From Bolinopsis microptera (taxonomy: Eukaryota; Ctenophora; Tentaculata; Lobata; Bolinopsidae), in the NCBI RefSeq assembly GCF_026151205.1, contig NC_087079.1, forward strand, positions 18,305,287-18,369,286: 64,000 bases of DNA. Reading direction: 5' to 3'. The position numbers and the translations under genes are program-made. Below the pieces are notes generated by a model, which was not told the origin of the DNA, made no database searches, and worked only from the letters and a program-made list of their open reading frames with translations. Shown in pieces: positions 1 through 64,000 of the stretch (position 1 is the first letter of the stretch; each line of letters begins with the position of its first letter).

Positions 1-1876
1 ATTAATTACTAAATTAGCTGATCTAATTAAGTATCTTTACCTCCACATCAGCTTTAACCAGGTCCCCAATATCAGGACCGTACACAGTGAACATCAACTC
101 AGATCCACGTGAGAATATGTCGTTATTCTCACTGTGAAGACGGCGTTTTGTCATCTTCCCCTTACTTCCGTACAGAGTTACAAACACCTGATAAATACGT
201 TATATAAATACCTGAATACGTTATCATGTCATGTATTTCACTAGTTTTAGGTTAAAATAACAAGTTGAACGTTTGAACAAGCTTGACAATGAGGGCTTTA
301 TTTTGTACAATAATGATTTCTTAGTTTCTTTATCTTATCGCTCAATTTCAAATATAATGAATTATAGTTTTTCCTAATTACAATTAGTTAATATTAATAA
401 GCTCATAAACATAATTTCAACTCATATTTGAACACCGATCAGTGCAGGTAATATAAGTGCACACTGCATAACTCGCTATTATATAGCCACTGTACAGTAA
501 TTACTGCAGGAGTCTGGATCAGTTTGTATTGCGTTGCCATGGCAACCTCCACAAATATCATGACTCAAGCTCTCTACTATATATATGACGTTACCTTGCG
601 TGTAAACAGAAAGATGTCTTACACGAAATATTTGGACTTTGAGCAAACAATAATGAACCCCTGTCTCGCTCAAATTTTATGCACCATGATATTAATTATG
701 CATATAATTATCAGCTATGTTATCTAAGTTTAAGTAGTTAAACAGTATGATAGCACTTAATAACTGCAACTCGTTAGTAGAGTCTGCAGTTGTGCCTTGT
801 TAAGTTGTTAACGAGCACATACTACCGATCACTTACAATTGTACAATGCAATTGTACATTGTACAATACAACTGTGCTACAATAAATGTACATGTGCAAT
901 ATAAAGTTGTACAGTGAAGTACAGACTTTCCAATATTTCAAATAAAAGTGCCACCTGCATGGCCCTGAATCGATTAGATTTGTATCTAGGAATGTGAGAT
1001 CACCACAACTGGCTTTAACGAAGATTATTACATTGAGCGAGCAAAAAGAGGACAGAGTTAAAATGTAATTAGTAACTTGAAGGGTGATATTTAGTGAGCA
1101 TGAACTAATAATTAAGTTAATGTAATAGTAAAGTCAAGGTGAAAAGTTGTTGGTGGCCAGGTATATTAGTAGTTTCTTAAACAGATAGATAAAATTCTAA
1201 CTGTATGAAATGTTAAACTATTTTGGTGGTAAATAATCAAATTTCTCAATAACACCCGAAAGCGTTGTCATGGTTACCAAGAAAACAATACCTCTTATGA
1301 CCAGTTGAGTATAAAATAGCAAATATTTTAACATCTAACACTCAAATCTGTCCAGGTATAAACTCACCCTAGCGTTGGTTCCAGCACCCTTCACATCTCC
1401 AGTCTTTACAGAAACATGGTACTCCTGACCTCCACTGCTGGTTACGCTCCTGTTGCTCCGTGCACTGCCCGCAGGTGACACTGGCCTGGAGCGTGGTAAC
1501 GCGCCCTGTGGAATGTGGGGATATCATCTGGTTACCAAATATGGGTATATCATCTGGTAACCAAATATGGGTATATAATGTAAGCTTCTAAATATCTAGT
1601 TACCAAATTAACCTGGAAACATAGAGATGTAATAATTTAAAATTTAGATTAAAACATTCTTTTGCTGCACATTGATTGATACGGTACATTAAATTATGCT
1701 GTTAAAACACCTTACGTCACAGGTATTCTCTATACGCAGATGGTAACCTGGAACTTGTTTTTGTAATACTGCTGGAGATGGGGGTCGTTGAAGGAGTTAT
1801 ACTCTGGCATCAGGATATTCTTACCTCGCTCTACTCTCGGGTAGGATATCTTATTACTGTGCTTCTCCTCAACAGC
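1..1876 (-). CDS. PLAT-domain protein, three exons; gene continues past the left edge
   Basis: Three minus-strand exons, 1876-1748, 1505-1368 and 187-41, all join in phase 0 with AG acceptors and GT donors (GTTACC weak, GTGAGT strong, GTAAAG good). Exons two and three spell the start of a PLAT/LH2 beta-sandwich: EYHVSVKTGDVKGAGTNA, then VFVTLYGSKGK, then ELMFTVYGPDIGDL. The pattern TGD..GAGT.A.V...LYG is the hallmark of PLAT domains as in LOXHD1 and lipoxygenases, which bind lipids or partner proteins. The region before the domain is Ser/Arg-rich. Exon one contains YNSFNDPHLQQYYKNK, reminiscent of a Y.S..DPHL..YY..K motif I recall near the start of FSIP2-like sperm-tail proteins; that link is weak. 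An ATG at 1915 opens the frame upstream of exon one, but a good acceptor at 1877 argues that this is an internal exon. The domain is cut by the window edge, so the number of PLAT repeats is unknown. Confidence 0.72.
1514..1580. repeat. Short tandem duplication in the PLAT-gene intron
   Basis: Two imperfect copies of a roughly 29-bp unit containing ATATCATCTGGT and ACCAAATATGGG lie just upstream (minus-strand sense) of the 1505 acceptor. Nothing else was seen in this intron. Confidence 0.6.
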
Positions 1877-3046
1877 CTGACAAATAGTGGGCAATACGAT
1901 TAACAGTATCTTCAATAATATATGGATCCTTCAACAAGAGATATTTCCAGCGAGACGGTTAATCCTGTACATGAGGTGCCTTCCAATTTATAGTAAGGAT
2001 ATTTATAAATGGTATAAACTACTGAGGTTAACCTTGCCTAATTTTTCGTGGTATATGACTATTTGAAATTTGTAAAAATGTTTTGTAATTTAGAGAGGTG
2101 ACTGAAAGCTATACTTGTGCGCCTCATAAATTAAAGGGCACTCAATAATGATATTGTACATTGGGATCCAAAACAATCAAATATGACCAACTAATGGTAT
2201 TACACTATAAATACCAACAATTGAAATAGTAATTGCAAGACTAGTCTCATACATTGTTATTTGGCAATTGATATAATTACTAAAAACTGTCACTTATAAT
2301 TTCACATATAAAACAGTATCAACTCCAGTTAGTAGTATAGTAAGTAGTATTATAATCACAACCTAGAATTATATTTACAACCTCTTTGACATTTAAAGCA
2401 GCTTAAAGTTCAAGTTCCAGATTCTTGGGACGATTATATTTCCAAGCAACAGTTAAATGTACCCCAAGACGGAAACACACAAGCAACTTCCATATCGGCC
2501 GAAACAAAAGCAAAACAGAGACTGGTCACACTAAGCCACATAGGGTCTCAGAGCAGTGAATACGAAGGCGTGCGCGCCCGGTGGGTCAGGTGAACCTAAC
2601 ATTTCGACGGATAACCCCGCCCTCTTAGCCCAGCGTGTGGCTCATTTGTTGACTTCAGCCATATCAGTCCCATAACAACAATAAAAAAGCTGCTGGTCAC
2701 AAGACGCCTCATAGGGTTACAAGAGCAGAGATACGCCTTGGGCACGTGACTGAGTCTCTCAATTAATATCGTTCTTATTACTCACGAGCTATATTGAGCT
2801 ATATAGCTATATAATATTACGATCATCAGCTAAATTCCCTAATCTTTATTATTTATATTTTATTAAAATATATATATTGTTTTTCCCAACACATCTACCC
2901 AATATCAACACAATATTGAGGTGTCTTTACGAAAATCAGTTTCGAAAAGTAAATATTTTTTCTCAAACTCCCGGTCCAGTCACAAGCTGGATGAGGAACC
3001 AAAAAAATCTGGTGCGATTATAAAAAAATATTAGTGGCTGTCAAAT
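1877..3046. other. No gene recognised
   Basis: AT-rich sequence with no convincing exon on either strand. Around 2500-2760 it is richer in GC, with no open frame worth reporting. It may be intron or 5' region of the PLAT-domain gene. Confidence 0.4.
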
Positions 3047-3569
3047 AGGCCAAAAGTGGAGTTATATGCAGCATCAAAAGCTTTATCATACCGATCTTGC
3101 AGCATAGGGCAAGCTAGAGTGTTGATCTCCAGATTGGTACAGGTAAACGTTGAATTTGTGCCTTTTTGAAGTTCTCAGTGAATTGTCTGCCCACATTTCT
3201 GAAATAAATTAAAATCAATAAGAATGATGATATTATTTTTTGGTTTTTAAAGATAGACTCATGTATGTCCAATATCTAATTTCCATATTCCATTATACAC
3301 TCTAATGTGATGAATTAATTATTAAAGATCTAAATTGATAACAAGAATGATCACGTTATACAGCATTTTCATTTTAAAATGTGTAGATAAAAATGAATTC
3401 TCAAACAATATTTATCTAGAAAATGTATTGTGGATATATCTTTTAAAACTCTCGACATACCTTTAGGATTCTCCAAGGCAAGATGATTATCCGAATGTCT
3501 TTTTAGGACAATACTGCTTGGAACTTCAATATAAAGAGGATCTTCAACAATATAGCATTGTGAACCCAT
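3047..3569 (-). CDS. Possible small gene, two exons, unknown function
   Basis: Exon one runs 3569-3461, from an ATG (MGSQCYIVEDPLYIEV...) to a good donor, AAAG|GTATGT, ending in phase 1. A strong acceptor (TTATTTCAG) at 3199 opens a second exon. Read directly, the frame continues for about 40 codons (EMWADNSLRTSKRHKFNV...) to a TGA. An alternative acceptor about 22 bases further on gives a different frame of about 46 codons ending FGLFDSH then TAA near 3047. Both products would be near 80 residues. Hydrophobicity and motifs suggest neither a membrane segment nor a known domain. It lies upstream of, and on the same strand as, the PLAT exons, so it could instead be the 5' end of that gene. I do not recognise the protein. 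Confidence 0.35.
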
Positions 3570-5030
3570 TCAATTGGCTTACATCAATCTTGGAACATTT
3601 TAACTAGGAGAATATAACAGATAACTATCTTGAAATTCTACTTTGAAGTAGATTGTACATAAAAACATTAAACATTGATTTTGGGAAATAATAGATTGGT
3701 TGACTAATGAAAAATAATGATAAAAAATAAATAATCTTTTGTAGATACTCCCTGTTTCTGCGTCTTGTTATCCTCTGGTCACTAGGGTTAGCTGACTAGT
3801 GACTCCCGGGGCGAGGAAATCACTAGGGTTAGCTGACTAGTGACTCCGGGGCTGAGGAAAATTACCGACTGCCAAGGTTTGATGCAGTGGCGTAACGAAG
3901 GGCCCCTAAATTCAAACTTTCAACCAGCAATCACTTTTTACAATATATACAATGCATATGTGAAATACTTCACATTTTAAAAATACATATGTCCATTGTC
4001 CAGTTTATACAACCTGGTTTAGAGAATGGCAATCTCATCAGACTTATGGTACGGGTCACATGAGGGGAGTGATTCCTTGTTAGATATACGGTTATCCATC
4101 AAGGGAGTCACATTTGTGTGGAAACAACACTCCTGTGTCAAGTCAAAAACATCCACAATGCAATTACACTCAGTTTGTTAAATAAAGACGGTTAACTATG
4201 GCAAAGGCTTCAGTGTCTGTAATTTTGACCATTTTAAAGGCTTCACCGTCCAATTCATCGCAACCCGTCTTTAAATTTGCTGGTAGAAGTAAGGTCAGTG
4301 TGTGAAATGTACTTTATTACATCCAATCTATTTGAGACCTGTTGTGGTGTCTTCAATTTTTGAATTTTGAAGCCTTGATGTCTTTAATTTTTGTTCATTT
4401 GAAAGCTTTGTCTTTATAAAGGTCGTCTTTTTGAAACAAACAGAGTGTTAATAGAATATCAAACTTGCCTGATGAAACTGATTAAAATTTCAGCATCCCC
4501 GCAATAGTGACTGTATCAAAATTGTATATGCCACAGCAAAATCTTCACAATACAAAGCTAAGCTATCAATTTTAATTGAATTACATGGCTTGGAGAAAAG
4601 TTTGAAGATTTTCAAACCAGAGAATAAGGCCAAAAGATATGGCCGATCTGTTGTGAATTATTATATGTTGTCAACTGTCTTCTGTGGTTAATTTTCATTT
4701 GTTGTCAATATTCTTCAGTTATCAATTATTGTCATAGGGAAAGGTTTAAAGCAGAACCAGAACAAATGACAAAGAAACCAACAAACATTTCTCGTGCATT
4801 GTATAACAAAAAAGACGCTGTATTTATATTTCCACTTTTTTTTATTTGAAAATTCAATTAATTATTATATATATAAATCAAGCGTTACATTTCAGCCATT
4901 CAAAATTACAATGACATATTTTGATAAACGAATTGATAAAAGGTACTGCAATATAAGTTGCTTAATGTTTGGCCGGATGACAACTAACTAAAAGAGAAAA
5001 ATAAACTTGATTACATAATAATTTGACATA
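3570..5030. other. No gene recognised; one short palindromic duplication
   Basis: AT-rich sequence without supported exons. At 3779-3866 a unit of about 45 bp containing TCACTAGGGTTAGCTGACTA and GTGACTC is present twice in tandem. GTCACTAG and CTAGTGAC make each copy a potential stem. The remainder shows only short chance open frames. Confidence 0.45.
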
Positions 5031-5092
5031 CGTTGCATGCCACTTTTCGCGCGCGAAGCGCGCCCCGCCGAAGGCGGAAATAATAATATCTC
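5031..5092. repeat. GC-rich palindromic dispersed repeat, copy 1
   Basis: Begins with ACATACGTTGCATGCCAC, followed by nested palindromes CGCGCGCGAAGCGCGC and CCGCCGAAGGCGG. The same module recurs at 32311-32377 (reverse) and 32623-32700 (forward), so it belongs to a dispersed family. The GC islands stand out sharply from the AT-rich surroundings. Confidence 0.8.
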
Positions 5093-5639
5093 TGATATTT
5101 GGATACGAAACATGTATCAAATAATAATTAATTCGGCTGAACCAGCACATAGCAAGAGCCACATTAACGTTGGGGCCGTCTACCAAATTTGAATGACATA
5201 CAATAACAAAAAATCAAACATATCATAAATAATTATATATGGATTTTGTTCATTACAATTCCATCACAACTGATAGAAGAAAAAAGAAGGACAAAAAAGA
5301 AAAAAGAAGGACAAAAATGAAGGCTTTAGAAATTAGTTTGCATCTGTACATGTACAGTGTAGAGTCAGGTACTATTATAGCAATTAGCACTACTAGACGA
5401 GACTAGCACTACTATTAAAATGGTCTCACCGAAACACCCACAGCCAGAAACCATAGCAGACTAGCAAATAATCTGCAAGGAAATTTTCGATTTCGGAGGA
5501 AATTTTTGGTGCCAAAGAGGAAATTTATAAAGTCTACGATTTGACTTTTTTACCATGAATTTTTTGGGGTAAAGAGAAGATTTTCTAAAAAAATCCAAAA
5601 TTGTCGACAAATGAAACAGGAAAAAACTAACAGTTCTTC

Positions 5640-6735
5640 GATCACGAGTCCAACTCCGCGCGCGTCTTGGTAGTTTATAAACCTACAATGCAATTACATG
5701 CTGAGCGCCGCCCGCAAACAATTACATTTTACATTTATTTATTACTAGATCAGTTAATTGACGGTGTCAATTCTTCGCAGCTCGGCGAGGCACAGTAGCG
5801 CATTACGCCGACGTTGCGAGAAGCATAATCGAGTGCACGGCGCGGCAGAGTAAGGCATCGTGCTACAATTACTACAGCCGAAATTTCAGAAGCAGAATAA
5901 TTTTTATGGAAATTTCGGTCAGCGCAGTATACAGACCATAAATTGAACATTGCAAAACCAAAAACAAATTATAACGGGGAAACTTCAAAACCAGACCACA
6001 TTGCATGGCACGTTCATGATTTGTAGGTTTACAACCTACCAGGACGCGCAACGAGTTGGACTCGTCGCGTCGACGGTCCTGATTATAATATAATAATATA
6101 TGGAACAGATATTTTACGAGTATCACCCGCGTTAAGTTCATGATTTTTGATTGAGCGCGCGCCTTTGCGAACATCAGTACTATTGAGCGGAATAGCAGTG
6201 TATTAACAATCAAACAGTATTATGGTACGTAACGTGTAATTTAATTTAGCCGATTCATGTCGATCTCCTTGTTGGAATATGAAAATGAAAATATGAAATG
6301 AGTAAAAATTTGACGTATGTCGGAAACTTACTTTGTACTCGTTTAAATCTTTTCAAAGCGTTTTTTAAAACGATCACGAGTGCTACGCTACGAAAAAGCG
6401 CGCGCCGGGCTAGGCCATATTGACAATGGACTAGTAAAAATTGCCATGGAAGCATTTTGCATTTGCAATTTTACCCTTCGCACAGGAGGACTATAGTGCA
6501 AAGAAGCTAACTGCCGCTCACAAAAGCTAACTGCTGCATGCAGTGATGGGGGAACGTCATTGCATGGGGGTGATAGACAATTTCTAAACACATATTTGAC
6601 AGATTGGATGAAATTTTTGCCCGGAAATTGTAGGTTTGTAAGTTCAAAGTTATAACCTACCAAAACGCGCGCCGAGTTGGACTCGTCAACAAATATTTTA
6701 AGAGCATCACCCGTTGGCGTTATACCCGGAAATTA
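5640..6735. repeat. Dispersed repeat family with a GTAGGTTTATAACCTAC palindrome
   Basis: Pieces near 5640-5695 (reverse), 6026-6127 and 6626-6715 share the order: GTAGGTTT/AACCTAC palindrome, then ACGCGCGCCGAGTTGGACTC, then a GACGGTCCTGA segment, then TTTTACGAGTATCACCCG. A further copy lies at 31584-31660. Two of the copies (6590-6625 and 31501-31583) are directly joined to pieces of the 366-bp satellite, so the satellite and this repeat travel together. Open frames here follow the palindromes and are not supported as genes. Confidence 0.7.
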
Positions 6736-6737
6736 CT

Positions 6738-7024
6738 AATTAGTTAATTGACGATGGTATGAAACCAAATTGATATTGGGGTACTGGAAGTCAAAATCTC
6801 GAAGAAAATTGGAAAATCAAATTGTCCCAAAGTTTGTCCTTGTCGATCATACGTTGTATGACCCACCGCGCACGAGTGCACGGCTCCCCCTGTAGCGTTG
6901 AAACTCTACAGCGAAACGACAATGGGGGTCACGACGAGATACAAGTCTGTCCCATTTTCAGTTTTTGAAGATGAAATTTCCAGGACCGAAATTTTACAGT
7001 TTTGACCGAATTTCTGACCTGCAA
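6738..7024 (+). repeat. Fragment of the 366-bp satellite, left of the large insertion
   Basis: 6738-6830 and 6948-7024 match the satellite unit that fills 18391-28477; the right part ends at CTGACCTGCAA. Between them 6836-6945 is foreign sequence (GACCCACCGCGCACGAGTGC and following). The unit is broken at 7024 and resumes at 18391 after the 11.4-kb element. Confidence 0.85.
7021..7024. repeat. Target-site duplication GCAA, left copy
   Basis: GCAA precedes the element end CACAGGAGGAG and is repeated right after the opposite end at 18391-18394. Removing one copy and the element restores the intact satellite string GACCTGCAACCAATTA. Confidence 0.75.
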
Positions 7025-7050
7025 CACAGGAGGAGCTAAGTGCAAAGAAA

Positions 7051-7282
7051 CTGTCACTAACTGCTACAAACTGCCACTAACTGCCACAAACTGCCACTAA
7101 CTGCCACTAACTGCCACTAACTGCCACAAACTGCCACTAACTGCTACAAACTGCCACTAACTGCCACTAACTGCCACTAACTGCTACAATCGCGCCCACG
7201 CATTTGCGCGCGACAGTAGCAGTTACTAGTTAGTGGCAGTTAGTGGCAGTTAGTGGCAGTTTGTAGCAGTTAGTGGCAGTTT
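7051..7282. repeat. Left foldback array (inverted minisatellite)
   Basis: About a dozen 10-11 bp units (CTGCCACTAA, CTGCCACAAA, CTGCTACAAA) run forward. A GC-rich centre (CAATCGCGCCCACGCATTTG) follows, then the same units in reverse complement (TTAGTGGCAG). The whole can fold into one long hairpin. Confidence 0.9.
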
Positions 7283-8396
7283 TTATGCGCGTCGGGATTT
7301 CAAATCGAGCGCTCATCAATTTTTATAATAGCAAGTCCGCAGTTCACATAGCCATGTGCCTACGCGTACTGCGTGACGCGCTTGTTTCACGGCGGTCGCG
7401 CGCTACTGCAAGCGAGAGGGCTCTGGTTAGAGCAAAGTCCGCAGCGTTTAGAGCTGCATTGTTGATTATTGGGCAGCGCTCAGCCTGTCATTCCGCCGAA
7501 TCTCTATTCATTAATGAACATGATAGCCTGAGGTTCCCAGGTAACATTGTTGACTAAACCAGACTGTGCACGTTGTGGCTGTGCTAAATGTCAAATGTTG
7601 CAGATAGCGTATACGTTTTTTAAACTATGTTTTGATTTGATTTGACTTGACTTAACTTGTAGTAAACGGTCGGCCGTTTTACAACACGGCAATATGACTG
7701 CTTGTGTTAGTTTCGACACTAAATATTTTGTTCTCGCTGCATGAGTATATAAATGTTTGATATGAATTATGAAATGAGAAGTCGTGTATTATGTAATATA
7801 ATAGATTCAGAAGACTCGTGAATGTGCAAGTATATGAATATTTATATTATATTTATATCATATCCATTGAATTATATTCATGGGACCAGCAAAAGCTCAC
7901 AGCTAACAGCATTTATTTTTATTTATGATAAGATGATAAGTTCATTATGAGCAATTTTTAATTTAGTTCGTATCAGGCTAGAACTCTAGTAATCGAGTTT
8001 TATTTGTTAATAAAAAAAACTTCTCTACGGTATTAGGAAAACTGCTGTGATAGACCGGAGCGCAGCAAAAAATTTAATAGCTTGTCCTGGACCGAATTCT
8101 ACCAAATATTTACTACAAGTATGACACTTTTCGGATTTAGAAGGGTGCTGTCCAGACTATGAGTATGTTAACGGTGCGCGGTGATATCATTGAAGCTAAA
8201 GTCGGCACTACAAATTAAAGTAAATTATAATTTCGTCCATTAGACAGAAGAGTACCATGTCAGGAATTGGAATAGCTGTTGTTGTTGTTGTTGATGATGG
8301 CAACTGATAATACTTCACCAAAAACGAACGACTTATATACCACATTTCAATCGTAATCATTTATTTCATTGAGCAATCAATATTATTCTACTACTT
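7283..8396. other. Interior of the element, no gene recognised
   Basis: An open frame from 7273 to 7557 (plus) covers 94 codons, Arg/Ala-rich, with no motif I recognise. It starts inside the foldback array and may be chance. The rest is AT-rich with a short GTT repeat near 8280. Confidence 0.35.
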
Positions 8397-9855
8397 GGAA
8401 GGAGTTTCTAGATGTCATGGACACGTGGTGTGACGGCGCAACAAAGAAGAAGATACTTTAATTTCGCAGTACACGTTCTACCGAGAGAAAAGAGGCTTAT
8501 TCTCTACTGACGCTGCCTCAAGTTTTAGCCAAGATTCTGACGGTCTAGTCTCTTGGTGGAGCAACTTCGGTTGAGAGGTACCCGAACTACAGAGTTTTCC
8601 AATGAAAGCGCTGTCGCAATCGACATCAGCCTCACCCTGTGAGACGAATTGGAGCTTGTACGACTGGGTGATAAACAAAAAAAGAAACCGCCCCACAGTT
8701 AACAAGCAGCGAGACCTTATTATTATTTATGTTATTATATTTATGTTATTATATTTATGTTAACACAAGTTTGCGTCTTATGAAAAATTCACGAATTAAG
8801 GAGCAATAATTTTATTATTATTTGCTTATTGCTATACTAGTGACTTGTTTTTATTCATTGTTGTTTATTTACTGTCTAATTCCGACAACATAGTTTTATC
8901 TCATTGTATCCATTTAAAGTTAAAAACGGACATTAAAATGAACGCTCGGAGCCCGGAGGCATTCAAACGTTTACGTACGGGCGTTGACTTGAACGTAAAT
9001 GGGCAGACTATTTAACTTTAAGGTTAAACGGATATTAATATATGTACGCTATGCCCTAGCTGGGGCCTCTTCTCAGACTCTCGAGCGTTCAATTTGAATT
9101 GGTGTCGAATTAAAATTAAAGTTAATTAAAGTTCAATAAGATAAACTTATCATTGCTGGTTTGATTTTGGAACCTTCTCTAGACCTAGTAATTTTGGATT
9201 CGTAAGTTATGTGCGAGAATAGCTTCCCAGTCCCACGTCAAAGTGATTTATAGATTATCCTTATTTTTAAGGGAATCGTTAGGTATTCGTATACTTATAG
9301 TATAGTTTTATTATTACACGTACGTGACCAATATTATTCCCCGCGCGATGTTATTACAAATTAGATTCTCTTTCACTTTGATCAGTTTCTTTCAAAAACA
9401 GATTCGCGCGTCAAATATATTTAGTTTGCGCGCTTTTGGTACTCCCAAAAGTACGTCAAAATGCAATTCTGTGAATTGCATTATTATAAATTTATAGTCA
9501 TAGGTAATAGGCTCCATGTCATTGTCCACAGGACTGGTCACCGTTAACCTTGTTTAACTTAAACTGGTCGGAAAACGCGGATGTGTTATGAAAAATAATG
9601 TTTATCGCTTTGCCATTCGGCCGGTAGAATTAGATCAGAAAATCATGCGGATACCGATAAGACGATAAAACAGTTATCGAATTTTATACCTTTACCTAAG
9701 GCTAATGGTGATGCAACGCTAATGGAATACCTTGATCAGAAAGAAGTAAGAACTTTTGCTTTTGGCAAATCTAACAACCACGGAAATTTTCAGCGACATC
9801 AACGCTAAAATCGGAAACGATTTTCACTTCAAGATCTACTTAGAGAAAGTAATGA
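8397..9855. repeat. Large inverted repeat, left arm
   Basis: Reverse complement of 13752-16213, minus the extra 1-kb copy found there. Both arms contain a 75-codon open frame (8478-8705 minus; 15903-16130 plus) with KLQFVSQGEADVDCDSAFIG. Its conservation follows from the repeat and is not evidence of a gene. Confidence 0.9.
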
Positions 9856-9917
9856 CATGTCGGTGGGGATCGCGACGTGATACAAGTAGTATAGTATGGT
9901 ATTTACCTTAAGTTATG

Positions 9918-11558
9918 GAACTGCTGAAGGTAATTCGTTAGAAGGCTTACATCTCGATCCCGGGGTGCGTATAGAAGAAAAACATTATTTATAGTCTTGG
10001 ACACTTATAACTAGCTGATAGCACAGACTACGTTTTTGTTAGGAAGAATTAGGGTCCGCAAAAGATGACAGTCAGGATAAGTTCTATGTCTGTCATGTAC
10101 AATATATTATTATAGGAGAAACACTATTGTATAGAGAATATGCTATAGAAAGATATCATGTACATAAAGGTAAGTATACTTATTGGTAGAATTGTGGAAC
10201 ACAACAAGAAAATTGAGAATAATCTTGTGCGAGGGTAGGGACCCAGATGGCGTTTCTAACCCAAATAAACTTTAAGGAGACTTCTCATCAGTAGCCGCAC
10301 CTCCTTAATCGGTTTCTGAACTGGAATTATATGGGCTTCCAGACGGCCAGACCGAGTATTACCATCCCATCCTTCTAGAGTTCATCACAAGTAGCACCCA
10401 CCTTGAAGATCTTTGACACCCAGACACACCCCATTGGCGAACAAACTTTGGATATAATCTTACATGCTCCCGAAGGAATCCCTGGTTTATGGTCTTTCTC
10501 CTCGTCACTAGCACTTTCGCTAGAGTCACCAGCCCTTTCACTGGAGTCATCAGCCCAATCATTGAAGTGTACAGAAGTACAGTTGTGTGTTAGATCAATT
10601 TCTTGGTCTAACATTTAATACAAATTCGCACGTGTGCACTCAATGCAGTTCTGGTCACGTACCGGTAACTTTAGTCTTTAACTTAAACTGTTTGGAAAAC
10701 AGATGTGTACATGAAATATATTAATGTTTATCAGCCGGTAAAGTATTTGGAGGGAAAAATCTCACATACACCAGACGAAAAATTTGAATGATTGGAGTTA
10801 CTTTTACTTATCATGTCTAAATATTAATAAGGTTTACTGGCTCAGTTTTTGAATGTATGGGAATGAAAATAATTTCACTCGAATTTCGACAGATCTTATA
10901 CTAACTTGACTGTACTTGTAGCAAACCGCATGACGTTTATTGATCATCAACTTTCAATAGTTCAAAGGTATTTTCATCCATAATTAATGATGACACATAT
11001 ATCTGTTAATGCTCGATACTTCATTCCGTGTACTATACAGTGTACACAATTACGTAGAGATGCTGTACTGATAGACATTGCGGATGCTGACCATTATACG
11101 ATAATGAGACTAACATATTTTTTCATTAAATACCTAAATTATTAGCATTTAAAATATTTTCTGCTGACACGTGCATGCACGCGCGCTAAAACTCTTCTAA
11201 CTCATCTAGAACAAGTAAAATTGCGGGAAACGATGGAGTGTCGACGTGTTAATATTTCAAATCTGATTAACGTTCCTTTACCTTATGTTCCGAACGTTAA
11301 ATCTTTTAGCGAACGCGTTCACAAACTATTTTTAGTGAACGTTCCGTACGTTCACTACAACTAAGCCGGGTGTCTATCAAAGTAAATACTCATACTTTGA
11401 CAATGACATCATATTTGCGGACCCTAATTCTTCCTAACAAAAACGTAGTCTGTGCTATCAGCTAGTTATAAGTGTCCAAGACTATAAATAATGTTTTTCT
11501 TCTATCCGCACCCCGGGATCGAGATGTAAGCCTTCTAACGAATTACCTTCAGCAGTTC
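9918..11558. mobile_element. Nested element with inverted ends of about 145 bp
   Basis: 9918-10062 (starting GAACTGCTGAAGGTAATTCG) is the reverse complement of 11414-11558. The 1.35 kb between them has no recognised transposase; short open frames near 10359-10618 overlap on both strands and look like chance. No clear target duplication was found. It lies in the loop of the larger inverted repeat. Confidence 0.65.
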
Positions 11559-11766
11559 GGTTCACGTACTGTAGTGCGACACGTACTCTAGTGCTACATG
11601 TACCCTAGTGCGAAACCTCCAAGATCGACACTGTCGCAGTAGAGTACGCTACCTGGATCGTAGTGCGACACGTACCCTAGTGCGACAGAGAAATTTCAAG
11701 GCCGACACTGTCGCACTACAGTGCGCTACCTGGACTGTAGTGCGACACGAACTAAAGTGCGACAAA
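11559..11766. repeat. GTGCGACACGTAC minisatellite
   Basis: Degenerate repeats of TAGTGCGACACGTACCCTAG interleaved with AGTAGAGTACGCTACCTGGA. Similar repeats recur at 13621-13742, so the pair brackets the transposase-remnant region. Confidence 0.75.
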
Positions 11767-11975
11767 ACACTTTACGCAATAAAAATTTGACTTTCCATTT
11801 TTAAGTTTTAATGACAAGAGTGTAGTCGTGTATGAGTAAATATGGGGTTAAATATAAAATCAAAGATTACAATCCACGAAGATTAGGTCCACGAAGATTA
11901 GGTCCACGAAGGCAATAGCACCGATCATCTTAAAGTACTTCCGTACTGCTGAGTTCTCTGCGTTGTATTCCGGGA

Positions 11976-12302
11976 CTAGGTCATGTTGCTGCATCTTCCT
12001 CCAAAGTGCTTGCTTGTGGTGGAAGAAGCATCCTCTCTTGGTAGTATACAGGTTGTCTCCACAGCGTTTATCAGGGCTCTCTCGTAGTCACTCATGACAG
12101 ATTGAGGGTCGACTCCAAAAGCAAGGAGCTCATCCAAGAGGGCTTCATAATGTCCAACAGCATCAGCAATTAGGTGTTTCGTAGGGAGGTCAGTATCGGA
12201 AGCTTTCCGTTTCATATGCTGCTTTGCTGTGTGGACAGAGTTTGCTGCAGGAGTAGGAGGGTGGGAATAAGTCTTCGTACTGGTCACAGTAGTGTCGTTC
12301 AT
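11976..12302 (-). pseudogene. MULE-like transposase remnant
   Basis: A 108-codon open frame with LLDELLAFGVDPQSVMSDYE followed by RALINAVETT. MULE (Mutator-like) transposases carry a D-[FY]-E-x-A-x-x-x-A-(F/V) stretch after 'P..v..D' at the second catalytic aspartate, which this resembles. The expected C-x-H histidine segment is absent; after NAVETT the frame becomes Ser/Thr-rich (PREDASSTTSKHFG). It looks like a decayed piece, embedded in the large element. The assignment rests on motif memory. Confidence 0.4.
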
Positions 12303-12648
12303 CAGACTGAGACGTCCGGAGCAGATCTTCCCAGTGGATCGCCAGTAGGTCCTGTCGTCGCGCTTCTAATTATCCAGGCAGTAGCGGTATCCGTCGTGGA
12401 TAACGTTTCTTGAACCAGTAGTGCGTCCAGGAATGGAGGTGATTGAAGAATACATGTTGATGTTGTTCGATGCTTTGGTAGAATCATCGTGACTTTATAT
12501 ATGGCCCAAGAATATGAACTTGTTATCCAAATCGGAGATATACCTTCATACGATACGTGTGATAGGAATGAGGATCATATGCTGCTTAAGAGTTACCCGG
12601 TGGATCACACACTGCATACGTGGCTTGAACTGACCCGAAGGAATTGTG

Positions 12649-13454
12649 CTAAGATGAGAAGTATGTATCATACGTAATTTTCAAAGTATCGTACAAGTAC
12701 GTACTTTTAAAATACTGCGGAAAAGTACGCAGATACAATAATGTAGTGCACGTGTCGGCAGCTAGATACAGCTAGACTGATGAAGTTTGACAGCGGTATC
12801 GCCCTGAGAGAACTCCAGCATTACAGGCTAAATGTGGACAGCGAGGGGCTCAATTTATACACCGAAGTGGATTCGTTGCAGAATCTACCAAATCCTATGT
12901 TGTATTGGAGATACTATAGCCCACAGAGTTATGAGGTTCTCCATTTGATCGCTAGAAAAGTTTTTAGTGTTCTGACTTCTTCCTCAGTTTGTGAACAAAA
13001 TTTTAGAGACATGGAGTATATATCTACTGCAGTAGAAGACTACGCACTAAGCCTGAGAGATTCAACAAATTGATCTACATCTACTCTAATGCAAAACTGA
13101 AACGTTAAAGCTGAAAGTAAATTTGATCTGTTGAAATGATGATGCTAGAAAGTTCATTGTTTTTTGTTTTGATGAAATGATGAAGCTTATTAAACTTTCT
13201 TTGTTATCTGCGATTGAGTGTTTCTATTATCTCCATGAATATGGCTTTCAAAAGCATCATGACAATGAAATTTCAATCGTGGAAGTCGGGAGTTTCCAAT
13301 AAATAAAACGTCGGATCTAAAAAACGTTACATCGCGCCTGTGAAAATAAGTTTGAAAATTTTTTGAATCGTACACTGAGGTATCATACGTACTTTTCAAA
13401 ATAAAGTACAAGTACGTACTTTTCGCCCGGTATCATACATACTTCTCATCTTAG
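12649..13454 (+). mobile_element. Non-autonomous hAT transposon with 8-bp target duplication
   Basis: The ends are CTAAGATGAGAAGTATG and its reverse complement CATACTTCTCATCTTAG. Flanking copies of GAATTGTG (12641-12648 and 13455-13462) are an 8-bp duplication as expected for hAT. Subterminal ATCATACGTA and AAGTACGTACTTTT motifs occur at both sides in opposite orientation. The interior encodes a hAT dimerisation-domain remnant. The element is nested inside the 11.4-kb insertion. Confidence 0.85.
12780..13073 (+). pseudogene. hAT transposase C-terminal (dimerisation) domain remnant
   Basis: A 97-codon frame with NPMLYWRYYSPQSYEVLHLI and VLTSSSVCEQNF. hAT transposases end in a dimerisation domain of the form 'P..yW......yp.L..lA...lsi..sS..vER.FS', which this follows, with CEQNF in place of the usual ER.FS. 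The N-terminal catalytic part is missing, so the product cannot be an active transposase. It sits inside the 806-bp element with hAT-type ends and probably derives from its parent. Confidence 0.7.
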
Positions 13455-13620
13455 GAATTGTGATCAGTGGATCACTTCGAAACACGTGATGTGAACCGAC
13501 GAATCGTATTCGCAAGATCAATTCGAAATAAGTGACGTGAACCGACCCGACGAATCACTTACCTAATGGTCCATAAGAAGGATAGGATGTGACCTGAGCT
13601 TGGAAATAAGTCAGGATATT

Positions 13621-13742
13621 TTGTCGCAGTAGAGTACGCTACCTGGATGGTAGTGCGACACGTACCCTAGTGCGACAGAGGGTGTTTTTGTCGGACTTCG
13701 CACTAGAGTACGTGTCGCATTACAGTACGTGTCGCACTACAG
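13621..13742. repeat. GTGCGACACGTAC minisatellite, second block
   Basis: Same repeat motifs as 11559-11766, including GTCGCAGTAGAGTACGCTAC and both orientations of the GTGCGAC core. Confidence 0.75.
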
Positions 13743-13751
13743 TAAGATTAC

Positions 13752-16213
13752 CATTTCTCTAAGTAGATCTTGAAGTGAAAATCGTTTCCGATTTTACTTT
13801 TAGCGTTGATGTCGCTGAAAATTTCCGTGGTTTTTAGATTTGCCAAAAGCAAAAGTTCTTACTTCTTTCTGATCAAGGTATTCCATTAGCGTTGCATCAC
13901 CATTAGCCTTAGGTAAAGGTATAAAATTCGATAACTGTTTTATCGTCTTATCGGTATCCGCATGATTTTCTGATCTAATTCTACCGGCCGAATGGCAAAG
14001 CGATAAACATTATTTTTCATAACACATCCGCGTTTTCCAACCAGTTTAAGTTAAACAAGGTTAACGGTGACCAGTCCTGTGGACAATGACATGGAGCCTA
14101 TTACCTATGACTATAAATTTATAATAATGCAATTCACAGAATTGCATTTTGACGTACTTTTGGGAGTACCAAAAGCGCGCAAACTAAATATATTTGACGC
14201 GCGAATCTGTTTTTGAAAGAAACTGATCAAAGTGAAAGAGAATCTAATTTGTAATAACATCGCGCGGGGAATAATATTGGTCACGTACGTGTAATAATAA
14301 AACTATACTATACCTAAGTATACGAATACCTAACGATTCCCTTAAAAATAAGGATAATCTATAAATCACTTTGACGTGGGACTGGGAAGCTATTCTCGCA
14401 CATAACTTACGAATCCAAAATTACTAGGTCTAGAGAAGGTTCCAAAATCAAACCAGCAATGATAAGTTTATCTTATTGAACTTTAATTAACTTTAATTTT
14501 GAATCGACACCAATTCAAATTGAACGCTCGAGAGTCTGAGAAGAGGCCCCAGCTAGGGCATAGCGTACATATATTAATATCCGTTTAACCTTAAAGTTAA
14601 ATAGTCTGCCCATTTACGTTCAAGTCAACGCCCGTACGTAAACGTTTGAATGCCTCCGGGCTCCGAGCGTTCATTTTAATGTCCGTTTTTAACTTTAAAT
14701 GGATACAATGAGATAAAACTATGTTGTCGGAATTAGACAGTAAATAAACAATAATGAATAAAAATAAGTCACTAGTATAGCAATAAGCAAATAATAATAA
14801 AATTATTGCTCCTTAATTCGTGAATTTTCCGTGGTTTTTAGATTTGCCAAAAGCAAAAGTTCTTACTTCTTTCTGATCAAGGTATTCCATTAGCGTTGCA
14901 TCACCATTAGCCTTAGGTAAAGGTATAAAATTCGATAACTGTTTTATCGTCTTATCGGTATCCGCATGATTTTCTGATCTAATTCTACCGGCCGAATGGC
15001 AAAGCGATAAACATTATTTTTCATAACACATCCGCGTTTTCCAACCAGTTTAAGTTAAACAAGGTTAACGGTGACCAGTCCTGTGGACAATGACATGGAG
15101 CCTATTACCTATGACTACAAATTTATAATAATGCAATTCACATAATTGCATTTTGACGTACTTTTGGGAGTACCAAAAGCGCGCAAACTAAATATATTTG
15201 ACGCGCGAATCTGTTTTTGAAAGAAACTGATTAAAGTGAAAGAGAATCTAATTTGTAATAACATCGCGCGGGGAATAATATTGGTCACGTACGTGTAATA
15301 ATAAAACTATACTATACCTAAGTATACGAATACCTAACGATTCCCTTAAAAATAAGGATAATCTATAAATCACTTTGACGTGGGACTGGGAAGCTATTCT
15401 CGCACATAACTTACGAATCCAAAATTACTAGGTCTAGAGAAGGTTCCAAAATCAAACCAGCAATGATAAGTTTATCTTATTGAACTTTAATTAACTTTAA
15501 TTTTGAATCGACACCAATTCAAATTGAACGCTCGAGAGTCTGAGAAGAGGCCCCAGCTAGGGCATAGCGTACATATATTAATATCCGTTTAACCTTAAAG
15601 TTAAATAGTCTGCCCATTTACGTTCAAGTCAACGCCCGTACGTAAACGTTTGAATGCCTCCGGGCTCCGAGCGTTCATTTTAATGTCCGTTTTTAACTTT
15701 AAATGGATACAATGAGATAAAACTATGTTGTCGGAATTAGACAGTAAATAAACAATAATGAATAAAAATAAGTCACTAGTATAGCAATAAGCAAATAATA
15801 ATAAAATTATTGCTCCTTAATTCGTGAATTTTTCATAAGACGCAAACTTGTGTTAACATAAATATAATAACATAAATAATAATATTAATAAGGTCTCGCT
15901 GCTTGTTAACTGTGAGGCGGTTTCTTTTTTTGTTTATCACCCAGTCGTACAAGCTCCAATTCGTCTCACAGGGTGAGGCTGATGTCGATTGCGACAGCGC
16001 TTTCATTGGAAAACTCTGTAGTTCGGGTACCTCTCAACCGAAGTTGCTCCACCAAGAGACTGGACCGTCAGAATCTTGGCTAAAACTTGAGGCAGCGTCA
16101 GTAGAGAATAAGCCTCTTGTCTCTCGGTAGAACGTGTACTGCGAAATTAAAGTATCTTCTTCTTTGTTGCGCCGTCACACCACGTGTCCATGACATCTAG
16201 AAACTCCTTCCAG
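13752..16213. repeat. Large inverted repeat, right arm, with internal 1-kb tandem duplication
   Basis: Reverse complement of 8397-9855. A segment of 1004 bp is present twice in tandem (about 13820-14823 and 14824-15827, both starting near TTTCCGTGGTTTTTAG), while the left arm has it once. The copies differ at only a few bases. Confidence 0.9.
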
Positions 16214-18114
16214 ACATCCTGATTCGTGTGTTTATCATATCCCTGATATATAAGCCGGGTGAACACAAAACCCTACTGAATGTAGGGGGGAATGGAGCTC
16301 GAGCCACCTTTTGTTGGCAAGACTAATCATATCGCTTTTATAGTTCAATTGCGAAAAGCAAAATTTGCTAACTTTAAGGTGAACAGATAATATTTGTAAT
16401 AAATTACACCGATGAAACCAACAGGAATCTTAAGACTATTGTCTGAAAATCTAAGCAAGACTATTATCGGCTCGAGAATTGAGCATAAATAGTCGACTTC
16501 TATCCAGAAACCTAGGAGAATCAGGGGACATCCTGTTGTCAATTTATGGGAGGTCGACTTTACTGCTTTGATCACAGACGTCCGATACAGCAGCGGAAGC
16601 GCAAGATCTGCTGATGAGCAATTCCGTCGGTCTGTACCTAATCAATGACGGCTAAACTAGGTAAATTTGCGCATGAACCTTTCAATATTATAGATTATAC
16701 TTTTCCGAGCCACCGAATTGAGCCTGTATTGTTCTATGGCTGAGACCCATTGGATATCGGTTAGTAGCTGTCTGAAAACTATAAGCGTATTAATGGCTGT
16801 TACAGTAGGCCCTCAACAGTTGAATACCATCCCCAAGCCAACAGTGATGATTAGTCGAAGCATAATGAAACTAGCCAAGTATTTAGCGAGACACAATGAT
16901 GAACTGGCCGATCAAGCACTTTTTGGGATTCCCAGCATAAAATAACAACACCTGTTTCCAAACAGTTAAAGTTAAAGATTATAAACTTACCGTTGCCTAA
17001 TTCTGAGAACATGGAACGCACACGTGCCAATATGATTTTACGCGCGAATTACCCAGAATTAACTGAAACTGAATGCTGAAAGAGAATCTTATCGCGTCGC
17101 GCGGGGAATAATTTTGGTCACGTACATCATTTTGTGTTCCCTTTTAAATACAATTACCAGTGCAGAGAGTAGTTTCAGAATCAGAAACGCAAATTCAACT
17201 TGCAAAGATTAATTTACCTGGGTAACCTCGCTCAGGCTTTTGTATTTATTAAGTTAAACACATTGATTTAACATTGAACATATTATGGCGATTAAAAATA
17301 TGCCTATAGCAGATAGGGCGGAATGACAGGTTCAGCAACGCCCAGGAATTACAAGCAGCAAATTCTGCTACTGCTAGTGCTATCAGTATCACGGAGAATC
17401 GAAGCAAATATTATAGTGGTACCGTGGCATGTCCATTCTGGGTCAGCGTTGTATATACTTATATATGTTGCATGGATAAGTCCCTGCTTGCTGTTGGCGT
17501 TGCTGCGGCGAGGCTGGCTGGAATAATTGTCGGAGAACTCTTTGGCTTCGTACTCTCTTCACTTCTTTCTCCGCACAAAACTGTTCAATCCGTGGGAGGC
17601 CCTGTTATTCAAATAAAGTTCTGAACCCTTAATCAAGCGTTTAGTTCTAAAACTTTGGTAATGGAAATTGTAGTTTTGTAGCTTTTCTCATAACTATCGT
17701 CCTATCGAACTGATGATCAATAAACATCACGCGGTTTGCTACAATCAAGTTAGTATAAGGAGTCGTTTACATATCAGCAGAGGGGTCTTCCAAATTGCAA
17801 ATGATTACGATTGACCATATAATATTGTAATTTTGGCACAATAGCACAATACTAATAGCGATACCCGGATTTAACATTTAAACAATTTGTAATCGTATTG
17901 CCATGCAGTGTTTGTGTAACTGTAGTACTAGTTGGTAATCGCTTTTCTTGTCAAAAAGTTAATATTTGTTTCCTTCGATAGTAAATTATTTTGTCCCAAA
18001 TTCATATATTTTCTAATAATACAAAATTGTTTTTAGACCAATTATACAATGTCAATAAGTCATGTGGCATGTAAGGCGCCAAAGACAAATTGCTAAAAGG
18101 CTCGGCGCAACTGC
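16214..18114. other. Interior of the element, no gene recognised; diverged inverted copies
   Basis: 17700-17760 is a diverged reverse complement of about 10898-10965 (shared ATGATCAATAAAC, GCGGTTTGCTACAA, AAGTTAGTATAAG). 17030-17130 resembles part of the large inverted repeat (GCGCGGGGAATAAT, GGTCACGTAC). The element has therefore been built from repeated internal inversions or duplications. No supported coding sequence. Confidence 0.5.
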
Positions 18115-18372
18115 AGAAAACTGCTACTAACTGCCACAAACTGCCACTAACTGCTACAAACTGCCACTAACTGCTACTAACTGCCACTAACTGCTGCAAA
18201 CTGCGCGCGCAGTGCGTGGGCGCGATTGTAGCAGTTAGTGGCAGTTAGTGGCAGTTAGTGGCAGTTTGTAGCAGTTAGTGGCAGTTTGTAACAGTTAGTG
18301 GCAGTTTGTGGCAGTTAGTGGCAGTTTGTGGCAGTTAGTGGCAGTTTGTAGCAGTTAGTGACAGTTTCTTTG
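18115..18372. repeat. Right foldback array (inverted minisatellite)
   Basis: Forward CTGCTACTAA/CTGCCACTAA units, a GC-rich centre with GTGCGTGGGCGCGATTG (reverse complement of the left array's centre), then inverted TTAGTGGCAG units. It mirrors 7051-7282. Confidence 0.9.
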
Positions 18373-18390
18373 CACTTTGCTCCTCCTGTG

Positions 18391-21300
18391 GCAACCAATT
18401 AACCAATCAACTATAAATGGCATATGACACGATTGAGGTGCTGGAAGTTTGATTCCGGTCGGAGGAAGCTCACAGCAGAAAGCTTAACAAGACAAAAATT
18501 TGTATTTTCCAAATGCTGTCCCATTTTCAGATATGAAAATTTCTGAACACAAATTTGACAGATTGGATGAAATTTATGCCCAGAAACCTATTAATCAGTT
18601 AATTGATGATGGTATGAAACCAAATTGGGGTACTGGAAGTCAAAATCTCGAAGAAAATAGGAAAATCATATTGTCCCATAGTCTGTCCCATTTTCAGTTT
18701 TTGAAGATGAAATTTCCAGGACCGAAATTTTACAGTTTTGACCGAATTTCTGACCTGCAACCAATTAGTCAATCAACTATAGATGGCATATGACACGATT
18801 GAGGTGCTGGAAGTTTGATTCCGGTCGGAGGAAGCTCACAGCAGAAAGCTTAACAAGACAAAAATTTGTATTTTCCAAATGCTGTCCCATTTTCAGATAT
18901 GAAAATTTCTGAACACAAATTTGACAGATTGGATGAAATTTAAGCCCAGAAACCTATTAATCAGTTAATTGATGATGATTTGAAACCAAATTGGGGTACT
19001 GAAAGTCAAAATCTGGAAGAAAATTGGAAAATCATATTGTCCCATAGTCTGTCCCATTTTCAGTTTTTGAAGATGAAATTTCCAGGACCGAAATTTTACA
19101 GTTTTGACCGAATTTCTGACCTGCAACCAATTAGCCAATCAACTATAAATGGCATATGACACGATTGAGGTGCTGGAAGTTTGATTCCGGTCGGAGGAAG
19201 CTCACAGCAGAAAGCTTAACAAGACGAAAATTTGTATTTTCCAAATGCTGTCCCATTTTCAGATATGAAAATTTCTGAACACAAATTTGACAGATTGGAT
19301 GAAATTTATGCCCAGAAACCTATTAATCAGTTAATTGATGATGATTTGAAACCAAATTGGGGTACTGGAAGTCAAAATATCGAAGAAAATAGGAAAATCA
19401 TATTGTCCCATAATCTGTCCCATTTTCAGTTTTTGAAGATGAAATTTCCAGGACCGAAATTTTACAGTTTTGACCGAATTTCTGACCTGCAACCAATTAG
19501 TCAATCAACTATAGATGGCATATGACACGATTGAGGTGCCGGAAGTTTGATTCCGGTCGGAGGAAGCTCACAGCAGAAAGCTTAACAAGACGAAAATTTG
19601 TATTTTCCAAATGCTGTCCCATTTTCAGATATGAAAATTTCTGAACACAAATTTGACAGATTTGATAAACTTTTTGCCCAGAAACCAATTAGTCAGTTAA
19701 TTGATGATGGTATGAAACCAAATTGGGGTACTGGAAGTCAAAATCTCGAAGAAAATAGGAAAATCATATTGTCCCATAGTCTGTCCCATTTTCAGTTTTT
19801 GAAGATGAAATTTCCAGGACCGAAATTTTACAGTTTTGACCGAATTTCTGACCTGCAACTAATTAGCCAATCAACTATAGATGGCATATGACACGATTGA
19901 GGTCCTGGAAGTTTGATTCCGGTCGGAGGAAGCTCACAGCAGAAAGCTTAACAAGACGAAAATTTGTATTTTCCAAATGCTGTCCCATTTTCAGATATGA
20001 AAATTTCTGAACACAAATTTGACAGATTTGATGAAATTTTTGCCCAGAAACCAATTAGCCAGTTAATTGATGATGGTATGAAACCAAATTGGGGTACTGG
20101 AAGTCAAAATCTGGAAGAAAATTGGAAAATCATATTGTCCCATAGTCTGTCCCATTTTCAGTTTTTGAAGATGAAATTTCCAGGACCGAAATTTTACAGT
20201 TTTGACCGAATTTCTGACCTGCAACTAATTAGTAAATCAACTATAGATGGCATATGACACGATTGAGGTGCTGGAAGTTTGATTCCGGTCGGAGGAAGCT
20301 CACAGCAGAAAGCTTAACAAGACGAAAATTTGTATTTTCCAAATGCTGTCCCATTTTCAGATATGAAAATTTCTAAACACAAATTTGACAGATTTGATGA
20401 AATTTTTGCCCAGAAACCAATTAGCCAGTTAATTGATGATGGTATGAAACCAAATTGGGGTACTGGAAGTCAAAATCTGGAAGAAAATTGGAAAATCATA
20501 TTGTCCCATAATCTGTCCCATTTTCAGTTTTTGAAGATGAAATTTCCAGGACCGAAATTTTACAGTTTTGACCGAATTTCTGACCTGCAACCAATTAGTC
20601 AATCAACTATAGTTGGCATATGACACGATTGTGGTGCTAGAAGTTTGATTCCGGTCGGAGGAAGCTCACAGCAGAAAGCTTAACAAGACGAAAATTTGTA
20701 TTTTCCAAATGCTGTCCCATTTTCAGATATGAAAATTTCTGAACACAAATTTGACAGATTTGATGAAATTTTTGCCCAGAAACCAATTAGCCAGTTAATT
20801 GATGATGGTATGAAACCAAATTGGGGTACTGGAAGTCAAAATCTGGAAGAAAATTGGAAAATCATATTGTCCCATAATCTGTCCCATTTTCAGTTTTTGA
20901 AGATGAAATTTCCAGGACCGAAATTTTACAGTTTTGACCGAATTTCTGACCTGCAACCAATTAGTCAATCAACTATAGTTGGCATATGACACGATTGTGG
21001 TGCTAGAAGTTTGATTCCGGTCGGAGGAAGCTCACAGCAGAAAGCTTAACAAGACAAAAATTTGTAATTTCCAAATGCTGTCCCATTTTCAGATATGAAA
21101 ATTTCTGAACACAAATTTGACAGATTGGATGAAATTTATGCCCAGAAAACTATTAATCAGTTAATTGATGATGATTTGAAACCAAATTGGGGTACTGGAA
21201 GTCAAAATCTCGAAGAAAATTTGAAAATCATACTGTCCCATAGTCTGTCCCATTTTCAGTTTTTGAAGATGAAATTTCCAGGACCGAAATTTTACAGTTT

Positions 21301-24300
21301 TGACCGAATTTCTGACCTGCAACCAATTAGCCAATCAACTATAAATGGCATATGACACGATTGAGGTGCTGGAAGTTTGATTCCGGTCGGAGGAAGCTCA
21401 CAGCAGAAAGCTTAACAAGACGAAAATTTGTATTTTCCAAATGCTGTCCCATTTTCAGATATGAAAATTTCTGAACACAAATTTGACAGATTGGATGAAA
21501 TTTATGCCCAGAAACCTATTAATCAGTTAATTGATGATGGTATGAAACCAAATTGGGGTACTGGAAGTCAAAATCTCGAAGAAAATAGGAAAATCATATT
21601 GTCCCATAGTCTGTCCCATTTTCAGTTTTTGAAGATGAAATTTCCAGGACCGAAATTTTACAGTTTTGACCGAATTTCTGACCTGCAACCAATTAGTCAA
21701 TCAACTATAGATGGCATATGACACGATTGAGGTGCTGGAAGTTTGATTCCGGTCGGAGGAAGCTCACAGCAGAAAGCTTAACAAGACGAAAATTTGTATT
21801 TTCCAAATGCTGTCCCATTTTCAGATATGAAAATTTCTGAACACACATTTGACAGATTTGATAAACTTTTTGCCCAGAAACCAATTAGTCAGTTAATTGA
21901 TGATGGTATGAAACCAAATTGGGGTACTGGAAGTCAAAATCTCGAAGAAAATAGGAAAATCATATTGTCCCATAGTCTGTCCCATTTTCAGTTTTTGAAG
22001 ATGAAATTTCCAGGACCGAAATTTTACAGTTTTGACCGAATTTCTGACCTGCAACTAATTAGCCAATCAACTATAGATGGCATATGACACGATTGAGGTC
22101 CTGGAAGTTTGATTCCGGTCGGAGGAAGCTCACAGCAGAAAGCTTAACAAGACGAAAATTTGTATTTTCCAAATGCTGTCCCATTTTCAGATATGAAAAT
22201 TTCTGAACACAAATTTGACAGATTTGATGAAATTTTTGCCCAGAAACCAATTAGCCAGTTAATTGATGATGGTATGAAACCAAATTGGGGTACTGGAAGT
22301 CAAAATCTGGAAGAAAATTGGAAAATCATATTGTCCCATAGTCTGTCCCATTTTCAGTTTTTGAAGATGAAATTTCCAGGACCGAAATTTTACAGTTTTG
22401 ACCGAATTTCTGACCTGCAACCAATTAGTCAATCAACTATAGTTGGCATATGACACGATTGTGGTGCTAGAAGTTTGATTCCGGTCGGAGGAAGCTCACA
22501 GCAGAAAGCTTAACAAGACAAAAATTTGTATTTTCCAAATGCTGTCCCATTTTCAGATATGAAAATTTCTGAACACAAATTTGACAGATTTGATGAAATT
22601 TTTGCCCAGAAACCAATTAGCCAGTTAATTGATGATGGTATGAAACCAAATTGGGGTACTGGAAGTCAAAATCTGGAAGAAAATTGGAAAATCATATTGT
22701 CCCATAATCTGTCCCATTTTCAGTTTTTGAAGATGAAATTTCCAGGACCGAAATTTTACAGTTTTGACCGAATTTCTGACCTGCAACCAATTAGTCAATC
22801 AACTATAGTTGGCATATGACACGATTGTGGTGCTAGAAGTTTGATTCCGGTCGGAGGAAGCTCACAGCAGAAAGCTTAACAAGACAAAAATTTGTATTTT
22901 CCAAATGCTGTCCCATTTTCAGATATGAAAATTTCTGAACACAAATTTGACAGATTGGATGAAATTTAAGCCCAGAAACCTATTAATCAGTTAATTGATG
23001 ATGATTTGAAACCAAATTGGGGTACTGAAAGTCAAAATCTGGAAGAAAATTGGAAAATCATATTGTCCCATAGTCTGTCCCATTTTCAGTTTTTGAAGAT
23101 GAAATTTCCAGGACCGAAATTTTACAGTTTTGACCGAATTTCTGACCTGCAACCAATTAGCCAATCAACTATAAATGGCATATGACACGATTGAGGTGCT
23201 GGAAGTTTGATTCCGGTCGGAGGAAGCTCACAGCAGAAAGCTTAACAAGACGAAAATTTGTATTTTCCAAATGCTGTCCCATTTTCAGATATGAAAATTT
23301 CTGAACACAAATTTGACAGATTGGATGAAATTTATGCCCAGAAACCTATTAATCAGTTAATTGATGATGATTTGAAACCAAATTGGGGTACTGGAAGTCA
23401 AAATATCGAAGAAAATAGGAAAATCATATTGTCCCATAATCTGTCCCATTTTCAGTTTTTGAAGATGAAATTTCCAGGACCGAAATTTTACAGTTTTGAC
23501 CGAATTTCTGACCTGCAACCAATTAGTCAATCAACTATAGATGGCATATGACACGATTGAGGTGCCGGAAGTTTGATTCCGGTCGGAGGAAGCTCACAGC
23601 AGAAAGCTTAACAAGACGAAAATTTGTATTTTCCAAATACTGTCCCATTTTCAGATATGAAAATTTCTGAACACACATTTGACAGATTTGATAAACTTTT
23701 TGCCCAGAAACCAATTAGTCAGTTAATTGATGATGGTATGAAACCAAATTGGGGTACTGGAAGTCAAAATCTCGAAGAAAATAGGAAAATCATATTGTCC
23801 CATAGTCTGTCCCATTTTCAGTTTTTGAAGATGAAATTTCCAGGACCGAAATTTTACAGTTTTGACCGAATTTCTGACCTGCAACTAATTAGCCAATCAA
23901 CTATAGATGGCATATGACACGATTGAGGTCCTGGAAGTTTGATTCCGGTCGGAGGAAGCTCACAGCAGAAAGCTTAACAAGACGAAAATTTGTATTTTCC
24001 AAATGCTGTCCCATTTTCAGATATGAAAATTTCTGAACACAAATTTGACAGATTTGATGAAATTTTTGCCCAGAAACCAATTAGCCAGTTAATTGATGAT
24101 GGTATGAAACCAAATTGGGGTACTGGAAGTCAAAATCTGGAAGAAAATTGGAAAATCATATTGTCCCATAGTCTGTCCCATTTTCAGTTTTTGAAGATGA
24201 AATTTCCAGGACCGAAATTTTACAGTTTTGACCGAATTTCTGACCTGCAACTAATTAGTAAATCAACTATAGATGGCATATGACACGATTGAGGTGCTGG

Positions 24301-27300
24301 AAGTTTGATTCCGGTCGGAGGAAGCTCACAGCAGAAAGCTTAACAAGACGAAAATTTGTATTTTCCAAATGCTGTCCCATTTTCAGATATGAAAATTTCT
24401 GAACACAAATTTGACAGATTTGATGAAATTTTTGCCCAGAAACCAATTAGCCAGTTAATTGATGATGGTATGAAACCAAATTGGGGTACTGGAAGTCAAA
24501 ATCTGGAAGAAAATTGGAAAATCATATTGTCCCATAATCTGTCCCATTTTCAGTTTTTGAAGATGAAATTTCCAGGACCGAAATTTTACAGTTTTGACCG
24601 AATTTCTGACCTGCAACCAATTAGTCAATCAACTATAGTTGGCATATGACACGATTGTGGTGCTAGAAGTTTGATTCCGGTCGGAGGAAGCTCACAGCAG
24701 AAAGCTTAACAAGACGAAAATTTGTATTTTCCAAATGCTGTCCCATTTTCAGATATGAAAATTTCTGAACACAAATTTGACAGATTTGATGAAATTTATG
24801 CCCAGAAAACTATTAATCAGTTAATTGATGATGATTTGAAATCAAATTGGGGTACTGGAAGTCAAAATCTCGAAGAAAATTTGAAAATCATACTGTCCCA
24901 TAGTCTGTCCCATTTTCAGTTTTTGAAGATGAAATTTCCAGGACCGAAATTTTACAGTTTTGACCGAATTTCTGACCTGCAACCAATTAGCCAATCAACT
25001 ATAAATGGCATATGACACGATTGAGGTGCTGGAAGTTTGATTCCGGTCGGAGGAAGCTCACAGCAGAAAGCTTAACAAGACGAAAATTTGTATTTTCCAA
25101 ATGCTGTCCCATTTTCAGATATGAAAATTTCTGAACACAAATTTGACAGATTGGATGAAATTTATGCCCAGAAACCTATTAATCAGTTAATTGATGATGG
25201 TATGAAACCAAATTGGGGTACTGGAAGTCAAAATCTGGAAGAAAATAGGAAAATCATATTGTCCCATAGTCTGTCCCATTTTCAGTTTTTGAAGATGAAA
25301 TTTCCAGGACCGAAATTTTACAGTTTTGACCGAATTTCTGACCTGCAACCAATTAGTCAATCAACTATAGATGGCATATGACACGATTGAGGTGCTGGAA
25401 GTTTGATTCCGGTCGGAGGAAGCTCACAGCAGAAAGCTTAACAAGACGAAAATTTGTATTTTCCAAATGCTGTCCCATTTTCAGATATGAAAATTTCTGA
25501 ACACACATTTGACAGATTTGATAATCTTTTTGCCCAGAAACCAATTAGTCAGTTAATTGATGATGGTATGAAACCAAATTGGGGTACTGGAAGTCAAAAT
25601 CTCGAAGAAAATAGGAAAATCATATTGTCCCATAGTCTGTCCCATTTTCAGTTTTTGAAGATGAAATTTCCAGGACCGAAATTTTACAGTTTTGACCGAA
25701 TTTCTGACCTGCAACTAATTAGCCAATCAACTATAGATGGCATATGACACGATTGAGGTCCTGGAAGTTTGATTCCGGTCGGAGGAAGCTCACAGCAGAA
25801 AGCTTAACAAGACGAAAATTTGTATTTTCCAAATGCTGTCCCATTTTCAGATATGAAAATTTCTGAACACAAATTTGACAGATTTGATGAAATTTTTGCC
25901 CAGAAACCAATTAGCCAGTTAATTGATGATGGTATGAAACCAAATTGGGGTACTGGAAGTCAAAATCTGGAAGAAAATTGGAAAATCATATTGTCCCATA
26001 GTCTGTCCCATTTTCAGTTTTTGAAGATGAAATTTCCAGGACCGAAATTTTACAGTTTTGACCGAATTTCTGACCTGCAACCAATTAGTCAATCAACTAT
26101 AGTTGGCATATGACACGATTGTGGTGCTAGAAGTTTGATTCCGGTCGGAGGAAGCTCACAGCAGAAAGCTTAACAAGACAAAAATTTGTATTTTCCAAAT
26201 GCTGTCCCATTTTCAGATATGAAAATTTCTGAACACAAATTTGACAGATTTGATGAAATTTTTGCCCAGAAACCAATTAGCCAGTTAATTGATGATGGTA
26301 TGAAACCAAATTGGGGTACTGGAAGTCAAAATCTGGAAGAAAATTGGAAAATCATATTGTCCCATAATCTGTCCCATTTTCAGTTTTTGAAGATGAAATT
26401 TCCAGGACCGAAATTTTACAGTTTTGACCGAATTTCTGACCTGCAACCAATTAGTCAATCAACTATAGTTGGCATATGACACGATTGTGGTGCTAGAAGT
26501 TTGATTCCGGTCGGAGGAAGCTCACAGCAGAAAGCTTAACAAGACGAAAATTTGTATTTTCCAAATGCTGTCCCATTTTCAGATATGAAAATTTCTGAAC
26601 ACAAATTTGACAGATTGGATGAAATTTATGCCCAGAAAACTATTAATCAGTTAATTGATGATGATTTGAAACCAAATTGGGGTACTGGAAGTCAAAATCT
26701 CGAAGAAAATTTGAAAATCATACTGTCCCATAGTCTGTCCCATTTTCAGTTTTTGAAGATGAAATTTCCAGGACCGAAATTTTACAGTTTTGACCGAATT
26801 TCTGACCTGCAACCAATTAGCCAATCAACTATAAATGGCATATGACACGATTGAGGTGCTGGAAGTTTGATTCCGGTCGGAGGAAGCTCACAGCAGAAAG
26901 CTTAACAAGACGAAAATTTGTATTTTCCAAATGCTGTCCCATTTTCAGATATGAAAATTTCTGAACACAAATTTGACAGATTGGATGAAATTTATGCCCA
27001 GAAACCTATTAATCAGTTAATTGATGATGGTATGAAACCAAATTGGGGTACTGGAAGTCAAAATCTCGAAGAAAATAGGAAAATCATATTGTCCCATAGT
27101 CTGTCCCATTTTCAGTTTTTGAAGATGAAATTTCCAGGACCGAAATTTTACAGTTTTGACCGAATTTCTGACCTGCAACCAATTAGTCAATCAACTATAG
27201 ATGGCATATGACACGATTGAGGTGCTGGAAGTTTGATTCCGGTCGGAGGAAGCTCACAGCAGAAAGCTTAACAAGACGAAAATTTGTATTTTCCAAATGC

Positions 27301-28477
27301 TGTCCCATTTTCAGATATGAAAATTTCTGAACACACATTTGACAGATTTGATAAACTTTTTGCCCAGAAACCAATTAGTCAGTTAATTGATGATGGTATG
27401 AAACCAAATTGGGGTACTGGAAGTCAAAATCTCGAAGAAAATAGGAAAATCATATTGTCCCATAGTCTGTCCCATTTTCAGTTTTTGAAGATGAAATTTC
27501 CAGGACCGAAATTTTACAGTTTTGACCGAATTTCTGAGCTGCAACTAATTAGCCAATCAACTATAGATGGCATATGACACGATTGAGGTCCTGGAAGTTT
27601 GATTCCGGTCGGAGGAAGCTCACAGCAGAAAGCTTAACAAGACGAAAATTTGTATTTTCCAAATGCTGTCCCATTTTCAGATATGAAAATTTCTGAACAC
27701 AAATTTGACAGATTTGATGAAATTTTTGCCCAGAAACCAATTAGCCAGTTAATTGATGATGGTATGAAACCAAATTGGGGTACTGGAAGTCAAAATCTGG
27801 AAGAAAATTGGAAAATCATATTGTCCCATAGTCTGTCCCATTTTCAGTTTTTGAAGATGAAATTTCCAGGACCGAAATTTTATAGTTTTTACCGAATTTC
27901 TGACCTGCAACCAATTAGTAAATCAACTATAGATGGCATATGACACGATTGAGGTGCTGGAAGTTTGATTCCGGTCGGAGGAAGCTCACAGCAGAAAGCT
28001 TAACAAGACGAAAATTTGTATTTTCCAAATGCTGTCCCATTTTCAGATATGAAAATTTCTGAACACAAATTTGACAGATTTGATGAAATTTTTGCCCAGA
28101 AACCAATTAGCCAGTTAATTGATGATGGTATGAAACCAAATTGGGGTACTGGAAGTCAAAATCTGGAAGAAAATTGGAAAATCATATTGTCCCATAGTCT
28201 GTCCCATTTTCAGTTTTTGAAGATGAAATTTCCAGGACCGAAATTTTACAGTTTTGACCGAATTTCTGACCTGCAACTAATTAGTCAATCAACTATAAAT
28301 GGCATATGACACGATTGAGGTGCTGGAAGTTTGATTCCGGTCGGAGGAAGCTCACAGCAGAAAGCTTAACAAGACGAAAATTTGTATTTTCCAAATGCTG
28401 TCCCATTTTCAGATATGAAAATTTCTGAACACAAATTTGACAGATTGGATGAAATTTATGCCCAGAAACCAATAATA
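18391..28477 (+). repeat. 366-bp dimeric satellite, about 27.5 copies, with higher-order pattern
   Basis: Every unit is 366 bp, a multiple of three. Each consists of two diverged halves (about 167 and 199 bp), both starting CCCATTTTCAG. Nearly all units keep a frame of 97 codons from a TTG, or 86 codons from the first ATG (MKISEHKFDR...), ending at ATA TGA. Variants recur in order: units with an in-frame TAA start at 18866 and 22892, exactly 11 units apart, each followed by the same series. A five-unit series repeats at 25088 and 26918. The array is cut at 28477, where ATATATTTAAATT follows. Whether the frame is translated is unknown; many variant positions change amino acids. Confidence 0.97.
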
Positions 28478-28507
28478 TATTTAAATTAACTAACAGTGAA
28501 AATTCAG

Positions 28508-28613
28508 GACAGACCCTGCATCTCGAGTGGACCATTGGGAAGAAGATGTTTTGAGGCTGATGCTCCATACTGAGGACGTTTCTGGAACTCTAGGAGTAAC
28601 CTGTTCTATCCAG
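28508..28613 (+). CDS. Possible internal exon, unknown gene
   Basis: A plus-strand frame of 35 codons bounded by an acceptor (AAAATTCAG at 28499-28507) and a donor (CAG|GTAACT). It encodes VDHWEEDVLRLMLHTEDVSG followed by TLGVTCSIQ. The entry phase is 2 and the exit phase 0. No family recognised. It begins 30 bases after the satellite array stops, so if it is real the array would lie in an intron. The support is only the two splice borders and the open frame. Confidence 0.3.
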
Positions 28614-29322
28614 GTAACTATGGCAACCACTTTTGTTAATATACAAACTAATTACAACACTACAAATCTATTACATTTATTGAGAAAATTATGTAATGTA
28701 ACGCGATGGAACTTCTTTAAGCGGATAATTCCAGTCCAAACCCTGGAAACATGACATGAAAGATTTGTTTTACTTGTTGCATGAAAAGCACTAATATATA
28801 ATATTAGTTATCTGTTATATCCATTATCCAAGTATCTTCTTATTAATATCTTATTTCAATCGGGCACTCGGTGACCTGTGTGTTATTCAGTTATTGTCAT
28901 GTGATTCTGTCCTGTTCAAGTTGCAAATCACAATTTTAACTGATTTGGAACTTAAATAACCCGAATTACGGGTTTAAACTGGATATCGCAGTGATATGAC
29001 AAGTTTTAGCGAGATTTCAACTAAACTAGAGCGTACTTTGTTTTCGTTACATAAAACATTAAATAGTTTATTAGATAGTTTATTGAAGAGAAAGTGGATT
29101 AACGAGGCTGATATTGGTCACTCCGATTGTAACAGTGTAACACTTGACTTTTAAATTTTTAATAGTTTAATGAATCTTTAATAATGGTTTAAATAGACAC
29201 TCACATATTTTAAAGCTACGACGAATAAGAAACAAATTTTCCTTGCCAGCTAAATTAAGATGAAATCAACAAACGGAATAGAAAATCACTTCCCAAAAAA
29301 TGAAATAAAACTAGTTAAAAGG
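28614..29322. other. No gene; probable 3' flank of the minus-strand gene
   Basis: AT-rich. On the minus strand AATAAA-type signals lie near 29068 and 29081 (seen as TTTATT on the plus strand), downstream of the stop at 29323, and could serve for polyadenylation. Confidence 0.35.
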
Positions 29323-31246
29323 TTAATGTAAAATGCTAATGAACTCCTTTACATTTGCCACAATCTTCTCGTTACTCTGTTTCTTCAGAAGCCATATTGC
29401 TGGAGAGACCATGTCTTCAAGAACGTACATCTCCTCGTCAAGTGAACTAGATCTAGCTATCTCCACCATACACTTGGTCATGTTTTGTAGATAATTCAAT
29501 TTGTGAGGGGGTTCTCTTTCAAGTGTCTCAATGATAATATCAGAAATAAATTTGAAGATCTTGGCGAGTTCAGTTTTTCCTGGAGCAGCATATTCAACTG
29601 TTTTATCATAGGACATCTTGCTAAGCTCGTTGAAGACCAGTTTGTACTTCAAGGGATATCTGGTCATTAGCCAGAGCACTTTAAGAAGGGGTGGATCAAT
29701 AGGGTTTACACAAATAGCTATTCCAATCACATCGTTAACAAGCATGTGCTCTAGTCTTGAGACGTCCAGATTGTGGGACTCTGGGAACACAATTACACTG
29801 TTCATGAATGTTAAAAAATAATCCATCATGCTTTTGTGCTTCTCCATCTTCCCCCAGATAATTGGGAGGATGTTTCCTATCTTTTCTAGAGTAAGGAAGT
29901 TTAACTCATGCTCACGAATCATAATTATGAATGTGTAGATAATGTTACCGATCAAGTCATGATGGTCAGTACACTGCAAGCCGTGTAATAAAAAGTCCAC
30001 AGTTTTGAACTTGTTGTCCATATCTTGAAGTTCATCCAAAGTGCCGGCACTGATGATGACATGAAGTGTCTTGATGCTTGTATGAAAAGCACATTTCTGA
30101 CTCGAAAACCCCTCTGGGAAAATGGTCATGCTGCTAAAAGATTCCTCCTGTGTAACAACAAAATGATTTATGTGCAACCCAGTGAAGGTCATCACCATTT
30201 CTAAAAGATGTGAAGTTTTCTCAAAATTCTGCAGAATATTCGAAACAATATTTGACGTTGACGAGAGGTAAGATGGATTTCTTTTACTGAACGCCAGCAG
30301 TGTCGAAATAATCTCATTTCCGGGACTGGAGAGGAGATCTCTTAGCTCGTCAGATTTTGCGTCAGCTTTAATAACCGAATAGATAGAACTTAAACATGAT
30401 CTAGCATGTTTTGGTTTTATTCCAATCGAGTCCGTTTGCTTAGTGTACGCACCGAACTGAAAGATCGATCCCGCTTTGAACACTATTTCACTTTTCAAGA
30501 AGGCTATCATCAAATGAAGCAGTGCAATTCTATCCATATTGGGTAAACTAGAAGTCGTCACTTGACCCTGTAGTTCTATAAAGCTAGTAATTGCATTTGT
30601 TATCAAACAGCAGGGATCCGACTTAGAATGGCTCGATAAGCAGAAGTTGGTAGTGTTTTGCGGTAATTTTTCCAGAAAGAGGACCAGTCTTTCCATAATT
30701 CTGGAGCTGAGAATGAGTTTCAAGTATCGTTTCAAGTTTTTTGCGGTCATAGAATATCTTGTGACTAAGGAGGAGAGAGTTTCGGCTATCAGTTGTAGAG
30801 CATCCAATTCCACCGCATGTCTGCAAATCTGATGGAATGCTTCTGTACCTCCATCAGCAGAAACCAGCCAGCTTACCGTTTCTGAAATAATTAAAACTTT
30901 AATTTAAAGTAAGGACCATTATCTTCGCAATATCCCGATTTTATCAAGAATATAAAATAACAAGTAAGCTAGTAAAGACGAATTCCGAAAGTTAAAGAGT
31001 TTAAATTGCGTATATTATAGTATTTGTACCTTTCAGCAGCTTCTCTTCTTTATTTACAAGTTCCAGTAGTTGCGTACAGAGTCTAGTCGCTTCTCCTTCT
31101 CTATTGGACCCTTTAGTCGTATCAGTATCTTCTTTACCGGCTCCATCATTCACTAACAGTAGAACACTGGTAATGTAACTTATTTTACTATTTTCTACTT
31201 GGACACGTTCATTTGAGTTTGAGGATATTGGTAAATATAAGTGACC
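29323..31246 (-). CDS. Large helical (armadillo-like?) protein, last two exons
   Basis: A terminal exon of about 520 codons runs from 30881 to a TAA at 29323. It is joined by a phase-1 intron to an exon at 31246-31030 (acceptor TTTTAATAG, donor AAAG|GTACAA). The joined frame reads VNKEEKLLK-E-TVSWLVSADG. The 30881 acceptor is a good TTATTTCAG. The product is Leu/Ile-rich with repeated amphipathic helices and no transmembrane run or cysteine pattern, for example LNFLTLEKIGNILPIIWGKM and PLLKVLWLMTRYPLKYKL. This looks like an alpha-helical repeat scaffold of the armadillo/HEAT type. I cannot name the family. The 5' part is lost upstream, where an assembly gap at 31401-31500 begins only 154 bases away. 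Such a long terminal exon free of stops makes the gene itself secure. Confidence 0.8.
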
Positions 31247-31400
31247 CTATTAAAAGGCACAGTGTAGTTGACTTTGTCACACTATGAAATTACTTAAACC
31301 CTTGATGGTTAGGATAATCGTCTCATCCTCTAGGCTAAATTTGTCACATAACGATATCTTAATCAGGTGATAAGATATTGCTTAAATACGGCCGGCACGG

Positions 31401-31500
31401 NNNNNNNNNNNNNNNNNNNNNNNNNNNNNNNNNNNNNNNNNNNNNNNNNNNNNNNNNNNNNNNNNNNNNNNNNNNNNNNNNNNNNNNNNNNNNNNNNNNN
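31401..31500. other. Assembly gap (100 N)
   Basis: Exactly 100 N, the usual placeholder for a gap of unknown size. The right flank is satellite sequence, so an unassembled repeat array is likely here. Confidence 0.99.
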
Positions 31501-31660
31501 CCAGTACCTCAATTTATTGATTAATTGGTCTTTGAGAAAAAATTTCATCATATAGCTGTCAAATTTGTGTTCAAAAATTTTGTTTGTAGGTTTATAACCT
31601 ACCAAAACGCGCGCCGAGTTGGACTTGTCGACGGTCCTGATATTTTACGAGTATCACCCG
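31501..31660 (-). repeat. Satellite fragment joined to the GTAGGTTTATAACCTAC repeat
   Basis: 31501-31583 is a diverged reverse-complement piece of the 366-bp satellite (CAAATTTGTGTTCAAAAATT, TTGATTAATTGGTCTTTGAG). 31584-31660 continues into the dispersed repeat found at 6026-6127 and 6626-6715. Confidence 0.8.
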
Positions 31661-32310
31661 TTAAAAAATTTGTCCGTTCAACATTTTTTCAAAAATGTTA
31701 AATTATTTAAAGTTACGAATGACAAATGGATGTTTTAGCAAAAATTGAAGGACTTCGCCGCTTCGACGCGCCGCGCAAACTAGCATTCTTCCTTCCTCTG
31801 GAAGAATTGACATCGTCAATCAAAGCAGAAAAAAAGGAATTTTGGAGATCCAAGATCGCGGGAAATTTAGGTTTCGTGTCTATCCGTCACAATTTACCAT
31901 GACAACAAGATCAGAAGGACGCGCGCAGCGCGAGAGGGTTGTTTGCGGAGATTTGTCGCCTCACGTTGTAGGCCCGCCGCGCAAGAGTGCGCGGCTTGGC
32001 TGTTGGCTGTATTGACGTATTGTGGCTTTCGCTACGATAGTAGCAGAAATGATAAGGATATTAATTGATTGACGATGTCAACCCTTCCAGATCGTTCACA
32101 GAAAAACTGTGTAAAAGATCGAAATAAATTACTTCATGTCAACTCAATCTCACTTCCTTTTTCATTACACAGTTTTTATGTACCCTGCATCTTCCCCTTC
32201 TCACTTATTTCTCACTTTCTGCTCATCTCGCCCGCTCAATACATCTTTCCGACGACTCTCTTATCTTCTATAATGATTCCGATTCCCTTCATGGTTTCCG
32301 ATTCCCTTCA
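31661..32310. other. No gene recognised; repeat-like GC patches
   Basis: Contains GCGCGCAGCGCGAG and CGCAAGAGTGCGCGGC patches resembling the GC islands at 5000-7000. A 127-codon open frame (32069-32452, plus) overlaps the palindromic repeat and shows no recognised domain. Confidence 0.4.
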
Positions 32311-32700
32311 TGGTATGCCCCTTTTTCCGCCTTCGGCGGCGCGCGCTTCGCGCGCGAAAAGTGGCATGCAACGTATGTCAAGTCACGCAGTACGCATAGA
32401 CACATGGCTATGTGAACCCGAAAACCAGTCAGGTGCTATTATACACCATTGAGCTATCTGAATCTCGCCGACAACTCAATCCCAACAATTCACTACTTGT
32501 ATATTGTACTAAACATTACATGCCTTATTATATTATATCAGCTGCTGTGTTACACACAAGTGTGTAACTCACACTCATTAACACTAATAATTATACTGAC
32601 CCACCAGATGAATTATATTTGACATACGTTGCATGCCACTTTTCGCGCGCGAAGCGCGCGCCGCCGAAGGTATGCCGCCGAAGGCATGCCGCCGAAGGCA
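32311..32700. mobile_element. Inverted pair of the GC-rich palindromic repeat (possible MITE)
   Basis: 32311-32377 and 32623-32700 are reverse complements over about 55 bp (CCTTCGGCGG..., ...GTTGCATGCCACTTTTCGCG). They enclose roughly 245 bp of unrelated AT-rich sequence. The right copy has two extra CCGCCGAAGGCATG-like repeats. No target duplication was identified. Confidence 0.6.
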
Positions 32701-32887
32701 TGCATAGTTGCAACATTGGATTCTTCGGCTACTTAAACATGGCATAAAATATGGCTGTGGCTAGAATCCCACCCCCATTTTAATTTAAGTCTGTCCATCT
32801 CGCCCACACAAAACATCCTTCTCTGTTATGACACAATTTATCTCCAATTTATCTCCTTTCGTCTCACTTACTTTTGTTGTTATATTA

Positions 32888-33101
32888 GGGGCTGCCCACA
32901 CTACGCCTCTATTCCCCGAATGTCTGCCCACACTACGCCATGTTTTGACGGGCCACATGGCGTGGGTCAAAAAAACCGGATTCACACAACGAGGCGCGTA
33001 GTGTGGGCAGAGCTCCCGCCAGTTGGCGTGGAAACTCGATCGGGGAATTCTGGCACGGATTTTTAAAATTCGGGGAATAGAGGCGTAGTGTGGGCAGACC
33101 C
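32888..33101. mobile_element. PIF/Harbinger-like MITE
   Basis: Terminal inverted repeats of about 34 bp (GGGGCTGCCCACACTACGCC at the left, the reverse complement of GGCGTAGTGTGGGCAGACCC at the right), with CTCTATTCCCCGAAT as the inner part. Flanks are TTA at 32885-32887 and 33102-33104. The 3-bp TTA duplication is typical of PIF/Harbinger. At 214 bp it cannot encode a transposase. An extra internal copy of CTGCCCACACTACGCC lies near 32924. Confidence 0.85.
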
Positions 33102-33192
33102 TTACACATTTTCTCTACCCTGCATCTCCCTCTTATTTCTGCTCAATACATCTTTCCGCCGACTCTCTTCATATCTTCTATAATGACACTTA

Positions 33193-33239
33193 ATTTAAGC
33201 CCTCTCACTCTTTCTGCAAGAAAAAGTGAGAGGACTTAA
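33193..33239. repeat. Strong short hairpin
   Basis: TTAAGCCCTCTCACTCTTTC pairs with the reverse complement AAAAAGTGAGAGGACTTAA across a loop of a few bases. Function unknown. Confidence 0.6.
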
Positions 33240-33256
33240 ATATTTTAAGTTCTAGC

Positions 33257-35322
33257 ATAATTAGCTTCCATAATGAGGTCTGATCGTCATCTTCTTACAG
33301 CGTTCGATGTCTGTGTGAAGGTAAAATGGTGATATCCTCTGGATCAGGCAGAGGTTGAGTGTTATCGGGATTATTTCTTTAGTAGTGGAACAGCAATACT
33401 AAGGTAATGGGACTACTGCGGACCCTCTACCGGCCAAACCTTGTTAACAAAGCCGCAGTCAAGGTTCGGTGAACGGTAGTTAAAAGCGCTTAAGGGACAT
33501 AAGTCAAATTGGTAGAGCAACATCATGTAGTGGACATCTTAAGAAATGAGGAGTGGGTAGAATGTTAGGTTGCTCCTTTATAAATCGTCTTTTTCTCCGA
33601 TAATAAGTTGACATCAAGTCTTGAAAATTATTCGAGAAGAATCTCGAATAATTTAGTTGCAGCGTGCCACATGGCTATCTAAACTGCAAACCCTACCCAT
33701 TGCTGAGCAAGGCCTTTATCTTCTCCGACGAGCGGGATCATCAATAATGAGGTCTGATCGTCATCTTCTTACAGCGTTCGATGTCTGTGTGAAGGTAAAA
33801 TGGTGATATCCTCTGGATCAGGCAGAGGTTGAGTGTTATCGGGATTATTTCTTTAGTAGTGGAACAGCAATACTAAGGTAATGGGACTACTGCGGACCCT
33901 CTACCGGCCAAACCTTGTTAACAAAGCCGCAGTCAAGGTTCGGTGAACGGTAGTTAAAAGCGCTTAAGGGACATAAGTCAAATTGGTAGAGCAACATCAT
34001 GTAGTGGACATCTTAAGAAATGAGGAGTGGGTAGAATGTTAGGTTGCTCCTTTATAAATCGTCTTTTTCTCCGATAATAAGTTGACATCAAGTCTTGAAA
34101 ATTATTCGAGAAGAATCTCGAATAATTTAGTTGCAGCGTGCCACATGGCTATCTAAACTGCAAACCCTACCCATTGCTGAGCAAGGCCTTTATCTTCTCC
34201 GACGAGCGGGATCATCAATAATGAGGTCTGATCGTCATCTTCTTACAGCGTTCGATGTCTGTGTGAAGGTAAAATGGTGATATCCTCTGGATCAGGCAGA
34301 GGTTGAGTGTTATCGGGATTATTTCTTTAGTAGTGGAACAGCAATACTAAGGTAATGGGACTACTGCGGACCCTCTACCGGCCAAACCTTGTTAACAAAG
34401 CCGCAGTCAAGGTTCGGTGAACGGTAGTTAAAAGCGCTTAAGGGACATAAGTCAAATTGGTAGAGCAACATCATGTAGTGGACATCTTAAGAAATGAGGA
34501 GTGGGTAGAATGTTAGGTTGCTCCTTTATAAATCGTCTTTTTCTCCGATAATAAGTTGACATCAAGTCTTGAAAATTATTCGAGAAGAATCTCGAATGTC
34601 AACTTATTATCGGAGAAAAAGACGATTTATAAAGGAGCAACCTAACATTCTACCCACTCCTCATTTCTTAAGATGTCCACTACATGATGTTGCTCTACCA
34701 ATTTGACTTATGTCCCTTAAGCGCTTTTAACTACCGTTCACCGAACCTTGACTGCGGCTTTGTTAACAAGGTTTGGCCGGTAGAGGGTCCGCAGTAGTCC
34801 CATTACCTTAGTATTGCTGTTCCACTACTAAAGAAATAATCCCGATAACACTCAACCTCTGCCTGATCCAGAGGATATCACCATTTTACCTTCACACAGA
34901 CATCGAACGCTGTAAGAAGATGACGATCAGACCTCATTATTGATGATCCCGCTCGTCGGAGAAGATAAAGGCCTTGCTCAGCAATGGGTAGGGTTTGCAG
35001 TTTAGATAGCCATGTGGCACGCTGCAACTAAATTATTCGAGATTCTTCTCGAATAATTTTCAAGACTTGATGTCAACTTATTATCGGAGAAAAAGACGAT
35101 TTATAAAGGAGCAACCTAACATTCTACCCACTCCTCATTTCTTAAGATGTCCACTACATGATGTTGCTCTACCAATTTGACTTATGTCCCTTAAGCGCTT
35201 TTAACTACCGTTCACCGAACCTTGACTGCGGCTTTGTTAACAAGGTTTGGCCGGTAGAGGGTCCGCAGTAGTCCCATTACCTTAGTATTGCTGTTCCACT
35301 ACTAAAGAAATAATTAGCTTCC
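33257..35322. repeat. 474-bp units: 2.8 direct copies, then 1.5 inverted copies, between 13-bp direct repeats
   Basis: Direct units start at 33271, 33745 and 34219 (period 474). The third stops at about 34595, where the sequence switches to the reverse complement; inverted units start at 34596 and 35070 (again 474 apart). ATAATTAGCTTCC occurs at 33257-33269 and 35310-35322, just outside the block, like a target-site duplication, although its first five bases also continue the unit on the right. Each unit contains a perfect stem, ATTATTCGAGA with TCTCGAATAAT. Copies appear identical. A stretch CAAATTGGTAGAGCAACATC resembles a tRNA D-arm (A box) but no matching B box is clear. Penelope-like elements can show such tandem and inverted partial copies; no coding region supports that here. 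Confidence 0.9.
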
Positions 35323-36219
35323 GTTAGGAATTGGGTCGGCGTTGGGGTCACTGTAGAGGGTTGATGTTTCGAATAGTCATTCAGGGCCACCTAAAGAACG
35401 TGTTAAAGAAGTCACTTGACAGTCGAGTGTAGAGTGATTAATCATCATCCATCCACTCGAAAGCCATGAATCGGGACAAATTAAGTTCATTATCATTATC
35501 TCAATATCATGATTATTACTTGCTTTGTTCAAAACTACCACAATTCAAATTACACTGTTTTAAATTTAATTTAAACATTATCATTTATTTGATTTCAATG
35601 TGAACTTCATATCAACATGGATTCTAATTCATAGTAACTGTACTTTTAGTTGTTTCACCATTATACTTTGAGCAGGCTGTGAAAAATGAAACTAATTCAG
35701 TTTCAGATTAGTAGAATAGATAAAATATAATTTCGATGACTAAAAGTAATATTAACAAATCCGTTAAAGTAGGTATAGTCTAACGGGGAATTCAAATAAA
35801 GAATCTGGCATGATAAAAAGAAGTCTCTAGGATATAACTATGAAAGGTTTAACTTTTATCAATATCAGGTATATTTAGGCAAAATAAGAAAACCTTAGGC
35901 GAAAGGTTCAAATAAAAATTACAAAACGAATGAAAATTCAAATATCAATAAAATAAGTTTATTACTTCAGGTATAAACATGCGTCTTTACTTTATACGCG
36001 TACACTTTATGTACAAATAAAACTTTAAATGAATAACGATGTTAGCATTGAATCTTAGATACTAAATGGTTTTCACTCTAGAATTTCGGCCACAAAATCA
36101 GAACTTTTTGTTAAAATATCAGCTTTATTTTTACACCCCAAAAACGACATAACAAGGAATAAATAGCGAACAGTTTTGATGCAATATCCTGTGCTGAAGC
36201 AGCCGAATTTGTTTGTTCC
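35323..36219. other. AT-rich, no gene recognised
   Basis: Non-coding in all frames as far as I can see; also present in copy B (39882-40778). Confidence 0.4.
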
Positions 36220-36366
36220 GTCACGTGACCAACATCACTCAATCACACTGGTCACGTGACCAACATCACTCAATCACACTGGTCACGTGACCAATATCAC
36301 TCAATCACACTGGTCACGTGACCAACATCACTCAATCACACTGGTCACGTGACCAACATCACACGT
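36220..36366. promoter_or_regulatory. Array of GTCACGTGAC E-boxes, 31-bp period, copy A
   Basis: Five GTCACGTGAC palindromes start at 36220, 36251, 36282, 36313 and 36344, separated by CAACATCACTCAATCACACTG spacers. The decamer is the E-box/CLEAR type bound by bHLH-zip factors such as TFEB/MITF, USF and MYC-MAX. It lies just 3' of the minus-strand terminal exon. It may simply be a minisatellite. Confidence 0.55.
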
Positions 36367-36478
36367 GACAAGTTAGGTTATCATGACAAGTTAAGCACCA
36401 GTTCGACGCAATTAATTATGAATTTATTAAGCACAAACTAACAGTGAGTAGTAACGTGTTAGTAACACGTTGTTTAGT

Positions 36479-37721
36479 TCAAGCTACGGGTAGAGAGTAA
36501 GGGTTGACGTCAATAACTAAAGTCTCATCTGGTACAACTTGTCGGTACTTATCATGATCTGTAACCCACATCTCTGCTATGTCCTGCAAATTTACATTAT
36601 TAATAGAAAGTTTGTTGCTTTCTAAGGTCTTCCGCGACCAATAATTCTACTAAATGTAAATGCTAAAAGTATAATGCTAACAATGATTTGACTCACATGA
36701 TTGATAGCCAGCATCTGAAGCATATTAAGAAGGGATATAACGTGACAGGAGTAAAGAACATTGGAACCGTGCCAACGTTTCCCTTCTAAAATATTCCTCG
36801 TGCTTTTACTATAATCCTTTTCTTGCAGTACCACCTGTTACAAACAGTTTAGAATATTGCGGATATTCCGCCACACGACAACATTTAGTTATAGCTAGTT
36901 ATTTAACGGTATTCTCGCAACTTTGGGATAGCGAGAGTTGCGATGAATATAAACTGTTTTTCCGGAATAAATCATTTTGGTGTTATTAATTATGTAAAAT
37001 AATACCCCCCCCCCCCCCCCCCTAAAACCCCCCCTCGTAATAACCTCAATCCAAGGTTGTGATGACTGTTTGTTGAGAACTGTTGTTGTCATGGTAACAC
37101 GTGACAGCTGCTCTGTTCTGTGACTCTCAGCCGCCTCCCCACCCACCATCTCAACTATTTGCTCTGTATTCTCACCCTGAACACGTGACACAGTCAATAA
37201 CACGTGACACAGTCAATAACACGTGACACAGTCAATAACACGTGACACAGTCAATAACACGTAACACAGTCAATAACACGTGACACATTCAATAACACGT
37301 AACACAGTCAATAACACGTGACATAGTCAATAAGGCAGAGGAATAAGACAAGAGATTCAACATAGGATTATAGGATAGGTAAGCTTAAATAATATTGTAA
37401 AACAAATAGAATCGAAGTTCGAACAGATAATTAACAGTCATGTTGAATACACTTACATCTGATTTAAGGAATAGATAAACTCCAACGAAAGGATAAACTA
37501 TCCGGTCATCATGATTCTTAACCAGTGGGGGTAGCTTGGAGTCTGTGTTTACTTCTTCTACCACTTTGTACTCTTCTTTTTTAGGGACTACCATTTCTTG
37601 CTTGGTATTTTCTTTGTTAGATCCTTGTTTAGCTACGTTTTTATCGAACTCTTCAATTTCTTTGAGTTTCCGTTTAGCTTTTGCGTCGACCGTCTTTTGA
37701 GGTGCCTCTTGTTGGCAACTT
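36479..37721 (-). CDS. Four 3'-terminal exons, duplicated copy A
   Basis: Exons 37721-37457, 37176-37045, 36834-36697 and 36583-36479 join in consistent phases (entry phase 2, then all phase 0) and end in TGA. Donors are GTAAGT, GTTATT (weak) and GTGAGT; acceptors are CCCTAG, GTTCAG, GTAACAG and TTTGCAG. The first exon is Lys/Glu-rich (AKRKLKEIEEFDKN), followed by IVYPFVGVYLFLKSD. Later exons give NILEGKRWHGSNVLYSCHVI, INHDIAEMWVTDHDKYRQVV and the C-terminus LVIDVNPYSLPVA. No family recognised. In this copy no upstream exon is available, because the sequence runs into a truncated mariner element and copy B. It is therefore an orphan set of terminal exons downstream of copy B. A candidate AATAAA lies near 36423. 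Confidence 0.7.
37005..37022. repeat. Poly-C tract (18 C), copy A
   Basis: Uninterrupted C run followed by TAAAACCCCCCCTCG. On the minus strand it is G-rich and intronic, close to the donor of the second terminal exon. Copy B has 15 C (41564-41578). Confidence 0.9.
37178..37335. promoter_or_regulatory. Array of AACACGTGACACAGTCAAT repeats, copy A
   Basis: About eight 19-bp units, most with the CACGTG E-box and some mutated to ACGTAA. It directly precedes (minus sense) the acceptor of the second terminal exon, so it forms the 3' end of that intron. Confidence 0.6.
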
Positions 37722-37822
37722 CTAGGGACAAGATTGGAATTGTTAAGAGACGGTTATGGGTCGGATCAAGGTATTTTTTCTTTTTTATATGAGAATTGAG
37801 AAAAAGAAAACGTTGTATTATA

Positions 37823-39124
37823 CAGGGTGGCCCATAAGTGACTACCCACACGCAACCTCTTAATAACTCACGTAATTCGTCTCCAAATTGCACCAAAATT
37901 TCAGAGATTATAGATATGGGTCAAACTTAGATTTCCTGAAAGTTTCGTAAGCCACGCCCAATTACAGTGGGCGTGGCGTGACACTCCCTCTTTTTCACTA
38001 TTGTCTTCATAAAATGAGAACGCTTTAAGCTAAGAACTCAAAATTTTTTGCACACATTTGGCTTGATAATTGAAAACTTTTCCCAAAGTTTCAAGTTCAT
38101 TGGTTAAAATATGGCTAAGTTATGACCATTTCAAAACTCATCGGATACGTGATCCGAGCACTCAGTCAGTGATCTCGTCACTTGGTTAATGGCCTGTTTG
38201 GCTCACATGCACCGCTTGATTGGTTGCAGCCTGCTTATGGGCCGGCCTATACAGCTGACAGCACCTAAAACGCTATCACACGAATTTATGGTGGTGTCAC
38301 CATTTCAGGGCTTGTTAGCCCTGCTAGTCACAGGTTCCTTACAATCAATAAAAAGGAATGAACCATCCATTGAATCATCGAAAATGGTTCACTATCCTCC
38401 CTTTACTGCAGAACAACGATTGTTCGTCTACCTGAAGAAAGAAAATGGGGAGTTCTACCCTCAGATTAAACACCAATTTCAGATGAAATTCAACCGACCA
38501 CCTGCACCCCCTTGCCGGAAAAGCTGCTTTGACATTCATCACAAGATCAAGTTTGCGTTTTCTGGACACGATCGGCGAAGAGTCGGCAGAAGACGAACTG
38601 TGAGGACTGTAGAAAACATCACGATGGTTGTTGGTGACGTGATGGACAAACCTAAGATTGGCACCCGGAAACGAGCTCCTGCCTTAGACATCAGCAGAAC
38701 AACCCTTCAGCGAATCCTAAAGCAAGACCTTTCTAACCGGGCCTACCGAATCACAAAGAAACACAAACTTTTGGACCGTGATCTGTCGCAGTTCTCCTTC
38801 AACAACTCCTACCTCACCACGGACTGGTGGTTCATGCAGGATGGAGCTCGACCTCACATCGTTCTACCAGTTCAGAATTTCCTCGCTAACAAGTTCGCCC
38901 ACAGAACCACAGAAATTTTTATTAGTTGATTTCATTTATTGATTTATCCTAAAAATTTGTGTTTTCCTTTCTAGCAAAGTCATCATCGGTATCCAATCAA
39001 AGCCTAATGAACCTCATTAATACACGCTAACGCCTTACTCTTGATCAGATTGGGTGACGAGATCACTAATTGAGTGCAAATATCACTGACTGAGTGCTCG
39101 GATCACATATCCGATGGATTTTAA
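37823..39124 (+). mobile_element. Tc1/mariner element, truncated copy (copy A)
   Basis: Starts CAGGGTGGCCCATAAGTGAC after a TA, as in the complete copy at 42379-43988. It lacks the right terminal inverted repeat because the tandem duplication junction falls inside it. Confidence 0.9.
38384..38929 (+). pseudogene. Mariner-type transposase, internally deleted, copy A
   Basis: From the ATG at 38384 (MVHYPPFTAEQRLFVYLKKE) an N-terminal helix-turn-helix of the type seen in SETMAR-like/DUF4817 mariner proteins is followed by RRTVRTVENI and ISRTTLQRILKQDL. The frame then jumps from KHKLLDRDLSQ to WWFMQDGARPHIV. The stretch with the first catalytic Asp is missing, and only the second-Asp motif (QDG.RPH) remains. 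After FAHRTTEIF it stops early. The product cannot be an active DDD/DDE enzyme. Copy B is the same but for one Leu/Arg change after HIV. Confidence 0.85.
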
Positions 39125-40778
39125 GTCTTGAAAATTATTCGAGAAGAATCTCGAATGTCAACTTATTATCGGAGAAAAAGACGATTTATAAAGGAGCAAC
39201 CTAACATTCTACCCACTCCTCATTTCTTAAGATGTCCACTACATGATGTTGCTCTACCAATTTGACTTATGTCCCTTAAGCGCTTTTAACTACCGTTCAC
39301 CGAACCTTGACTGCGGCTTTGTTAACAAGGTTTGGCCGGTAGAGGGTCCGCAGTAGTCCCATTACCTTAGTATTGCTGTTCCACTACTAAAGAAATAATC
39401 CCGATAACACTCAACCTCTGCCTGATCCAGAGGATATCACCATTTTACCTTCACACAGACATCGAACGCTGTAAGAAGATGACGATCAGACCTCATTATT
39501 GATGATCCCGCTCGTCGGAGAAGATAAAGGCCTTGCTCAGCAATGGGTAGGGTTTGCAGTTTAGATAGCCATGTGGCACGCTGCAACTAAATTATTCGAG
39601 ATTCTTCTCGAATAATTTTCAAGACTTGATGTCAACTTATTATCGGAGAAAAAGACGATTTATAAAGGAGCAACCTAACATTCTACCCACTCCTCATTTC
39701 TTAAGATGTCCACTACATGATGTTGCTCTACCAATTTGACTTATGTCCCTTAAGCGCTTTTAACTACCGTTCACCGAACCTTGACTGCGGCTTTGTTAAC
39801 AAGGTTTGGCCGGTAGAGGGTCCGCAGTAGTCCCATTACCTTAGTATTGCTGTTCCACTACTAAAGAAATAATTAGCTTCCGTTAGGAATTGGGTCGGCG
39901 TTGGGGTCACTGTAGAGGGTTGATGTTTCGAATAGTCATTCAGGGCCACCTAAAGAACGTGTTAAAGAAGTCACTTGACAGTCGAGTGTAGAGTGATTAA
40001 TCATCATCCATCCACTCGAAAGCCATGAATCGGGACAAATTAAGTTCATTATCATTATCTCAATATCATGATTATTACTTGCTTTGTTCAAAACTACCAC
40101 AATTCAAATTACACTGTTTTAAATTTAATTTAAACATTATCATTTATTTGATTTCAATGTGAACTTCATATCAACATGGATTCTAATTCATAGTAACTGT
40201 ACTTTTAGTTGTTTCACCATTATACTTTGAGCAGGCTGTGAAAAATGAAACTAATTCAGTTTCAGATTAGTAGAATAGATAAAATATAATTTCGATGACT
40301 AAAAGTAATATTAACAAATCCGTTAAAGTAGGTATAGTCTAACGGGGAATTCAAATAAAGAATCTGGCATGATAAAAAGAAGTCTCTAGGATATAACTAT
40401 GAAAGGTTTAACTTTTATCAATATCAGGTATATTTAGGCAAAATAAGAAAACCTTAGGCGAAAGGTTCAAATAAAAATTACAAAACGAATGAAAATTCAA
40501 ATATCAATAAAATAAGTTTATTACTTCAGGTATAAACATGCGTCTTTACTTTATACGCGTACACTTTATGTACAAATAAAACTTTAAATGAATAACGATG
40601 TTAGCATTGAATCTTAGATACTAAATGGTTTTCACTCTAGAATTTCGGCCACAAAATCAGAACTTTTTGTTAAAATATCAGCTTTATTTTTACACCCCAA
40701 AAACGACATAACAAGGAATAAATAGCGAACAGTTTTGATGCAATATCCTGTGCTGAAGCAGCCGAATTTGTTTGTTCC

Positions 40779-40925
40779 GTCACGTGACCAACATCACTCA
40801 ATCACACTGGTCACGTGACCAACATCACTCAATCACACTGGTCACGTGACCAATATCACTCAATCACACTGGTCACGTGACCAACATCACTCAATCACAC
40901 TGGTCACGTGACCAACATCACACGT
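40779..40925. promoter_or_regulatory. Array of GTCACGTGAC E-boxes, copy B
   Basis: Same five sites with 31-bp period as at 36220-36366. If copy B carries the exons that are actually used, this array lies just downstream of their stop codon. Confidence 0.55.
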
Positions 40926-41037
40926 GACAAGTTAGGTTATCATGACAAGTTAAGCACCAGTTCGACGCAATTAATTATGAATTTATTAAGCACAAACTAA
41001 CAGTGAGTAGTAACGTGTTAGTAACACGTTGTTTAGT

Positions 41038-42277
41038 TCAAGCTACGGGTAGAGAGTAAGGGTTGACGTCAATAACTAAAGTCTCATCTGGTACAACTTG
41101 TCGGTACTTATCATGATCTGTAACCCACATCTCTGCTATGTCCTGCAAATTTACATTATTAATAGAAAGTTTGTTGCTTTCTAAGGTCTTCCGCGACCAA
41201 TAATTCTACTAAATGTAAATGCTAAAAGTATAATGCTAACAATGATTTGACTCACATGATTGATAGCCAGCATCTGAAGCATATTAAGAAGGGATATAAC
41301 GTGACAGGAGTAAAGAACATTGGAACCGTGCCAACGTTTCCCTTCTAAAATATTCCTCGTGCTTTTACTATAATCCTTTTCTTGCAGTACCACCTGTTAC
41401 AAACAGTTTAGAATATTGCGGATATTCCGCCACACGACAACATTTAGTTATAGCTAGTTATTTAACGGTATTCTCGCAACTTTGGGATAGCGAGAGTTGC
41501 GATGAATATAAACTGTTTTTCCGGAATAAATCATTTTGGTGTTATTAATTATGTAAAATAATACCCCCCCCCCCCCCCTAAAACCCCCCCTCGTAATAAC
41601 CTCAATCCAAGGTTGTGATGACTGTTTGTTGAGAACTGTTGTTGTCATGGTAACACGTGACAGCTGCTCTGTTCTGTGACTCTCAGCCGCCTCCCCACCC
41701 ACCATCTCAACTATTTGCTCTGTATTCTCACCCTGAACACGTGACACAGTCAATAACACGTGACACAGTCAATAACACGTGACACAGTCAATAACACGTG
41801 ACACAGTCAATAACACGTAACACAGTCAATAACACGTGACACATTCAATAACACGTAACACAGTCAATAACACGTGACATAGTCAATAAGGCAGAGGAAT
41901 AAGACAAGAGATTCAACATAGGATTATAGGATAGGTAAGCTTAAATAATATTGTAAAACAAATAGAATCGAAGTTCGAACAGATAATTAACAGTCATGTT
42001 GAATACACTTACATCTGATTTAAGGAATAGATAAACTCCAACGAAAGGATAAACTATCCGGTCATCATGATTCTTAACCAGTGGGGGTAGCTTGGAGTCT
42101 GTGTTTACTTCTTCTACCACTTTGTACTCTTCTTTTTTAGGGACTACCATTTCTTGCTTGGTATTTTCTTTGTTAGATCCTTGTTTAGCTACGTTTTTAT
42201 CGAACTCTTCAATTTCTTTGAGTTTCTGTTTAGCTTTTGCGTCGACCGTCTTTTGAGGTGCCTCTTGTTGGCAACTT
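41038..42277 (-). CDS. Four 3'-terminal exons, copy B; possible tail of the paracaspase gene
   Basis: Exons 42277-42013, 41732-41601, 41393-41256 and 41142-41038 repeat copy A with one Arg-to-Gln change in exon one. Entry phase is 2, and the last MALT1-like exon seen upstream (ending 46227) exits in phase 2, so the two can be joined in frame. Summed with the MALT1 exons this would give over 700 residues, near the usual 800 for the family. Against this, nothing in these 212 codons resembles the vertebrate MALT1 tail that I recall, and further exons could lie in the 4-kb repeat-filled gap. It may equally be the end of a separate gene. Confidence 0.6.
41735..41892. promoter_or_regulatory. Array of AACACGTGACACAGTCAAT repeats, copy B
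   Basis: Same as 37178-37335, again immediately before the acceptor of the second terminal exon. Confidence 0.6.
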
Positions 42278-42378
42278 CTAGGGACAAGATTGGAATTGTT
42301 AAGAGACGGTTATGGGTCGGATCAAGGTATTTTTTCTTTTTTATATGAGAATTGAGAAAAAGAAAACGTTGTATTATA

Positions 42379-43988
42379 CAGGGTGGCCCATAAGTGACTA
42401 CCCACACGCAACCTCTTAATAACTCACGTAATTCGTCTCCAAATTGCACCAAAATTTCAGAGATTATAGATATGGGTCAAACTTAGATTTCCTGAAAGTT
42501 TCGTAAGCCACGCCCAATTACAGTGGGCGTGGCGTGACACTCCCTCTTTTTCACTATTGTCTTCATAAAATGAGAACGCTTTAAGCTAAGAACTCAAAAT
42601 TTTTTGCACACATTTGGCTTGATAATTGAAAACTTTTCCCAAAGTTTCAAGTTCATTGGTTAAAATATGGCTAAGTTATGACCATTTCAAAACTCATCGG
42701 ATACGTGATCCGAGCACTCAGTCAGTGATCTCGTCACTTGGTTAATGGCCTGTTTGGCTCACATGCACCGCTTGATTGGTTGCAGCCTGCTTATGGGCCG
42801 GCCTATACAGCTGACAGCACCTAAAACGCTATCACACGAATTTATGGTGGTGTCACCATTTCAGGGCTTGTTAGCCCTGCTAGTCACAGGTTCCTTACAA
42901 TCAATAAAAAGGAATGAACCATCCATTGAATCATCGAAAATGGTTCACTATCCTCCCTTTACTGCAGAACAACGATTGTTCGTCTACCTGAAGAAAGAAA
43001 ATGGGGAGTTCTACCCTCAGATTAAACACCAATTTCAGATGAAATTCAACCGACCACCTGCACCCCCTTGCCGGAAAAGCTGCTTTGACATTCATCACAA
43101 GATCAAGTTTGCGTTTTCTGGACACGATCGGCGAAGAGTCGGCAGAAGACGAACTGTGAGGACTGTAGAAAACATCACGATGGTTGTTGGTGACGTGATG
43201 GACAAACCTAAGATTGGCACCCGGAAACGAGCTCCTGCCTTAGACATCAGCAGAACAACCCTTCAGCGAATCCTAAAGCAAGACCTTTCTAACCGGGCCT
43301 ACCGAATCACAAAGAAACACAAACTTTTGGACCGTGATCTGTCGCAGTTCTCCTTCAACAACTCCTACCTCACCACGGACTGGTGGTTCATGCAGGATGG
43401 AGCTCGACCTCACATCGTTCGACCAGTTCAGAATTTCCTCGCTAACAAGTTCGCCCACAGAACCACAGAAATTTTTATTAGTTGATTTCATTTATTGATT
43501 TATCCTAAAAATTTGTGTTTTCCTTTCTAGCAAAGTCATCATCGGTATCCAATCAAAGCCTAATGAACCTCATTAATACACGCTAACGCCTTACTCTTGA
43601 TCAGATTGGGTGACGAGATCACTAATTGAGTGCAAATATCACTGACTGAGTGCTCGGATCACATATCCGATGGATTTTAAAATGGTCATAACTCAGCCAT
43701 ATTTTAACCAATGAACTTGAAACTTTTGGAAAAGTTTTCAATTATCAAGCCAAATGTGTGCAAAAAATTTTGAGTTCTTAGCTTAAAGCGTTCTCATTTT
43801 ATGAAGACAATAGTGAAAAAGAGGGAGTGTCACGCCACGCCCACTGTAATTGGGCGTGGCTTACGAAACTTTCAGGAAATCTAAGTTTGACCCATATCTA
43901 TAATCTCTGAAATTTTGGTGCAATTTGGAGACGAATTACGTGAGTTATTAAGAGGTTGCGTGTGGGTAGTCACTTATGGGCCACCCTG
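42379..43988 (+). mobile_element. Tc1/mariner element with very long terminal inverted repeats
   Basis: Ends CAGGGTGGCCCATAAGTGAC and its reverse complement, flanked by TA at 42377-42378 and 43989-43990. The inverted repeats match well over about 310 bp and continue imperfectly to about 360-400 bp (CGAGCACTCAGTCAGTGAT on both arms). This is far longer than in classic mariners. It carries the deleted transposase at 42940-43485 and inserted in the intron upstream of the terminal exons. Confidence 0.92.
42940..43485 (+). pseudogene. Mariner-type transposase, internally deleted, copy B
   Basis: Same structure as copy A: N-terminal helix-turn-helix part, deleted catalytic core with one Asp motif (FMQDGARPHIVRP), and early stop. 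A 65-codon open extension upstream of the ATG is not conserved-looking and is probably not translated. Confidence 0.85.
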
Positions 43989-44165
43989 TATATTGACACA
44001 GTTCCATACAAATTTGTACGGAACAAGTTTGGCGGAAGTAACCTGTTAGCAAGCTGAGGTTGAGGGGCCTGGGATATACCGGGCCTGTGACTCCCCGCTA
44101 AGTTAACCAGCACGTTCCCAAAGTTCACTCTGTTAGCTGTTATTTTAGCAAAGAGAGGGCGCTCA

Positions 44166-45672
44166 ATTCTCACTGTTCCCCTCTCACACCTGACGGTAGA
44201 GAAGTTAAGTAGGGTTTCTCACTGTTCCCCTCTCACACCTGACGGTAGAGAAGTTAAGTAGGGTGTGTTACTGTTCCCCTCTCACACCTGACGGTAGAGA
44301 AGTTAAGTAGGGTTTGTTCCCCTCTCACACCTGACGGTAGAGAAGTTAAGTAGGGTTTGTTCCCCTCTCACACCTGACGGTAGAGAAGTTAAGTAGGGTT
44401 TGTTACTGTTCCCCTCTCACACCTGACGGTAGAGAAGTTAAGTAGGGTTTGTTACTGTACCCCTCTCACACCTGACGGTAGAGAAGTTAAGTAGGGTTTG
44501 TTCCCCTCTCACACCTGACGGTAGAGAAGTTAAGTAGGGTTTCTTACTGTTCCCCTCTCACACCTGACGGTAGAGAAGTTAAGTAGGGTTTCTTACTGTT
44601 CCCCTCTCACACCTGACGGTAGAGAAGTTAAGTAGGGTTTGTTCCCCTCTCACACCTGACGGTAGAGAAGTTAAGTAGGGTTTCTTACTGTTCCCCTCTC
44701 ACACCTGACGGTAGAGACGTTAAGTAGGGTTTGTTCCCCTCTCACACCTGACGGTAGAGAAGTTAAGTAGGGTTTCTCACTGTTCCCCTCTCACACCTGA
44801 CGGTAGAGAAGTTAAGTAGGGTTTGTTACTGTTCCCCTCTCACACCTGACGGTAGAGAAGTTAAGTAGGGTTTCTTACTGTTCCCCTCTCACACCTGACG
44901 GTAGAGAAGTTAAGTAGGGTTTGTTCCCCTCTCACACCTGACGGTAGAGAAGTTAAGTAGGGTTTCTTACTGTTCCCCTCTCACACCTGACGGTAGAGAA
45001 GTTAAGTAGGGTTTGTTCCCCTCTCACACCTGACGGTAGAGAAGTTAAGTAGGGTTTGTTCCCCTCTCATACCTGACGGTAGAGAAGTTAAGTAGGGTTT
45101 GTTCCCCTCTCACACCTGACGGTAGAGAAGTTAAGTAGTGTTTGTTACTGTTCCCCTCTCACACCTGACGGTAGAGAAGTTAAGTAGGGTTTCTTACTGT
45201 TCCCCTCTCACACCTGACAGTAGAGAAGTTAAGTAGGGTTTTTTACTGTTCCCCTCTCACACCTGACGGTAGAGAAGTTAAGTAGGGTTTGTTCCCCTCT
45301 CACACCTGACGGTAGAGAAGTTAAGTAGGGTTTGTTACTGTTCCCCTCTCACACCTGACGGTAGAGAAGTTAAGTAGGGTTTCTTACTGTTCCCCTCTCA
45401 CACCTGACGGTAGAGAAGTTAAGTAGGGTTTCTTACTGTTCCCCTCTCACACCTGACGGTAGAGAAGTTAAGTAGGGTTTGTTCCCCTCTCACACCTGAC
45501 GGTAGAGAAGTTAAGTAGGGTTTGTTCCCCTCTCACACCTGACGGTAGAGAAGTTAAGTAGGGTTTATTCTCACTGTTCCCCTCTCACACCTGACGGTAG
45601 AGAATAGAAGTTAAGTAGGGTTTACTGTTCCCCTCTCACACCTGACGGTAGAGAAGTTAAGTAGGGTTTGTT
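44166..45672. repeat. 43/49-bp minisatellite, about 33 copies
   Basis: Core unit CCCCTCTCACACCTGACGGT then AGAGAAGTTAAGTAGGGTTT. Units end either TGTT (43 bp) or TCTTACTGTT/TGTTACTGTT (49 bp) and alternate irregularly. Very few point differences. It lies just right of the mariner element. Confidence 0.95.
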
Positions 45673-46226
45673 CACACATCATTTCTACATCTCTGGTATA
45701 AACGACATAGTATTATAGTAGAGAATAGTTTATATATATAATATCAACTTAATAACACCAGAATGTGTGTGTGTCTGTGTGTCTGTGAGTCTGTGTGTCT
45801 GTGTGTGTGTAATTTCCGAACGGTTATACAAAAAAAACGGTAATAGTTACGGGACTGGTTTTTTCGGTATAGTGCTGACAAAACTCTGACGAAGCCCATA
45901 AGCAAATTATATAAAAATCGGCCGGTGGTAAGTGGTTTAATTGATGATTTTGTTCCAGAAATGTGACATAAATGGATGGGAGAGAGAACGAGGAGGATAA
46001 CATGTACCGTAATTAGTTTAGCCCCACGTAATACTATAAGCTTAGAGCTCACTCTTGCGGCCGCTTTGTTTCAACTGTAGGGAGATTTCATACTTTCATA
46101 AGACAGCGTTATGCGTGATATCAAATATTATATAATGCAGTTGTATACTTTTACATTGCAACTGTGACAGTAAAGTCCCGGCCGAAGGCACGGGTTACAC
46201 TAGTATATATATATAGAGAAACTTAC
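45673..46226. other. No exon recognised; GT/CT microsatellite
   Basis: 45761-45812 is GTGTGTGTCTGTGTGTCTGTG. Otherwise AT-rich with no supported exon; probably intron or 3' flank of the paracaspase gene. Confidence 0.4.
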
Positions 46227-49200
46227 CCAGATATTATAGTGAGCTCAATAACAGAGCCGACAAGTTTCTGAACGTTTCTAATACTGAATGTGTTGGTGTC
46301 CTCCTCCCCCCACCCCCCTTCTCGCAGAGTCAGACCGTTTACTTTACTTTCCTGGACATATTAGTATGTTAGCTTGGCAATGTGAATCACGTTTTCTAGA
46401 AAGATAAGAATAGAGGAACATTTTCTGTCGATTATAAAAGTACTGTAACACTACTTGATCACTACTGTAGCACTACTGTAACACTACTGTAACACTACTG
46501 TACCACTACTGTAACACTACTGTAACACTACTGTAACACTACTGTACCACTACTGTAACACTACTGTAACACTACTGTACCACTACTGTAACACTACTGT
46601 AACACTACTGTAACACTACTGTACCACTACTGTAACACTACTGTAACACTACTGTAACACTACTGTAACACTACTGTAACACTACACTAACACTACTGTC
46701 ACACTCACAGTATCTAGTTGTATGGAGTCCACACGAGGGTTAACAGTGAACTGCAGTACGTTACTAAAAGCAGCTGAGAACTGAAACTGCAGATCTGTTT
46801 TTACGAGGGTAACTGTCACGTCCTCTTTATCAACAGCTGAAACAGAAAACACTATAATTCGGAATAATTTGGAGGTGAATTCGTACATTTAAATACTTAT
46901 ATTCATCCAAAAAGCTATGCTAATTAATGATGGTAACGTTATCACGGAAACTACACTTACTCTTGTCATGGAAACTACACTTACTGTTGGCCATGCTCCA
47001 GATGATGGATCTATGATGGAACTCTGCTGTGTGGTTGGTTGTGTCTATTGGGTCGTTTAGAGAAATGTTCTTAACAATGGAGGACTGGTAGTGGGGACGC
47101 TGGTACCCAGTCGGCTCATTTTCTCCTATAGCTGGGGTGTAACACTACTGTAACACTGCTGTAACACTACTGTAACACTACTGTACCACTACTGTAACAC
47201 TACTGTAACACTACTGTAACACTACTGTAACACTACTGTACCACTACTGTAACACTACTGTAACACTACTGTAACACTACTGTAACACTACTGTAACACT
47301 ACTGTAACACTACTGTAACACTACTGTAACACTACTGTAACACTACTGTATATAGCTGGGGTGTATTGGATGGAAATTTCAAAAAAACAACATAATTAAA
47401 CTTCTCACTTTGCTTGATTATTAGTGCATGACCCAGTGATAATAAATAAGTAACCTTTGTTGACACAGTCCAGAAGATTAGTAACGGTTATATTTCTAGT
47501 CACGTGCTCTCTCAAATATTTCACATAAATTCCATTCTTATCGTTCTCACTACCGTACGCTCGTGATCCAGGTCCGCTGAAAATAGTGATCCCCTAGATT
47601 ATAACTGTGATAAGTGAGCCCCTAGATTATAACTGTGATAAGTGAGCCCCTAGATTATAACTGTGATAAGTGAGCCCCTAGATTATAACTGTGATAAGTG
47701 AGCCCCTAGATTATAACTGTGATAAGTGAGCCCCTAGATTATTACTGTGATAAGTGAGCCCCTAGATTATAACTGTAATAAGTGAGCCCCTAGATTATAA
47801 CTGTGATAAGTGAGCCCCTAGATTATAACTGTGATAAGTGAGCCCCTAGATTATAACTGTGATAAGTGAGCCCCTAGATTATAACTGTGATAAGTGAGCC
47901 CCTAGATTATAACTGTGATAAGTGAGCCCCTAGATTATAACTGTGATAAGTGAGCCCCTAGATTATAACTGTGATAAGTGAGCCCCTAGATTATAACTGT
48001 GATAAGTGAGCCCTTAGATTATAACTGTGATAAGTGAGCCCCTAGATTATAACTGTAATAAGTGAGCCCCTAGATTATAACTGTGATAAGTGAGCCCTTA
48101 GATTATAACTGTGATAAGTGAGCCCCTAGATTATAACTGTGATAAGTGAGCTCCTAGATTATAACTGTGATAAGTGAGCCCCTAGATTATAACTGTGATA
48201 AGTGAGCCCCTAGATTATAACTGTGATAAGTGAGCCCCTAGATTATAACTGTAATAAGTGAGCCCCTAGATTATAACTGTGATAAGTGAGCCCCTAGATT
48301 ATAACTGTGATAAGTGAGCCCCTAGATTATAACTGTGATAAGTGAGCCCCTAGATTATAACTGTGATAAGTGAGCCCCTAGATTATTACTGTGATAAGTG
48401 AGCCCCTAGATTATAACTGTGATAAGTGAGCCCCTAGATTATAACTGTGATAAGTGAGCCCCTAGATTATAACTGTGATAAGTGAGCCCCTAGATTATAA
48501 CTGTGATAAGTGAGCCCCTAGATTATAACTGTGATAAGTGAGCCCCTAGATTATAACTGTGATAAGTGAGCCCCTAGATTATAACTGTGATAAGTGAGCC
48601 CCTAGATTATAACTGTGATAAGTGAGCCCCTAGATTATAACTGTGATAAGTGAGCCCCTAGATTATAACTGTGATAAGTGAGCCCCTAGATTATAACTGT
48701 GATAAGTGAGCCCCTAGATTATAACTGTGATAAGTGAGCCCCTAGATTATAACTGTGATAAGTGAGCCCCTAGATTATAACTGTAATAAGTGAGCCCCTA
48801 GATTATAACTGTGATAAGTGAGCCCTTAGATTATAACTGTGATAAGTGAGCACCTAGATTATAACTGTGATAAGTGAGCCCCTAGATTATAACTGTGATA
48901 AGTGAGCCCCTAGATTATAACTGTGATAAGTGAGCCCCTAGATTATAACTGTGATAAGTGAGCCCCTAGATTATAACTGTGATAAGTGAGCCCCTAGATT
49001 ATAACTGTGATAAGTGAGCCCCTAGATTATAACTGTGATAAGTGAGCCCCTAGATTATAACTGTGATAAGTGAGCCCCTAGATTATAACTGTGATAAGTG
49101 AGCCCCTAGATTATAACTGTGATAAGTGAGCCCCTAGATTATAACTGTGATAAGTGAGCCCCTGGATTATAACTGTAATAAGTGAGCCCCTGATTATAAC

Positions 49201-52200
49201 TGTAATAAGTGAGCCCCTAGATTATAACTGTGATAAGTGAGCCCCTAGATTATAACTGTAGATAAGTGAGCCCCTAGATTATAACTGTGATAAGTGAGCC
49301 CCTAGATTATAACTGTGATAAGTGAGCCCCTAGATTATAACTGTGATAAGTGAGCCCCTAGATTATAACTGTAATAAGTGAGCCCCTAGATTATAACTGT
49401 GATAAGTGAGCCCCTAGATTATAACTGTGATAAGTGAGCCCCTAGATTATAACTGTGATAAGTGAGCCCCTAGATTATAACTGTAATAAGTGAGCCCCTA
49501 GATTATAACTGTGATAAGTGAGCCCCTAGATTATAACTGTGATAAGTGAGCCCCTAGATTATAACTGTGATAAGTGAGCCCCTAGATTATAACTGTGATA
49601 AGTGAGCCCCTAGATTATTACTGTGATAAGTGAGCCCCTAGATTATAACTGTGATAAGTGAGCCCCTAGATTATAACTGTGATAAGTGAGCCCCTAGATT
49701 ATAACTGTGATAAGTGAGCCCCTAGATTATAACTGTGATAAGTGAGCCCCTAGATTATAACTGTGATAAGTGAGCCCCTAGATTATAACTGTGATAAGTG
49801 AGCCCCTAGATTATAACTGTGATAAGTGAGCCCCTAGATTATAACTGTGATAAGTGAGCCCCTAGATTATAACTGTGATAAGTGAGCCCCTAGATTATAA
49901 CTGTGATAAGTGAGCCCCTAGATTATAACTGTGATAAGTGAGCCCCTAGATTATAACTGTGATAAGTGAGCCCCTAGATTATAACTGTGATAAGTGAGCC
50001 CCTAGATTATAACTGTGATAAGTGAGCCCCTAGATTATAACTGTGATAAGTGAGCCCTTAGATTATAACTGTGATAAGTGAGCCCCTAGATTATAACTGT
50101 GATAAGTGAGCCCCTAGATTATAACTGTGATAAGTGAGCCCTTAGATTATAACTGTGATAAGTGAGCCCCTAGATTATAACTGTGATAAGTGAGCCCCTA
50201 GATTATAACTGTGATAAGTGAGCCCCTAGATTATAACTGTGATAAGTGAGCCCCTAGATTATAACTGTGATAAGTGAGCCCCTAGATTATAACTGTGATA
50301 AGTGAGCCCCTAGATTATAACTGTGATAAGTGAGCCCCTAGATTATAACTGTGATAAGTGAGCCCCTAGATTATAACTGTAATAAGTGAGCCCCTAGATT
50401 ATAACTGTGATAAGTGAACCCCTAGATTATAACTGTGATAAGTGAGCCCCTAGATTATAACTGTGATAAGTGAGCCCCTGGATTATAACTGTAATAAGTG
50501 AGCCCCTGGATTATAACTGTAATAAGTGAGCCCCTAGATTATAACTGTGATAAGTGAGCCCCTAGATTATAACTGTAATAAGTGAGCCCCTAGATTATAA
50601 CTGTGATAAGTGAGCCCCTAGATTATAACTGTGATAAGTGAGCCCCTAGATTATAACTGTGATAAGTGAGCCCCTAGATTATAACTGTAATAAGTGAGCC
50701 CCTAGATTATAACTGTGATAAGTGAGCCCCTAGATTATAACTGTAATAAGTGAGCCCCTAGATTATAACTGAGATAAGTGAGCCCCTAGATTATAACTGT
50801 GATAAGTGAGCCCCTAGATTATAACTGTAATAAGTGAGCCCCTAGATTATAACTGTGATAAGTGAGCCCCTAGATTATAACTGTGATAAGTGAGCCCCTA
50901 GATTATAACTGTGATAAGTGAGCCCCTAGATTATAACTGTGATAAGTGAGCCCCTAGATTATAACTGTGATAAGTGAGCCCCTAGATTATTACTGTGATA
51001 AGTGAGCCCCTAGATTATAACTGAGATAAGTGAGCCCCTAGATTATAACTGTGATAAGTGAGCCCCTAGATTATAACTGTGATAAGTGAGCCCCTAGATT
51101 ATAACTGTGATAAGTGAGCCCCTAGATTATAACTGTGATAAGTGAGCCCCTAGATTATAACTGTGATAAGTGAGCCCCTAGATTATTACTGTGATAAGTG
51201 AGCCCCTAGATTATAACTGTGATAAGTGAGCCCCTAGATTATAACTGTGATAAGTGAGCCCCTAGATTATAACTGTGATAAGTGAGCCCCTAGATTATAA
51301 CTGTGATAAGTGAGCCCCTAGATTATAACTGTGATAAGTGAGCCCCTAGATTATAACTGTGATAAGTGAGCCCCTAGATTATTACTGTGATAAGTGAGCC
51401 CCTAGATTATAACTGTGATAAGTGAGCCCCTAGATTATAACTGTGATAGGTGAGCCCCTAGATTATAACTGTGATAAGTGAGCCCCTAGATCATAACTGT
51501 GATAAGTGAGCCCCTAGATTATAACTGTGATAAGTGAGCCCCTAGATTATAACTGTGATAAGTGAGCCCCTAGATTATAACTGTGATAAGTGAGCCCCTA
51601 GATTATAACTGTGATAAGTGAGCCCCTAGATTATAACTGTGATAAGTGAGCCCCTAGATTATAACTGTGATAAGTGAGCCCCTAGATTATAACTGTGATA
51701 AGTGAGCCCCTAGATTATAACTGTGATAAGTGAGCCCCTAGATTATAACTGTGATAAGTGAGCCCCTAGATTATAACTGTGATAAGTGAGCCCCTAGATT
51801 ATAACTGTGATAAGTGAGCCCCTAGATTATAACTGTGATAAGTGAGCCCCTAGATTATAACTGTGATAAGTGAGCCCCTAGATTATAACTGTGATAAGTG
51901 AGCCCCTAGATTATAACTGTGATAAGTGAGCCCCTAGATTATAACTGTGATAAGTGAGCCCCTAGATTATAACTGTGATAAGTGAGCCCCTAGATTATAA
52001 CTGTGATAAGTGAGCCCCTAGATTATAACTGTGATAAGTGAGCCCCTAGATTATAACTGTGATAAGTGAGCCCCTAGATTATAACTGTGATAAGTGAGCC
52101 CCTAGATTATAACTGTGATAAGTGAGCCCCTAGATTATATGTCGAGATAAAATTATTACCAGGCATAACCAATAGCAGTGTTCCCCCTACTCCTGACTGG

Positions 52201-55200
52201 CTGTATATCTCCAGGTACTCCCCCCATATTGTTAAACTCCCTGCACATGTCGAGGAGGAGCAGGTTTAGTTTGGTTTCTCTGAACTGCATTCTGTGTAGA
52301 ACGTACTGTGCTTTAATGCAGTGCTCTATTCGCACTGTTGAGGGGGCGTCTACTGGAACCTGCAGGGTAAGGAGATATCTTTTTACTTTACATTTTTCCG
52401 AACTCTTTTTTTCGGTAAAAATTTGTTGAAACTAAATTCTTGAGAAAGAAGCGGAAAGTTTCACTATAAAGTAGTAGATACTAAGATGAAACTAAATTCT
52501 TGAGAAAGAAGAGGAAAGATTCACTATAAAATACTAAGATAACACGTACCAGGTAATTCTCCCCAGCGATCTCAAAGCCGTGACCAGCGAAATAGAACAC
52601 ACCGTACACTCCTGTACTGAGTAACTTGTAGAAGTTATCACACGCAGCTATCATCTCGTCACGGGTTAAGTTTATCAGGGACACTACCTGTTAATTGTAT
52701 ATAATTGAATAGGGTATATTATAATATTATATACAGGGTGGGCCAAAAGTCAGTGGGCATACGTTGGCCTCAATAGCTCCACCGTGTTTTATATTTGAGA
52801 GCTGTTGCTTTGCAGATGGGATACTGTACTTACTGGTTCGAGGATTCCGTCGTCAAAATTTTATGCCATTGCCCCCCCCCCCCCCTCTGTTCATTATATA
52901 AGTTGTTTTACGGAGAAAAGTTTGCTAAACATTTTAATCAATAATAAACATTTCAAATCTAATGCTAGTACTACAACTAGTACTACTACTACTACAAATG
53001 CTAATAATATCTCTAAGTTTACCTTGAAGTTCATTAGTTTGAGTGCAGCACTGATATCTCTAGCATCGTCCTCAGCGTGTACTATATCTCCGAATGTGGC
53101 CTCCGTGTAGCTCTGGTTACCTATTATTAGGGCTACCTGCAATACAGACCAATATTACAGTAGATAGTACGCAGTGTACACTATACACAATATATTTGAG
53201 TGCAGTGTACACACTGTGACACAGGGTGAACACCAGCAGTTATTTTAACAACTAACATTCTTGGCACTGACACCCCCGGGGAATATACACCCGGAAATAG
53301 AAGGTCCTGTCTCCAACAAAGGAGAGCAGAATATCACGAACAAAATTTCCGGGTTATAAATATAACCATTACTGCATAATGAGAATAATTGAAGTAATAT
53401 TTCTAGAATGTACCTTATCAGTGGCTGTCTCCACGAAACTTGTTCCTGTAAAGTGTTTAGGTTCGTCTGGAGTCCACCGGACTAAAGCAGTCTCAGACAC
53501 AATGGTTTTACCTTCATAGCACGCCGTGCATTTGTACTGTCTCCTGAAGAAGTGGTTAAGTTACTCAATGTTAAGATTAGTAGAGTTTACGGATGGCTGG
53601 CAAAATAAGGGGAACATTCACAAGGAACTCCCAAGGGAGGGAATATTTCTTGAAATAACCTAATTTAAGGTTACCAGATTTCAAGTTAGATTTGTCGTGG
53701 TGCTAAAATTAACAATGCAATATCTTTTAAACTGAACAATATTGAACAAAAAATATTCTCTCATTTCTAACGATTCACTAAAAATGCGGAAATAACATTA
53801 CCTGTGAGCGGTTTGGTCTAATCCTGTCACACAGAGATACGGTTTCGTCTTGTCGTGCATAAGAACCCCTTCGCAGTACCTACGTTTAGAAATTTAGCTA
53901 CTCTATGACTGTAGTTTTAATTTATAAGGATTACAGTTTGGTCAGAAAATTCGCAATTACAGCAGTATCTCCCAGTATCTACTATCTAACCATTGCAATT
54001 GTGCGTGGTGAGGCCTGACATCTACAAAAAAGTGGGCTTCTGATGAGGATTCTTTGAGTTGATAATCTTTAGGGTGGAGAAGGAACTGTAACTCTTCAAC
54101 TGGGCACCCTGTACCGGATATATGGTATCACGAGAGTTTGATTATAATAACCGGAAATACTTTACCTCTCTATTATAGCGACAGGAGCTCAGTATGGGTT
54201 TACAAGATTGGAAACTTCTGGAGAATATGTAACCTGTTACACGAGGTTGTAATATTTTCAATGAATGAGGTTCATGACGACAATGATGACGACGAAATGA
54301 CACGTAACGAATTAAATTACGCTAAAAGGAATATATAATTGTCGAAGTCATACGCAAACCATTGCCTGGCTCGAGTCCAATTGTTGCGCGCGTATACAAG
54401 CCGCGCGCTAAACTCATACTGACACTATTTTGCTACTCATTAAATATGCAATTCGGCGTTGGCGTCCGATGTACTGAGCATCCGTCATAGTATGAGGTAA
54501 GAATTAAATCACCCCTAGCTGCTCCAGATTTAACAATAGCTTGCATCAATCATGGTATTAGTCATGCACGGTATTAGTCATGCAATAGGTATCTGAATCA
54601 TCATCGTTTCTTTTCAGCGAAAAAGGAAGGGGCGTTGTGAGGGCGGAAGTTTCGAGTTTAAACAAAGTACTTAATTAAAAAGTACCTAATTCCTGAACGA
54701 CGTTGACGTCGACAAAAGCCCATTTTATATCTCCGGAATTTGATTCAAGTCTGACTTTATATCGTCCTTTATCGTCCACTGTCACCTGGTCAAATAATAA
54801 GGATAATAATAATTGATAGAGATCCAAACAGCAACAATACCATTATCCCAGCAAACCAGTCGATATAACATGCAATTTTAATGAGTAAAGAGCTAGCAGT
54901 TATAACTGCACTCTTTATTTTCGAACAGCTAACGTAATAAATCTTATTTTAGATCCAGAGCTGCTCTTTTCTCTTGGTAAAGAAAGCTACTAAAGTGATA
55001 AAGTCCTTAATTCTGTACTGGTGACTGAGACTATCTTCTCGGATAGACAGATGCAGGAGGTGACCGGGACAATGGACATGATTTTAGGCCTGACCGGGAC
55101 CGGGACCGGTACCGGGATACAAAATGTGACTTGACCGGGACCGGGACCGGGACCGGGACTGAGATTATCAATTTACCGTGACCGGGACCGGGACCAATAA

Positions 55201-56254
55201 TTTCTGGGATTTCTATCTTACCGGGACCGGGACCGGGACCGGGACCAACAATCCAATTTTACCGGGATGACCGGGATGACCGGGATTTCACCGGGATTTG
55301 ACCGGGATGACCGGGACCAAAACTGGTATTCTCATATTGAAAACTGCAACTTTCATTTACATTATAATTGAACAATTTGAATAAGTAATAACTAGAATAT
55401 TTAATTAGAAAAAACTAGAAAAAACCTGTCAATATGGGGCATGGGCCTAATGTACTACACCAATAATGTTCATGTACTGATTACTCAAGTTCACCCTCAT
55501 TCCTCAATCAATGATCCCTCAAATTATTCAACGGTTTCATTCTCCAATTCCAATTGACAATGACAATGGGCGTGAGCCCGAGTTGGAAACTTGATGTTAG
55601 TTTTGCACTTATGATAATGTAGTTACGTAACGATATTAGTTACGCTAAAACTTGTTTAGCAATTTAAACATTGTATTATTTGGCTCAGAGGTTGTTTTAA
55701 AGATGAAATTCACAATGAATGTAAGTAATAAAAAAAAACTTAAAATCCAGTGAATGAAATTAATGTAAAAGATCCGGGAAAAAATCCCAGCAAATTTGAG
55801 TGATTGAACCCGGACCCGTGACCGGGACCAAGAATCCTGAATTAACCGGGACCGGGACCGGGAATCATAAATCAGCATTTGAACCGGGACGGGACGAAAA
55901 ATGTGACTTGACCCGGTTTGACCGGGACAGGGACCCGGGATAGCTCAAAATTGCCAATCCGGTAACCGGGATTCCCGGTCACTCTCCTGAAAATTACATA
56001 ACAAACTTGTTTTAAATGAGCGAGTCTCATTACAGAACGAAAATAAGTAAATCATTTATATCACCTGAATTAAGGGGTATTCACCTGACCTCCCTCCGTC
56101 GAAAGATTCTGTCTTAACTTTCAGATACCTTAACTTTAACTGATTTGCAAACATGATCGAGAGACTCAGTTTACCTGAGAAGATACGAGTGATAGTAACA
56201 ACAACGTCAGTACCAGGAGAAGTTATAATTGTAACATGAATTAATTTCTCCACG
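46227..56254 (-). CDS. MALT1: MALT1-type paracaspase (12 exons traced; N-terminus and tail incomplete)
   Basis: Exons: 56254-56065, 54785-54686, 54108-53991, 53879-53802, 53543-53414, 53136-53023, 52687-52550, 52359-52160, 47576-47455, 47131-46985, 46836-46709 and about 46303-46227. Phases agree at every join except that the last acceptor is weak. The first five encode two Ig-like regions (VTVDDKGRYKVRL; core AQLQWYCEG with YKCTACYEG). The caspase-like domain follows: VALIIGNQSY, VYGVFYFAGHGFE (catalytic His), YLVPVDAP, LLLLDMCREF, NTAIGYAC (catalytic Cys), NGIYVKYLREHV. Then come YQRPHYQSSIVKNISLND and QFSAAFSNVLQF, matching the C-terminal Ig3 region. In mammals MALT1 is a scaffold and Arg-specific protease of the CARMA-BCL10-MALT1 complex in NF-kappaB signalling. 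The residues needed for catalysis are present. The death domain is not securely found; a candidate exon lies at 56678-56767. Introns are loaded with tandem repeats. Confidence 0.93.
46441..46700. repeat. 11-bp array (ACTGTAACACT) next to a MALT1 donor site
   Basis: About 22 units of CTGTAACACTA with CTGTACCACTA variants. On the minus strand the intron begins GTGAGTGTGACAGTAGTGTT and runs straight into the array, so the repeat begins within about 10 bases of the exon end at 46709. Confidence 0.9.
47132..47362. repeat. 11-bp array next to a MALT1 acceptor, bracketed by a 15-bp duplication
   Basis: About 19 units of CTGTAACACTA. TATAGCTGGGGTGTA occurs at both borders (near 47128 and 47350). On the minus strand this 15-mer contains the acceptor ACACCCCAG, so the 3' splice site of the exon 47131-46985 exists twice, 220 bp apart. 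Confidence 0.88.
47577..52137. repeat. 28-bp minisatellite, about 163 copies, filling a MALT1 intron
   Basis: Unit GTGAGCCCCTAGATTATAAC plus TGTGATAA. A few recurring variants (GTAATAAG, CCCTTAG, TTATTACTG), one 2-base deletion and one 1-base insertion near 49190-49260. It occupies essentially the whole intron between exons 52359-52160 and 47576-47455. On the minus strand each unit ends CTCACTTATCACAG, a 3'-splice-site-like string, and the real acceptor (GGATCACTATTTTCAG) is a diverged unit. Confidence 0.97.
52733..52800 (+). mobile_element. Mariner-like terminal fragment in a MALT1 intron
   Basis: TACAGGGTGGGCCAAAAGTC resembles, but does not equal, the end of the 42379 element. Only one end is visible. 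A 14-base poly-C run follows at 52872-52885. Confidence 0.5.
55058..55330. repeat. ACCGGG-type minisatellite
   Basis: Degenerate runs of GACCGGGACCGGGACC with interruptions, in the intron between MALT1 exons 56254-56065 and 54785-54686. A second block lies at 55803-55985. The two flank about 470 bp of AT-rich DNA. Confidence 0.9.
55803..55985. repeat. ACCGGG-type minisatellite, second block
   Basis: Same motif as 55058-55330 (ACCGGGACCGGGACCGGGAA and variants), ending CCGGGATTCCCGGTCAC, which is palindromic. Confidence 0.88.
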
Positions 56255-56399
56255 CTGTACAAGATGTAATTGTGGAACTACAAATGTGATCATATTAAAC
56301 ATTTTACATGGGTTGAATATATTATGTGATACATAAGAACTACCGGAATATAATATATTCATAATCCAGAACTGTAAATATGAATCAAATCAATGAAAT

Positions 56400-56670
56400 T
56401 TGAAAAAAGTAAACAGAGAAAAAGAAACAGAGAAAGTAAACAGAGAAAGTAAACCAGAGAAAGTGACAGAGAAAGTGAACAGAGAAGTAAAAACAGAGAA
56501 AGTAAAAAGAGAAAGTAAACCAGAGAAAGTAACCAGAGAAAGGTGAACAAGAAAGTAACACAGAGAAAGTTAACAGAGAAAGTAAACAGAGAAAGTAAAC
56601 AGAGAAAGTAAACAGAGAAAGTAAACAGAGAAAGTAAACAGAGAATCTAACCAGAGAAAGTAAACAGAGA
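56400..56670. repeat. GAGAAAGTAAAC microsatellite-like array
   Basis: About twenty 11-13 bp units (CAGAGAAAGTAAA and variants). It lies in the intron upstream of the first traced Ig exon. Minus-strand open frames here (SLFTFSVYFLC repeats) are products of the repeat. Confidence 0.9.
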
Positions 56671-56677
56671 ACCATAC

Positions 56678-56767
56678 CTTTACGAACCGCAACATTGCAC
56701 AAAGAACTGAATGAGATCCACTACAAGCCTTCTCTCTGTCCTTCTTGTACTCAATCAATCCCCTCAC
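56678..56767 (-). CDS. Candidate 5' exon of the paracaspase gene (death-domain region?)
   Basis: The minus-strand frame RGLIEYKKDREKACSGSHS then VLCAMLRFVK ends at AAAG|GTATGG. The S-GS-S-LC--L pattern faintly resembles the end of the MALT1 death domain. However, its exit phase (0) does not match the entry phase (2) of exon 56254-56065, so a further exon or another donor would be needed. The acceptor is not clear. Confidence 0.3.
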
Positions 56768-57179
56768 TCAGTCCACTACAACTTGTAGAGCTGCTCTAAA
56801 CTAACCGCTCAGAACCTTGTTTTAGCTTATGTTTGTGTTTATAATCTTATAAAATAGATTAGCATTAAGTCTTCAGTTTCAATGATAATGTTTATTATCC
56901 ACTATCCAACCCCAATGGATTGTTACTTGAATTTAGTTTGGATCTATTTTTGTAACTTATTGTTTAGAGACACTAAAATGATAACAGACACAACCGAAAT
57001 TTAGTAAAAATTTCGGTTGTGGTTGATTACTCCCAATTTATCATAGACCAAGTTAACTCGAGTCATAGATATTATATATGTTATGTATAATAGTCGAATA
57101 TAAATTCTACAGTATAAATGTCAAACTGATGACATACATATATCCGTACATAGAAATCCTCAGCTAGTTCAGGAATAAG

Positions 57180-57785
57180 TTAAGAAGCACGGCTGCGTTT
57201 ACTGACGTTCATACCACCTCGACCTTTTATTGTCATTCTTTTCTTAATCCAAAGGTTCTTCCTGAAAATAATAGAAAATTGATCGACTGTGCCAAAATCT
57301 TTATTTAAACGGCTAAATCTTTAAATTTAGTGAATGTTTCAAATTTAACAAAACAAATCAAAACATAGAATATTCTGCAAATTTCATACACTTTAACTTG
57401 CAACTGCTTTAAAATTTAGGTTACTTTGTGGTTGATAGTCTATATTAACCGAAGTTATTGCTTAACTATGAACACAGTTTTAAAATAAACCAAGAACAAA
57501 ATCCCTTAAAAACTTGTCCCTGCTCAACCAATAAACTAATTTTATTGGTTTTATTACTGAAATATCTCACAGAGCAAGTAACAAGAGTGTATAAATAACT
57601 TCAAATACTTGTCATCTTGGTGCTATTAGTACAATGATTGCTTAGTTTGTACCTTAAAGATATTGATAACTTGAATCACCACAATCCTTACCCCCATAGT
57701 AAGGCGATACCTTCACTAGTGGTACTGTTGATGAACCCAGTTTCATCAGCATCTCTCAGAGGTCCTGGAGACTGCATTGTCCCTC
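57180..57785 (-). CDS. Last two exons of an unrecognised gene
   Basis: Exon 57785-57692 (acceptor GATTACTTTAG, donor GGGG|GTAAGG) encodes GTMQSPGPLRDADETGFINS then TTSEGIALLW and exits in phase 2. Exon 57261-57180 (acceptor TTATTTTCAG) enters in phase 2 with GKNLWIKKRMTIKGRGG and ends MNVSKRSRAS then TAA. Both splice pairs are strong and phases agree. The C-terminus is very basic (KKR, KGRGG, SKRSR) and may be a nuclear-localisation or nucleic-acid-binding tail. I do not recognise the family. The gene lies upstream of, and on the same strand as, the paracaspase gene; earlier exons would be to the right. Confidence 0.6.
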
Positions 57786-58594
57786 CTAAAGTAATCATTT
57801 ATAACAGTGACAAAACAAAATACAGTTATTTCAGTAATATATGTTTCTCATTACTTGCATGGTTATATTGATATTGGAGGCTTTTTTAATGAGCAAAAAG
57901 TAAGATTCCAAAATTTTAATTTTGGCTATGAATTTGGTGAAATTATCTTTTGAATAACTGCTACAAAGGATGTCATCTTCAATCAACTATTATCAGTAAT
58001 GTAAGCTGGCCCAGGAACTATGAAAGTGACCATCAAGCCAGAGGAAAAAGACTACTCGGAATCTTAAGATCACTATTGTGATCACTCACTACCACGAAAT
58101 ACAATAAGACACAAAAGAATAAGTGAACATGTTATAAGATTATTATTATACGTCATTTAAAGGAGTTGTTTTTTATTAACCAGTTGTTTTTTAGTTAAAC
58201 TGACCATTGCGGTTAAGTATTTACTAGCGAATATCCCTGTAATTAAATGAATATAATTATTTCACGCTTTCTTCTAAATCAAGATAATTAGCCAAAGGAA
58301 AGTTCTTCAAAGGACGTAAAAAAAATCAGCAATTTGCCCGCACTGCACCATCATAGAATGTAATTTAATAAAGCACTACTAGCCATAACATTTGAATGGG
58401 GAATATCAGAGATAAAAAGTTTATCAGGAACACAAAACATGGTTCTCTGGTTTTTTAAATTTCTGCCGTTTGTACATTTATTCTATTGGTTTATTTATTT
58501 TTTTGAGGTGACTAACCTTAAGCTAGACAATCACCATTGTTGAAAATATCTGTATATTGTTCGAAAACATTTTTAAACTTAAACTAAATATTAA
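57786..58594. other. AT-rich, no gene recognised
   Basis: No supported exon on either strand; could be intron of the gene ending at 57180. Confidence 0.4.
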
Positions 58595-58770
58595 CTAATT
58601 AAAATCATCAACAACAAGATTACGTTCAAGGTTCATGCAAATTTCAAACTCAAACAATGCTGGGTTTGTCCTGGCACAGGTCACCCAAAACTCCACCCGC
58701 CACAGAGGTTTGAATGCAAGCTCACTCAGAATGCTCTTCAGAACAGTTGCAGTAGTACTCACAAAACTTT
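58595..58770 (-). CDS. Open frame with coding-like composition, unknown
   Basis: Minus frame STTATVLKSILSELAFKPLW continuing RVEFWVTCARTNPALFEFEI then CMNLERNLVVDDFN and TAG. The composition (Trp, Phe, alternating hydrophobics) looks protein-like, but the acceptor (TTTTGTGAG) is poor and no family was recognised. It could be a terminal exon or a retroelement piece. It cannot be spliced in frame to 57785 because it contains a stop. Confidence 0.3.
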
Positions 58771-58811
58771 TATATATATATATGCTCCAGTGCTCCTATA
58801 TGGCTAAAAGA

Positions 58812-59120
58812 TAACTTGATACTTTCGAAAACTATAATGCCATGGACCTCTATGAAGATAAGCTACCACTCCTATCCTCCCAAAGATTTGACCTCTGTTG
58901 TTGCTTGGAATCCACCCCTAGGATATACTACAAGATGATCACTATGGAAATCTTAATAAAAGTTGATCCCTTATGCAAGGGCTCATCTTGCAGCTAAGAG
59001 CAAAACCGAAAGGCCCACCGCGATACCAGCACCATATTGACAGGATACGGAAGTTTACTAAACGTGGACACTGGGTCCAACGAACTGAAACAGAAGCAAA
59101 TAGACCTTCTGACTAGGTCG
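58812..59120 (+). pseudogene. Fragmentary open frames, possibly retroelement-derived
   Basis: Plus frame DTFENYNAMDLYEDKLPLLS and PRIYYKMITMEILIKVDPLC ends in TAA near 59001. A shifted frame follows with GPPRYQHHIDRIRKFTKRGH then WVQRTETEANRPSD and a stop near 59115. The frame change and short length suggest a decayed coding sequence. No domain recognised. Confidence 0.25.
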
Positions 59121-59364
59121 CAGAACAAGTGTTGTCAGCTACTCCAAAAAGAATAAATAACCTCTTCATGGACTTGAATTGGAATAAACATCTCATGGTA
59201 CTGAACCCAAGAATAAAATCAGAGTGAGTGTCAGATACATTAAAACATTGATGAAGGACCAAAAAGAACTTTCCTTGGCTACTCAAGCACAGAGCACAGA
59301 CACCAAGGTTATAATATATTATAAAGGGTCTCAATAAGAGTCTCGACTGCCTAGACGTCAGACC

Positions 59365-59371
59365 TTTTTTT

Positions 59372-59420
<49 letters not shown>

Positions 59421-59530
59421 TTTGGCATCGGTAGTTTTTCCTCTGGCCCGGGATCAGCGACTCCTAGGGACCAAGGATAAAGGTGTAGAACATTAGTATC
59501 TACAAAACTTTCAACGTTGTTTTTACAAGT
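59365..59530 (-). mobile_element. LINE-like 3' end with poly-A (poly-T on plus)
   Basis: A T-run of over 50 bases (59365-59419, two interruptions) is preceded on the minus strand by an open frame ending VADPGPEEKLPMPK then TAA. The stop lies directly before the A-tail, as in non-LTR retrotransposons. The upstream ORF is too short or decayed to show reverse transcriptase. Confidence 0.5.
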
Positions 59531-60060
59531 AGACAGGGCTTGCTGCGCAAGGAAGAAAAGCAGGGGAGAAACACTCACAACATATACAAATAAATATTAT
59601 AAAACATAGCAAAAAAGAAATTCAAACATCCTAACACTACTACAAATGTTTTTATTACATACTAAATGTGATACATGATAATTATATGCTGTTATGACAA
59701 GAAACAGGGCTTGCAGGGCAAGAGATGGATCAAAGGGCCTAGTCACAGAGTGTAATATACAAGCGACTCAGCAAGAACCCATTGCTGAAATCTGGCACAC
59801 AAAATACCACAAACAATACAAGAAAAACAAATATATCAAACAATAATGTTTATAACAAGAATCAGGCTTGCAGAGCAATAGAAGAAAAATAAAGAAAACT
59901 ACCATCAACTGTATATACCGTAGTCCATCGATAGTAATCATTACTAATACACAAATCCACAGGGCAACAACAATATTAAAATCCATAATAAATACTCAAT
60001 CAACCCAATATAACGAGTTTAAAAATTGGTATAAACCAGAGACAGGGCTTTGCTATAATG
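59515..60060 (-). repeat. Diverged repeats with a GGGCTTGC(A/T)G core
   Basis: AAACAGGGCTTGCAGGGCAA-like strings recur near 59532, 59704, 59864 and 60043, about 160-180 bp apart, separated by AT-rich sequence. They look like an old tandem array next to the LINE-like end. Confidence 0.5.
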
Positions 60061-60491
60061 GATAAAGGATGATGGGGGAGGATGCTATATTGGGGGTAAA
60101 CAATAACTTGGAGAGGTGACAGTAGAAGATAAAGCTACTCGACGGTACGAGTATTAATAGGCAAAGCGTGCAATGTAACAATGGGTAATGTTAGGTAATA
60201 TGTATATTGTATATACTTATATACGTAAGATGCTGGGGTTACTGTGCAAACTGGTCCCTAGCTGTAGTAGTTCAGTCCCTATTTATTGTGAAATCACTGA
60301 AAATAGCACTGCAAACTGCATGTAACCATAATTAATGTTCTTTCTAAAAGCTTCAAAAACGCGGTCAACTTCAAAAAACTTCGGAAAGTTAATGCGAATA
60401 CATTCAACAGTAACTTTTAAACAATGAGTGTGATCAACAACAAGATCAAAAAGATCAAAACCACGACCCCGCAACTCTACCGAGACACACA

Positions 60492-62241
<1,750 letters not shown>

Positions 62242-63794
62242 GGACGTGTTCAAACCTGGTTGGTGGTTTTGTTACATTTTTCCCACTCTTTACTTCTGGG
62301 CCCCCAGATTGAAATCTGTAACATTTTAAGAAAAACTGAAACTACTGACAAAAACTAGACCCTTTGACTGAGGGCACCCTTGAATCAAAATTTTTGTAAC
62401 ATATTCAGGTCCTGAGATATAGCAGTTTAGTTGGGGGCCCTGGATATTGAATTTTGTAACACATTTCTATGTTACACTTTTTCAATGAGTTTTTAGAGAA
62501 GCTTCTTGATAGTTTTTGAAGTTCAGACCAGTTTTTCCAGGTCACAAAGGGTTCCATCAACCATATTCTTGACCAAATTTTGTACTTGGGCCCAAAACAT
62601 TGAATTTTGTAACATATTTATGTATTGACTACAAAGCTCATATCTGGAATGTTCAATATATTCTTGTACTGTTAACATGGTTTTTAGATTCTCATACAGA
62701 ATTGTAAAGCAATCCTTATTCGTATAATTTGATAAAATGGCTGCAGAACTTGAATAATGTAACATTAGAAAGTAAATTTATAGAGTATAGTATATAGTAT
62801 GTATCCTAGTTTGAGGGGTGTTAGGCCAAGCTATATTATAGTTTTGAAGTTCAGACCAGTTTGCCTAGGTAATAAAGGGTTCCATCAACCATATTATTGA
62901 CCATATTTTGTACTTGGGCCCAAAACATTGAATTTTGTAACGTTTTAATGTTCCGGTCAAGCATTTTGTACACCAAAATTGTTACAAATTTCAATATATA
63001 GGGCCCAATTTCTATTTTCTATACAATTTGATATATAAATTAAACGTTTTTAAATATCCAACCTTTAATCTAATTAGCTATATTCATTTGATTAAATTTA
63101 CCGCGTTCTGTCGTAGAACATTACATTTAAATTGTTACAAAATTCAATAATTTGGTCCCAATTATCATTTTTTAAATTTGTTAAGTTGTTTCATGTCTTT
63201 ATTATAATGCATCAACCAACTTAAAACCAATACTAGATCAAACAACTCTGTATAACATGTACTCATTTGTAACCATGTTACGTTATTCAAAGAAATGGGC
63301 CTTTTTTATTATGAACCATATACCAAGATTGTGGTAATGCCTTTATACAAGAATTGCTGCACTAGTAACCTGGTTTTAGAGTTAAATACATATCCTACAC
63401 TAGCTTTGGTTGTAACAAACTATAAAGATATCATGAAAACAAGATGTTACAAAATGTCCATTTTGGGCCTTTTTATGAACTCAAAAGTGGGCCTTTTTTC
63501 ATTCCACAGCTAAGCAAATACCTAAAGTACATTTTTGTGAAGCAAGAATCTTTAGAATTTAATAATTGGCTGAGCCATTGAAAAGTGTAACCAAATGTTA
63601 CATTTTTCAATATAACTGGGCCATTTTACAATATTATTCATAGCCGATGACCTGAGACTATTTGTTATGACAATTATAATCATATCTGAAAGTTTCAAGA
63701 CCATCGAGTAATTATTAATGGAGTTATTGTAAAAATGAGAAAATCGCCCATCTTGGCAGTGTAACAAAACCACCAACCAGGTTTGAACATGTCC
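62242..63794. mobile_element. 1.55-kb non-autonomous DNA transposon, CCTT target duplication
   Basis: Left end GGACGTGTTCAAACCTGGTT, continuing GGTGGTTTTGTTAC; the right end is its reverse complement with one mismatch (GTAACAAAACCACCAACCAG, GTTTGAACATGTCC). CCTT flanks both ends (62238-62241 and 63795-63798). The interior contains a dozen or so diverged copies of ATTGAATTTTGTAACAT in both orientations, often beside GGGCCCAA. No transposase frame. Confidence 0.85.
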
Positions 63795-63798
63795 CCTT

Positions 63799-64000
63799 AT
63801 ATACTTGTTATGGTCTTAGCACGTAGTTAATACCATCATATTATGCATCGTTATTTGCATTGCAATTATGCTTGTAATCTTAAAAATGTCTAAGTGCTTA
63901 AGCGAGCATAGAAATTCAGAAGTGTTTCAAGGTACGATATAATTACTGCTTACATATAACAGCTATACCTCAGTGATAGTTAATATGTTTAACGCAGTTT
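63799..64000. other. No gene recognised
   Basis: Short AT-rich stretch to the window edge. Confidence 0.4.

What the first reader, a model, noticed from the sequence alone, without database searches (positions are those of the whole stretch)
7021..18394. One 11.4-kb foldback-type transposon sits inside a satellite unit, proven by its empty site
The ends at 7025 and 18390 are inverted copies (CACAGGAGGAGC...), each leading into its own hairpin minisatellite. GCAA is duplicated outside. The left and right flanks are the two halves of one satellite unit, so the pre-insertion sequence can be rebuilt exactly. The element has double foldback ends, a 1.46-kb internal inverted repeat and nested elements, but no intact transposase. 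Ends made of palindromic arrays resemble Drosophila FB elements, yet the 4-bp duplication and the CAC start suggest another superfamily. This may be an undescribed family of giant non-autonomous elements.
Basis: partly seen in the sequence, partly recalled or inferred. Interest (0 to 1): 0.85.

Follow-up and report, generated by a model that had tools for sequence, protein, structure and literature searches.

The report
Giant non-coding hairpin-ended jumping gene family
The 11.4-kb stretch is one copy of a family of very large DNA transposons in which no working transposase was found; they end in hairpin-forming repeats and have jumped many times across this genome, sometimes carrying other DNA along.

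Summary
Window 7025-18390 is a complete element with inverted CACAGGAGG ends and a GCAA duplication; joining its flanks restores an ungapped 366-bp satellite unit. The window's own genome (264.7 Mb, unnamed eukaryote) holds 401 such ends within 2 mismatches, against 0 for the control. From the listed places I paired convergent ends into 35 elements of 9.2-24.4 kb. All 35 have a perfect 4-bp duplication (three in homopolymer runs); the one wrong pairing tried had none. Insertion sites are symmetric: pyrimidine before, purine after the duplication. Sixteen copies were read in full. Copies with different duplications share nested insertions at one internal site, so loaded giants moved. No intact transposase was seen, though few frames were put to Pfam and a spliced gene is not excluded. 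Each end resembles a short hairpin MITE without its inner terminus; real 144-539-bp MITEs with the same ends exist. Inner inverted arms are homogenised, and the centre is flipped in some copies. Best reading: a trans-mobilised, non-autonomous DNA transposon with 4-bp duplications. Chapaev/CMC fits the ends, but no partner was found; membership is unproven. Most novel reading: a composite 'macrotransposon' of two MITEs around about 11 kb of passenger DNA.

The parts
7025..18390 (.). complete giant element, window copy (11,366 bp)
7021..7024 (.). target site duplication GCAA, left
18391..18394 (.). target site duplication GCAA, right
7025..7047 (+). left terminal inverted repeat CACAGGAGGAGCTAAGTGCAAAG
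18368..18390 (-). right terminal inverted repeat CACAGGAGGAGCAAAGTGCAAAG (reverse strand)
7048..7285 (.). left hairpin minisatellite (approximate limits): forward 10-bp units, GC-rich loop, reverse units; lacks the inner MITE tail
18109..18367 (.). right hairpin minisatellite (approximate limits), same layout
7343..7434 (.). 92-bp repeat inserted in this copy's left subterminal region, between two AAGTCCGCAG; of 41 rows only the window's own spans it, 39 match only beyond it and one matches only the repeat
8228..8229 (.). junction where fuller copies such as E1 and E6 carry about 2.8 kb that this copy lacks
8396..9853 (+). inner inverted arm, left
14818..16212 (-). inner inverted arm, right
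13747..14828 (-). extra copy of the right inner arm, tandem duplication in this copy (99.4%)
12649..13454 (.). nested hAT-type element, 8-bp duplications GAATTGTG at 12641-12648 and 13455-13462; shared with copy E2, empty site in E6
   Evidence: sharing with E2 from the 6.6-kb alignment
12747..13070 (+). hAT C-terminal dimerisation remnant inside the nested element (PF05699, E 5.8e-4, 20 bits, under the cut-off of 21.4)
6944..7024 (.). left part of the interrupted satellite unit
18395..28473 (.). 366-bp satellite array continuing the interrupted unit

Best explanation
The element is a non-autonomous, giant terminal-inverted-repeat DNA transposon. A transposase made elsewhere in the genome recognises the 23-bp ends and, by inference, the arrays of 10-bp motifs (AACTGCCACT/AACTGCTACA, both orientations) behind them. 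It cuts the element out and inserts it with a 4-bp staggered cut at a symmetric target. The interior does no work for transposition and is free to grow, shrink, invert and pick up other elements. Shown: paired ends, 4-bp duplications, symmetric target preference, high identity between copies, movement after cargo loading, arms more alike within a lineage than between lineages, flipped centres, and no intact transposase seen in the 16 copies read. Inferred: cut-and-paste by a DDE transposase, the 10-bp motifs as its binding sites, and hairpins as a by-product of clustered inverted sites rather than a replication signal.
For: 401 ends within 2 mismatches against 0 for the reversed control. 35 of 35 giants paired by position have perfect 4-bp duplications; the one wrong pairing tried has none. 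7 of 10 short elements with the same ends also have them. Target symmetry over 42 sites: pyrimidine just left of the duplication in 36 of 42, purine just right in 35 of 42. Six of 11 copies scanned have no open frame of 150 codons. Window copy and E2 agree at 6586 of 6600 aligned bases and share a nested hAT but have different duplications, GCAA and TACA. E14 and E15 share a nested gene-bearing element but have duplications GTTA and TTCA.
Against: No autonomous element with these ends was found, so the trans-acting transposase is inferred. Three of 35 duplications are homopolymers (GGGG, CCCC, AAAA) and weak evidence by themselves. Three of 10 short elements lack a perfect duplication (two agree at 3 of 4 bases, one at 2 of 4). 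The target motif was noticed after the fact, and three giants sit in the same repeat, so the 42 sites are not fully independent. Only 16 of 35 copies were read in full, 11 frames from them were put to Pfam, and a gene split into short exons would have been missed. Contiguity in raw reads could not be checked.
Confidence: 0.86

Rival explanations
1. The mobilising transposase belongs to the Chapaev branch of the CMC group, so the family is a non-autonomous Chapaev family.
For: [quoted passage not shown] The duplications here are 4 bp in 35 of 35 giants and abut CAC and GTG exactly. Subterminal repeats bound by a partner protein are known in the related CACTA elements (PMC2613891 passages). RAG1-like transposase loci, relatives of this group, exist in this genome.
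Against: No transposase was found with these ends. None of the 41 matches to a RAG1-like protein lies inside one of the 35 giants or close to a listed end (only 100 of 401 ends were listed). Target preference here (Y, 4 bp, R) is unlike the A, TWA, T of Chapaev3 (PMC4079192).
Confidence: 0.45
2. Composite macrotransposon: two hairpin MITEs in inverted orientation on either side of unrelated DNA lost their inner ends, and the outer ends now move the whole block.
For: 0 of 28 giant ends keep the inner MITE tail while 27 of 28 keep the MITE loop. A 539-bp element shows two back-to-back hairpins between one pair of ends. The interior holds remnants that look like other elements and no intact transposase was seen. 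Precedent: the Ising TE, DNA moved between foldback elements in Drosophila (PMC6431247 passages).
Against: The usual direction, MITEs arising as internal deletions of larger elements (recalled), gives much the same end structures. The loop was recognised in only 6 of the 10 MITEs. The copies read share one core, so there was at most one founding event per core. No donor locus for the core was searched for.
Confidence: 0.35
3. FB/Rehavkus-type MULE foldback element.
For: Long inverted ends made of tandem repeats, variation in unit number, no coding capacity seen; most foldback elements are placed in Mutator (PMC4079207 passages).
Against: Duplication is 4 bp in 35 of 35, against 8-10 bp for Tetris and 9 bp for MULEs (recalled).
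Confidence: 0.04
4. Segmental duplication or assembly artefact rather than transposition.
For: High identity between copies; repeats are hard to assemble; raw reads not available here.
Against: 35 of 35 exact 4-bp duplications at different places, a restored satellite unit, and a symmetric target motif.
Confidence: 0.02

Closest known systems
Tetris / DAIBAM of Drosophila virilis (PMC4079207, abstract start and passages seen)
   Same: Non-coding foldback element with tandem repeats in its inverted ends, variable middle, no autonomous copy found, and a MITE (DAIBAM) that shares its termini.
   Different: Tetris has 8-10-bp duplications and three structurally complete copies; this family has 4-bp duplications and at least 35 paired giants, and each end is built like a hairpin MITE without its inner tail.
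Galileo, P superfamily (PMC3688188, abstract seen)
   Same: Long repetitive inverted ends resembling Foldback; [quoted passage not shown] Same working idea for the 10-bp motif here.
   Different: Galileo has a known P-type transposase; none is found here, and the duplication differs (P-type recalled as 7-8 bp).
Chapaev transposons, CMC group (PMC4079192, PMC4411706, PMC12730594, passages seen)
   Same: CAC...GTG termini, 3-4-bp duplications.
   Different: No transposase found here; giant size; hairpin ends; target preference differs from that reported for Chapaev3.
CACTA/EnSpm with subterminal repeats, e.g. 20.5-kb Tgmt of soybean (PMC2613891, passages seen)
   Same: CAC start, giant size, clustered subterminal motifs as binding sites.
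   Different: 3-bp duplication; codes for its proteins. Search of this genome with PF02992 gave no match, but its 14 control genomes gave none either.
Composite elements: KolobokP (PMC9587614, abstract and passages seen), Ising TE of Drosophila (PMC6431247, passages seen)
   Same: Two mobile ends flanking an interior.
   Different: KolobokP has direct terminal repeats with their own inverted ends, TTAA sites (as a Kolobok) and a coding interior; Ising TE spans hundreds of kb between foldback elements.

Membership tests
Chapaev (CMC) | termini 5'-CAC...GTG-3' | tested here: met
   The copies were found by a pattern that begins with CAC, so this is partly by construction; what was tested is that the 4-bp duplication abuts CAC and GTG exactly, in 35 of 35 giants
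Chapaev (CMC) | 3-4-bp target duplication | tested here: met
   4 bp in 35 of 35 giants, 7 of 10 MITEs
Chapaev (CMC) | DDE transposase with C(2)C and H(4)H motifs in an autonomous relative sharing the ends | tested here: inconclusive
   none seen in 16 fully read copies; RAG1-like loci exist but not linked to these ends
CACTA/EnSpm | 3-bp target duplication | tested here: not met
   4 bp in 35 of 35
CACTA/EnSpm | clustered short subterminal motifs in both orientations | tested here: met
   10-bp units, forward and reverse, behind the ends of 14 giants
Foldback/MULE (FB, Tetris, Rehavkus) | 8-10-bp target duplication | tested here: not met
   Tetris value from PMC4079207
Foldback/MULE (FB, Tetris, Rehavkus) | long inverted ends with internal tandem repeats that fold back | tested here: met
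hAT | 8-bp target duplication | tested here: not met
   4 bp; the nested 806-bp element does have 8 bp
Transib | 5-bp target duplication | tested here: not met
   4 bp in 35 of 35; the 5-bp value is recalled, one CCAGG example in PMC4411706
Academ (AcademX) | 3-4-bp duplication | tested here: met
   AcademX value from PMC10045372 passage
Academ (AcademX) | transposase plus nuclease domain | not tested
   no search made
Non-autonomous MITE-like family | ends shared with short elements, no coding capacity, duplications of equal length | tested here: met
   coding capacity judged from long open frames only

The most novel reading that the evidence does not exclude
The giants are eukaryotic composite 'macrotransposons' built from two hairpin MITEs that lost their inner ends. 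They mobilise about 11 kb or more of passenger DNA, including other transposons and a host gene fragment, and have amplified to dozens of copies. Inverted inner arms homogenise by gene conversion and flip the interior. On this reading MITE ends alone are enough to create a self-propagating, cargo-bearing giant transposon.
Probability: 0.33. Interest if true: 0.75.

Novelty: new variant of a known kind. Interest (0 to 1): 0.6.

Why it matters
Non-autonomous cut-and-paste elements are usually short, and transposition is commonly thought to fall off with length (recalled). Here elements of 9-24 kb, with no intact transposase seen in the 16 read, sit at 35 or more sites with exact duplications. 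They still moved after acquiring nested DNA, in one pair an element with a fragment of a host receptor-like gene. If the MITE-built composite reading holds, it gives a natural route from the smallest class of transposon to a giant cargo carrier. The paired copies, MITE forms and flipped interiors in one genome make that route testable.

Tried and rejected
Autonomous partner. Looked for in 16 fully read giants (none seen). PF05699 in the genome: 150 of 365 candidates scored, one listed match inside one of the 35 giants, a remnant nested in E13. PF02992: no match, control genomes also silent, so uninformative. PF12940: two loci; in the fetched loci of about 4 kb there was no match to the loop at 2 mismatches and one chance-like 12-base match to the end. 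RAG1-like protein: 41 matches, none in a known giant or close to a listed end. Of 15 exact L-type ends that one search left without a mate (MITE end aside), seven were read for about 1 kb: L101, L103 and L106 continue as giants do (89-97%); L100, L102, L104 and L105 have other DNA behind the end, that of L104 partly shared with an insert in E4. L102 and L104 were followed to 8.9 and 6.9 kb: no right end found, and frames that by eye are LINE-like or unidentified. The other eight, and the 1-2-mismatch ends that one search did not list, were not read for this.

Organism. A PF15009 search meant to help name it gave nothing anywhere, controls included. Left unnamed.

By-eye leads not used: inner arms carry a pattern that looks like a frameshifted hAT C-terminus, but Pfam did not support it; the frame at window 11979-12365 (minus) looks MULE-like, Pfam gave nothing. 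A 157-159-aa frame shared by E9, E11 and E12 has no family (best E 0.03, under cut-off).

Papers. Searches listed no paper that, by title and abstract start, describes this family. Repbase Reports are not in the library and the organism is unknown, so I make no claim that it is unpublished.

Full report
Observation. Window 7025-18390 begins and ends with inverted copies of CACAGGAGGAGC(T/A)AAGTGCAAAG, flanked by GCAA on both sides. Joining the flanks with one GCAA removed gives a sequence that aligns without gaps through the junction to units of the 366-bp satellite: 27 of 55 alignments span it, best 375 of 377 identical. Only about 81 bp of good satellite remain on the left (6944-7024), with diverged pieces further out. 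Each end contains a minisatellite of 10-bp units in forward then reverse orientation around a GC-rich loop, and folds as a strong hairpin.

Family in the genome. The window lies at C8:18305287-18369286 of a 264.65-Mb, 232-contig genome. The 23-bp end with up to 2 mismatches occurs 206 times forward and 195 reverse, against 0 and 0 for the reversed control (the first 100 of 401 places were listed). Exact L-type ends number 55; exact R-type ends with the following AAACTGT number 39. From the places listed I paired convergent ends 9-25 kb apart by position, before reading their flanks. This gave 35 elements of 9,205-24,404 bp, median 12,879, total 498,101 bp; it is a lower bound. All 35 have a perfect 4-bp duplication: the window copy, ten, two and 22. 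Three of them (GGGG, CCCC, AAAA) are homopolymers and weak alone. One alternative partner (C4:9525270) was tried and had none. Two giants on C10 lie 175 bp apart, each with its own duplication.

Short relatives. The ten close convergent pairs in the list (144-539 bp) were fetched. Seven have a perfect 4-bp duplication, two agree at 3 of 4 bases, one at 2 of 4.

Target site. Over the 42 sites with perfect duplications (35 giants, 7 MITEs; 3 MITEs dropped), the base left of the duplication is a pyrimidine in 36 and the base right of it a purine in 35. C is commonest at -3 and G at +6, giving a twofold symmetric motif. Binomial P against one half is 1.4e-6 and 7.5e-6. The motif was noticed after the fact, and three giants share one target repeat. 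Such symmetry is expected of a staggered cut by a transposase and not of assembly error.

Anatomy. Sixteen giants were read in full (the window copy and E1-E15). Ten, including the window copy, are subfamily 1. Six, E3, E9, E11, E12, E14 and E15, are subfamily 2, with T-type ends on both sides and roughly 90-96% identity to the first. Compared with a compact copy such as E6, the window copy lacks about 2.8 kb at its left (junction 8228/8229), carries an extra tandem copy of the right inner arm, and holds two nested insertions. One is an 806-bp hAT-type element at 12649-13454 with 8-bp duplication GAATTGTG, inside the stretch shared with E2 and absent from E6. The other is a 92-bp repeat at 7343-7434: of 41 rows only the window's own spans it, 39 match only the sequence beyond it, and one is the repeat itself beside another giant.

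Identity between copies. Over a 2.9-kb right-hand region, the best blastn pieces of subfamily-1 copies are 97.5-98.7% identical to the window copy; window copy and E2 agree at 6586 of 6600 aligned bases over 6.6 kb.

Inner arms. Fuller copies have long inverted arms of about 0.93, 0.32 and 1.46 kb. In subfamily 1 the left and right outer arms of a copy differ by about 3-4%, but each is 98.5% or more alike between copies. In the two subfamily-2 copies then in hand (E3, E9) the two outer arms are 98.8 and 99.1% alike and about 96% like those of subfamily 1. The inner arms of subfamily 1 are 98.4-100% alike whichever side they come from. This is the pattern of homogenisation between arms within a lineage. 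Taking L and R subterminal sequences as reference, the centre runs forward in 10 of the 12 copies that have it and is inverted in E3 and E12; E8 and E10 lack it. In E14 and E15 the main piece of the centre is inverted and smaller pieces are not all so. Recombination between the inverted arms would explain this.

Coding capacity. Six of the 11 copies scanned have no open frame of 150 codons. Long frames in the others are simple-repeat frames, reverse transcriptase-like frames judged by eye, an MFS transporter frame in E3 (PF07690, E 6.7e-15), receptor-like frames in E14 and E15 (PF00057, E 2.9e-6 for E14's second frame; none for the first), and an unassigned 157-159-aa frame in E9, E11 and E12. 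Eleven frames from the giants were put to Pfam. No intact transposase was seen, but a gene in short exons would have been missed.

Movement after loading. The window copy (GCAA) and E2 (TACA) share the nested hAT. E14 (GTTA) and E15 (TTCA) share a nested element with matching junctions; in E14 it is about 5.2 kb, has an 8-bp duplication TTTACGTT (read by eye) and its own minisatellite ends, and carries part of a host LDLa/receptor-like gene family. Different outer duplications with a shared inner insertion mean that the loaded element moved.

Ends are like MITEs without inner tails. In 28 ends of 14 giants the MITE loop is found in 27 (E2's left end is broken by a nested 11-kb element) and the inner MITE terminus in none. 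All ten MITEs have that terminus, by selection, and the loop was recognised in 6 of 10. A 539-bp MITE holds two hairpins back to back between one pair of ends, a miniature of the giant layout.

Mechanism. Best supported: trans-mobilisation by a transposase that reads the 23-bp end, makes a 4-bp stagger at a symmetric target, and probably binds the arrayed 10-bp motif. Galileo is the tested precedent for several transposase-binding sites in repetitive inverted ends (PMC3688188, abstract), and Spm/En TNPA binds subterminal repeats (PMC2613891, passages). The hairpins may be only a by-product of having sites in both orientations.

Classification. Ends and duplication agree with Chapaev (PMC4079192, passages); AcademX also makes 3-4-bp duplications (PMC10045372, passage). 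FB/MULE, hAT, EnSpm and Transib are not met on duplication length. RAG1-like transposase loci occur in this genome, but none lies in a known giant or close to a listed end. I therefore file it as a non-autonomous TIR family, possibly Chapaev-like, with membership unproven. Repbase places non-autonomous elements by duplication length and the first 11 terminal bases (PMC4455052, passage); that comparison could not be made here.

Origin. Two histories fit: decay of an autonomous giant into giants and MITEs, or a composite made by two MITEs that captured the DNA between them. The missing inner tails, the double-hairpin MITE and the passenger-like interior favour the second a little; the shared core of the copies read and the usual direction of MITE origin favour the first. 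A known parallel is the Drosophila Ising TE, in which DNA between foldback elements moves (PMC6431247, passages).

Noticed in passing
window 34564-43680: A 4.56-kb block is tandemly duplicated at 99.89% identity; each copy holds a 246-aa frame that by eye recalls a Tc1/mariner-type transposase (no clear Pfam match). A 474-bp repeat (33270-34597) and inverted pieces sit at its edge.
   Followed up: partly
window 47585-52139: A 28-bp minisatellite of about 163 copies at 98%.
   Followed up: no
window 60495-61205: 711 bp of uninterrupted GA dinucleotide.
   Followed up: no
window 44172-45673: Minisatellite of about 32 copies of a 49-bp unit with higher-order periods of 92 and 141 bp.
   Followed up: no
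L011-L012 (C1, copy E2, element positions about 93-11226): An 11.1-kb element with 2.5-kb inverted ends (97.7%, beginning TAGTGTGGTTGG) is inserted inside the left hairpin of copy E2: another giant long-inverted-repeat element.
   Followed up: no
L014-L015 (copy E3, element positions 10192-11304): A 371-codon uninterrupted frame of an MFS transporter lies in a 5.8-kb insert of copy E3: possible captured gene.
   Followed up: partly
L092-L095 (copies E14, E15): A nested element with its own minisatellite ends and 8-bp duplication carries part of an LDLa/receptor-like host gene; relatives at C12:1.72-1.84 Mb and C3:20.2 Mb may include the source, and copies at C11:7982040 and C1:11693707 lie within about 9 kb of further L-type ends.
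   Followed up: partly
L090, L091 (C2:19700416, C3:4783511): Two loci with long open frames of RAG1/Transib-like transposase (PF12940, E 1.2e-11 and 7.6e-9); many of the further matches are short or hold stop codons.
   Followed up: partly
L057, L070, L078 and window 7343-7434: Three of 35 giants (two judged from their flanks by eye) are inserted in the same short repeat that is also inserted in the window copy; the 219-bp query holding it had 3128 first-look candidates.
   Followed up: partly
L026 flank (C3:7537535, copy E9): Copy E9 is inserted into the last bases of what looks like another copy's end (left flank CTCCTCCTGT), a self-insertion.
   Followed up: no
C8:18382627 to about 18414000, outside the window: An R-type end and an L-subterminal match in convergent order about 31 kb apart suggest another, larger copy just beyond the window.
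   Followed up: no
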